From NCBI GenBank assembly GCA_028696805.1, contig JAQVGI010000009.1, positions 1-40,434 of the forward strand: a stretch of 40,434 bases of DNA, written 5' to 3'. How positions within the stretch are numbered: the first letter of the stretch is position 1; every line of letters begins with the position of its first letter. Position numbers and translations under genes: made by a program. The DNA comes from Alphaproteobacteria bacterium. GTDB lineage: Bacteria > Pseudomonadota > Alphaproteobacteria > CAAHEQ01 > UBA3637. The notes under the pieces are model-generated. The model made no database searches, was not told where the DNA came from, and was given only the letters and a program-made list of their open reading frames with translations. Of this stretch, positions 1 through 40,434 are shown piece after piece.

Positions 1-1488
1 AAAGGCGGGCTGACGACGCCGTTCTTTTGGAACGTCGCGCCGAACCAGAACCTGATCCTGCGCCCGACGTTCTCGGCAATGCACGCGCCGCTGGTCGTCG
101 GCGATTACATGGGGCGGTTCGCGCAGTGGTTCGTCAATTTGCAGGCCAGCGGGACCCGCGACGCCGACGGCGTCAACCAGGGGCATGTCCGGTCGACGTT
201 CGGATACGACATGACGGACAGGTGGCGCCTGACGGGGCAGGTGTTCCGCGTCAAGGAGGACACCTACTTCCGGCGCTACGACATTCCGCGCATCAACGAG
301 AACCTGCCCTTCCTGACGACGGCCGCGGCCGCGGAGCGGTTCGGGGATCAGAATTATTTCAGCCTGGCGGGATACAATTTCCAGAACCTGCGGTTCGATG
401 TCGACAACGACACGATTCCGGACGTCATCCCCGTGATGAGCTACCAGTACATGACGAAGCCCCTGACGTCTTTCGGCCTGACCGCCTGGACGCAGGTGCA
501 CGGATCCAGCTTCATGACGGATCAGGATTTGGAATCGCACCGGCTGTCGCTGGTGCAGGGGGTGCGGGTGCCGTATGTCCACGGCTCCGGCGTGGTCGTC
601 GACACGTCCGCCTTCATCCGCGCGGACGGATACCGGGTCGATTCGGGCCCGTATCAGTTCGGCCGCCGCGCGCCGGATGCGTCGTATATGACGGGCCGGG
701 TGTTTCCGGTCGGCTCCGTCGAGGCGAGCTATCCGCTGATGAAAGCCGGGGCGGACACGCGCCAGGTGTTCGAGCCCGTCGTGATGGTCGTGGCCTCTCC
801 GACGAACATGAACAGGCGGGACATTCCGAACATCGACAGCCTGAACTTCAATTTCGACGACACCAATTTGTTTTCGGTCAACCGCTTTTCCGGATACGAC
901 CAGGTCGAGACGGGGACGCGGGCCAACTACGGCGCGCGGTGGAGCCTCTACGACCGCGACAACAAGCGGATCGTCTCCGCATTGTTCGGCCAGTCCTACC
1001 GGCTGGAGGAATCGGACGAGCTGACGCGGCTGATGGGATACGACGATCATTTTTCGGATTATGTCGGCCAGCTGCAGGTGAGCCACCAGAACATTTTCGC
1101 CGGGTACCGGTTCCGCCTGAGCCCGGACGATTTGTCCGCGCGCAAGAACGAGCTGTTCATCAACGGCGGATCGGATCCGCTGCGGCTGGGGCTGGGCTAC
1201 ACGATGGTCAAGGCGTATCAGATACAGAACAACGCCTATCCCGACCGCGAGGAAATCTACCTGACGCTCGGATCGCAGCTGACGCGCCGGTTTTCGGTGA
1301 AGGGCTTCTACCGGTATGATTTGTCGGACGACGGCGGCCCGATCGCGGCGGGCGTCGCCGGCCGGTATGAGAACGAATGCACGGCGCTGATCCTCGACGC
1401 GCGCAAGGCGTTCACATCCGACCGCGACTACCGCGGCGGGTTCAGCATCAAGTTTCAGTTTGTCTTGAAGACATTGGGAGGGACATAG
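1..1488 (+). CDS. lptD: LPS-assembly outer membrane protein LptD, C-terminal part (5' end outside window)
   Basis: The frame is open from base 1, so the gene begins upstream; about 495 residues are visible. LptD is the outer-membrane beta-barrel that, with LptE, inserts lipopolysaccharide into the outer leaflet. The visible part starts with the family-typical stretch TTPFFWNVAPNQNLILRPT, followed by long alternating polar/aromatic strands as expected of the barrel (for example SYQYMTKPLTSFGLTAWTQ and KGFYRYDLSDDGG). It ends with a barrel-like segment FSIKFQFVLKTLGGT. The next gene is a SurA-like chaperone one base downstream, the usual alphaproteobacterial lptD-surA order, which supports the call. 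The N-terminal LptA-like domain would lie outside the window. Confidence 0.88.
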   Translation, partial: KGGLTTPFFWNVAPNQNLILRPTFSAMHAPLVVGDYMGRFAQWFVNLQASGTRDADGVNQGHVRSTFGYDMTDRWRLTGQVFRVKEDTYFRRYDIPRINENLPFLTTAAAAERFGDQNYFSLAGYNFQNLRFDVDNDTIPDVIPVMSYQYMTKPLTSFGLTAWTQVHGSSFMTDQDLESHRLSLVQGVRVPYVHGSGVVVDTSAFIRADGYRVDSGPYQFGRRAPDASYMTGRVFPVGSVEASYPLMKAGADTRQVFEPVVMVVASPTNMNRRDIPNIDSLNFNFDDTNLFSVNRFSGYDQVETGTRANYGARWSLYDRDNKRIVSALFGQSYRLEESDELTRLMGYDDHFSDYVGQLQVSHQNIFAGYRFRLSPDDLSARKNELFINGGSDPLRLGLGYTMVKAYQIQNNAYPDREEIYLTLGSQLTRRFSVKGFYRYDLSDDGGPIAAGVAGRYENECTALILDARKAFTSDRDYRGGFSIKFQFVLKTLGGT

Positions 1489-1489
1489 G

Positions 1490-2359
1490 GTGAGGTATAT
1501 CGGATTGATCTGCGGAATACTGATGCTGGCGCGCGCGTGCCTGGCCGGCGACATCGTCGCGGTCGTGAACGACGAGCCGGTTTCGCGGCTGGATGTCGCG
1601 GCGGAGGCCGCGCTGCTGAAATTGCAGGATCCGGACGGCGCCGCGCCGGACGCCGCGGAGGAACTGATCGACAGCATTCTGAAAATCCAGACGGCGGCGG
1701 AGGCCGGCCTGTCCGTGACGGACGACGACGTGCGCAAGGCGCGGGCGTATTTGGAGGAGCAGAACACCGGCGCCGGCAGCCTGGCGCAGGCGCTGCGCGA
1801 TGCCGGCGTGCCCGAGCGGATTTTGGAGCAGCGCATCCGCGCCGACCTGATGTGGGGGGAGTATGTGCGGCGCCAGAATACCCGGGCGGATGTGTCCGCG
1901 GCCGAGGTTGACAACCGCAAACGCCTGCTGGAACGCATCCGGCCGGAGGCCGGCCGCAGCGTGCCCGTGTGGGAGCTGGCGCAGGCGGTTCTGCCGCGCG
2001 GCAGCCGCGCGCTGGCCGGCGCGGGGGGATTGCCGCTGGCGGACGGGTGCGACGGGTTCGTCAAGCGCGTGTCGCCCGAGGGCGTCGCCGGCTCCGTTCA
2101 GCGGGGCATGGTCGCGCCGGAGCGGCTGCCGCCCGAATTGAAGCGCGTTTTGGATCCCGCGCGAACGGAGACGATCGTCGGGCCTTTGCCGGCGCCGAAC
2201 GGGCAGCTGTTCCTGATGAAATGCGCGGTTGCGGACAAGATCCCGATGCCGTCCGACGATGAAATCCGGCAGCGGATCATGATGGAGCGGCTGGGCCAAT
2301 TGTCCGACCAGCTGTTGAAAGAAGCGCGCCGGCGGGCGGTTATCGAGCGCAAAGGATGA
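1490..2359 (+). CDS. surA: SurA-like periplasmic chaperone / peptidyl-prolyl isomerase
   Basis: 289 residues from a GTG start one base after lptD; the ribosome site GGGAGGG lies inside the end of lptD. A signal peptide (about 1-19, cut after CLA) is followed by the SurA N-terminal signature DIVAVVNDEPVSRLDV and a helical chaperone region. The C-terminal half (about 155-265) keeps only parts of a parvulin domain: a GMVAPERLPPELKRVL stretch and a VGPLPAPNGQLFLMKC stretch match the second half of parvulins, while the first half is hard to see, so isomerase activity is doubtful. Known role of the family: escorting outer-membrane proteins such as LptD to the Bam complex. It overlaps folD by 4 bases (ATGA), implying translational coupling. 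Confidence 0.78.
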   Translation: MRYIGLICGILMLARACLAGDIVAVVNDEPVSRLDVAAEAALLKLQDPDGAAPDAAEELIDSILKIQTAAEAGLSVTDDDVRKARAYLEEQNTGAGSLAQALRDAGVPERILEQRIRADLMWGEYVRRQNTRADVSAAEVDNRKRLLERIRPEAGRSVPVWELAQAVLPRGSRALAGAGGLPLADGCDGFVKRVSPEGVAGSVQRGMVAPERLPPELKRVLDPARTETIVGPLPAPNGQLFLMKCAVADKIPMPSDDEIRQRIMMERLGQLSDQLLKEARRRAVIERKG

Positions 2360-3210
2360 ACATGAAGACAAGACTTATCGACGGGAAAAAAATGGCGGAC
2401 GAGATGCTGGACGATGTGCGGGAGCAGGTGTCCGGCCTGCCGCGCGCGCCGCGTCTGGCCGTCGTCCTGGTCGGCGACAACCCGGCCAGCCTGGTGTATG
2501 TGAAGAACAAGGTGAAAGCCTCGCAGCGCGCGGGCATCCGAACGGATGTCTACCGCCTGTCGCCGGTTCTGACGCAGGACGCGCTGGAAGCGTTCATCAA
2601 CGATTTGAATGCGGACGGGGACATCGACGGCATTTTGCTGCAGCTGCCGCTGCCCGCGCACCTGAATGCGGACGCAGCGATCGAGCGGATCGCGCCGGAC
2701 AAGGATGTCGACGGCCTGACGACGCACAACCTGGGGCGCCTGATGGTCGGGGCGCCGAACCTGGCGCCGTGCACGCCGCTGGCCTGCCTGCATCTGATCA
2801 AAAAGGCCTGCCCGAAGCTGGCCGGCAAGAACGCGGTGATCGTCGGCCGGTCGCGGCTGGTCGGGCGGCCGCTGGGCCAGCTGCTGCTGGCGCACGACTG
2901 CACGGTCGTTCAGGCGCACTCGCATACCAAAAATCTGGCGCAGGTGTGCGCCCGGGCGGACATTCTGGTCGCCGCGGCGGGGCATGCGCGCCTGATCGGG
3001 CGCCGGCATGTGAAGCGTGGTGCGGTCGTGATCGACGTCGGCATCAACCGCGTCGGGGACAGGCTGGTCGGCGATGTGAACCGGGCCGCCGTGACGGGCG
3101 TCGCGCGCGCCGTGACGCCGGTGCCGGGGGGGGTCGGGCCGATGACGATCGCGATGCTGATGTATAACACATTGCGGGCGTGCCGGCGGGGAGAAGCAAA
3201 AAGTGCTTGA
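2356..3210 (+). CDS. folD: Bifunctional methylenetetrahydrofolate dehydrogenase / methenyl-THF cyclohydrolase FolD
   Basis: 284 residues, the normal FolD length. It interconverts 5,10-methylene-THF and 10-formyl-THF (NADP-dependent dehydrogenase plus cyclohydrolase) in cytosolic one-carbon metabolism. Visible family motifs: YVKNK near residue 54 (catalytic Tyr and Lys), DGILLQLPLP, KDVDGLTTHNLGRL, PCTPLACLHLIKK, the nucleotide-binding VIVGRSRLVGRPLGQLLL, ADILVAAAG, and the C-terminal TPVPGGVGPMTIAMLMYNT. ATG 2356 overlaps the surA stop; a second ATG at 2362 is an equally possible start. The end of the gene carries the -35 box of the next promoter. Confidence 0.95.
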   Translation: MNMKTRLIDGKKMADEMLDDVREQVSGLPRAPRLAVVLVGDNPASLVYVKNKVKASQRAGIRTDVYRLSPVLTQDALEAFINDLNADGDIDGILLQLPLPAHLNADAAIERIAPDKDVDGLTTHNLGRLMVGAPNLAPCTPLACLHLIKKACPKLAGKNAVIVGRSRLVGRPLGQLLLAHDCTVVQAHSHTKNLAQVCARADILVAAAGHARLIGRRHVKRGAVVIDVGINRVGDRLVGDVNRAAVTGVARAVTPVPGGVGPMTIAMLMYNTLRACRRGEAKSA

Positions 3211-3236
3211 CAATGTTCGGAAAGCGGGTTTAGAAT
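3207..3236 (+). promoter_or_regulatory. Promoter of the first EGF-like gene
   Basis: TTGACA at 3207-3212 and TAGAAT at 3231-3236, spacer 18 bp. The -35 overlaps the last codons of folD. The same design (GCTTGACAA, 18-bp spacer, TRGAAT/TATGAT/TAAAGT, then a G-run) recurs upstream of the next two paralogous genes. Confidence 0.7.
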
Positions 3237-3261
3237 GGGTGTGAATCGGGAGGGGCGTGCG

Positions 3262-4194
3262 ATGCGGCTTTTTTATAAACAGCTTGTGGTTATCTTGGTT
3301 GTTGGCGGGATATTGGGCGGTTCATCGAGTGCATGGGCGCAAGGTGGCCCGGCTTATGATGCCGCTTACCAAGCGTCTGGGTTGAGTGGAGGAGAAGGAA
3401 TGGCGGCCGCGGATGCAGCACTAGGAAATCCCGCAAATCCTTCCCTTCAAAGTGAAAATAAGAAGTCGGTTCCCACCGTCGATTGGAACAGCGTTCTCAA
3501 ATGGGCGGGGATCATTCTGGCGGTTGCGGGGCTGGGCGTCGGAATCATGTCGCTGCTGAACAAGGACAAGGGCAGCAAGAGCAAAGATTCCGGCAGCGGA
3601 ACGCCGTGCACTAAAACGGCGGCCGAGGTCATCGCGAAGGATGTCAGCTGCGAGGGAATCACCTGCCAGAACGGCGGCACATGCAAAAACGGCTCCTGCA
3701 ACTGCCCGGCCGGCTACTATGGCTCCCGCTGCGAATACAGCAGCGCGCTGGGATCCGGCGGGACGACCATCCGGAATCCCGACACCGCCTTGCCGGACGG
3801 CGCCGCGAACGACACGCTGACGGCCGGGGGGATCAGCGATGACGCCGCCGCCGCGGATGCCGCCGCCGCGCGGGAAAAGACGCGCAACGCGACGGCCGCC
3901 AATTACATGAAGGCCAAGCAAAACCTGCTGATGGGAAGCCAGTATCCCAAAACGGCCAAAGCCGTCGACAATGAGATCCAAGGCGCCGAGACATGGCGGG
4001 ATTCTTTCGGCGCCGTGATCGAGGCCGATCAGGCGACATACGACGAATCCGCGCGGTTCCTGACGGTTTTGACGGATCAGGCGAACCAGATTACGACGGA
4101 TGTCGTCGGCAGCGGGCGGCTGATCAAAATCGAGGAAGGAGGGCGCGGCGGTGCTGCGGCGCCTGCTCCGTCCGGGGCGGAAACGGAGGAATAG
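3262..4194 (+). CDS. Exported membrane protein with one EGF-like module (paralog 1 of 3)
   Basis: 310 residues from ATG 3262, chosen because GGGAGGGG lies just upstream and a clean signal peptide (MRLFYKQLVVILVVGGILGG, cut near AWA-Q) follows; an in-frame ATG at 3235 overlaps the -10 box and cannot be used from this promoter. Order: signal peptide; membrane helix about 78-100 (WAGIILAVAGLGVGIMSLL) followed by a Lys/Ser-rich patch; one EGF-like module about 130-160 (CEGITCQNGGTCKNGSC, then CPAGYYGSRCE); a low-complexity linker; a C-terminal helical domain of about 85 residues with ADQATYDESARFL and ITTDVVGSGRLIKIEE. Function unknown. The disulfide module implies an oxidising compartment. The two downstream genes share the C-terminal domain. 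Confidence 0.85.
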   Translation: MRLFYKQLVVILVVGGILGGSSSAWAQGGPAYDAAYQASGLSGGEGMAAADAALGNPANPSLQSENKKSVPTVDWNSVLKWAGIILAVAGLGVGIMSLLNKDKGSKSKDSGSGTPCTKTAAEVIAKDVSCEGITCQNGGTCKNGSCNCPAGYYGSRCEYSSALGSGGTTIRNPDTALPDGAANDTLTAGGISDDAAAADAAAAREKTRNATAANYMKAKQNLLMGSQYPKTAKAVDNEIQGAETWRDSFGAVIEADQATYDESARFLTVLTDQANQITTDVVGSGRLIKIEEGGRGGAAAPAPSGAETEE

Positions 4195-4207
4195 GATGCG
4201 AAATCGC

Positions 4208-4237
4208 TTGACAATGCCGGAAAAGGCGCTGTATGAT
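4208..4237 (+). promoter_or_regulatory. Promoter of the second EGF-like gene
   Basis: TTGACA at 4208-4213, 18-bp spacer, TATGAT at 4232-4237. Flanking bases (TTGACAATG.CGGAAA) closely match the promoter at 3207. Confidence 0.75.
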
Positions 4238-4257
4238 GGGGGAAAAGGAGAGCGGCC

Positions 4258-5346
4258 ATGAAGCTTTTTTTAAGGCAGATCGCGGTTATTTTCATCGTTT
4301 TCGGATTGCTGACGGCGCCGGTGCGCGTCGAGGCATTCAACCAATATACGGGCGCCGCGACGGGAGCGGCAGTTGGAGCGGTGGCGGCCTATACTTTATA
4401 CAGGACGGTTGGCGCTCCTACTTTTGATGGCTTTGGGATTGTGGCTACTGTCATTTGGTATGCCATTGTCGGCGGTGCGCTGGGATTTTTCTTTTTGGCG
4501 GACAAAGGCGGCGGCAAGGGCGGGAAAAGCAATAAACTGCCATGCAATAAGACGGGCGAAGACGATCTGTGCGCGGGAATCACCTGCCAGAACGGTGGCA
4601 CGTGCGAAAACGGCATCTGCATCTGTCCGGAAGGATACACGGGCACATATTGCGAAAACGGGGAGTGCAAAAAGAAATGCCAGAACGGCGGCACGTGCGT
4701 GAACGGCAAATGCGAATGCCCCGCGGGATATTCGGGCGACACCTGTGAAATCGGCGGCAAGGCATGCGAAGGCGTCACGTGCCAGAACGGCGGCCACTGC
4801 GTGAACGGCGGCTGCATTTGCCCCGGGGGATACACGGGCAATCGGTGCCAGACAGGAACCGGGCTGGGCGATGGCGACGGCACCGGCGACGGCGGAGGCA
4901 CGGGGGGGGGCTCGGGCGGTTCCGGCGGCGGTTCGGGCGACGGGGGAACGGATGCCGACACGGCCGCGGATGCCGACGCCAAACGGGATCTGGGGGCCAA
5001 GAACACGGCCAGGAATTACATGCTGGCGAAACGCGGCTTGAAAGAGGGCTCGGATTTCAAGGACACGGCCGCGGCCATCGACGACGAAATCCAAAACGCC
5101 GCAACATGGCGGGAGGCGTGGCAGCCGGTCATCGAGGCCGATCAGGCGACATACGACGAATCCGCGCGGTTCTTGAAAACCCTGACGGATCAGGCGAACC
5201 AGATCACGACCGATGTCATCGGCAGCCGGCGGCTGATCAAGATTCAGGAGGAAAAGCGGCCGGGGGCGAACGACAACGCCGGAGCGGGCGGTCCGCCGGA
5301 CGCCGCGGGCGCGGAAAATGCTGATGGAGTGGCGAATGACGGATAA
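4258..5346 (+). CDS. Exported membrane protein with three EGF-like modules (paralog 2 of 3)
   Basis: 362 residues; ATG 4258 follows GGAAAAGGAGAG. Order: signal peptide (MKLFLRQIAVIFIVFGLLTA, cut near VEA); one or two hydrophobic segments (about 32-48 and 58-82); a Lys/Gly patch; three EGF-like modules between about 105 and 200 (CAGITCQNGGTCENGIC, CKKKCQNGGTCVNGKC and CEGVTCQNGGHCVNGGC, each followed by CP.GY.G..C); a Gly/Asp/Ser linker; and the C-terminal helical domain shared with its neighbours. At DNA level its last 80 or so codons are close to those of the preceding gene (the stretch encoding ADQATYDESARF is the same), pointing to recent duplication or gene conversion. Bacterial EGF repeats usually act in adhesion or protein-protein contacts, but no function can be assigned here. 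Confidence 0.85.
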   Translation: MKLFLRQIAVIFIVFGLLTAPVRVEAFNQYTGAATGAAVGAVAAYTLYRTVGAPTFDGFGIVATVIWYAIVGGALGFFFLADKGGGKGGKSNKLPCNKTGEDDLCAGITCQNGGTCENGICICPEGYTGTYCENGECKKKCQNGGTCVNGKCECPAGYSGDTCEIGGKACEGVTCQNGGHCVNGGCICPGGYTGNRCQTGTGLGDGDGTGDGGGTGGGSGGSGGGSGDGGTDADTAADADAKRDLGAKNTARNYMLAKRGLKEGSDFKDTAAAIDDEIQNAATWREAWQPVIEADQATYDESARFLKTLTDQANQITTDVIGSRRLIKIQEEKRPGANDNAGAGGPPDAAGAENADGVANDG

Positions 5347-5354
5347 AAAACAGC

Positions 5355-5384
5355 TTGACAACGCCGGGACAAGCGGTGTAAAGT
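5355..5384 (+). promoter_or_regulatory. Promoter of the third paralog, possibly of the downstream operon
   Basis: TTGACA at 5355-5360, 18-bp spacer, TAAAGT at 5379-5384; same layout as 3207 and 4208. Genes from 5402 to 12158 are separated by 0-22 bases and no further strong promoter is seen until about 12161, so this is the likely main start for that operon. Confidence 0.65.
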
Positions 5385-5401
5385 GGCGGAAAGGGAATAC
5401 A

Positions 5402-6952
5402 ATGCGGGGGGCTTCGATGTCTGAACAATTCAAAAAAGTGACGGTGAGTCTGGTTGTCGCAGGGATATTGCTTGGCCCGACCGGCGTGTTGGGGCAGAGT
5501 ATGTCGGCAGATCAAATTAGGCAACTGCAAGAACAGAGTGGGAAAGCGGCCGCGGCTTCTGAGTCATCGGCAAGAGCAAAGCAACTCATTGGAACAGAAA
5601 GTCAGAAGCCCGATCTTATTTTTAATCAAAATACGGGAAGATATGTTCCAAGCTCATCGACGGCCGCGCAAAATGCTGTTTATAAGGAAGGAAGATGGGT
5701 TGTTCCGACAACGAAGACTGAACCGTATGTTGCTCCGAGCGGTAAAACCGTTACACCTCAGGCTGACGGCTATGTTCCCGGCGGTGCGTTCAATGCGGAG
5801 AAATTAGCGTCGGTTGAAAAGAAAATGACGACGACGGAGGTTGACAATAAAGGCACTATGACCGTTCAAAAATCCGATGGGACGATCGAATCTGTGAAAA
5901 AATTGCCTGAACCAACGTCATCGACGACCAAAAAAGTTGAAAGACCACCCGTCAAAGAAAATGACCCCCCGCCCCCACCTGCCGGCCCTAAGGCAACAAA
6001 GAATTTGCCGAAGTCGCTGTCCGGCAGCGAGTTCAACTTCAACGATCTGCCGAACAATTACAGCGTGATGCGGGACGCCAACGGGAAGCCGACCGGCATC
6101 GGGCTGAACGGCCAGGAGGTGGCGCAGTTCGATGAAAACGGCAATGTCCAATTCAACAGCCTCGAGGCCAAAGAGGCCTATGACAAGGCCATGCAGAACA
6201 AGCGGGATCAGCAGGCCGCCGCCGCGAAGGAAAATTGCGAAAAGCGGGGCGGTTCCATGAGCCAGGACGGCAAGTGCATGTGTCCCGACGGAAGGGATTC
6301 GAACGGCGCGGTGTGCGTCGAGGCGCAGCAGGAGGGCAGCTGGCTGAGCCGGAACTGGCTGACGCTGGCCGGCGTCGCTTTGGGCGTGGCCGGCATCCTG
6401 CTGGCCCTGCGCAAGGATAAGGGCAAAAAGGGCAAGGACGGGCAAGACGCGCCGGGGACGGAACCGGAGCCCGTTTCGACGGAAGACCTGGCCCGCGGCG
6501 GCAATTACGGGTCCATCGTGCCGTCCTCCGGCGGGTATTCCCGCGGCGATTCCGGCAGCGGCAGCGGCGGCGGCAGCACCGGCTCGGGCGGCGGATCCGG
6601 CGGCGGAACGGGAGAAGAAGGCGACGATAAGGAGATAGCGGGCGCTGCGGCCGCTCAAAGGGCTGTGGCCGGCGACGGCGCCATCGCGGCCTACACCTAC
6701 GCGAAGAAAAACCTGGGCGCCGCGGACGCGTTCCCGAAGAAAGCCGAGGAAATCAGCCAGCAGATAGACGACGCCCAAACCTGGCGCGACGCGTTCCAGG
6801 CCGTCATCAACGCGGATTATGCCGCCTATACCGAATCGGCGCGGTTCCTGACGGTTCTGGCCACCGAAGGCGAGCAGAAATCGACGGACATCATCGGCAA
6901 CGGCGTTCTGCCGCGGATCCAGGAAGTCACACCAGAAGAAGGGGAGGAGTAA
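5402..6952 (+). CDS. Exported membrane protein with Cys module and shared C-terminal domain (paralog 3 of 3)
   Basis: 516 residues from ATG 5402 (AAAGGGA upstream and downstream of the -10); ATG 5417 is an alternative, and the frame runs open further 5' but that part lies over the promoter. Order: signal peptide (VTVSLVVAGILLGPTGVLG); a long Ser/Thr/Lys/Pro region that is markedly AT-richer than the rest (about 5480-5990); a short Cys module (CEKRGGSMSQDGKCMC, then one more Cys) in place of a true EGF repeat; membrane helix about 319-337 (WLTLAGVALGVAGILLAL) followed by KDKGKKGK; Gly/Ser linker; C-terminal helical domain about 427-510 (NADYAAYTESARFLTVL, STDIIGNG). The membrane helix plus basic patch matches paralog 1. 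Function unknown. The stop codon is directly followed by the next ATG. Confidence 0.83.
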   Translation: MRGASMSEQFKKVTVSLVVAGILLGPTGVLGQSMSADQIRQLQEQSGKAAAASESSARAKQLIGTESQKPDLIFNQNTGRYVPSSSTAAQNAVYKEGRWVVPTTKTEPYVAPSGKTVTPQADGYVPGGAFNAEKLASVEKKMTTTEVDNKGTMTVQKSDGTIESVKKLPEPTSSTTKKVERPPVKENDPPPPPAGPKATKNLPKSLSGSEFNFNDLPNNYSVMRDANGKPTGIGLNGQEVAQFDENGNVQFNSLEAKEAYDKAMQNKRDQQAAAAKENCEKRGGSMSQDGKCMCPDGRDSNGAVCVEAQQEGSWLSRNWLTLAGVALGVAGILLALRKDKGKKGKDGQDAPGTEPEPVSTEDLARGGNYGSIVPSSGGYSRGDSGSGSGGGSTGSGGGSGGGTGEEGDDKEIAGAAAAQRAVAGDGAIAAYTYAKKNLGAADAFPKKAEEISQQIDDAQTWRDAFQAVINADYAAYTESARFLTVLATEGEQKSTDIIGNGVLPRIQEVTPEEGEE

Positions 6953-7630
6953 ATGTTCTTGAAAAAATGGATTGTTGTCGGCGGAATCGTCGGGATGGTT
7001 GCCTCGCCCGCGGCGGCCGTGTATCCCGTGCTGGACGTGCCGCAGGGCGCCGTGATGATCGCGGATGTCATCGCCGTTCTGGCCGGCATGCCGACGCAGA
7101 AGAAAAAATCCAAGCAGCTGGACAAGATGTCCAACAAGATGCCGATTACGGCGCGTCCGGTTTTGTGGGATGAATACGCGCTCAGCGAGCGGATGAACAC
7201 GCCGAGCTCGTCCGAGGTCGTCGTCACGGATACGAAAACGCCGACATACGACAAGGAATACTATGAAAAGGTCAAGGAGCAGCTGATCCCGCCGGCGGAT
7301 GCGGAGGGGCGGTTGAACATGACGGACGCGCAGGTCGGGGAGATGCGCGAAAAGCAGCAGGTCAACCTGGAAGAAACGGCCGCGGAGGGATTGTCGCGCG
7401 CGCTGGCGGCGCGGACGGTGTCGGCTTCTCTGGCCGATGGGGGCAAGACCGGCAGCCTGAGCACTTACAAAAAACAGCTTGGAGATATGAACAGCGAGGA
7501 ATCCTCGATTCTGTTCCTGGCCGGAACGATGCTGGGCGTCGCGTCCGACATCAACAACATGTCGACGGTCGCGTCGGGCATGCTGCTGAACATGTCGTCG
7601 AAAACGATTTCGAAAACGTTAGATCAATAA
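6953..7630 (+). CDS. Exported protein, VirB5/TrbJ-like candidate 1
   Basis: 225 residues; ATG 6953 abuts the previous stop, with GGGGAGGAG overlapping it. A signal peptide (MFLKKWIVVGGIVGMVASPAAA) is followed at once by VYPVLDVPQGAVMIADVIAV. The short 'P-x-[IVL]-D' block right after the signal peptide, then a helical Lys/Gln-rich region, recurs in the next three genes and resembles VirB5/TrbJ proteins of type IV secretion systems, which sit on the pilus surface. The C-terminal part has a moderately hydrophobic stretch (SILFLAGTMLGVASDIN). Family membership rests on N-terminal pattern, size and neighbourhood only; a structure-based search would be needed to confirm it. Confidence 0.75.
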   Translation: MFLKKWIVVGGIVGMVASPAAAVYPVLDVPQGAVMIADVIAVLAGMPTQKKKSKQLDKMSNKMPITARPVLWDEYALSERMNTPSSSEVVVTDTKTPTYDKEYYEKVKEQLIPPADAEGRLNMTDAQVGEMREKQQVNLEETAAEGLSRALAARTVSASLADGGKTGSLSTYKKQLGDMNSEESSILFLAGTMLGVASDINNMSTVASGMLLNMSSKTISKTLDQ

Positions 7631-7640
7631 GGGGGTTCCA

Positions 7641-8348
7641 GTGAAAATCAAACATTATGCGGTGGCGGCGGCCGGTCTTGTCGGAATCAGCGTTGCGGCG
7701 CATGCCGTCATTCCGACGATTGATGTGCTGAATACGGCTCTGACCACCGGCATCCTGGGGCAGGACATGCTTCTGAACAAGAACAACAAGCATATCGTCG
7801 ACAACCAGAAGAAAATGTGCGACGTGATGGAAGCGTGCAAGCCCACGAACTGGAAGGCGACGGGAGAGAGCAAGGCCGTCCTGGCGGCGGACGACGCTGT
7901 GCCGCTGGTGCCGGCGGATGTGGAAAAGAAAGTTCAAAAAGGCGACGTGGACGACATCAAGAAAGAGGTTAAGAAACTCGTCTATCCGACGGGACAGGAA
8001 GTGTCCGAGGAGGAAGAGCTGGCGCCCGGCGAAAAGGCGACGGTGGAGCAGATTCGGGACAACCAGCAGCAGCTGCTGCTCAACGCCGTGTCGCAGGGCC
8101 TGGCGAACGCCGAAAAATCTCTGGCCGTGTCCGAGCGGGCGACGGGGGAAGTGACGAAATTGCAAGGCGCCGCGGCCGGCGCGGACGATTTCACAGCCCT
8201 TGTCAAAGTCCTGGGTGAAATCGCGCTGCAAGCACACCAGAAAACAAACGAAATCACAGGCCTGTATGCCCAGATTCTGGAGATCAACTCGCTGAGCAAC
8301 ATGACGGAGACGGATTTGTCGCGAAAAACAGAAGTGGCGAAGAGATAA
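7641..8348 (+). CDS. Exported protein, VirB5/TrbJ-like candidate 2
   Basis: 235 residues from GTG 7641, preceded by AAGGGGG. Signal peptide (MKIKHYAVAAAGLVGISVAAHA), then VIPTIDVLNTALTTGILGQD, the same Pro-x-Ile-Asp block as its neighbours, then a strongly charged helical body (for example KKVQKGDVDDIKKEVKKLV) with two Cys near residues 55 and 61 (KKMCDVMEACK). Probably helical throughout. Function inferred from context as a periplasmic or surface component of the type IV secretion system; no catalytic motif seen. Confidence 0.75.
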   Translation: MKIKHYAVAAAGLVGISVAAHAVIPTIDVLNTALTTGILGQDMLLNKNNKHIVDNQKKMCDVMEACKPTNWKATGESKAVLAADDAVPLVPADVEKKVQKGDVDDIKKEVKKLVYPTGQEVSEEEELAPGEKATVEQIRDNQQQLLLNAVSQGLANAEKSLAVSERATGEVTKLQGAAAGADDFTALVKVLGEIALQAHQKTNEITGLYAQILEINSLSNMTETDLSRKTEVAKR

Positions 8349-8360
8349 GGAGGAAAACGT

Positions 8361-9131
8361 ATGAAAAACGCATTGAAAACGGGAATCGCCCTGGCGGCTG
8401 TGCTGATGGTCTGCGCGGGCGCGGCGCACGGGATGTTGCCTATCGCGGACATGCCCAAGAGCATCGGACTGGGGATCCGCGCCGGCGGCGAGGTGGCACA
8501 GCTGCAATCCCTCAAGGAAGATACGAAAATGTACGAGGATCAGCTGGCCGTCTATGAGGAAGGCGGCAGCGGCGTGGCTTGGAGCGTCCCGACGAACCTG
8601 TACAGCTTTATCAGCGAGAACATCCTGGCGCAGCCGGACAATGTGAAGGATTTCACGTTTTCGACGTTCGTGCCGGACGCCACCGGCCAGCAGGTCAAGA
8701 AAGTCCTGACGGTGTCCGCGCCGATGACGCCGGATTTGGACGCCGCCAAGGATCTGGTGCGGGAAGAGTTCTTCGCCGCGGCCGGCGCGACGGAAGCCGA
8801 AAAGGCGGATATCCTGCTGAAACGCCAGGCATACCTGAACAAGCTGACATCGTCGATGATCGCGCTGTCGACCGGCGTGCGGACGGCGACCGCGGACGAC
8901 ATGGAAGTCATCAAAGGCAGCGGCACTTCCTCGGGCAACAACATCCTCGGGGACATCGATTTGGACAACCAGATTCTGTTCGCGCTGATCCACCTGACGG
9001 CGGCGGACGTGGCTTTCCATATCCGCCTGCTGGAATTGGAGGCGGCCGTTGCGCTGAACAACCAGCCGTTGGATTTGCTTGCGGATCCGCTGGGCGGCGG
9101 GTCGACATCTGCTGAAGAAACGACGGAATAG
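8361..9131 (+). CDS. Exported protein, VirB5/TrbJ-like candidate 3
   Basis: 256 residues; ATG 8361 with a strong AAGGAGG site. Signal peptide (MKNALKTGIALAAVLMVCAGAAHG), then MLPIADMPKSIGLGIRAGGE followed by VAQLQSLKEDTKMYEDQL. This Pro-Ile-x-Asp start plus an early Gln/Lys helix is the closest of the four to VirB5/TrbJ proteins. The rest is helical with an Ala/Glu-rich centre (REEFFAAAGATEAEKADI) and no cysteines in the mature part. It sits 12 bases after the previous gene and 9 before the next, within one transcript. Confidence 0.77.
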   Translation: MKNALKTGIALAAVLMVCAGAAHGMLPIADMPKSIGLGIRAGGEVAQLQSLKEDTKMYEDQLAVYEEGGSGVAWSVPTNLYSFISENILAQPDNVKDFTFSTFVPDATGQQVKKVLTVSAPMTPDLDAAKDLVREEFFAAAGATEAEKADILLKRQAYLNKLTSSMIALSTGVRTATADDMEVIKGSGTSSGNNILGDIDLDNQILFALIHLTAADVAFHIRLLELEAAVALNNQPLDLLADPLGGGSTSAEETTE

Positions 9132-9140
9132 GAGAGAAAA

Positions 9141-9938
9141 ATGAAAAAACTTCCTTTAATCGCGGCGGGCTCTGTGCTGGGGATATTCTTGGGGGCGCAT
9201 GTCGGATGGGGGCAGGCGGGCTGCGCGCCGACCGGCCCGTTCCTGTGCGCACCGGCGCCCGTGATCGATATCGGCGCGGGCATCATCAACACCTTCATCG
9301 TGGGGACGAAAGCCGCCGCGATCGCGGAAACGGAAAAGCAAAAGGACCTGACGGATAAAATCGTCGATCGGATGGCCGGCAATGCCGGCGGCACGATCCC
9401 CGGCCCCGTTGCGAAGGTCGATGTGCCCCAGACGGCGGGAACGGGCCTGACGACGCCGGAGACGAAAGGCATCGCGGGCAAATCCACGAAGGACGAGGGG
9501 ATCCTGGCCGAGAAGCAGAAATTCGCGGTCGGCACCGAGGGCGTCCTGGGCGGCGTCGGCGCGGACGGGCAGGTGGAGGCCGGCCGGCAGACATTCGACG
9601 CGCAGCGCAAATATGTGGATCAGGAAGCCGTCGTGGATTTCCTGGCGCGGACGTGGGTTTTGAAGACGCTGCTGGCGTCGGACGGCGAAACCGGCAGCAT
9701 CAAGACGACGGTCGAAACGCTCGAGAAGCAGCAGGCCGCCGCGCAGAATAAGAACGACGGGCTGAAGCTGAACGCGACCAACCGGCTGGCGTATAACGAG
9801 CTGCTGACATTGAAGCAGAAGCTGGCGGCGCTGCGCCTGAAAGCGCAGTCCGAATTGGCGATGAGCCGCATCCAGACGCGCGGAGAGCCGTTGAACGTTG
9901 AAGACATCGCGCCGGAAGGAACGGCGACCGAAAACTAA
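9141..9938 (+). CDS. Exported protein, VirB5/TrbJ-like candidate 4
   Basis: 265 residues; ATG 9141 after AGGAGAG. Signal peptide (MKKLPLIAAGSVLGIFLGAHVGWG), then two close cysteines (GCAPTGPFLCAPAPVIDIG) and the Pro-x-Ile-Asp block, followed by a helix with TKAAAIAETEKQKDL. The C-terminal third is predicted long helix or coiled coil (about 185-250, TVETLEKQQAAAQNKNDG to LKAQSELAMSRIQ). Size, leader and order match the three preceding genes; they appear to be an expanded family. Confidence 0.75.
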   Translation: MKKLPLIAAGSVLGIFLGAHVGWGQAGCAPTGPFLCAPAPVIDIGAGIINTFIVGTKAAAIAETEKQKDLTDKIVDRMAGNAGGTIPGPVAKVDVPQTAGTGLTTPETKGIAGKSTKDEGILAEKQKFAVGTEGVLGGVGADGQVEAGRQTFDAQRKYVDQEAVVDFLARTWVLKTLLASDGETGSIKTTVETLEKQQAAAQNKNDGLKLNATNRLAYNELLTLKQKLAALRLKAQSELAMSRIQTRGEPLNVEDIAPEGTATEN

Positions 9939-9953
9939 ACAGGGGGAGAACTT

Positions 9954-11489
9954 ATGAATAAATCAGCAATTTTACTGGGGGTCTGCGGATTTTTGCTGGC
10001 GTCCGTGCCGTCCGTCCAGGCACTGACCTTTACGAAGGTCCGGCTGCCGGAGCGTCCCGCCATTTCCGCGCGGGTCGAGCAGAATCCGCTGAAAGACGTC
10101 GTGGACGAGGCGATCGAGGTCCACAACCTGCGCAACGAATTGAAAAACATGCGGACATTCCAGGATTTGTCGGATGAGAACAAGGAAATGCTGGACGTGC
10201 AGCGCAGGAAATACAAGGAAGCCGAGGACTGCAACCTCAAGCTGCTCGACAAGCAGTTCAAGAACCCGCGCGCGGCCTGGGACAAGCTGAACAAGGAATA
10301 TCAGGCGCAGGAAGCCGTCGCCGCCCGGAAAATGCTGGAGCAAAGCGACAAGACATCGCCGGACAAAGGCGACACGGCGGCGATCTGGCGCGTCGGCCGG
10401 GATGCCTTGGTCGACCTGTATCAGAGTCCGGAAAAATACGGCGAGCTGAAAACGGGAAAGTCCGTCTTCCCCGTCTGGTCCGATCAAAAATATGTCTACC
10501 GGCAGGAGCGCGACGCGCAATACCGCCAGATCAACGCGTATTTCGGCGAGCCCGTGGCCGCGCGTCCGAAGATCGGCGAAGCGGCGCAATACGACAGCGC
10601 CGAAGTGGTGCGCGCGCATCAGGATTACCTGAAGGCGCTGGCGGCGAAATACCCCGACAAGGCGAAGAAAATGCCAAGCAATTTCGCGGCGCCCGTCGCC
10701 GTGCCGCGTCCGCTGCCGCCGCAGAATGAAATCATGAGCTTGGGCGTGAAAGACGACAAGATGACCGTGGAGGGCATGCCGGACACCTGGGAAAAAATGC
10801 TGAAAAACAAACAGGTCGAGGCCAACAAGGACGGCGAGATGGCCAAGACGTTCGACAAGGACGGCCAGCTGAAGCCGGACGCGATGGAGCGGCTGGGGCA
10901 GTCCAACCGGCTGTCGCTGTTCCACCAGACCCGGCAGCAGATGGAGGTCGCCGAGGATCTGGACAAGATCATCCAGACGGAGCAGCCCCGGATGATGTCC
11001 GATTTGCAGGGAAGCCTCGCGCCGTATTACCCGCCGATCAAGACGGCCAAGAAGCTGGACGACCGGACGCAGGCCGAGGCGCTGAAAGCGCTGGCGGAGA
11101 AGGAAAAGCAGCTGATCGCGCAGGCGCGCCAGATGATCGCCGCGAATCCGGAGCCGTCCGACGAGGAGAAAAAGCGGCAGGCCCGCATCCAGCGCGACTT
11201 GGAGGATATGAAGCATTTCGAGACGGAGCGTCCCCAGACGTATCAGGCGCTCAAATACCTCGCGGAGAAGAATCCGATAGACGCGCACAGGGAGATTCTG
11301 GACGCGCTTGAACTGGACAAGGACGCGGATGTCCCCGTCGCCCGCGGCGGCGCGGACCGCGTTGCCACCCAGCTGGAGCAGCAGAAGCAGGTCAAGGCCG
11401 AGCTCAAGGGCCGGACGACGATGCAGCCCCAGATCCAGCGGGAGCGGCTGCAGAAGCTGAACGCGGCCTGCACGAAGTGGGAGGAATGA
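9954..11489 (+). CDS. Large exported coiled-coil protein of the secretion locus
   Basis: 511 residues; ATG 9954 after AGGGGGAGAA. Signal peptide (MNKSAILLGVCGFLLASVPSVQA), then an almost wholly helical, highly charged protein. Coiled-coil-prone stretches lie at about 45-125 (VDEAIEVHNLRNELKN) and 360-430 (ALAEKEKQLIAQARQM). No enzymatic motif or membrane segment beyond the leader was recognised. It ends 3 bases before a VirB8-like gene. A structural or effector-handling role in the periplasm is possible, but this is guesswork from position. Confidence 0.75.
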   Translation: MNKSAILLGVCGFLLASVPSVQALTFTKVRLPERPAISARVEQNPLKDVVDEAIEVHNLRNELKNMRTFQDLSDENKEMLDVQRRKYKEAEDCNLKLLDKQFKNPRAAWDKLNKEYQAQEAVAARKMLEQSDKTSPDKGDTAAIWRVGRDALVDLYQSPEKYGELKTGKSVFPVWSDQKYVYRQERDAQYRQINAYFGEPVAARPKIGEAAQYDSAEVVRAHQDYLKALAAKYPDKAKKMPSNFAAPVAVPRPLPPQNEIMSLGVKDDKMTVEGMPDTWEKMLKNKQVEANKDGEMAKTFDKDGQLKPDAMERLGQSNRLSLFHQTRQQMEVAEDLDKIIQTEQPRMMSDLQGSLAPYYPPIKTAKKLDDRTQAEALKALAEKEKQLIAQARQMIAANPEPSDEEKKRQARIQRDLEDMKHFETERPQTYQALKYLAEKNPIDAHREILDALELDKDADVPVARGGADRVATQLEQQKQVKAELKGRTTMQPQIQRERLQKLNAACTKWEE

Positions 11490-11492
11490 TTT

Positions 11493-12158
11493 TTGGTTCA
11501 CCGGGCCGTCCATCAAACCATCCGGCGTTTGTCCGACCTGTCGGCGCAAACATGGCGGGCGGCGGCGTTCGGCCTGCTTGTCCTGGCGCTGTGGCTCGGG
11601 TTCGTGCTGTATCGGACGGCGCCGCAGGTGCGCGTCGTCGGCCAGGTTTTCGTGAAGGACATCTACGCGCAGCGCGACGTGATGTATTCCGACCAGCTGC
11701 TGGAAGTCCTGCCGTTCGATGCGGACATCAATGACCGGAAGCTGATCGACGAGGCGCTCGTCCGGTATTTCATCGAGATGTATTACACGCTGTTCGTCGA
11801 CGAGCCCGAAATGACGCGCCGGTGGAGCGCCGGCGGGCCGGTTTTCCTGCTGCTGGCGCCGGATCTGTTCGCGGAGTTCTACGCCGAGAAGGCCAAGGTG
11901 CTCAAAACGCTGTCCAAGGAGGCGAGCGCGCAGAGCGTCGACATCGTCAATGTTTTCCGGACGGACAACAATTTCACCATCGACTTCGACCTGTATGCGT
12001 GGAACGGCATGAATCCGCCGCAGCGCGTCGGGAAATCCCTGGTCCTGACGATCGCCTACGTGCCGGGGCGCCGCGTCTACGGGCTGAATTTTTCCAATCC
12101 CTACGGCGTGACGATCGTCCGGATGTCCGAGACTGAAAAAAAAGACAGCCAGATTTAA
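11493..12158 (+). CDS. VirB8-like inner-membrane protein 1
   Basis: 221 residues from TTG 11493; GGGAGGA upstream supports this start and no ATG fits. A short cytoplasmic N-terminus, one membrane helix at about 25-42 (AAFGLLVLALWLGFVLY), then a periplasmic domain of about 165 residues of NTF2-like size ending in FSNPYGVTIV. This is equivalent to the 'NP.G..V' ending of VirB8 proteins and of the second VirB8 homolog downstream. VirB8 dimers bridge the inner-membrane complex and the VirB9/B10 core in type IV secretion. Divergent; assigned from topology, the ending and neighbours. Confidence 0.7.
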   Translation: MVHRAVHQTIRRLSDLSAQTWRAAAFGLLVLALWLGFVLYRTAPQVRVVGQVFVKDIYAQRDVMYSDQLLEVLPFDADINDRKLIDEALVRYFIEMYYTLFVDEPEMTRRWSAGGPVFLLLAPDLFAEFYAEKAKVLKTLSKEASAQSVDIVNVFRTDNNFTIDFDLYAWNGMNPPQRVGKSLVLTIAYVPGRRVYGLNFSNPYGVTIVRMSETEKKDSQI

Positions 12159-12160
12159 AT

Positions 12161-12189
12161 TTTTGTTGGCATTTCGCTTTTTGTATGCT
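12161..12189 (+). promoter_or_regulatory. Weak promoter candidate upstream of the lipoprotein gene
   Basis: TATGCT at 12184-12189 with TTTTGT at 12161-12166 (17 bp). The region between the VirB8-like stop and the lipoprotein is locally AT-rich. The -35 match is poor. Confidence 0.3.
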
Positions 12190-12232
12190 AAAAGAATGCG
12201 TAGAGACGACGCTTTTTTTAGGGAGGTGCTGC

Positions 12233-12412
12233 ATGAAAAAAATCATCGGATGGGGCGGGCTGTGCGCGATGCTGGTCATCGTGGCCGCGTGCGGGTCGAT
12301 CTACGAGCCGGAGCCCGTCGGCATCGGGCCGGATTGGTCCGAGCTGAAAAAATCGCCGTGCGCGTGTCTGGAGCTGAAAAAAGCGCCCGCCCTGCCGGAG
12401 TGGTTCTCTTAA
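12233..12412 (+). CDS. Small lipoprotein, VirB7-like by position
   Basis: 59 residues from ATG 12233, chosen because AGGGAGGTG lies upstream and a lipoprotein leader starts there; the frame is open further 5' but without a ribosome site. Leader MKKIIGWGGLCAMLVIVAAC with lipobox VAAC, Cys20 being the predicted lipidated residue. The mature 40 residues are Pro/Glu-rich (YEPEPVGIGPDWSELKK) with a CAC pair. VirB7 proteins are short lipoproteins that join VirB9 in the outer-membrane ring; size and position between VirB8 and VirB9 genes fit, but sequence alone does not prove it. Confidence 0.7.
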   Translation: MKKIIGWGGLCAMLVIVAACGSIYEPEPVGIGPDWSELKKSPCACLELKKAPALPEWFS

Positions 12413-12438
12413 ACGGATGATGAAGCAAAGGGTTGCGG

Positions 12439-13134
12439 ATGCCGACACGCGCTCAAGATAAAACAAGCCAGCCGCGGGAAGACGACGTTTCCCAGGAAGC
12501 CGTGAAAGAACGCAGCTACCTGTGGATGATGCGCGTTTTCGCGATTGTCAGCCTGATCGCCGTCGTCGTGAACCTGTTCGTGTTCGGCGCGCTGGTGGCG
12601 CTGACGCCGATCGTGCGCGTCCAGCCGTTCTACCTGTTCGCGCTGAACAAGAACCAGCAGACGATTTTCCTGGCGCGGCCGGCGCCCGAAGTGCTGCAAT
12701 CCAAGGATTTGCAGGAGGCGTTCGTGCGGCAGTATCTGCTGGCCTACTTCACGATCGGATCGAACATCGCCGAGCAGGAGCGCCGCTGGGGGCCGGAGGG
12801 CATGGTGGATTGGATGAGCACGCCGGCGGTGTTCAGCGAGTTCACCAAGAGCGCGAATTACCTGATCGACCTGGCGCGCACGGAAGGGCTGGTGCGCGGC
12901 GCCCGCATTCTGGTCGCCAACGAATACAAGCGCTCGACGCGCGGCGTCATCTGGACGGCGGAGGTCGAGACGAAGGACATGAAGCGGGATTCATCGACGC
13001 CCGACCTGACCGTGTGGGCCGTCCAGATAGAGATTTCGTTCCAGCCGCGGCAGCGGGGCCTGACCTGGGCGCAGCGGTTGAAGAATCCGCTGGGCTTCAC
13101 GGTGTCCGGCTTCGGCGCGCAGCGGAAAACATAA
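12439..13134 (+). CDS. virB8: VirB8-like inner-membrane protein 2
   Basis: 231 residues from ATG 12439, which has AAGGG 6 bases upstream; an in-frame TTG at 12433 overlaps that site. A cytoplasmic N-terminus with acidic/basic residues, a membrane helix at about 32-55 (VFAIVSLIAVVVNLFVFGAL), then an NTF2-like periplasmic domain (ALTPIVRVQPFYLFAL, FVRQYLLAYFTIGSNI, RRWGPEGMVDWMSTP) and the VirB8 ending KNPLGFTVSGFGAQRK. This is the more canonical of the two VirB8 homologs. Having two, separated by the lipoprotein, suggests a hetero-oligomeric ring or separate sub-complexes. Confidence 0.82.
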   Translation: MPTRAQDKTSQPREDDVSQEAVKERSYLWMMRVFAIVSLIAVVVNLFVFGALVALTPIVRVQPFYLFALNKNQQTIFLARPAPEVLQSKDLQEAFVRQYLLAYFTIGSNIAEQERRWGPEGMVDWMSTPAVFSEFTKSANYLIDLARTEGLVRGARILVANEYKRSTRGVIWTAEVETKDMKRDSSTPDLTVWAVQIEISFQPRQRGLTWAQRLKNPLGFTVSGFGAQRKT

Positions 13135-13152
13135 CGGGCTGTCGTTTTTAAG

Positions 13153-13181
13153 TGGACTTTGGCGGAAAAAAAAGATACGCT
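13153..13181 (+). promoter_or_regulatory. Promoter candidate upstream of the VirB9-like gene
   Basis: TGGACT at 13153-13158, 17-bp spacer with an A-run, TACGCT at 13176-13181. The 70-base gap and the change in composition make an internal start plausible. Confidence 0.45.
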
Positions 13182-13204
13182 GGCTTCATAAGGAGAACAA
13201 GCAG

Positions 13205-14740
13205 ATGATGTGGACAATGAAAGGCAGGATGGGAATCGCGGTGCTGGCGCTGCTGGCCGCGTTCGCGGTGCGGGCGCAGCAGCCGCTGCCGGAGGATACC
13301 GAGGCGGGGCAGCTGCAGGACGCGATCGCGCAGTCGTCCGGCGAGTACGACGAGATGAACCTGGGATACATCCAGTCGCTTGGCATGCAGCAGAAGGCGT
13401 GGAACAACCCGATGGCGCACCTGGGCGAGGGGCAGACGAAGCCCGGATATTCGCGCTACACATGGACGCCGGACGTCGTGCTGCCGATCCGCGTGCGCGA
13501 GGGGATGATGACGCTGGTCAACATGCCGACATGGGAGCTGATTGAAAAAGTCCACATCGGATCGCCGGAATCGTTCGGCGGCGAAATCGCGGCGCCCAAC
13601 TCGCTGCTGGTGTATGCCGACCCGTCCTACATCGGCGTCGACAGCAACATGATCATCTTCGGCCGGTCGGGCAACCGGTATGTGTTCTACCTGCGCAGCG
13701 AAGTCTACAACACCGACAAGATCACGCAGAATGTCGTCGACGTGCTGGTGCCGCCGAAATACACGCCGGCGGAAGACGGCGGGCAGCTGGCGGACATGAA
13801 CGGCGCTTCCGTCCGGATGGACACGGCTCCGGCCGTTTCCGGCAATGCGCCGGGGTGGGCCGGCGGCGGCCGGCAGAATCCGACGATCGGCCTGAACACC
13901 GCGTCGACCGGGCCGCAGAACTGGATGCAGTCCATTCCGGTGGATCCCGAATCCTTCCGCTTTGACATCGACATGTATATCCCGAACCCGGCGGATGTCG
14001 ACATTGCGCCGGACAGTGTCTGGCGCGACAACATCTTCACCTACATCGACCTGGGGCCGAAAGCGCTGACGATGGTGCAGCGGCCGATCGTCAACCTGCT
14101 GGTGCAGGACACCGAGGTGCCCGTCGGATTCCGTACGCGCGGCCCGAACAGCCGCCTGATCGTCGTCGAGGGCATCGGCGACATGGTGCTGCGCAACGGC
14201 AAGAAAATCATCTGTCTGAAATTGCGCCGCGATCCGGCGATGGGGCTGGATTCCACGGATTACAGCGGGTCAAAGAATCTGCCGCCGAAGGTGCCTTACC
14301 GGACGGTGACGCAGGCCGGGTCGGCTTACCAGGCTGTCGGCGGGGCGGGCATTCCCGTCGTGCCGCGCGTGATGACCGACTGCCCGCGCGCGGTCGGCAA
14401 CTGCTCGGAAGCGGTCGCCGGCATCAACGAGGTGGTGATGGGCCTGTCGACCGGCGGCAAGACGACGACGCCGAACCTGACCGAGGTGGTGTCCGTCGAA
14501 TTGGGCGCGCTGGCCAGCATTTCGGATCTTGAATCGCTGTGGAGCAAAGTGTATGCGAAGAACCAGGACGTCCTGAAAGGATACGAGCCGTTCTACTCGC
14601 TGGACACGACGGCGGACGGCGACATGAAGGACTTGTTCCGCCTGCGCATCGGGCCGATGACGGATGTCCAGACGGCCGACGCCGTCTGCACCAAGCTGGG
14701 CCGGCGCGGGTTCACGTGCTCGGTCATACGCGTGCAGTAA
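13205..14740 (+). CDS. virB9: VirB9-like outer-core protein with C-terminal SPOR-like domain
   Basis: 511 residues, about twice a normal VirB9. ATG 13205 follows AAGGAG. Signal peptide (MGIAVLALLAAFAVRAQ). VirB9 N-terminal domain at about 75-190 (SRYTWTPDVVLPIRVREGMM, then NMPTWELIEKVHIGSPESF), a Gly/Pro-rich linker, and the VirB9 C-terminal domain at about 260-345 (PDSVWRDNIFTYIDLG, VPVGFRTRGPNSRLIVVEG, MVLRNGKKIICL). The tail (about 455-511) carries a SPOR-like pattern: LFRLRIGPMTDVQTADAVC followed by KLGRRGFTCSVIRVQ. SPOR domains bind denuded septal peptidoglycan, so this subunit could tether the channel to the wall. VirB9 with VirB7 and VirB10 forms the outer-membrane ring. Confidence 0.82.
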   Translation: MMWTMKGRMGIAVLALLAAFAVRAQQPLPEDTEAGQLQDAIAQSSGEYDEMNLGYIQSLGMQQKAWNNPMAHLGEGQTKPGYSRYTWTPDVVLPIRVREGMMTLVNMPTWELIEKVHIGSPESFGGEIAAPNSLLVYADPSYIGVDSNMIIFGRSGNRYVFYLRSEVYNTDKITQNVVDVLVPPKYTPAEDGGQLADMNGASVRMDTAPAVSGNAPGWAGGGRQNPTIGLNTASTGPQNWMQSIPVDPESFRFDIDMYIPNPADVDIAPDSVWRDNIFTYIDLGPKALTMVQRPIVNLLVQDTEVPVGFRTRGPNSRLIVVEGIGDMVLRNGKKIICLKLRRDPAMGLDSTDYSGSKNLPPKVPYRTVTQAGSAYQAVGGAGIPVVPRVMTDCPRAVGNCSEAVAGINEVVMGLSTGGKTTTPNLTEVVSVELGALASISDLESLWSKVYAKNQDVLKGYEPFYSLDTTADGDMKDLFRLRIGPMTDVQTADAVCTKLGRRGFTCSVIRVQ

Positions 14741-14754
14741 GCTGAAGGTGTCCG

Positions 14755-17700
14755 ATGCAAGAACAAAGAGCCAGCTCGTCCGAACAGTATATCAAGAAAA
14801 CCAATCGGAATATGATTCTGATCGGTGTCGGGGTGCTGCTGCTTCTGCTGCTGGTTTTGTTCCTGCTGCCGGAGAAGCAGGCGGAGATAGAGCCCGACAC
14901 GCCGATCATCGGCACGAACGAGCTGGGGCCCCTGTCCGACGCGCCGACCGCGGGCATGGGCATCGGCACGCTGGTCGTGACGCCGGCGCAGATCGCGATG
15001 GAAAAAGTCGTGCTGGGATCGAAGGCCGAGGCCATCGTCACGCTGACGGCCAAGGACGGCGACATCCTGGTGCTGGGCGCCGAGCTGGCGGAGAAGCAGG
15101 AGGACGGGTTCGAGTTCGAGACGACCTGCCCGCTGGACGGCGCGATTCTGTCGGGGCAGACGTGCCTGATGAAAATACACTGGACGCCGGCGGCGCTGCG
15201 CCAGCTGCAGAACATGCTGGTCATCCGGTGGCACGAGCGCGATGTCGCCGCGGTCAAGGATGAAAAGACGATCATCCAGCTGAAAGGCCAGTCGACGGAT
15301 TCCAAAGACTGCGTCATCTGCGAAAACGTGGCGGCCGCGAAAAAGCCGCGCGTCGTGATGCGCCTCGACGGCGCGCTGTATGACGCCGAGGACGACACCT
15401 CCGTCATCATCGACGGGCAGAAATACAAAATAACCGAAAACAACGTCGTCGTCGACGAAAACAAGAAAATCATCGCCGTCGCGGTGCCGAAGCGGATTCC
15501 GGTCGGGCTGGACGGCAAAGTGCTGGGCAACGTGTCGGACGCCGGCGAGGTCATCTCGGACGTCGGGGAGAAGCTGGGGCGCGCGCTGGACGACGGGACG
15601 ATCGTCGACGCGTCTTTGAAGGTGCTGGGCGCCGCGCTGCCGATCGTGTCCGTGATGGACGAAACCGGCCGCGTCATCGGCAAGATGAAATCGGACGGGA
15701 CGATCGTCGATGAAACCGGCGGCGTCATCGGGCGCCCGCTGGCGGACGGCAGCGTCGTCGGCCTGAACGGCGTCGCGCTGGGCGTTCTGAGCCCGTGGGG
15801 CTTGGCGATCGATTTGAACGGCGCGCTGATGGGCGGCGTCCTGCCCGACGGCAGCGTGCGGAATATCAAGGGGCAGACGCTCGGCGCCGTGCGCCCGAAC
15901 GGCTTTATCGTTTCGACGCAGGGCGAGTTCCTGGGCGGCGTCATCCCGGCCGGCGTCGGCGTCGCGAGTGGGTGCCAGTCCGTCGGCGTCGTCGCGCTGA
16001 ACGGCGAGGTGCGCAACACGTTCAACCAGCTGGTCGGCCGCGTGCTGCTGGACGGGTCCGTCGTTTCCGAAAACGGCAAGGACATCGGCGTGGCGGTCCG
16101 CCAGGGCCTGGTCGTCAGCGACAAGGCCGTCGTCGGATTTGTCAATTCGGAAGGCAAGGCCGTCGACGCGAAGGGCCATGTGATCGGGTGCGTGAATCCC
16201 GACGAGGCCGTCGTGGCCGACAAGAAAGCCGTCGGCGCCGTGCTGGCGCGCGGGCGCGTTGTCGGGCAGAAATGCTCGGTGCTGGGGTCGGTTTATCCGG
16301 ACGCGCAGGCGCGCAACCCCGCCGGCGAGATCGTCGGGCGCGTGCTGCCGGACAAGTATGTTGCTGACAAGGGGAAAATCATCGGCGCCGTCGTGCCGCG
16401 CGGCGGCGCGATCGCGGACGGGTGCCGGTTCTTGGGGCTGATCGCGCTGAACGGCCAGGTGATAGACGCTTTCGGCGCGCGGGTCGGGTGCGTGACGCCC
16501 GAAAAGACGATTGTGGATGACAAGGGCGGCGTCATCGGCGGCGTTTCCATCCGCGGGCTGGCTTTCGACAACGCCGGCAAAGTCCTGGGCCGCGTCCGGA
16601 TGGACGGCAAGGTCATCGACGCGTCCGGCAAAATCATCGGCTGCGTCGATCCGGACGGGAACGTGACGGATTTGAAAGGCAACCCGATCGGCCGTGTCGG
16701 CCAGCAGACGCCGGGCGGCTTCCAAACGCCGATCGGCGATGTGTTCGCCCGGACGAACGAGGCGGGCGTCATCGAGGAGGTCATCATTCCGGACGGCGTC
16801 GTCGTGTCGAACGACGGGCTGATCCTGGGCCGGTATTCGTCCGCGAACGGATATGCGCTGGACGCGAAGGGGGAGCGGTTCGCGAGCGTCCTGCCCGATC
16901 TGACGGCCGTTGCCGGCGACAAGACGAAAATCGTCGGCGCGCTGATCCCCGACCAGTCGACATTCATGGATGATTCCGGCAAATACCTGGGCATGATGCA
17001 GGTCGACGGCCGCCTGGTCGACGCGCAGGGCGCGGTCATCGGCGCGATCCGCGCGGACGGCACGCTGATCGACAAGGACAACAAAATCATCGGGTATAAG
17101 ATCCCGCGCGGCAACGTGTTTTCCGCCGCGGGGCAGATGGTCGGCTTCGTCGACGCCCGGGGCGCCGTGAGCGGCCCGGACAAGACGAAGGTCGGCCGCG
17201 TGCTGGCGAACGGGCTGGCCGTGTCGGACAACAACCAGATTCTCGGCGGCGTTTTCCCCGCGATCGGCGTCCCGATCGGGCCGGACGGCGTTCTGGGCGG
17301 CATGACGCCGTATGGCGAGGTCAAGGATGCGTCCGGGCGCAAGGTCGGCGCGTTCACGCCGTTCGGGCTGATCTGGGCGAACGACGGCAAGGCGATCGGG
17401 CGGCTGGTCAAAATCGGTGCCGTCGTGAACGCGAAGGGGAATCTGGTCGCGCAGCATACGCTGAAAGGCTTGGTCCTGAACGCGGACGATGTGCCGGTGG
17501 GGCGGCTGACGACATCGGGGACGGCTTTCACGAAGGACGGCGTCCTGTTGGGGCGCGTCGTGCCGCGGGCGCCCGTCGTCGACGCCGCGGGGCGGTTCGT
17601 TTCATACACGGCGCCGGATGCGCGGGTCATGACGGACAACAAGCCGGCGGGCATCGTCGGCGTGTCGGGATATGTCTTCACCGAGCAGAATGGCATTGCG

Positions 17701-20700
17701 GGGCGGATGCTGCCGCCGGGCGCGGCGGTGGACGCGCTGGGGATGTTTTTGGGATGGACGCAGTCGGACGGCCGCATCGGCGCCGGCGCGTCGTCCGCCG
17801 GCTTTGTGGGTCTGGACAACCGCGTCGTCGACGCGGGCGGCGAGATCATCGGATTCTACGCGCCGCTGGGCGCCGCGGCGTTCAACGATGCGGGCCAGAC
17901 GATCGGGGCGGTCGGGACGGACGGCTCCGTGATGTCGTTCAAGAATGCGCGCGCCGGCCTGGTCGCGGCCGGGAACCTGGTCGTTTCGGACGGGCAGATC
18001 GTCGGGCGGATGACGGATGACGCCGTGTTGGCCAACGATTATGCGCAGGGGCAGACGCTGGCCGAAATGAACGGCGCCGGCGAGTTGTTCATGGACGGCA
18101 CGACGCGGCTCTACGGGTCGGCGATGACGAACGGGCTGGCGCTGAACCAAGTCAAGAAAGCGATGGGCGCCGTCGTTCCGACGGGACTGGCCGTCGCGAG
18201 CAATCTGGCTATTTTGGGGGAAAGCAGCCTGAACGGCGTCGTGCTGGCCGCCGACAAGGCGATCGGCGATGTGCTGGGCAACGGCGCGGTGCTGAACGCG
18301 CAGGGGATGATTCTGGGCGGCATCCTGCCGCCGGCGACATTCGTCAACCGCTCCGGCGAAGTGGCGGCGCGCAGCGCGGGCAAAACGGAAATCGTCGGAA
18401 AATCCGGCGTCAAGCTGGGATCGCACATGCCGTTCGGATCCTTGCTGACGGTGGACAACACCTGGGGCGGCCATGCGCTGAGAACGGGGATGGCCGTCGA
18501 TGATTTCGGTGCGCCCGTCGGCATCGCGGCCGCGAACGGATTGGTGTTGAGCAAGGCGGGGACGCTGGTCGGGCGCCTGCTGCCGGACGGAGGCGTCGCC
18601 GGCGTGGCGGCGCGCGAGACTTTCTCGCCGATGCCCTACATCGGGCGTCTGGCGCAGCAGGGCCTGCCCGTCGGGTACAAGGGCAACGTGCTCGGCCGGA
18701 CGACGATGAACGGCGACGTGTGGGACGAAGCCGACAAGGCCGTCGCGCGCGTGCTGGACGACGGGACGCTGCTGGCCGGCGGCGACATGGCCGGCGCCGT
18801 CGTGCGGTTCGGGACGGCGGTGTCGTGGGCGGGGCAGTATCTGGGCTCGGTGAACGGGGACGGGCAAGTCTTGTCCGCGGAAGGCCGCCCGATGGGGTCG
18901 GCCGCGACCAACGACGCGATCAAGGAAAGCCAGCTGAAAATCGTCGGGCAGGTCGCGCCCGAAAACCTGGTCGTCAACGACTGCAAGGTGCTGGGGCAGC
19001 CGAACTGGACGGCGCAGGTCATCAATGCGGCGGGGGACACCGTCGGCCGCGTCCAGAACAGCGGGTGGGCCGTGGATTCCTACGGCAACCGCGTCGGGCG
19101 GCTGGTGCGGCAGGGGCCCGTGATGTCGCCGACTGGGGAGTATCTGGGCCGCGTTTTGTCGGATTCCCGCATTGCAGACGCCGCCGGAACGGATGTCGGC
19201 TGCGTCAGGAACGACGGCGTCGCCGTCGACAATCTGGGCAAGGTCTTGGGCGCTTTGGTCGAGCGCGGGCCGGTTATCAGCCGCGCCGGCGCGATCGTCG
19301 GCCGCGTGACGAAGGACGGCGCCGTCATCGGCCGGACCGGAACGCCGGTCGGGCGCGCGCTGGGCGACGGCAAGGCGACGGCCGCGGACATGGAGGGCAA
19401 ACTGCTGGGGCGGATCGTGCCGCGCGACGAGGAGCTGATCTACGATTCCGTCGGCGGCGCCCTTTCCGGCACGTTGAGCCGCGGCGGCGAGTTCCGGAAC
19501 CTGGCCGGGGAAGTGATTTTCATGGTCAACGAAAACGGCGAGCCGATGGATCCGCTGGGCAACAAGCTGTGCTATTCGGGCGGGGACGTCACGCTGATGC
19601 GCGGCATGCAGGGCGAAACGCTGGGCATCATCTCCGACTGCGCCGTGCTGAACGCGACGACATGCGAGAAGATCGCGACGATCCAATCGGACGGCCGGAT
19701 CATCGACCTGAACAACGCCGTCTATGCGGTCGTCGCCGGAACGAAGCTGATTTCCGACAAGGGCAAGGATCTGGGCGATATCGTCGGCACGAGCGTGTCG
19801 CTGGAAAAATGCGGCGTCCGGCCGGGAAGCCGCGCGCCCGAGGACACGCCGTCCCTGCCCGGCCGCAAGATCAGGCTGGGCGACGGCAAGCTGTATGATG
19901 TCGTCGGCCAGTCCATCGTCGATCCCGAAACGGGCGAGATCAAAGGCTATATCGGCCCGGACGGCCAGCCCAAGGATTTGGATGAAGCGCTGATGAAGAA
20001 AGTGCCGCAGACGCCGATCGCCACGCCGTCGCAGCCGCCCGTCGTGCCGCCGATACCGGAGGCCACGCCGGCGGAAAAGCAGATTTCGAACGCGCTGCTC
20101 GGCGCGAAACGCGACGCGATGAAGCGCAACAAGGATTTCAGCCGCATCCAGCCCGGCGCCGCGATCTTGGCCAAAATCCGCAAGCGGAAGCAGAAGGATT
20201 GGGGCAAGCCCGTCGCGCGCATCGTGTCGACATGGCCCGTCGACATGTCCCGCGTCGTGCTGAAAGACAAGGCGATTCCGGCCGTCCTGGCGCACTCGAT
20301 CGATTCGCGGTTCACGAATGTGCCGGCGTCGGCGATCGTCGAGCGGAACGTTTATTCCGAGCACGGGCGCAACATCATCATTCCGGCGGGCAGCCGCCTG
20401 ATCGGGACGGCGCAGGAGGGCGCCGGCCAGGATAAGGTCGCCAAGCTGCAGATCACATGGCAGCGGCTGATCCGGCCGGACGGCGCGGCGTTCATATTCG
20501 AGGCGACGTCGGGCGACGCGCAGGGCCGCGGCGGCATTGCGGCCTACCTGGACGAGGAGCTGGTCAAGAAATACGGGCTGCCGCTGCTGTCGACGACCGT
20601 CACCTCGGCCATCAGCTATATGATGGCGACCAACCAGGATTTGCAGACGACCGAAAGCGGCACGGTGGTTCAATCGGCGCGGTCGCAGGCGGCCGCGGAC

Positions 20701-21261
20701 GCCCGCCAGAACTTCATCGATTCGATGGGCAAGATCTTCCAGCAGCTGCTGGATGAGGCCAAGATCATTCCGCCGGTCGTCTATGTGCCGTCCGGCACGC
20801 GGATGACGGTTTATGCGAACGAGGATTTGTGGCTGCGGAACGATTATGAAGACGAGCGCGAGTTCTTGGAATCGCAGGGCGGCGGCACCGGCGGCGGAGG
20901 TGGCGGCGGCGACGGCGGCGACGGCGTTGTCGGCAGCGATGCGGCCATTTTCAACGGGGAAGAGGATGGCATCGCCGATGCGGAGGGCGGCGCGGGGACG
21001 GAGGGCGGTACGGGAACGGAGGCCGGCGCCGGAGGAGGAACACCGGCCGGGACGGGATCCGGAACAAAACCCGGAACGCAGGAAGGCAGCAAGGCGACCG
21101 AAACAGCGGGCTCTTTCGTCGGCGGGCAGACTCAGGGCGACATAGCCAATAAGCTGGAAGACGCGCTGCCGTCTCCGAAAGGCGCGGGCGCCGTGGCGTC
21201 GTATGATCCGTCGGTGGATATGAAAAACCTCGAAGGCCGCATTGCGGAGCCGATTTTCTAG
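14755..21261 (+). CDS. virB10: Giant VirB10/DotG-type core protein with about 80 glycine-rich repeats
   Basis: 2168 residues (VirB10 is usually about 400; Legionella DotG about 1050). ATG 14755 after GAAGGTG. Order: cytoplasmic N-terminus; one membrane helix at about 20-39 (MILIGVGVLLLLLLVLFLLP); an Ig-like domain at about 68-180 with a Cys pair (FETTCPLDGAILSGQTCLMK); from about 222 to 1740 a 17-residue repeat of the form 'xxxGxxxGxVxPDGxVx' (for example DETGGVIGRPLADGSVV, NIKGQTLGAVRPNGFIV); a linker; the TrbI/VirB10 domain at about 1840-2020 (SRFTNVPASAIVERNVYSE, NIIIPAGSRLIGTAQE, PLLSTTVTSAISYMM); VPSGTRMTVYANEDLWL; a Gly/Thr-rich tail. VirB10 spans both membranes and transmits ATPase energy to the channel. 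The repeat rod probably spans or pads the periplasm. No frameshift is visible. Confidence 0.92.
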   Translation: MQEQRASSSEQYIKKTNRNMILIGVGVLLLLLLVLFLLPEKQAEIEPDTPIIGTNELGPLSDAPTAGMGIGTLVVTPAQIAMEKVVLGSKAEAIVTLTAKDGDILVLGAELAEKQEDGFEFETTCPLDGAILSGQTCLMKIHWTPAALRQLQNMLVIRWHERDVAAVKDEKTIIQLKGQSTDSKDCVICENVAAAKKPRVVMRLDGALYDAEDDTSVIIDGQKYKITENNVVVDENKKIIAVAVPKRIPVGLDGKVLGNVSDAGEVISDVGEKLGRALDDGTIVDASLKVLGAALPIVSVMDETGRVIGKMKSDGTIVDETGGVIGRPLADGSVVGLNGVALGVLSPWGLAIDLNGALMGGVLPDGSVRNIKGQTLGAVRPNGFIVSTQGEFLGGVIPAGVGVASGCQSVGVVALNGEVRNTFNQLVGRVLLDGSVVSENGKDIGVAVRQGLVVSDKAVVGFVNSEGKAVDAKGHVIGCVNPDEAVVADKKAVGAVLARGRVVGQKCSVLGSVYPDAQARNPAGEIVGRVLPDKYVADKGKIIGAVVPRGGAIADGCRFLGLIALNGQVIDAFGARVGCVTPEKTIVDDKGGVIGGVSIRGLAFDNAGKVLGRVRMDGKVIDASGKIIGCVDPDGNVTDLKGNPIGRVGQQTPGGFQTPIGDVFARTNEAGVIEEVIIPDGVVVSNDGLILGRYSSANGYALDAKGERFASVLPDLTAVAGDKTKIVGALIPDQSTFMDDSGKYLGMMQVDGRLVDAQGAVIGAIRADGTLIDKDNKIIGYKIPRGNVFSAAGQMVGFVDARGAVSGPDKTKVGRVLANGLAVSDNNQILGGVFPAIGVPIGPDGVLGGMTPYGEVKDASGRKVGAFTPFGLIWANDGKAIGRLVKIGAVVNAKGNLVAQHTLKGLVLNADDVPVGRLTTSGTAFTKDGVLLGRVVPRAPVVDAAGRFVSYTAPDARVMTDNKPAGIVGVSGYVFTEQNGIAGRMLPPGAAVDALGMFLGWTQSDGRIGAGASSAGFVGLDNRVVDAGGEIIGFYAPLGAAAFNDAGQTIGAVGTDGSVMSFKNARAGLVAAGNLVVSDGQIVGRMTDDAVLANDYAQGQTLAEMNGAGELFMDGTTRLYGSAMTNGLALNQVKKAMGAVVPTGLAVASNLAILGESSLNGVVLAADKAIGDVLGNGAVLNAQGMILGGILPPATFVNRSGEVAARSAGKTEIVGKSGVKLGSHMPFGSLLTVDNTWGGHALRTGMAVDDFGAPVGIAAANGLVLSKAGTLVGRLLPDGGVAGVAARETFSPMPYIGRLAQQGLPVGYKGNVLGRTTMNGDVWDEADKAVARVLDDGTLLAGGDMAGAVVRFGTAVSWAGQYLGSVNGDGQVLSAEGRPMGSAATNDAIKESQLKIVGQVAPENLVVNDCKVLGQPNWTAQVINAAGDTVGRVQNSGWAVDSYGNRVGRLVRQGPVMSPTGEYLGRVLSDSRIADAAGTDVGCVRNDGVAVDNLGKVLGALVERGPVISRAGAIVGRVTKDGAVIGRTGTPVGRALGDGKATAADMEGKLLGRIVPRDEELIYDSVGGALSGTLSRGGEFRNLAGEVIFMVNENGEPMDPLGNKLCYSGGDVTLMRGMQGETLGIISDCAVLNATTCEKIATIQSDGRIIDLNNAVYAVVAGTKLISDKGKDLGDIVGTSVSLEKCGVRPGSRAPEDTPSLPGRKIRLGDGKLYDVVGQSIVDPETGEIKGYIGPDGQPKDLDEALMKKVPQTPIATPSQPPVVPPIPEATPAEKQISNALLGAKRDAMKRNKDFSRIQPGAAILAKIRKRKQKDWGKPVARIVSTWPVDMSRVVLKDKAIPAVLAHSIDSRFTNVPASAIVERNVYSEHGRNIIIPAGSRLIGTAQEGAGQDKVAKLQITWQRLIRPDGAAFIFEATSGDAQGRGGIAAYLDEELVKKYGLPLLSTTVTSAISYMMATNQDLQTTESGTVVQSARSQAAADARQNFIDSMGKIFQQLLDEAKIIPPVVYVPSGTRMTVYANEDLWLRNDYEDEREFLESQGGGTGGGGGGGDGGDGVVGSDAAIFNGEEDGIADAEGGAGTEGGTGTEAGAGGGTPAGTGSGTKPGTQEGSKATETAGSFVGGQTQGDIANKLEDALPSPKGAGAVASYDPSVDMKNLEGRIAEPIF

Positions 21262-21270
21262 GAGAATGGC

Positions 21271-22260
21271 ATGGCGGAATTGCCTATTTCAGATACCTAC
21301 CGCGTTTTGGAGTCCGTGATCCGGCCGCTGGCGTATTGGTACAATCAGGAAAACGTCGAGGAAATCGCCATCAACAGCCCGGGCGGCATCTGGCTGCGCG
21401 TGCGGGGCAAGCATGCGTATCCGTGGCATTTCCACGAAGACCCGAAGCTGACGCGCGAGTATTTGAACAACCTGCTCTATGTTATCGCGAACACGTTCGA
21501 CCTGGCGTTCGATCCGGTCGGCGGAACACCGGTCGTGTATGCGACGTTGCCGGGCGGGCACCGGTTCTCGGGCATCTCCGGCCGCAACGTGATGTATGAC
21601 AACGGCGACCTGACCGGCGGCGTCGCGATGGCGGTGCGCGTGTTCAAGGACGACGTCGCCGTCGACATGTCGCAGTTCGGCCTGGTCCAGGGCGGGCGGC
21701 TGCGCCCGATCAACAAATTGAAGAGCGTCGAGGATCCCGACGATCCCTACGACCGGCTCGTCCTGTCCATCAAGCGGGGGGACCATATCCTGATCAGCGG
21801 CGCGACCGCGACCGGCAAGACGACTTTCCTGAACAACATCATCAAGCTGCTGGACGAGCACAAGCGCATCCTGACCATCGAGGACACGCGCGAGCTGATC
21901 GTGCCGCATCCGAACCGGGTGCACATCGTGCTGCCGCGGACGGAGCTGACGAACGCGTTCGACTACCGGCGGGTGATCGACCTGGCGGTGCGGTTCACGC
22001 CCGACTGCATCATCGGCGGCGAGATTTCGACGTCGAACGCCGGCGCGATCTGGGAGCTGATGGGATCGGGGCATGACAACTGCTTCGCGACGATCCATGC
22101 CGAGAGCCCCGAGGCCGCCTACAAGGCGTTCGTCGGGCGCATCCTGCACACGTATCCGTCGACGGACAGGGAAAAGACTTTGAAGGAAATGAAGGACAAG
22201 CTGCGCGTCGTGCAGATCAACCGCGACGGCAACATCCGCGCCGTGACCGAGATCACCTGA
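21271..22260 (+). CDS. virB11: VirB11-type secretion ATPase
   Basis: 329 residues, normal for VirB11; ATG 21271 after AGGAG. Cytoplasmic hexameric ATPase that powers assembly and transport in type IV secretion. An N-terminal domain of about 150 residues (VEEIAINSPGGIWLRVRG is the family's substrate-side motif), then the RecA-like domain: Walker A GATATGKT at 177-184, TIEDTRELIVPHPNRVHIV (Asp box), Walker B-like DCIIGGE at 245-251 and the His box SGHDNCFATIHAES. VirB11 proteins normally have Arg after GE(V/L/I); here it is Ser, a small oddity. It closes the secretion operon; the next gene has its own promoter. Confidence 0.93.
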   Translation: MAELPISDTYRVLESVIRPLAYWYNQENVEEIAINSPGGIWLRVRGKHAYPWHFHEDPKLTREYLNNLLYVIANTFDLAFDPVGGTPVVYATLPGGHRFSGISGRNVMYDNGDLTGGVAMAVRVFKDDVAVDMSQFGLVQGGRLRPINKLKSVEDPDDPYDRLVLSIKRGDHILISGATATGKTTFLNNIIKLLDEHKRILTIEDTRELIVPHPNRVHIVLPRTELTNAFDYRRVIDLAVRFTPDCIIGGEISTSNAGAIWELMGSGHDNCFATIHAESPEAAYKAFVGRILHTYPSTDREKTLKEMKDKLRVVQINRDGNIRAVTEIT

Positions 22261-22290
22261 TCGGCGCGCGGCGGCTTTTGTCGTTTTTTG

Positions 22291-22318
22291 TTGACAATCG
22301 CCGAAAAAATCCTAAAAT
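22291..22318 (+). promoter_or_regulatory. Promoter of the Cys-rich pilin-like gene
   Basis: TTGACA at 22291-22296, 16-bp spacer, TAAAAT at 22313-22318. The TTGACAATCGCCG start resembles the promoters at 3207, 4208 and 5355. Confidence 0.7.
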
Positions 22319-22344
22319 AAGGCAAGATGACGAAGGGGGAGTGT

Positions 22345-25300
22345 TTGGAACGGAATTGCAAGCGCATGCATCGGGAACGCGGCCGCACCATGATCGAGAT
22401 GCTGGCGGTGCTGGGCATCATCGCGCTGGTTTCCATCGCCGGCATCACCGGATACCGCGCGGTGATCAGCCGGTACCGCGCCAACCAGACGATTTCTGAA
22501 ATCGGCTCGCGCGCGGCCGTCGGCGCGTCCCAGCTGCGGATGGGGCAGGAGCTGAACGACGCCGAATTCGGCGCCAGGACGGGCATGGGATATGCCGCCC
22601 GGTTCGAAACGGGGCCGGACGCCCGCGGGTTCGACGTCGTCCTGTCGGGCGTCCCGGCGGATATCTGCGCGCGCATCGTCGACGCGGGCTGGAATGCGCC
22701 GCTGGCCGTGTATGTCGGGACGGATGAGGCCGAAGTTTCATCGGGCGGTCGGGAGGAAGCTGACGCGGCGGATATCTGCGCGGAAAAAGCGGACGCCGGC
22801 GGCCTGGTGGCGATGGCGTTTTTATTTGAAGGCAACAAGAGCGGCAGCGCCGTGAGCTATGTCCGGTGCGCGGACAGCTGGGACTGCGCCGCGGCCGACT
22901 GCTGCTTCCGGGGGGCGTGCGTGCCGCGCGCGGACGGCGCATGCGACGACGATTCGGACGATGATGACACGCCGCCGCCCGACGCGGGATGCCCGGCGGG
23001 AACGCAAAAGGTCGGCAATCTGTGCGTGAAGATCGTCTGTCCGCAGAATCAGGAGCTTGTCGGCAGCACCTGCGTGGATTGTCCGCCCGAACGGCCCGTC
23101 TGGACGGACGGCAAATGCTACGCGTCCGGCGGCGGGGGCGGAGAGTGCCCGGACGGCCAGCGGAAAGTAGGCGGCGCCTGCTGTATCGCGAAATATGACG
23201 GCATTTTGAAAAAATGGGTATGCTGCGCCGGGGATTTGGTGCCCGTCAATACCGGGACGCCGGGCTATGTGTGCTGCGGCAGCGGGCAGCAGGCCGTCGA
23301 CGGGACGTGCTGCGAGGCGCCTGACAAGCTGGCGGCGCTGGTTTATGGCGGCACCGGGTGGAAATGCTGCGCGTCCGGCGCCGCGAGACGGAATGAGTCC
23401 GGTGAGACGGAATGCTGCGCGGTCGGCGAGTGGGCGACGCGCAAGAACGACGGCATAACCGCCTATATGTGCTGCCCGGTCGGCCAACATGCGTCGAGCG
23501 GCGTTTGCTGCCCGACGGACAAGCCCGCCGTCGTGACGGATCCGGCGGTTCTTAAAAAGATTTGCTGTCCGGCCGGATCGGGCGGAGCGGCGAACGGGAC
23601 ATGCTGCCCGGCCGGCCAGCACGGCGTGCGGGACGCCGCTGCGGCGAATACATGGCAATGCTGTCCGCAAGCGTCCGGTTCCGCCGCGTCCGGCCAATGC
23701 TGCCCGAGCGGGAAAAACGCGTCCGCGACGGAAGGCCAGGCCCGCTGCTGCCAGCCCGGCGAAACCCTCCGGAATGTCGACGGGGAATACCTGTGCTGCG
23801 CGCAAGACGGCGGGCAATGGAAATGCAATTCATGCGCGACGGATCCGCTGAAAGACTCTGCCGGCGACTGCCATCTCTGCGATGCGGTCGAGAGTGTCGA
23901 CGTGTCCTGGAATCCGAATGCCTGTCTGGCATGCGGGAGTCACAGGACATTATTCCGGCATGACGGGATCTGGTGGTGCGGCCTGCGGTCGTGTCCGGCG
24001 GATAAGCCGTTGCAGGACAAGAGCGGCGATTGTTTTTCGTGCGCCGCATCGGAACCGATCGACACAAATAATTGCGCCGTTTGCCCCGGGCGCGTCATGC
24101 AGGATGGCATGTGCAAGCCGGCTTGTCCGGAAGGCCAGTTTTGGAGCACGTACGGAGCCTGCTATTCGTGCGACGAGCCAATCGATGTCCCATCCACGGC
24201 TGCGCAGTGCGCCCTGTGTCCGCAACGCGAGAGGTCAGGCTACGATAGATGTGTGCTGACAACCTGTCCGGACAATAAACCTTTGAGAGATTTGGGCGGT
24301 TCTATGTCAGCAACAACATATTCCACATATATCAAAGGATGCTATGCATGTGGTGACGGACGTTCCATCACAACGTATGAGTCGGAGTGTCAGACGTGTG
24401 GCAATCGTCAATGGAATCTCAGCGGTTGGCCGAGCGGTGGTCCGGGGCTGTGTACGTTGAGTTGTTTGGAAGGGGAGGGAATATGGGACGTAGCAGATCT
24501 CAACAAGAATCCATATTGCAGGTCTTGCAATTATCAACAAATAATTCTCATGGACGATAATGCGGGATGGGGATCTTATTCTTCGCAAAGCGCCGCGCAA
24601 TCCGCCTGCGAAGCATGCGGCCGTTATTTTATTACAAAATCTGAACCATACTGCTGCGGAGTGAGTGGTGGCGTATGTGTACAAGAGTGCACCCAAACGA
24701 CTTTTATCTGCTCTTTGACGCCCTGTTCCACGTGTGGAGATAACTGGGGATGCTCCGAGAATACATTCCCCGTTGTTAAAGACGGGAGGGACGACTATCT
24801 GCAATGCCGCTCCTGTGATGAGCCTCTGTTGTTGGGGGAGGACGGGGACTGCTCCTCATGCCCCGCGGGAAAAAGGAATGAGGATTGCTCGTTGAAAACG
24901 TGCGCCGCCGGCACATATAATCCGAATTCGCAATACAATGCGCCGCCGTGTGTCGCGTGCCCGGCCAATGTGTCCGGTCTGACGGAAACGTTATGCACCA
25001 GCTGCGGCCGTTGGTATAACGACGCCTGTTGTCCGGCATTCAGCGCGCTGACCACGGCGGCGTCGTGCGCGGCCTGCGGCGGATATTGGGAGGGAGGTGC
25101 GTGTTTGGCCGATTGTCCGACGGCGCTGGATACGCTGACCACGGATGAAACATGCTGGCTGTGCGGCGGGGATTGGGAAGACGGCGCATGCGGATGTCCG
25201 CCATTGGATGCGTTGTTCTCGGCCGCATCCTGCGAGTATTGCGGCGGGCATTGGTTTAATGGTGCGTGTTTGGCAAGCTGTCCGTCGAAGTTGTTTGTTC

Positions 25301-25635
25301 CGACAACGGCCGCATCGTGTGCAGGTTGCGGCGGCAATTGGACCGGAACCTCCTGTTGCCCGCCGGCGCAGATAACCTTAACCACACCTATTTCATGTGC
25401 GGTTTGCGGCGGAAGTTGGATCTATGACCCAAATGCTGAAGGATATATTTGTTGCCCCGTGCCGCTGGCGGTGGAGACGTTGACTACAGCCTTCTCATGC
25501 TATATATGTGGTGGTTATTGGGTTAAAAGTGGCGCGTGTTTGGAAAATTGTCCGGCAGATATTACAACGTTGGGTATAATAGGATCATGCTATGATTGCG
25601 GCGGAGTTTGGGATTCTTGGTATGGGTGTTCTTAA
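22345..25635 (+). CDS. Giant Cys-rich protein with type IV pilin-like N-terminus
   Basis: 1096 residues from TTG 22345, chosen because GGGGAG lies 3 bases upstream; ATG 22327 lies only 9 bases after the -10 box and would be nearly leaderless, but cannot be excluded. N-terminus: basic leader, then a class III-type hydrophobic helix (GRTMIEMLAVLGIIALVSI), as in pilins and pseudopilins (Glu at +5-like position). Then a globular part to about 165, an Asp-rich spacer, and roughly 120 cysteines in three repeat types: 14 CC pairs (about 270-490, 'W.CCP.G....G.CCP'); C-x2-C pairs (about 495-860); and eight 'SC..CGG.W..G.C...CP....LTT' units (about 870-1096). Probably an exported, heavily disulfide-linked fibre or adhesin. 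The segments at about 24230-24800 and 25380-25620 are AT-richer than the rest, suggesting mosaic origin. Confidence 0.85.
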   Translation: MERNCKRMHRERGRTMIEMLAVLGIIALVSIAGITGYRAVISRYRANQTISEIGSRAAVGASQLRMGQELNDAEFGARTGMGYAARFETGPDARGFDVVLSGVPADICARIVDAGWNAPLAVYVGTDEAEVSSGGREEADAADICAEKADAGGLVAMAFLFEGNKSGSAVSYVRCADSWDCAAADCCFRGACVPRADGACDDDSDDDDTPPPDAGCPAGTQKVGNLCVKIVCPQNQELVGSTCVDCPPERPVWTDGKCYASGGGGGECPDGQRKVGGACCIAKYDGILKKWVCCAGDLVPVNTGTPGYVCCGSGQQAVDGTCCEAPDKLAALVYGGTGWKCCASGAARRNESGETECCAVGEWATRKNDGITAYMCCPVGQHASSGVCCPTDKPAVVTDPAVLKKICCPAGSGGAANGTCCPAGQHGVRDAAAANTWQCCPQASGSAASGQCCPSGKNASATEGQARCCQPGETLRNVDGEYLCCAQDGGQWKCNSCATDPLKDSAGDCHLCDAVESVDVSWNPNACLACGSHRTLFRHDGIWWCGLRSCPADKPLQDKSGDCFSCAASEPIDTNNCAVCPGRVMQDGMCKPACPEGQFWSTYGACYSCDEPIDVPSTAAQCALCPQRERSGYDRCVLTTCPDNKPLRDLGGSMSATTYSTYIKGCYACGDGRSITTYESECQTCGNRQWNLSGWPSGGPGLCTLSCLEGEGIWDVADLNKNPYCRSCNYQQIILMDDNAGWGSYSSQSAAQSACEACGRYFITKSEPYCCGVSGGVCVQECTQTTFICSLTPCSTCGDNWGCSENTFPVVKDGRDDYLQCRSCDEPLLLGEDGDCSSCPAGKRNEDCSLKTCAAGTYNPNSQYNAPPCVACPANVSGLTETLCTSCGRWYNDACCPAFSALTTAASCAACGGYWEGGACLADCPTALDTLTTDETCWLCGGDWEDGACGCPPLDALFSAASCEYCGGHWFNGACLASCPSKLFVPTTAASCAGCGGNWTGTSCCPPAQITLTTPISCAVCGGSWIYDPNAEGYICCPVPLAVETLTTAFSCYICGGYWVKSGACLENCPADITTLGIIGSCYDCGGVWDSWYGCS

Positions 25636-25713
25636 GGTTTGCAGTGAGGTCCGTCATATTCAAAGAAAGTATCGGGGCGGCGTGATAGGATAAGCGTCCC
25701 CGCCAAATAATCC

Positions 25714-25742
25714 TTGCGCTTTCGGGGGGATTTTGGTATAAT
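25714..25742 (+). promoter_or_regulatory. tRNA-Thr promoter
   Basis: TTGCGC at 25714-25719, 17-bp spacer, TATAAT at 25737-25742; the tRNA starts 24 bases later. The 78 bases before it, after the pilin-like gene, hold only a weak GGGGCG/CGTCCCC hairpin without a T-run. Confidence 0.7.
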
Positions 25743-25765
25743 GTTCCCCGCGCTGGGGGCGCTGC

Positions 25766-25841
<76 letters not shown>

Positions 25842-25885
25842 CTTCCTTCGATTTTTCATTTCCGAATCCTTCCGTCATTTGCCGC

Positions 25886-25915
25886 TTGCAAAAGCGTGCT
25901 CGACGCGCTTATATT
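25886..25915 (+). promoter_or_regulatory. Promoter of the CoA-disulfide reductase gene
   Basis: TTGCAA at 25886-25891, 18-bp spacer, TATATT at 25910-25915, followed by AAAGGAGGGA and ATG 25950. Confidence 0.6.
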
Positions 25916-25949
25916 ATCCCTATCTGTTTCAAACGAAAAGGAGGGACTT

Positions 25950-27560
25950 ATGAAAATCGTCATTGCCGGAGGGGGAGCGGGCGGAGCCAGCTGCGCGGCG
26001 CGGCTGCGGCGGCTGGACGCCGCGGCGGAGATCATCGTTTTGGAAAAGACGGCTGAAACCTCCATCGCCAGCTGCGGGCTGCCGTATTACATCGGCGGCG
26101 TCATCGGCGACCGCGGCGAGATGCAGGCCGTCGATCCGCAGGCGTTCGGGGATTTGTTCCGCGTGGATATGCGCCTGAACACCGCGCTGGCCCGGGTGCA
26201 TCCCGCGGAAAAAATCGTCGAGACGACCGCCGGCGAGCGCATCCCGTATGATAAGCTGGTTCTGGCGCTGGGCGCCCGTCCGTTCGTGCCGGACATTCCG
26301 GGGCTGGATACAATGCCGCATTTCGTCGTGAAGCGGCTGGCGGATGCGGACGCGATCAAAGCGCACATCGCCGCGCGCCATCCGAAATCCGCCGTCGTCA
26401 TCGGCGGCGGCTTCATCGGGGTGGAGGTGGCGGAAAACCTGGCGCGCCTGGGGATAAAAACGGCGCTGGCCGAGATGGCGGAGCAGGTCCTGCCGCCGCT
26501 GGATACGGACATCGTCTGCCAAATCCATGCGCACCTGCGCGCCGGCGGCGTGCGGCTGGCGCTGGGGGACGGCGTCCGGGAAATCTCCGGAAAGGCCGTC
26601 GTGCTGGCCGGCGGGCTTAAAATACCGGCGGAGATGGTCGTGGTGGCCGCCGGCATCCGTCCGGACACGGACGCGGTGAAAGGCACGGGCATCCGCCTGA
26701 CCAAAAGCGGCGCGATCCGGACGGACGCGTTCATGCGCACGAGCCTGCCGGACGTCTATGCGTGCGGCGATTGCGCCGCCGTCCGGGATTTCGTTTCGGG
26801 GCGGGAGGAGGCGGTCGCCCTGGCCGGCCCCGCCAACCGCCAGGGAAGGCTGATCGCCGACCACATCGCGGGCGGCGCTCCGTATCCCTATGGCGGCACG
26901 CAGGGGACGGGCGTCGTCAAGGCGTTCGACCTGACGGCGGCTTTCACGGGCAATAATGAAAAGCAGCTGCGCCAGTCCAAGACCGCCTACGGCAAGATGA
27001 TCGTCTGGGGGAACGACCATGCCGGATACTATCCCGGCGCGTCGCCGCTGACCCTGAAAATTTTATACGGCCCGGCGGACGGGCGGATTCTGGGCGCCCA
27101 GGCCGTCGGCCGCGCCGGCGCGGACAAGCGCATCGACATCATCGCGACGATCATGCGGCTGAACGGAACGACGGCGGATCTGCGCGATGCCGAGCTGTGC
27201 TACGCGCCGCCGTATGCGGGCGCCAAGGATCTCGTCAACATGATCGGCATGGCGATTGAAAACGCGCGCCAGGGCTTGTCCCGGCCGTTTTTCGGGACGG
27301 ATTTCGCGGGGATGGCCGTCGTCGACGTGCGGCCGCCCGCCGCCTATCGGAAGAACCGCCTGCCCGGCGCGATCAACATTCCCGCGGCCCAGCTGGGCCG
27401 GCGGATGGGCGAGCTGCCGAAGGACAAGCCGATCCTGCTGTATTGCTTCCGCGGATACACCAGCTATGTCGCCGCGCGGATATTGATGGCGAACGGATTC
27501 AAGAATGTGTTCAGCTACGCCGGCGGCATCCATCAGTATCTGGCCGAAACGGGCGGGTGA
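25950..27560 (+). CDS. CoA-disulfide reductase / rhodanese fusion (FAD-dependent pyridine nucleotide-disulfide oxidoreductase)
   Basis: 536 residues; ATG 25950 chosen for the strong AAAGGAGGGA site and because the FAD motif IVIAGGGAGGASCAARL follows at once. Order: FAD-binding Rossmann fold; active-site SIASCGLPYY with Cys42, the single redox cysteine of CoA-disulfide reductase and NADH oxidase types; NAD-binding VVIGGGFIGVEVAENLARLG; FAD site PDVYACGDCAAV; dimerisation domain; C-terminal rhodanese domain (about 455-536) with VVDVRPPAAYRKNRLPGAIN and active-site loop YCFRGYTS with Cys499. Such fusions (CoADR-Rhd) reduce CoA-disulfides, persulfides or polysulfides with NAD(P)H in the cytosol. 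Its neighbours (Rrf2 regulator, Hcp) point to redox or nitrosative stress. Confidence 0.9.
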   Translation: MKIVIAGGGAGGASCAARLRRLDAAAEIIVLEKTAETSIASCGLPYYIGGVIGDRGEMQAVDPQAFGDLFRVDMRLNTALARVHPAEKIVETTAGERIPYDKLVLALGARPFVPDIPGLDTMPHFVVKRLADADAIKAHIAARHPKSAVVIGGGFIGVEVAENLARLGIKTALAEMAEQVLPPLDTDIVCQIHAHLRAGGVRLALGDGVREISGKAVVLAGGLKIPAEMVVVAAGIRPDTDAVKGTGIRLTKSGAIRTDAFMRTSLPDVYACGDCAAVRDFVSGREEAVALAGPANRQGRLIADHIAGGAPYPYGGTQGTGVVKAFDLTAAFTGNNEKQLRQSKTAYGKMIVWGNDHAGYYPGASPLTLKILYGPADGRILGAQAVGRAGADKRIDIIATIMRLNGTTADLRDAELCYAPPYAGAKDLVNMIGMAIENARQGLSRPFFGTDFAGMAVVDVRPPAAYRKNRLPGAINIPAAQLGRRMGELPKDKPILLYCFRGYTSYVAARILMANGFKNVFSYAGGIHQYLAETGG

Positions 27561-27614
27561 TCGGCTCGAACACGGCGCCAGCGAATGAAATCGGGGGTGT
27601 CATCGTTTTTCCTT

Positions 27615-27719
27615 TCAGTCGGCGATGGTGACGGGCTGCCGATGGCTCCGGTAGACCAGCCCGCCGAACAGCGCGGATACGCACAGAACGAGGACGGCGG
27701 CCGCCAGGAATCTTTTCAT
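27615..27719 (-). CDS. Small membrane protein, 34 residues
   Basis: ATG at 27719 on the minus strand with AAAGGAG 5 bases before it and a good promoter at 27754-27782. The product is MKRFLAAAVLVLCVSALFGG, then LVYRSHRQPVTIAD: one hydrophobic helix with basic flanks. It is divergent from the Rrf2 gene and convergent with the CoA-disulfide reductase gene. No family recognised. The reading is supported by expression signals rather than homology. Confidence 0.55.
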   Translation of the reverse strand: MKRFLAAAVLVLCVSALFGGLVYRSHRQPVTIAD

Positions 27720-27753
27720 GGATGCTCCTTTGTTGCCGGTTGGATTATCTCCG

Positions 27754-27782
27754 AATATATCCCCGCGGGAACGGGATTGCAA
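27754..27782 (-). promoter_or_regulatory. Promoter of the 34-residue membrane protein
   Basis: On the minus strand TTGCAA (27777-27782), 17-bp spacer, TATATT (27754-27759). It lies about 30 bases from the divergent Rrf2 promoter. Confidence 0.55.
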
Positions 27783-27810
27783 GAAAAAACGCCTTGGGCG
27801 AAAAAATGTC

Positions 27811-27837
27811 TTGACTTCCGGTTTATAATCGTATAAT
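27811..27837 (+). promoter_or_regulatory. Promoter of the rrf2-hcp operon
   Basis: TTGACT at 27811-27816 with TATAAT at 27832-27837 (15-bp spacer); TAATAA at 27834 would give 17 bp. The -10 lies inside the palindrome at 27825-27848. Confidence 0.55.
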
Positions 27838-27848
27838 AATACCATTAT
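27825..27848 (+). promoter_or_regulatory. Palindromic operator over the rrf2-hcp -10 region
   Basis: A 24-bp near-perfect palindrome, half-sites ATAAT-x-GTAT and ATAC-x-ATTAT with a short AT centre; 20 of 24 positions are symmetric. It covers the -10 box and the likely start of transcription, as expected for autorepression by the Rrf2 protein encoded 22 bases further on. Confidence 0.6.
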
Positions 27849-27869
27849 GCTCTTTTATGCGGAGGTTCG

Positions 27870-28280
27870 ATGACCAATCGTTTGATCAACATATCCGAGG
27901 CGACGGCGATCGCGCTCCACGCGGCCGTCCTGCTGGTGAACAAGGTCGGGCCCATCTCCGCCGCCGCGATTGCTGCGGAGCTGGGCGTGTCGAAGCACCA
28001 CCTGTCCAAAATCCTGCGGGTGCTCGTCGTCCGCGGCCGGATCGCTTCGTCCAAAGGCCCCCGCGGCGGCTTTTTCCTGACGGAGCGGCAGAAGCATGCG
28101 ACCTTCATGCAGATCATGGAGGCCGTCGAGGGGAAGGTCAGGCCGGCCGAGTGCCTGTTCGGGCGGAGGCCGTGCGCCCGCAGGTCCTGCATCCTGGGCG
28201 GGCTGCTGTGCCGCCTGAACGCGGCGTTTGCGGATTATTTCAACAACACATCGCTGATGAACTTCAAGGAGGAAAAATAA
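27870..28280 (+). CDS. Rrf2-family Fe-S transcriptional regulator
   Basis: 136 residues; ATG 27870 after GGAGG. Winged helix-turn-helix at about 25-70 (ISAAAIAAELGVSKHHLSKI, then RGRIASSKGPRGGFFL), dimerisation helix, and a cysteine cluster Cys95, Cys102, Cys107 (AECLFGRRPCARRSC) of the kind that binds an iron-sulfur cluster in NsrR, IscR and RsrR. The one-base overlap with hcp (TAATG) makes it the operon's regulator. NsrR, an NO sensor, controls hcp in several bacteria, so NO or nitrosative stress is the most likely signal. Spacing of the cysteines is not identical to NsrR, so the subfamily is left open. Confidence 0.88.
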   Translation: MTNRLINISEATAIALHAAVLLVNKVGPISAAAIAAELGVSKHHLSKILRVLVVRGRIASSKGPRGGFFLTERQKHATFMQIMEAVEGKVRPAECLFGRRPCARRSCILGGLLCRLNAAFADYFNNTSLMNFKEEK

Positions 28281-29875
28281 TGTTTTGTTTTCAATGCGAG
28301 CAGGCGGCCAAAGGAACGGGCTGCGACATTCAGGGCGTTTGCGGCAAGATGCCGTCGTCGTCCAATTTGCAGGATCTGATCCTGTCCGAGCTGGAGGCGT
28401 TGAGCTTTATCGTCCGCGGCAAAGAGATGCCGCCCGCTGTCAAGCGGCTGATTCTGGACGGGTTGTTCACGACGGTGACGAACGTCAATTTCGACGACAA
28501 GGCGCTTGTCAATATGCTGAAAGACATCAACGCGACGAAGCTGGCTCTGCTCGGCGCGGATGCCGGCGCGGCGCCGGCGGATCTTGCCTTCAAGGCGGCG
28601 GATACGGATGCCGAAATCATCGCGCAGGCCCGCGCGCATTTTGCAAACTCCGTCCATGCGCGCGAAAACGCCGATATTTTCTCGCTGAAATCCCTGCTGC
28701 GGTTCGGGCTGAAAGGCATGGCCGCATACGCCTGCCACGCGCGCGTGCTGGGGGTCGAGGACGACGGCGTCTATGAGTTCTTTGCCGAGGCTTTGTCGGC
28801 CCTGCACGGCGAGGCCGATGCGGACACGCTGCTGGGGCTCAGCCTCAAATGCGGGGAGGTGAACCTGAAAGTCATGGAGATGCTGGACAAGGCGAACACG
28901 GCCGCCTACGGCCATCCGGAGCCGACCCGCGTGCGCACGACGCCCGTCAAGGGCAAGGCTTTGCTGGTATCCGGGCATGACTTGAAGGACCTGGCGGCAA
29001 TTTTGGAGCAGACGGAGGGCACGGGCGTCAATGTCTACACGCACGGGGAGATGCTGCCGTGCCTCGCGTATCCGGGGCTCAAGAAATACAAGCACCTGGT
29101 CGGGAACTACGGCGGCGCGTGGCAGGATCAGCAAAAGGAATTCGCCCGGTTCCCCGGCAGCATCGTGATGACGACGAACTGCATCCAGAATCCGAAGGGC
29201 TATGCGGACAGGATTTTCACCGCCGGCCTGGTCGGCTGGCCCGGCGTCGCGCATATCCACAGCGGCGACTTTGCGCCGGCGATTGAAAAAGCGTTGGCGA
29301 TGGACGGGTTCGCGGAAGATGCGCCGGCCGAATACATCACGGTCGGGTTCGGGCATCAGGCGGTGCTCGGTGTTGCGGACAAGGTCGTCGCGGCCGTCAA
29401 GGCCGGAAAAATCCGCCGCTTCTTCCTGATCGGCGGGTGCGACGGCGCGAAATCGGGCCGGAATTATTACACGGAGTTCGCCGAAAAGCTGCCGGGCGAC
29501 TGCGTCATCCTGACGCTCGCATGCGGCAAATACCGGTTCAACAAGCTGGCGTTCGGCGCAATAGACGCCCTGCCGCGGCTGCTGGACATGGGGCAGTGCA
29601 ACGACGCGTATTCCGCGATCCGCGTGGCGGTCGCGCTGGCGCAGGCGTTCGGCTGCTCCGTGAACGAGCTGCCGCTGTCGTTCATCCTGTCGTGGTATGA
29701 GCAGAAGGCGGTCTGCATCCTGCTGACGCTGCTGCATCTGGGGATTAAGAATATCCGGCTGGGCCCCACGCTGCCGGCGTTCATCAGCCCGAACGTGCTG
29801 CGCGTCCTGGTCGACAAGTTCAACATCGCGCCGATTACGACGGCCGAGGCGGATTTGAAAGCGATCCTGGGATAG
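28280..29875 (+). CDS. hcp: Hybrid cluster protein (hydroxylamine reductase)
   Basis: 531 residues, normal for Hcp; ATG 28280 overlaps the regulator's stop, with AAGGAGG upstream. N-terminal cluster ligands Cys3, Cys6, Cys15, Cys21 (CFQCEQAAKGTGCDIQGVC, the C-x2-C-x8-C-x5-C form). Hybrid-cluster ligands appear in MTTNCIQNPKGYADRIFT, GGCDGAKSGRNYYTEFAEK, and DCVILTLACGKYRFNK. Hcp reduces hydroxylamine and, in enterics, acts on NO (NO reductase and protein S-nitrosylation). Cytosolic. No Hcr reductase gene follows; the upstream flavoprotein is not an Hcr homolog. Confidence 0.96.
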   Translation: MFCFQCEQAAKGTGCDIQGVCGKMPSSSNLQDLILSELEALSFIVRGKEMPPAVKRLILDGLFTTVTNVNFDDKALVNMLKDINATKLALLGADAGAAPADLAFKAADTDAEIIAQARAHFANSVHARENADIFSLKSLLRFGLKGMAAYACHARVLGVEDDGVYEFFAEALSALHGEADADTLLGLSLKCGEVNLKVMEMLDKANTAAYGHPEPTRVRTTPVKGKALLVSGHDLKDLAAILEQTEGTGVNVYTHGEMLPCLAYPGLKKYKHLVGNYGGAWQDQQKEFARFPGSIVMTTNCIQNPKGYADRIFTAGLVGWPGVAHIHSGDFAPAIEKALAMDGFAEDAPAEYITVGFGHQAVLGVADKVVAAVKAGKIRRFFLIGGCDGAKSGRNYYTEFAEKLPGDCVILTLACGKYRFNKLAFGAIDALPRLLDMGQCNDAYSAIRVAVALAQAFGCSVNELPLSFILSWYEQKAVCILLTLLHLGIKNIRLGPTLPAFISPNVLRVLVDKFNIAPITTAEADLKAILG

Positions 29876-29890
29876 GGGAAGGGCGCGATA

Positions 29891-29909
29891 TGGACGGAGG
29901 GGGTGGGAT
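29891..29909 (+). repeat. Degenerate copy of the tRNA-Ser 3' end (attachment-site-like)
   Basis: TGGACGGAGGGGGTGGGAT here matches TGGCGGAGAGGGTGGGAT at 31862-31879, which is the 3' end of tRNA-Ser read on the plus strand, with one inserted base and one mismatch. The two copies have the same orientation and bracket the decayed avd/RT/recombinase region. The match is short and G-rich, so chance is possible. Confidence 0.35.
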
Positions 29910-29919
29910 AATACCCCCT
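29898..29919 (+). terminator. Possible hcp terminator hairpin
   Basis: AGGGGGT/ACCCCCT stem (7 bp) with an 8-base loop, 23 bases after the hcp stop, followed by the AT-rich TTCAATTATATT rather than a clean T-run. Confidence 0.4.
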
Positions 29920-29982
29920 TCAATTATATTGCAATGGCGATGATTAACCTAAAATAGGGAGAAAAGCAATTGTCCGTCCCCC

Positions 29983-30011
29983 TTGACTCGGGTGATATAT
30001 AAATGTATAAG
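29983..30011 (+). promoter_or_regulatory. Promoter-like sequence before the avd pseudogene
   Basis: TTGACT at 29983-29988, 17-bp spacer, TATAAG at 30006-30011. It sits so close to ATG 30014 that a transcript from it would start at about the second Met codon; either translation is leaderless or the match is accidental. Confidence 0.4.
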
Positions 30012-30013
30012 AA

Positions 30014-30607
30014 ATGATGCGTTATGATAGATTGAGCCGGAACAAGAGCCTGAAAATCCCCAAAACCATCAAGAGCGAGGCGGGTCAAATCAACACGATG
30101 GAGGACTTGTTCGCCGTCAAGCAAGCCGTGACGATGGCCCACAACCGGAAGTTTGATAAAGATGGGGCGGGCGGAGCCGCGGCAGAGAAAGACACGGAAT
30201 TGGAGCAGATTTCCAAAATTTCCGAAGAATCAAGCGATCTGGTCGTTATTACGAAAATCAAGAAGCTGGGCGCCTATGTTGTCGCAGTCACGCAAAAATC
30301 GCCCGCCAAGTTCCGCGGCGTGTTCGTGAACAGGATGCAGAATTTCTGCCTGGAGGCCCTGCAGGACGTGCTGTATGCCAATTTTATCAGGCAGGACAGC
30401 GCTGAAAACAAAAAGCTGCGGGAAAAATATCAATCCGACGCGATCGTCAAGTTGAAAATGATAGCGTATATTGCCATGCTTGCCGAAAACGCGGGATGCA
30501 TTCTTGCGCGGTAGTATAAACAGATTTCGATCCAGGTCGGCGACGCCGTCAATCTGGCGGCGGCGTGGCGGAAAAGCGACGACGGGAAATGGAGGGACAA
30601 ACAATAA
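30014..30607 (+). pseudogene. Avd-like four-helix-bundle protein of a diversity-generating retroelement, amber-interrupted
   Basis: The frame gives 166 residues to a TAG at 30512-30514 and then continues for 30 codons to TAA 30605. The C-terminal half matches the pattern I know from retroelement-associated four-helix proteins: KLGAYVVAVTQKSPAKFRG, VNRMQNFCLEALQDVLYANF, EKYQSDAIVKLKMIAYIAML, GCILAR-[TAG]-YKQIS, then DAVNLAAAWRKSDD. Homologs have Gln in the place of the TAG (CILP-K-Q-Y-x-Q-I-S), so a single C-to-T change of CAG explains the stop. Avd proteins bind the reverse transcriptase and template RNA during mutagenic retrohoming. The N-terminal 75 residues are unusual and may be extra. 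A functional suppressor tRNA cannot be ruled out. Confidence 0.65.
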
Positions 30608-30650
30608 AGATTTGAAAACCGAAAGGTTTTAAATAAGGGAAAGCTTGTTT

Positions 30651-30770
30651 CGTGAGAGTTCTTCTTGGTCGGCGTCGTCCAATAAAGATGAAAACGTGCG
30701 CTGCGTGAATAAAGATGGCGATAAGAACTGGAATAATCCAAATCAACGCAAAGCCGCGGCCCGTCCCGAT
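30651..30770 (+). repeat. Template/variable-repeat-like stretch of a diversity-generating retroelement
   Basis: In one frame (from 30654) it reads ESSSWSASSNKDENVRC, then VNKDGDKNWNNPNQRKA and AARPD. SSWSASS, an Asn/Asp-rich centre and a closing RPx motif are hallmarks of the C-type-lectin variable region and of its adenine-rich template. There is no open frame upstream (TAA at 30630), so it is not the end of an intact target gene and is more likely the template copy. The position right after avd and before the RT fragment is the usual avd-TR-RT order. No second copy was found in this window. Confidence 0.55.
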
Positions 30771-30793
30771 TTGCTCTTGAAGAGAAACTTAAA

Positions 30794-30862
30794 ATTGCGA
30801 GCGGCAAAGCCGCAATGTTTCTGAAAAACAGGCTAGAGAAACGGGTTTTATGCAAAACCCGT
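30794..30862 (+). other. Two hairpins downstream of the repeat-like stretch
   Basis: 30794-30816 folds as ATTGC...GCAAT with inner CGGC/GCCG. 30841-30862 is a perfect 9-bp stem ACGGGTTTT/AAAACCCGT with loop ATGC. In the studied Bordetella phage retroelement a cruciform of similar size with a 4-base loop lies just past the variable repeat and aids homing; these could be its equivalent or a relic. Confidence 0.5.
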
Positions 30863-30956
30863 CCGAGCTCAGAGCAAAGGAAGCCTTCTCTTTTCTAACC
30901 GCTGTCGGCCCGTGGCCAAGCGCGGTGGAAGAAATAAAAGCGCATCGCCGTTTTAT

Positions 30957-31017
30957 GAAGCGCCACATACATTGACGCGCGTTTGTTTCAATGTATTATC
31001 GGGCGCTTCTTTTTTTT
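30957..31017 (+). terminator. Strong Rho-independent terminator
   Basis: GAAGCGCC pairs with GGCGCTTC, extended inward by ACATTGA/TCAATGT with an internal bulge, followed by eight T. It would end a transcript coming from avd and the repeat. Confidence 0.7.
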
Positions 31018-31029
31018 GCCGGAAAAAAT

Positions 31030-31122
31030 ATGGAGCTGAAAGAGATATTTTCATTTGAGAATCTGATGGCCGCCCACAAATTGTGTCGTCGGAACAAACA
31101 GCATACCCGTAGCGGCCGGTGA
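31030..31122 (+). pseudogene. N-terminal fragment resembling a retroelement reverse transcriptase
   Basis: 31 codons: MELKEIFSFENLMAAHKLCR, then RNKQHTRSG and a stop. The pattern 'I.sFENL..A...aRr.K' is the usual opening of group II-like and diversity-generating-retroelement reverse transcriptases. No palm-domain motif (such as xxDD) occurs in any frame of the following 700 bases that I read, so the gene is truncated by deletion. Assignment depends on about 25 residues and on the avd/repeat context. Confidence 0.45.
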
Positions 31123-31440
31123 ATAACGATACATGATACACATCCCCAAATGCCGTTTTTATATTATGATTTTTTTAATTATCCCATAATACCTATGACG
31201 AACAAAGTGGGAGCGCTGATTACGGCTTCGTGGCAATGAGTTCTGATCATACACTTCGTTAAAATTGATCCCAAATCTTGTACCGGAAGGTATAAAGTAT
31301 CAGATCGCTTCTGAGCTGGCTACCGCAAATATCTTTTTGGATATGGGTTTTGTTTCAGATAAAAAAACGACAAATTAATCAGCCTTAAGGATAACAAAAA
31401 AGGCTTGCGAGGCACTAATACCAAATAAAGGGGGGAATAA
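31123..31440. other. No gene: AT-rich decayed stretch
   Basis: About 318 bases with stops in all frames, composition far more AT-rich than the flanking chromosome. A few short open bits (for example ASELATANIFLDMGFVSDKK at about 31310-31370) have no recognisable relative. Looks like degraded foreign DNA. Confidence 0.6.
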
Positions 31441-31656
31441 CGCTGGAAGTCTGCGGATACTAAAAAAGATATCTCGGTATGGGTATCCAAGCGAACATCC
31501 TATAAATATATCAATCTGACCTACCTTTCGCCTAAGATCATCAATGCGGTTATGTCGGGCGAGCTATCCCTCAATGTCCATGAGCTGCACGACATTGCTG
31601 ATAAACATACGCAATTTTCCGCTCAAGAAAAAGCGGTTTTTCAAACATCCAATTAA
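31441..31656 (+). pseudogene. C-terminal remnant of a serine recombinase (site-specific integrase)
   Basis: 71 codons open after a TAA at 31438: begins RWKSADTKKDISVW and contains SYKYINLTYLSPKIINAVMS, then GELSLNVHELHDIADKH and FSAQEKAVF. The run 'Y(V/I)..L..L..L.P.Ii.AI..G......L' followed by 'w.eQ...f' is the ending of many large serine recombinases in proteobacterial mobile elements. The catalytic N-terminal domain is missing. No start or ribosome site. Confidence 0.45.
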
Positions 31657-31861
31657 ACCCCTCCATGGTTCCACAACTCCATATCCCCTTGTGCCGTGCA
31701 CATGCGAAAAAGACCATTGTATGTAAGCGCTGTCAAAACGCCCGTATTCTTCCTCAAAAGAGCTTGCCATATGCACTTCGCGGAAACAATACCCCAACGT
31801 GCGGCGGAACTCCGGGATAGTAAAAACATTAAATAGTCTATATAAAACAAGGACTTAATCG
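31657..31861. other. No assigned gene between recombinase remnant and tRNA-Ser
   Basis: The minus strand keeps an open stretch of about 60 codons (reading EFRRTLGYCFREVHMASS, then GRFDSAYIQWSFSHVHGTRG) without a ribosome site or recognised family. It may be a relic of the same element. Confidence 0.5.
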
Positions 31862-31951
31862 TGGCGGAGAGGGTGGGATTTGAACCCACGATACAGTTGC
31901 CCGTATGTCAGATTTCGAATCTGATGCATTCAACCGCTCTGCCACCTCTCC
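31862..31951 (-). tRNA. tRNA-Ser (anticodon CGA)
   Basis: 90 bases on the minus strand: acceptor GGAGAGG/CCTCTCC, anticodon stem TCAGA/TCTGA with loop TTCGAAA giving CGA, a long variable arm typical of class II tRNAs (ACGGGCAACTGT), T arm GTGGG/CCCAC around TTCAAAT, discriminator G and encoded CCA. Confidence 0.95.
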
Positions 31952-31966
31952 ACATTCCTGCGGGCT
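31945..31966 (-). repeat. Duplicated 5' end of tRNA-Ser, copy next to the tRNA
   Basis: The first 7 bases of tRNA-Ser plus the 15 bases upstream are repeated at 32126-32147 with 20 of 22 matches, same orientation. The intervening 160 bases hold a hairpin and a dispersed repeat. Confidence 0.55.
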
Positions 31967-32056
31967 TGCGCCCTCCGGTCCGATGCGCGCTGGACGCATC
32001 GTCCCCTGATGCATTGTAAAAATCAACTGCCGTTGATTTTTATCCCTCACAGGGTT

Positions 32057-32114
32057 CGGGACCGCCTCGGAGCAGGGCCTTCGGCGTCTCTCGGATGCCG
32101 TCGCATCCGCGCCA
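32057..32114 (+). repeat. Dispersed repeat, copy A
   Basis: Shares CGGGACCGCCT, CGGCGTCTCTCGGATGCC and GCGCATCC-like blocks with the reverse complement of 40374-40418; copy A has about 13 extra bases in the middle. It contains a GGATGC/GCATCC hairpin when read on the minus strand. Confidence 0.65.
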
Positions 32115-32231
32115 ACCGCCCGTCCCCTCTCCGCATTCCTGCGTGCTGCCTCGGCGACCTATTCTACCCTTTTTTGGGCAAAAAATCAATCCAAAAAGCA
32201 TTTTAGGGCTGCACTTTTGCTTTTTTTGCGG

Positions 32232-32237
32232 TATAAT
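32232..32237 (+). promoter_or_regulatory. -10 box of the periplasmic binding protein gene
   Basis: Perfect TATAAT, 20 bases before ATG 32257. No convincing -35 at the proper distance (the T-rich TTTTGC tract lies about 11 bases upstream). Confidence 0.45.
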
Positions 32238-32256
32238 CGTCTGCGGGAGAGGGATC

Positions 32257-33195
32257 ATGAAGAGAATCGTTCTTATTGTCTGGCTGCTGTTTTTCGGCAT
32301 CGCCGCCGGCGCGCAGACGCAGCGCGGCGCGCAATACATCGGGGAGGAGAAAAAGCAAGTGCAGCGCGTCCAGCAAAGCACGATCAACTGCGGCTACCGG
32401 CGCCCGATCCGCGTCGCCAGCTTCGTGACGAACCCGCCGTTCGGGTGGGTCGACGTGCTGGACGAGGGGACGCGCCGCACATACCTGAACGACGGCTTGA
32501 GCTTTTTCGTCTTTTCCAAGATCGCGCGGGATTTGAAGTTTTTGGTTTCGAACATCGGGTATGAGTCCTATTACGACGCGATCGCGGCGCTGAAGCGCGG
32601 CAACGTGGATGTCGTCGCCGGCGTTTATTTCGACAAGCGGTTCCTGGGCGTCGGCGCGTCGCTGCTGTATCCCGGGTATTTCAAGAACCAGGCGCGCGTT
32701 TATTTCCGCAAGGGCAAGGAGCGGCCGGTGCGCAGCTTCGACGACCTGCGCGACCTGCGCGGCGTGGTGCGCCAGGAGGAGCTGATCTACTCGCTGATCT
32801 ATCAGTCCATTCCGAAGGAGATCCAGATTCGGGAGGTGTCGGGGGCGCGCGCGGCCTACACGATGCTGCTGAACGGCGAGGCGGACTTTTTGATTTCCAG
32901 CATCTATGCCGCCGAGGCCGAAATGCGCCGCTTCAAGCTGCACGACGACATCGTGCGGTCGGATTTCATCGTGATCGAGCCCGAAATGTTCTTTTTGTTT
33001 TCGACGAACTCCGAATGCATGATGCTGCGCCCGCAGTTTGAGGCGTATTTGAAGGAAAAAAAGCTGAACCGGAACGCGCTGGACGCGGACATGCGGCTGT
33101 ATATCGAAAAGTGGGGAAGCCGGTTCGGCGAGGCCGTCTCTCTGACTGAGGAATTGAAATCCGGCGCGTCCGGCGCCGCGGAAAACCCTATGTGA
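32257..33195 (+). CDS. Periplasmic solute-binding protein of the amino-acid (family 3) type
   Basis: 312 residues; ATG 32257 after GGGAGAGGG. Signal peptide (MKRIVLIVWLLFFGIAAGAQ). The mature part has the two-lobe binding-protein pattern: RPIRVASFVTNPPFGWVD (first strand and ligand loop), IAALKRGNVDVVAGVYFDK, the hinge-region FDDLRDLRGVVRQEELIYSL and MLLNGEADFLISSIYAAEAE. It is divergent from known amino-acid binders and no transporter permease or ATPase is adjacent, so it may be an orphan receptor or signalling sensor. Its last 8 bases overlap, tail to tail, the end of pgm. Confidence 0.75.
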   Translation: MKRIVLIVWLLFFGIAAGAQTQRGAQYIGEEKKQVQRVQQSTINCGYRRPIRVASFVTNPPFGWVDVLDEGTRRTYLNDGLSFFVFSKIARDLKFLVSNIGYESYYDAIAALKRGNVDVVAGVYFDKRFLGVGASLLYPGYFKNQARVYFRKGKERPVRSFDDLRDLRGVVRQEELIYSLIYQSIPKEIQIREVSGARAAYTMLLNGEADFLISSIYAAEAEMRRFKLHDDIVRSDFIVIEPEMFFLFSTNSECMMLRPQFEAYLKEKKLNRNALDADMRLYIEKWGSRFGEAVSLTEELKSGASGAAENPM

Positions 33196-34813
33196 TCGTT
33201 GTCGGCGCGTCGCGCCCGGTTTGCTCCGCGATGCGCGTCAGCGTCCCGACCGCCGCGACGATGTCGCTTAAAAAGGCCTGCGGCGTGTCGTTCAGGCGCT
33301 TGCCGGACAGCCCGTTGAAATAAAACCGCAGCGTCGCGCCGACGCTGCCGGTGCCGGACAGTCGGATAACCGCGCGCTTCTGCCCGTCGAAGACCAGGCA
33401 GATGCCCTGGTCGGCGGCCGTTTCGCCGCTGGCCGGATCGGCGTAGGAGAAGTTGAACGCCTGCCGGATCGTCAGGCCGCCGATCTGCCGGCCGGGCAGT
33501 GTGTCCAGCTCCGCGTTCAAATCCATCATCAGCTTGTTGGCGGCCTCGGCGTTCAGGCTTTCGTAATTGTGCGCCAGCGCATACACGCGCCCGTATTTCC
33601 GCCAGAGCTCCCGCGTCAGCTCCTCGGGCGTCTTTTGCGTCGCGGCCATGATGTTGAGCCACGCCAGAACCGCCCACAATCCGTCCTTTTCGCGCAGGTG
33701 GCTGGAGCCCGCGCCGAAGCTCTCCTCGCCGCACAAGGTGATTTTCCCTGCGTCCAGCAGGCTTCCGAAAAACTTCCACCCGACCGGCGTTTCGTAGACG
33801 GGGATTTTGTGTGCGGCCGCGACCGCGTCGACGGCGGGGGATGTCGCGAACGACCGCGCGACGCCGTTGATCTTGCCGCGGTAGAACGGGATGGCGTGCA
33901 GGTGCTCGGTCAGGACGGCCAGGCTGTCCGACGGGTTGACGAAGAAGTTCTTGCCCAGGATCATATACCTGTCGCCGTCGCCGTCGGACGCGGCCGCGAA
34001 ATCCGGCGCGTCGTCGGCATACATCATGTCCGCCAGGTGCTTCGCGTAAATCAGGTTCGGATCCGGATGCAGCCCGCCGAAATCGGGCTGCGGCGTCCCG
34101 TGGATGACGCTGCCGGCCGGCGCGCCCAGCGCCTCTTCGAAGATATGGCGCGCGTAGGGGCCCGTCGCCGCGTTCATCGCGTCGAAAATCATTTTGAACC
34201 CGCCGGCGAGCATTTTCTTAATCGCCGGAAAATCGAAGATGTCGCGCATGTAGGCGGCGTAATCCGCCACCGGATCGACGACCTGGACGATGCTGTGCCC
34301 GACGGCGCGCTCGCCCAGCAGCGACAGGTCGAAATCCGGCAGGTCGATCGTCCAGAACCGGTCGATGACCTTCGCCCGCTCCGAAAACAATGTCGTCAGC
34401 GCCACCGGCGCCGGCGCGCCGGAAGCCGTGTCGAACTTGATGCCGAAATCGCCGTCCCGGCCGCCGGGGTTGTGGCTGGCGGACAGGATGAACCCGCCGA
34501 ACGCGTTGTATTTCGTGATGATATGCGATGTCGCCGGCGTGGACAGCAGGCCGTTCTGGCCGACGATGATGCGGCCGAACTGGTTCGCGATGGCCAGCCT
34601 GATCAGGGTCTGGACGGCTTCGTCGTTGAAAAAGCGGCCGTCCCCGCCGATGACGAGCGTCTTGCCCTCGAATCCGTTCAGGCTGTCGAAAACGGACTGG
34701 ACGATGTTTTCCAGGTAATGCTTCTGCCGGAATACGGCCGTTTTCTTGCGCAGGCCGGATGTGCCGAACGTCTGGTCGCTATACGGCTCCGTCTTGACGG
34801 AGACAATGTCCAT
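33188..34813 (-). CDS. pgm: Phosphoglucomutase
   Basis: 541 residues; ATG 34813 chosen for AAGGAG 7 bases upstream. Interconverts glucose-1-phosphate and glucose-6-phosphate, linking glycolysis to glycan precursor synthesis; cytosolic. Motifs: TFGTSGLRKKT near the N-terminus, phospho-serine loop LSASHNPGG, metal site ASDGDGDRYM, sugar-binding loop CGEESFGAGSSHLREKDG, and phosphate-binding RLSGTGSVGATLRFY at the C-terminus. Length and motifs fit the long alpha-D-glucose-specific class. Confidence 0.95.
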   Translation of the reverse strand: MDIVSVKTEPYSDQTFGTSGLRKKTAVFRQKHYLENIVQSVFDSLNGFEGKTLVIGGDGRFFNDEAVQTLIRLAIANQFGRIIVGQNGLLSTPATSHIITKYNAFGGFILSASHNPGGRDGDFGIKFDTASGAPAPVALTTLFSERAKVIDRFWTIDLPDFDLSLLGERAVGHSIVQVVDPVADYAAYMRDIFDFPAIKKMLAGGFKMIFDAMNAATGPYARHIFEEALGAPAGSVIHGTPQPDFGGLHPDPNLIYAKHLADMMYADDAPDFAAASDGDGDRYMILGKNFFVNPSDSLAVLTEHLHAIPFYRGKINGVARSFATSPAVDAVAAAHKIPVYETPVGWKFFGSLLDAGKITLCGEESFGAGSSHLREKDGLWAVLAWLNIMAATQKTPEELTRELWRKYGRVYALAHNYESLNAEAANKLMMDLNAELDTLPGRQIGGLTIRQAFNFSYADPASGETAADQGICLVFDGQKRAVIRLSGTGSVGATLRFYFNGLSGKRLNDTPQAFLSDIVAAVGTLTRIAEQTGRDAPTTIT

Positions 34814-34836
34814 CGGGAAACTCCTTGCTGGCCGGT

Positions 34837-34865
34837 AGCATATCATCTTTCGTCGGCAAAGACAA
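34837..34865 (-). promoter_or_regulatory. pgm promoter
   Basis: Minus strand TTGTCT (34860-34865), 17-bp spacer, TATGCT (34837-34842), 24 bases before the pgm start. Confidence 0.55.
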
Positions 34866-34879
34866 GCGAAAAAACGCCC

Positions 34880-35683
34880 TTACGGCAGCGCCGGCTGGGC
34901 CGGCTTGAACGTGCCGTCGCCCCAGATTTCGTTGAGCAGCATCGACAGCTCGCGCTGCGCCGACTTGGACGAGATGGTTGCGGAAATGTTGACGTCCGAT
35001 TCCTGGAAATCCAGCATCGTCAGTCCTTTCAGGAACAATTCGCGGAACACGACGCGCTCGGAAATGCCGCCGGCGATGACGAAGTGTATCCGGCGCGACA
35101 GCGCGTTCAGCAGGATCGTCATCATTTGCGAATTGCGGCTTTTGTTATACAGCATCCGGTTGCGCACGACGACCCATTGTATCGGCGGCTTGCGTTCCAG
35201 CATCCGCTGCTGGCGCGTCGACCAGACGGTCTGCGCGAAGTGGCTGGGGCCTTTGATTTTGGCGCTGTCGCCGTCGACGACGGCCAGGATGTCCAAATCC
35301 ACCAGGCTGTCGTTCATCGGCGTGACCAGGCAGTCCGCCATCACCATCGCCTCCAGCCCCAGCGGCGTGTGCGATCCCGGCGTGTCGATGACGACCGCGT
35401 CGTATTTGAGCAGCGCTTTGTCGATTTGGCCGCGCAGCGTGTAGATCTTGGCGACATCGTCCGTCCAGCAGGTGTGCTCCGGCATCGGCAGCGCGACATT
35501 TTTTTCGGCGGTGAATGCCCTGCGGTTTTCGATATAGCGCGTCAGGCTGCCCTGCCGCGCGTCCAGGTCGAACGACGCGACGGACTTGCCCGCGCGCAGC
35601 AAAGCCACGATCGTGTGCATCGCCAGTGTCGATTTTCCCGTTCCGCCTTTTTCGTTGGCGAAGACGATGATTTTTGCCGGCAT
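34880..35683 (-). CDS. mipZ: MipZ-type ParA/MinD family ATPase (division-site positioning)
   Basis: 267 residues from ATG 35683 (AAAGGG upstream; the frame is open further but lies over the promoter). Deviant Walker A NEKGGTGKST near residues 10-19, SFDLDARQGSLTRYIENR, which is highly typical of MipZ, Walker B-like DAVVIDTPGSHTPLG, then DSLVDLDILAVVD and WVVVRNRM. In Caulobacter MipZ forms a gradient from the ParB-bound origin and blocks FtsZ polymerisation away from midcell. The presence of this protein supports an alphaproteobacterial host. Confidence 0.9.
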   Translation of the reverse strand: MPAKIIVFANEKGGTGKSTLAMHTIVALLRAGKSVASFDLDARQGSLTRYIENRRAFTAEKNVALPMPEHTCWTDDVAKIYTLRGQIDKALLKYDAVVIDTPGSHTPLGLEAMVMADCLVTPMNDSLVDLDILAVVDGDSAKIKGPSHFAQTVWSTRQQRMLERKPPIQWVVVRNRMLYNKSRNSQMMTILLNALSRRIHFVIAGGISERVVFRELFLKGLTMLDFQESDVNISATISSKSAQRELSMLLNEIWGDGTFKPAQPALP

Positions 35684-35710
35684 GATTGACCCTTTCACCA
35701 CAGGGGCGAT

Positions 35711-35739
35711 AATATAATCCTTTTCCTGCATAAAGTCAA
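35711..35739 (-). promoter_or_regulatory. mipZ promoter
   Basis: Minus strand TTGACT (35734-35739), 17-bp spacer, TATATT (35711-35716), immediately after the stop of the upstream gene, so mipZ can be transcribed independently. Confidence 0.7.
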
Positions 35740-35743
35740 GCCG

Positions 35744-36232
35744 TTAGCGCGACAGGACGGCGAGATTGTCCGGCGCCCAGTCGTGCGCCCCCCGGCCGGT
35801 GAGGCAGTGGCGGCCGATGCGGCCGGGTGCCTCCGGCACGTCCGCGATGTCTTTGGCGACATGGCTGCCCGCATATCTTTTCTGGGTCAGCGCGACGATA
35901 TGCCGCTCGATTTTCGGGCGGTGATTCGGGCAGCGCTCGTCCAGTTTCCGCAACGCTTCCAAAGGCTTCTCCCGCGGGAGGGCGAACATCTGCTTCGGCA
36001 GCCTGTCCGGCACAAGCCCGGCGATGCGGTCCAGCAGCGAATCGTCGTTCGACATGATGGTGTGGAAAATCAGCAGCCGCAGGAAAACCGGATGCTTCTC
36101 GGCGTTCGCGCCCATGCGCAGCGCGGTGTTTATCGCCTGCTCGCCGGCGTCCGGGTTCCTGTTCCGATAGCAGGCGTCCACCAGGAACGCGACCAGCTGC
36201 CGTTGCTTTTCAAAATCATCGCCGTCGGTCAT
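35744..36232 (-). CDS. Hypothetical cytosolic protein, 162 residues
   Basis: ATG 36232 on the minus strand has AAAGGAG upstream and a consensus promoter. No signal peptide or membrane segment. The N-terminal half looks helical and TPR-like in rhythm (KQRQLVAFLVDACYRNRNPD, EQAINTALRMGANAEKHPV, FLRLLIFHTIMSNDDSLL); the C-terminal half is basic with two Cys (CPNHRPKIERHIV, GRHCLTGRGAHDWAPDN). I do not recognise a family. Same strand as mipZ, but mipZ has its own promoter. Confidence 0.75.
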   Translation of the reverse strand: MTDGDDFEKQRQLVAFLVDACYRNRNPDAGEQAINTALRMGANAEKHPVFLRLLIFHTIMSNDDSLLDRIAGLVPDRLPKQMFALPREKPLEALRKLDERCPNHRPKIERHIVALTQKRYAGSHVAKDIADVPEAPGRIGRHCLTGRGAHDWAPDNLAVLSR

Positions 36233-36261
36233 GCTTGCTCCTTTTGCAAAAAAACGAGCCG

Positions 36262-36290
36262 ATTATACCAGAAATCGCCGGAATTGTCAA
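36262..36290 (-). promoter_or_regulatory. Consensus sigma-70 promoter of the 162-residue protein gene
   Basis: Minus strand TTGACA (36285-36290), 17-bp spacer, TATAAT (36262-36267): a full match to the consensus. Confidence 0.85.
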
Positions 36291-36341
36291 GGAAAAGAGA
36301 GGAGCGGGCGAATCGGCCGGCCGAAAAAACGGATCGGGCGG

Positions 36342-36370
36342 TTGAAAATGCGCGCCGGAATACCTATATA
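36342..36370 (+). promoter_or_regulatory. htpG promoter, heat-shock (sigma-32)-like
   Basis: GTTGAAA (TTGAAA 36342-36347), 17-bp spacer, TATATA (36365-36370) preceded by ACC. TTGAAA with a C-C-TATAT -10 resembles RpoH promoters; htpG is a classical RpoH target. Confidence 0.55.
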
Positions 36371-36395
36371 TGCGGAATCGGGAAGGAGATTCGAA

Positions 36396-38240
36396 ATGGC
36401 CAAGCAATCCGTCGCATTCAAATCCGATGTCGCGCAAGTCCTGGACATCGTCATCCACAGCCTGTATTCGCACAGGGAGATTTTCCTGCGCGAGCTGGTT
36501 TCCAACGCGTCGGACGCGTGCGACAAGCTGCGCTACGCCGTTCTGACGCATCCGGATCTGGCGCGCGGGGCGGCGTTTCAGATCACCCTGACCCCGGATA
36601 AAAAGGCGCGGACGCTGACCATATCCGACAACGGCATCGGGATGAGCCGCGACGATTTGATCAACCACCTGGGCACGATTGCGCGGTCGGGATCGGCGGA
36701 GTTCCTGAAAAGCCTCAGCAGCGACAAAAGCAAGGACATGTCCCTGATCGGCCGGTTCGGCGTCGGGTTCTATTCGGCATTCATGGCGGCGGATAAAGTC
36801 GTCGTGCGCACGCGCAAGGCCGGCGAAACAGACGGGCATATCTGGGAATCGGACGGCGCAGGCGCCTACACGATCGACGAGGACGCCTCCCCCGTTGACG
36901 GCACGGAAATCACGTTGCACCTGAAAAAAGACGCCGACGAGTTTTTGGAGCCGATTCGGATCCGCCACTTGGTCAAGACCTATTCCGACCACATTTCGGT
37001 GCCGATCGTCCTGAAATCCGGCGCGGAACAGGAAACGATCAACGCGGCGTCCGCGCTGTGGCGGCGCAACAAATCCGAGATTACGGACACGCAGTATAAG
37101 GATTTCTACCAGTCGCTGACGCATGCGTTCGACGCGCCGTGGATGACGCTGCACTACGCCGCCGAGGGCGCGATCGACTATACGGCGCTGCTGTTCGTCC
37201 CGACGAAGCCGCCGTTCGATTTGTTCCGGCCGGACAGGAAATCCGGGCTGCACCTGTATGCGAACAAGGTGTTCGTGACGGACGACATTCCGGATCTGAT
37301 GCCGCACGGACTGCGGTTCGTGACGGGCGTGATCGACACGGCGGACCTGCCGCTGAACGTCAGCCGCGAGCTGCTGCAAAGCACGCCGGCGCTGCCCAAA
37401 ATCAAGGCCGGATTGACGAAGAAGATTCTCGCCGCGCTGAAAAAACGCGCGGAAAAGGCCGACGATTACGCCGTCTTTTGGGAGAGCTTCGGCGCCGTGC
37501 TGAAAGAGGGCCTCTACGAGCCGTCCGAATACCGCGCGGACATCGCCGGCTTGTGCCGGTTTTACTCGACCGCCGGCGACGGCCTGACCTCGTTCGCCGA
37601 TTATGTCGGGCGGATGAAGGACGGGCAGGAAAACATCTACTACATCTCCGGCACGGACAGGGCGGTATTGCGCGCGCACCCGCAGCTCGAAGGATTCGCG
37701 GCCCGCGGCGTCGAAGTTCTGCTGCTGACCGACCCGGTCGACGAGTTCTGGGTTCAGACATTCGGCGAGTATGACAAAAAGAAAATCGTGTCGGTGATGC
37801 ACGCGAAACCGGACATCGACAAAATCAAGCCGCCGGCGCAGGACGCGGCCGAGTCGCTGGATAAAAAGGCGCTCGACGATCTGTGCGCGCGCATCAAGGA
37901 AACGCTGGGCGATTCGGTCGCCGCCGTCCGGCCGACGGACAGGCTGACCAAAAGCCCGCTGGCGCTGGTGACGCCCGAGGGGAACATGAGCCTGAACTTG
38001 GAGCGCCTGATGCGCGCGCACGGGCAGCAGACCGCGTTTTCCTCGCCGCGCGTTTTGGAGGTCAACCCGCGCCACCCGCTGATGCGCAAGGTGTCCGGGT
38101 GGTTCGCCGGCGCGGACAAGGCGCGCGCGGCCGATGTCGTCGCGGTGCTGTATGGCCAGGCGCTGATCATCGAGGGCGAGCCGGTCAAAAATCCGGCCGA
38201 ATTCGGCGAAAAGCTGGCCGCGCTGCTGATGCGGGAGTGA
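36396..38240 (+). CDS. htpG: Chaperone HtpG (bacterial Hsp90)
   Basis: 614 residues; ATG 36396 after GGAAGGAG. N-terminal ATP-binding domain with REIFLRELVSNASDACDKLR, SDNGIGMSRDDL, LGTIARSGSAEF, GRFGVGFYSAFMAADKVVV and GTEITLHLK; middle domain with FVTDDIPDLMPHGLRFVTGV and DLPLNVSRELLQ; C-terminal dimerisation domain. Cytosolic ATP-driven chaperone induced by heat. Length fits the family and no defects were seen. Confidence 0.97.
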   Translation: MAKQSVAFKSDVAQVLDIVIHSLYSHREIFLRELVSNASDACDKLRYAVLTHPDLARGAAFQITLTPDKKARTLTISDNGIGMSRDDLINHLGTIARSGSAEFLKSLSSDKSKDMSLIGRFGVGFYSAFMAADKVVVRTRKAGETDGHIWESDGAGAYTIDEDASPVDGTEITLHLKKDADEFLEPIRIRHLVKTYSDHISVPIVLKSGAEQETINAASALWRRNKSEITDTQYKDFYQSLTHAFDAPWMTLHYAAEGAIDYTALLFVPTKPPFDLFRPDRKSGLHLYANKVFVTDDIPDLMPHGLRFVTGVIDTADLPLNVSRELLQSTPALPKIKAGLTKKILAALKKRAEKADDYAVFWESFGAVLKEGLYEPSEYRADIAGLCRFYSTAGDGLTSFADYVGRMKDGQENIYYISGTDRAVLRAHPQLEGFAARGVEVLLLTDPVDEFWVQTFGEYDKKKIVSVMHAKPDIDKIKPPAQDAAESLDKKALDDLCARIKETLGDSVAAVRPTDRLTKSPLALVTPEGNMSLNLERLMRAHGQQTAFSSPRVLEVNPRHPLMRKVSGWFAGADKARAADVVAVLYGQALIIEGEPVKNPAEFGEKLAALLMRE

Positions 38241-38275
38241 TGCGGCGGGCCGTTATTTTGTCAACGGTGCGACAA

Positions 38276-38304
38276 AAAACCGCGGGAGAACCCCCCGCGG
38301 TTTT
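38276..38304 (-). terminator. Terminator between htpG and the minus-strand pilin-like gene
   Basis: Perfect 11-bp stem AAAACCGCGGG/CCCGCGGTTTT; read on the minus strand it is followed by a T6 run, 21 bases after the pilin-like stop. It may also stop htpG readthrough. Its core matches the terminator at 39607-39639. Confidence 0.8.
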
Positions 38305-38324
38305 CCGAACCTCTTCACAAACTT

Positions 38325-38735
38325 TTAGTTAAGACTGAAATCGATAACGCACGTAGCAGTGTTATCAGTATTAGCAGTATTACAACCTCCGGCCGGAGCT
38401 TTGGCTCCCAAAATCGAGCCGGCGGCTGTTCTCGTGCCGGCAGTAGCTGCACCCCATGTGACCGTTACGACACCGGTGCCAGATGCAGCATTTATATTGC
38501 CAACTTGCAAGCCAGCGGCGGTCGCTTCAATCTGATCCAAGGTAACAGCGACTCCGTCTGTTCTTGTCTGCGCGATAACAGAAATCTTCGCGGCGGCATC
38601 GATGATCTGATTCGCGCGGTGGCGGTTCATCGCGGTCGTGTATCCCAGGATACCGCCGATGGACAGCACGCCGATAATGGCCAAAACACCCAGCATTTCA
38701 ACCATAGACCGGCCATTTTCATTCGTTTTTATCAT
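38325..38735 (-). CDS. Pilin-like protein, inverted pair, minus copy
   Basis: 136 residues; ATG at 38735 with AATAGGAGAAAAC upstream. Leader MIKTNENGRS, then a type IV pilin-like N-terminal helix (MVEMLGVLAIIGVLSIGGIL) with the conserved Glu, followed by GYTTAMNRHRANQIIDAAAK. Residues 1-66 are nearly identical to the plus-strand copy at 39186. After TLDQI the sequence diverges (EATAAGLQVGNINAASGTG) and ends with two Cys (GGCNTANTDNTATC) and VIDFSLN. Predicted to be processed by a prepilin peptidase and assembled in the envelope; no peptidase or assembly ATPase is in the window. The 22345 gene has the same kind of N-terminus. Confidence 0.88.
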   Translation of the reverse strand: MIKTNENGRSMVEMLGVLAIIGVLSIGGILGYTTAMNRHRANQIIDAAAKISVIAQTRTDGVAVTLDQIEATAAGLQVGNINAASGTGVVTVTWGAATAGTRTAAGSILGAKAPAGGCNTANTDNTATCVIDFSLN

Positions 38736-38814
38736 TTGTTTTCTCCTATTAAATACGAAATTGCAACACAATCTTTCCCAGCGCAACGCTATACACAATA
38801 CATATTATCAGACA
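38528..38814 (-). repeat. Inverted repeat, left arm
   Basis: 287 bp whose reverse complement matches 39107-39393 with one mismatch seen on reading both arms base by base. It covers 79 bases upstream of the start plus the first 69 codons or so of the minus-strand pilin-like gene. Confidence 0.93.
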
Positions 38815-39106
38815 ATTTCCGGAGGCAATATCGGCCCGAAAATACATATTTATCTTTATTTATCAATAAGTAATGAGAATTATGCGGCGCGGGCCGTTTT
38901 GGGGTCGGCATTCGATAAAAAGCATGCAAAAAATAAAATCATACTTTTTTTGAAAAATACTTGCAACATCAGTTTTTTGGTGATAAGGTGTGTATGTTAG
39001 GTGAATATAGGCGCGTCTTATATTCTTTGTCAGATACTTTTTGGAAAGGAATTGAACATTATTTCAGCGCGGGTTTCTCTTGATACCAATCAAGACGCAC
39101 AAATTA
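38815..39106. other. Spacer between the inverted arms
   Basis: 292 bp, AT-rich, no standard gene. Holds a candidate promoter TTGCAA-17-TAAGGT (about 38962-38990, plus strand) and TTTTTGGAAAGGAATTGAAC near 39039-39058, which closely resembles the rpsT leader at 39735-39753. A 26-codon mini-frame begins at TTG 39052 behind that ribosome site and ends at 39132 inside the right arm. Confidence 0.55.
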
Positions 39107-39393
39107 TGTCTGATAATATGTATTGTGTATAGCGTTGCGCTGGGAAAGATTGTGTTGCAATTTCGTATTTAATAGGAGAAAACAAATGATAAAAACGAAT
39201 GAAAATGGCCGGTCTATGGTTGAAATGCTGGGTGTTTTGGCCATTATCGGCGTGCTGTCCATCGGCGGTATCCTGGGATACACGACCGCGATGAACCGCC
39301 ACCGCGCGAATCAGATCATCGATGCCGCCGCGAAGATTTCTGTTATCGCGCAGACAAAAACAGACGGAGTCGCTGTTACCTTGGATCAGATTG
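39107..39393 (+). repeat. Inverted repeat, right arm
   Basis: Partner of 38528-38814. Covers 79 bases upstream and about 69 codons of the plus-strand pilin-like gene. Similarity returns after the variable part, from the stop codons through the terminators (AACTAAAAGTTTGTGA in both). Confidence 0.93.
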
Positions 39394-39587
39394 ACATCAC
39401 AGCTGCCGACGCTGCTTTAGGCATTACCGGCGCATCCGCAGCGGCGGGTACTGGTGTCGTGACGGTTACATGGGGCGGTATAGCAAATCAAGTAAAGACG
39501 GCTGTCCATTCGATTTTAGGTAACAAATCAACTGGCTGCAACAACACATCGGCGACAACGTGCACCATCAATTTTGCCAACAACTAA
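39186..39587 (+). CDS. Pilin-like protein, inverted pair, plus copy
   Basis: 133 residues; ATG 39186 with AATAGGAGAAAAC upstream. Same leader and hydrophobic N-terminal helix as the minus-strand copy, one residue different (Lys for Arg at 58) up to TLDQI. The rest differs (DITAADAALGITGASAAAG), yet keeps GTGVVTVTWG, a SILG block, and a C-terminal Cys pair (TGCNNTSATTCTINFANN). The pattern is a constant N-terminus with a variable exposed C-terminal part, as in antigenically variable minor pilins. Transcribed away from its partner. Confidence 0.88.
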   Translation: MIKTNENGRSMVEMLGVLAIIGVLSIGGILGYTTAMNRHRANQIIDAAAKISVIAQTKTDGVAVTLDQIDITAADAALGITGASAAAGTGVVTVTWGGIANQVKTAVHSILGNKSTGCNNTSATTCTINFANN

Positions 39588-39606
39588 AAGTTTGTGATGA
39601 AGCTCG

Positions 39607-39639
39607 AAAAACCGCGGGGGACATCTCCGCGGTTTTTTT
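39607..39639 (+). terminator. Terminator of the plus-strand pilin-like gene
   Basis: AAAAACCGCGG/CCGCGGTTTTT stem with a 9-base loop and a T7 run, 19 bases after the stop; same design as 38276-38304. Confidence 0.85.
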
Positions 39640-39692
39640 GTCGTATCGTTGATTAAAAGATAACCGCCGCCGGGCATCATGGACAATTCCTC

Positions 39693-39721
39693 TTGACTTT
39701 TCGTGTATTTTCGGATACGAT
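39693..39721 (+). promoter_or_regulatory. rpsT promoter
   Basis: TTGACT at 39693-39698, 17-bp spacer, TACGAT at 39716-39721, then AAAAGGAATTG before ATG 39754. Confidence 0.7.
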
Positions 39722-39753
39722 GACCCCCGTCAACTTTTTGAAAAGGAATTGAA

Positions 39754-40017
39754 ATGGCTAATTTAAAGTCTGCAAAAACGCGCGTCCGGCGCAACAAGAA
39801 CCGCGCCGACATCAACTTGAAGCGCCTGAACGCCGCGCGCACGGACGTGAAAAAAACGCGCGCCGCCATCGCCGCCGGAGATAAAAAGGCGGCCGGAGAG
39901 GCCTGCCGCACCGCGGAAACCGCTCTGGCGAAAGCCGCCGGCCGCGGAACCCTGCACAAGAAAACCGCTTCCCGGCTGATCGCGCGCCTGGTCGCCGCCA
40001 TTAAGAAAATGGGGTGA
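39754..40017 (+). CDS. rpsT: 30S ribosomal protein S20
   Basis: 87 residues, the normal length. Begins MANLKSAKTRVRRNKNRADI, the S20 signature, and ends with GTLHKKTASRLIARLVAAIK. Very basic and helical; binds 16S rRNA during early small-subunit assembly. Monocistronic with its own promoter. ATG 39754 follows AAAAGGAATTGAA. Confidence 0.97.
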   Translation: MANLKSAKTRVRRNKNRADINLKRLNAARTDVKKTRAAIAAGDKKAAGEACRTAETALAKAAGRGTLHKKTASRLIARLVAAIKKMG

Positions 40018-40027
40018 AGCGTTTGCC

Positions 40028-40039
40028 GCGGGTGTAGCT
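40028..40039 (+). repeat. Twelve-base copy of the tRNA-Gly 5' end
   Basis: GCGGGTGTAGCT equals positions 1-12 of the tRNA-Gly at 40235, 11 bases after the rpsT stop. Short, but the third in a series. Confidence 0.4.
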
Positions 40040-40043
40040 TCCC

Positions 40044-40104
40044 TTGTCCCAAGCGGAGGTTGGGAAGAGGCAGATCGGCGGGTGTAGCTCAATGGCAGAG
40101 CAGA
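40044..40104 (+). repeat. Direct repeat, first copy (tRNA-Gly leader plus 5' end)
   Basis: 61 bases matching 40201-40261 at 60 positions. It includes the TCCCAA/TTGGGA hairpin leader and the first 27 bases of tRNA-Gly (40078-40104). Confidence 0.92.
40078..40104 (+). pseudogene. Truncated tRNA-Gly 5' fragment
   Basis: The first 27 bases of tRNA-Gly (acceptor 5' strand and whole D arm), then unrelated sequence with an imperfect hairpin TGCGCA...AAAAATC/GATTTTTATGCGCA. Cannot fold into a tRNA. Confidence 0.8.
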
Positions 40105-40200
40105 CTGCGCAAAATAAAAATCTTCCGGTGGATGATTTTTATGCGCAAAGCAATGAGCCTTATTGAGCGAAGCGGCAGCGCCCGCGAAATATAGGCGGAA

Positions 40201-40261
40201 TTGTCCCAAGCGGAGGTTGGGAAGCGGCAGATCGGCGGGTGTAGCTCAATGGCAGAGCAGA
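40201..40261 (+). repeat. Direct repeat, second copy (leader and 5' end of intact tRNA-Gly)
   Basis: Partner of 40044-40104, offset 157 bp. Confidence 0.92.
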
Positions 40262-40308
40262 AGCTTCCCAAGCTTACGACGAGGGTTCGATTCCCTTCAC
40301 CCGCTCCA
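40235..40308 (+). tRNA. tRNA-Gly (anticodon CCC)
   Basis: 74 bases: acceptor GCGGGTG/CACCCGC, D arm GCTC/GAGC, anticodon loop TTCCCAA giving CCC, T arm AGGGT/CCCTT-type around TCGATT, discriminator T and encoded CCA. The outermost pair of the anticodon stem (G-A) is a mismatch. Confidence 0.94.
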
Positions 40309-40373
40309 TTTCGAATCCGGCCGCCCGAATCGCGGCGGCTTTCGGGAAAGGGAAGGATGGGTGGCCGGGTGGG

Positions 40374-40418
40374 TGGCGAGGATGCGCAGGCATCCGAGAG
40401 ACGCCGGAGGCGGTCCCG
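40374..40418 (-). repeat. Dispersed repeat, copy B
   Basis: Reverse complement shares CGGGACCGCCT, CCGGCGTCTCTCGGATGCC and GCGCATCC with 32057-32114. It lies 65 bases past tRNA-Gly and may run to or beyond the window edge. The 65 bases between hold no feature I can name. Confidence 0.65.
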
Positions 40419-40434
40419 CAGCCTTGCGAAGGGG

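Follow-up and report, generated by a model that had tools for sequence, protein, structure and literature searches.

VirB10 proteins of the VirB10/TrbI family, such as ComB10, TrwE, and VirB10 of X. citri, have in common an N-terminal membrane helix, a proline-rich stretch, a C-terminal TrbI beta domain, and a gene placed between virB9 and virB11. To our knowledge, a covalent link from the inner to the outer membrane is held to be unique to VirB10. The VirB10 homolog DotG of Legionella has a repeat region composed of pentapeptides, thought to sit in the periplasmic stalk. CagY of Helicobacter pylori is a giant VirB10 with a large central, cysteine-containing repeat region encoded by recombining direct DNA repeats. 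These repeats are alpha-helical (PMC2581425) and lie between two membrane segments (PMC5954226). Beta-hairpin repeats are found in the beta-flower families PF21784 to PF21786 (clan CL0395, with Tubby), whose published members are closed barrels of 4, 5, or 6 petals and about 100 aa, and in the RHS/YD repeats of teneurin and Tc toxins.

Here, we describe a VirB10-like protein of 2168 aa, encoded by an ORF running from ATG to stop at 14755..21261 of the window, a 40,434-nucleotide stretch of alphaproteobacterial DNA (contig JAQVGI010000009.1); this and all features below lie on the + strand. It is the product of the sole TrbI gene of the genome and has the family layout, from which it departs by an ASH domain and by a beta array of about 1500 aa, putatively stapled by disulfides, between the anchor and TrbI. 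A hydrophobic stretch at about residues 20-38 (14812..14868) forms the predicted membrane helix, and this N-terminus aligns with that of every fused ortholog. It is followed by an ASH/PapD-like (Ig-like) domain at about residues 73-180 (14971..15294; Pfam ASH, 73-157), with Foldseek matches to HYDIN, CEP192, MSP, and PapD-like domains, and by an almost invariant CxxC motif, C186-V-I-C189 (15310..15321; columns C127/C130 of alignment A2). Downstream of the repeats, a proline-rich linker and a helix of low pLDDT (19996..20256) lead to the TrbI domain (residues 1835-2027, 20257..20835; PF03743, E = 6e-33, 114.8 bits against a cut-off of 35), which carries two predicted antenna helices (30 aa). 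Its Foldseek matches comprise VirB10, ComB10, CagY, and the Dot/Icm dome, including 6gyb, 2bhv, 3jqo, and 9ngw_A. The NCBIfam VirB10 model scores the protein at 104.7, under its cut-off of 220. A Gly/Ser/Thr-rich, unconserved tail (20872..21258; 10-12% identity among orthologs) ends the protein. Two ORFs on the minus strand over this gene (954 and 1023 aa) are unsupported and are taken to be a side effect of GC-rich codon usage.

The gene stands in the order virB8-virB9-virB10-virB11. Two VirB8-like proteins (11493..12158, Pfam VirB8 E = 4e-7; 12433..13134, E = 1e-11) and a VirB9-like CagX protein with a C-terminal SPOR domain (13205..14740; E = 3e-11 and 4e-6, respectively) are encoded upstream, and a VirB11-like ATPase (21271..22260; Pfam T2SSE; TIGR02788, E = 4e-40) downstream. 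In contrast to Legionella DotG, the accompanying genes are VirB-type, not Dot/Icm.

The original prediction of about 80 seventeen-residue units between the helix/Ig-like domain and TrbI is borne out by the ORF, Pfam, and a profile parse alike. Within residues 222-1740, amino-acid autocorrelation peaks at lag 17 (0.182 versus 0.082 in shuffled sequence, z = 15), followed by lags 34 (z = 11.6) and 51 (z = 10.7). The parse yielded 81 units, one of them spurious (residues 78-94), with the consensus GRVLPDGLVVDADGKVL. Units are regular through residues 224-1549 (15424..19401; Pfam Bflower_2, AlphaFold2 pLDDT mostly 85-95) and looser through residues 1550-1747 (19402..19995), the chief length-variable zone among orthologs.

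The units form phase-locked triplets of about 51 aa, an order newly recognized here. Unit profiles resemble those at +3, +6, +9, and +12 (z of 6.4, 4.6, 5.9, and 3.0), an excess that is seen alike in fused proteins and in both halves of the split proteins described below. With a phase-free parse, lag +3 scored highest in 107 of 132 proteins. The window protein keeps its three phases in order through the whole regular core, counting 25 triplets from residue 241, and among 136 proteins the longer spacings of 18-21 aa fall at the boundary from phase 2 to phase 0 in 574 of 721 cases. A mean-field coupling analysis on windows drawn from related repeats found position 8 mutually coupled across the three units of one triplet, whatever the start phase, and offset-3 pairs in excess of a row-shuffle null.

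AlphaFold2 predicts the array to be ordered and all-beta throughout, with two short strands per 17-aa unit (two models; mean pLDDT 86 and 80.5, pTM 0.77 and 0.65), a periodic fold and not the disordered linker that was the alternative outcome. Both the beta fold and the stacking contacts are model predictions; the geometry of three petals per turn is suggested by the sequence period and the couplings. Of the proposed "beta-solenoid or rod", the ordered, rod-like beta structure thus holds up in prediction and the parallel solenoid does not: no solved solenoid was among the PDB fold matches listed, and profile kinship is with the hairpin-repeat beta-flower and RHS/YD families. The repeat fold is without a good solved counterpart among those found here. 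A search of a viral fold library returned nothing informative.

Cysteines follow the same three-phase order. In 136 related proteins, 515 of 551 array cysteines occupy phase 0 position 13 or phase 2 position 1, and in 243 of 246 cases an array cysteine is paired at +5 units. This pairing, likewise newly recognized here, implies disulfide staples joining successive triplets. In the window protein, C407-C479 (15973..16191) is such a predicted staple, from phase 0 position 13 to phase 2 position 1 at +5 units, and C507-C579 (16273..16491), C557-C630 (16423..16644), and C1410-C1483 (18982..19203) pair in the same manner. The genome encodes a DsbA-type domain; DsbB was not found in it.

We think it probable that the array is a rigid, disulfide-braced periplasmic strut of stacked three-petal layers, which connects the membranes and whose halves dock end to end where it is split. 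The stretch of VirB10 that separates the inner-membrane anchor from the proline-rich/TrbI portion at the outer membrane would have been enlarged into a continuous beta rod of two-strand, 17-aa petals, three to a layer of about 51 aa. Layer n would rest on layer n+1, placing unit i against unit i+3, and neighboring layers would be stapled by disulfides linking units i and i+5. Arranged around the secretion axis, several copies might then form a long connector of fixed length between the membranes, through which the inner-membrane motor would convey position and signal to the outer-membrane channel. Periplasmic location, formed disulfides, rod shape and length, docking, and strut function are all conjectural parts of this proposal. 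The chances seem about even that the array is, beyond this, a new beta architecture, a disulfide-stapled stack of three-petal beta-flowers, tens of nanometers long and spanning the periplasm, in whose two-piece form the docking of two rods replaces a covalent link.

Among the alternatives, the one that fares best, albeit as an unlikely one, has separate closed beta-flower barrels (5-fold or 4-fold) strung together into a flexible or sticky linker, which might bind lipid or glycan. The array shares with the beta-flowers their short hairpin petals and the [DNEQ]xxG tip motif; it matches the 5-fold family PF21785 (Bflower_2) in 12 stretches (E = 4e-64, 213.9 bits against a cut-off of 38) and the 4-fold PF21784 barely over its cut-off. 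The family also occurs elsewhere in small free-standing proteins, and beta-flowers resemble lipid-binding Tubby domains (PMC10584680). However, unit similarity has a period of three and not five (z of -2.2 at +5), which is why five-fold beads were rejected as the main reading. The parse contains no regular linkers every 4-6 units, the three-phase order is unbroken in an uninterrupted array, core couplings are limited to triplets, and cysteine pairs keep to their fixed pattern. Period and couplings, three-fold and negative at k = 5, would not correspond to the closed five-petal barrel of PF21785, and the pTM of the first model, which spans 1081 aa, is high for loose beads.

A sister clade bears on the strut reading from another side. 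There, VirB10 is encoded by two genes in 45 of 45 loci from MAGs. The A half is anchored in the inner membrane, lacks TrbI, and ends 13 aa past a phase-2 unit (45/45) with the invariant tail GYxLxEVAxNRRN; the B half begins at phase 0 after a Sec signal peptide and carries TrbI (45/45), its N-terminus conserved as EITAIDFNGDxxGKVI. Membrane helix and TrbI thus reside on one chain in the window protein and in all complete fused relatives, but not in this clade. The split state maps as a single change on both the TrbI and the VirB11 tree. The split occurs once and exactly at a triplet boundary, as we recognize here for the first time. The 45 MAG loci, the signal peptides, and the invariant ends rule out a sequencing error. 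Profile alignment places the break on the fused protein only ambiguously, since all repeats match each other, and a search of fused proteins for remnants of the A tail and of the B start found none.

One gene fission together with a new Sec signal peptide would have cut the strut between layers, with the A tail and the B N-terminus presumably mediating end-to-end docking of the halves. The split implies that the covalent inter-membrane link of VirB10 is dispensable and calls into question whether a single continuous protein has to join both membranes; with its conserved ends, it makes the need for covalent continuity directly testable. It is improbable, more so than a string of barrels, that A is an independent, repurposed protein and B alone acts as VirB10. 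The absence of TrbI from A and an invariant tail able to bind some other partner would fit such a role; against it, A and B adjoin in the 45 loci with gaps of mostly 0-4 bp, lie between virB9 and virB11 where examined, and always break between phase 2 and phase 0.

Whether the array recombines differs between lineages. Arrays of 22 orthologs share about 45% identity, are collinear unit by unit, and differ by few indels, which leaves CagY-like recombination unsupported in the lineage of the window; core indels of at least 8 aa were absent between its orthologs at 54-96% identity. TRF detected no clean tandem array at the DNA level and direct-repeat copies are only about 60-84% alike, which marks the repeats as old and diverged. 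Array length is not absolutely fixed, because some close orthologs differ in length, mostly at residues 1560-1740, with insertions of up to 165 aa in the irregular zone, and one relative (G034, 1273 aa) has only about 34 units. In some relatives recombination is real and its steps are triplet-sized: a split relative (L111) contains a tandem repeat of 159 bp in 8.3 copies at 86% identity, and several relatives show array indels, although only 2 of 16 large indels came within 2 aa of a multiple of 51 aa. The suggestion that copy number varies by recombination therefore applies to some relatives and not to the window's lineage. Periplasmic spacing could be read from the length of the gene.

The comparison with CagY drawn at the outset stands for a VirB10 bearing a repeat insert, but not for its fold or, in this lineage, its recombination. 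We regard a surface-exposed repeat recombining to tune secretion and evade immunity as very improbable here, even with a repeat-insert VirB10 in a gut bacterium and the variation among relatives: the window array shows no sign of recombining DNA repeats, is predicted to be beta and not alpha-helical, and is accompanied by one membrane segment instead of two. Slightly more remote still, and the weakest candidate, is an RHS/YD-type spiral hairpin shell around a cargo, to which RHS_repeat matches in relatives (E = 1e-17 to 1e-21) and teneurin as top Foldseek match of the first model by E-value (3.7e-17) would point, but at a TM-score of 0.06-0.09 and an rmsd of 32 A the global shape is not shared, the second model has no such match, and three-unit layers would leave no cavity.

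The searches for a MOB relaxase in the genome (PF03432, covering that MOB family only) and for defense-system annotation of the VirB10 neighbors gave no hits. VirB4, VirB6-like, and VirD4 proteins are encoded elsewhere in the genome, and the CagX plus SPOR architecture of the VirB9-like protein is also present in relatives.

By domain and gene context, the 2168-aa product of the ORF at 14755-21261 (+), present as originally predicted, is VirB10: Pfam places ASH at residues 73-157 and TrbI at residues 1835-2027, and the surrounding gene order is virB8-virB8-virB9(SPOR)-virB10-virB11. The predicted 17-residue repeats were likewise recovered, with autocorrelation at lag 17 over residues 222-1740 (z = 15) and a profile parse yielding about 80 units of consensus GRVLPDGLVVDADGKVL, regular across residues 224-1549 and looser up to 1747. 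Between ASH and TrbI, Pfam matched Bflower_2 (PF21785) in 12 stretches (E = 4e-64). The virB10 repeat copies have diverged at the DNA level, and the repeat signal is therefore protein-level and old. A nearly invariant CxxC lies just after the Ig-like domain (15310-15321). Minus-strand ORFs at 14593-17457 (954 aa) and 17602-20673 (1023 aa), antisense to the repeat gene, are probably a codon-usage artefact.

After subtraction of the common consensus, units resembled each other at +3, +6, +9, and +12 (z 6.4, 4.6, 5.9, and 3.0), and every other offset up to +11, including +5, was negative. This three-unit period agreed across separate sets of fused VirB10s and of the A (anchor-half) and B (TrbI-half) proteins of a sister clade with split virB10, and in a phase-free parse +3 ranked first among the offsets for 107 of 132 proteins. 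The three-phase model ran in order along residues 224-1549 of the window protein, where 74 detected units and a 36-residue gap worth two units make up 25 triplets from residue 241. Spacings of 18-21 aa fell mostly between phase 2 and phase 0 (574/721, 80%; 136 proteins). Given the +3 similarity, the ordered phases, and these spacings, one triplet is likely a structural layer, its geometry being assessed from sequence.

In mean-field coupling analysis (1126-1508 windows), position 8 of a triplet's three units was mutually coupled whatever the window start, and its coupling across triplets was absent among the top pairs; offset-3 pairs exceeded the shuffle null. By far the strongest coupling (z 27-32), a Cys pair, joined phase 0 position 13 to position 1 of the phase 2 unit lying five units further along. 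These two positions hold 515 of 551 array cysteines, and the pairing was matched in 243 of 246 cases. In the phase model, the window pairs 407-479, 507-579, 557-630, and 1410-1483, predicted disulfides between successive triplets, take in every one of the eight cysteines in the regular array. The genome encodes a DsbA-type domain; no match to DsbB was found in it.

The original prediction was that the repeats may form a beta-solenoid or rod, and AlphaFold2, run with 30-31 orthologs on two overlapping pieces (residues 60-1140, mean pLDDT 86.0, pTM 0.77; residues 1000-2040, 80.5 and 0.65), modeled a regular array without any disordered stretch, each 17-aa unit forming two short strands throughout. 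Foldseek against the PDB recognized the ASH/PapD domain and TrbI and matched nothing credibly to the array as a whole (teneurin, E = 3.7e-17 but TM ~0.06-0.09; fascin, probability 0.1). The hairpin unit belongs to the beta-flower family, whose described forms are 4-, 5-, and 6-fold (PMC10584680), whereas the three-fold continuous stacking inferred here lies outside them. DotG repeats, pentapeptides assigned to the stalk (PMC7511231), are similar in position but different in the repeat itself.

In CagY, the repeats form alpha-helices and undergo recombination (PMC2581425, PMC5954226); the window VirB10 works otherwise. The proposed copy number variation by recombination was not supported in the window's lineage and held for some split relatives. 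Twenty-two full orthologs were collinear with the window protein, with almost no deletions over 241-1560 and length changes clustered near 610-660 and 1561-1740, and no core-array indels of at least 8 aa separated fused pairs of 54-96% identity. Array length changes were commoner in the split clade, where one A gene carries a 159-bp unit in 8.3 tandem copies (L111:3137-4462, 86% identity) and locus L131 a 153-bp unit in 1.9; from these sizes, the duplicated unit is one triplet, and the L111 tandem is its recent amplification. A natural short version is a fused relative (G034, L061; 1273 aa) with only ~34 repeat units and without Cys pairs. Because the array is collinear, nearly fixed in length, and, by prediction, stapled, a spacer fits better than a variable adhesin. 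The parsimonious reading is that the array would form a rigid periplasmic strut, for which volume arithmetic of ours, not measurement, puts the rise at ~1-1.4 nm per layer and the length at 25-35 nm for 25 layers, taking 51 aa to a layer and a rod width of 2.5-3 nm. According to a recent review, VirB10 is the only known subunit bridging both complexes (PMC12857230).

VirB10s on relatives' contigs fell into two size classes, the shorter being the second of two adjoining genes. The split occurs in the whole sister clade (L079-L141; for example, L086:2896-6336 and 6338-11050, and L163:2451-5876 and 5879-10594), with A-B gaps of -59 to +19 bp, mostly 0-4. A proteins (1044-1737 aa, one 506-aa match excluded) comprise a membrane anchor, ASH-region N-terminus, and repeats without TrbI; B proteins (1377-2101 aa) comprise a signal peptide, repeats, and TrbI. 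All 45 A proteins stop 13 aa past a phase-2 unit, their tail having the consensus GYxLxEVAxNRRN. In the 45 B proteins, an AxA-type site is followed by a conserved N-terminus of the EITAIDFNG type, and every one begins at phase 0. The break falls at an exact triplet boundary, and neither motif was present in fused proteins. With three repeat-less VirB10s (L143-L145) scored as fused and seven loci called split from signal peptide or manual inspection alone, split versus fused mapped to one change on the TrbI (SH-aLRT 97) and VirB11 (91) trees. Since ordinary VirB10 outgroups group with the fused side, on long branches that leave the root less than certain, a single fission is the simplest reading. 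A and B would then need end-to-end docking at one layer boundary, which their invariant ends suggest without proving. No split VirB10 was found among the titles and abstracts listed by an open-literature search, weak evidence of absence.

The 0.96-Mb genome (98% complete) contains TrbI once; VirB4 (C38), VirD4 (C15), and a TrbL/VirB6-like protein (C17) each occur in one copy, dispersed on contigs away from the virB8-virB11 cluster, and no PF03432 relaxase was found. Named relatives, among them 'Azospirillum sp. CAG:239' and presumably of GTDB order RF32, are Alphaproteobacteria assembled from metagenomes, in most cases of gut origin (ruminant, rabbit, and others). VirB9/CagX carries a C-terminal SPOR domain of peptidoglycan-binding type (13205-14740; relatives L162:842-2371 and L163:687-2441), possibly tying the secretion machine to the cell wall. 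Five unassigned proteins with signal-peptide-like N-termini (6953-11489), candidate VirB5-like or surface parts, are encoded immediately 5' of the virB8 genes. They are preceded by three successive secreted proteins with a common C-terminal region (3235-6952), two with EGF-like repeats, unusual in bacteria. Immediately 3' of virB11, 22327-25635 encodes a cysteine-rich 1102-aa protein whose N-terminus resembles that of type IV prepilins (TMIEMLAVLGII).
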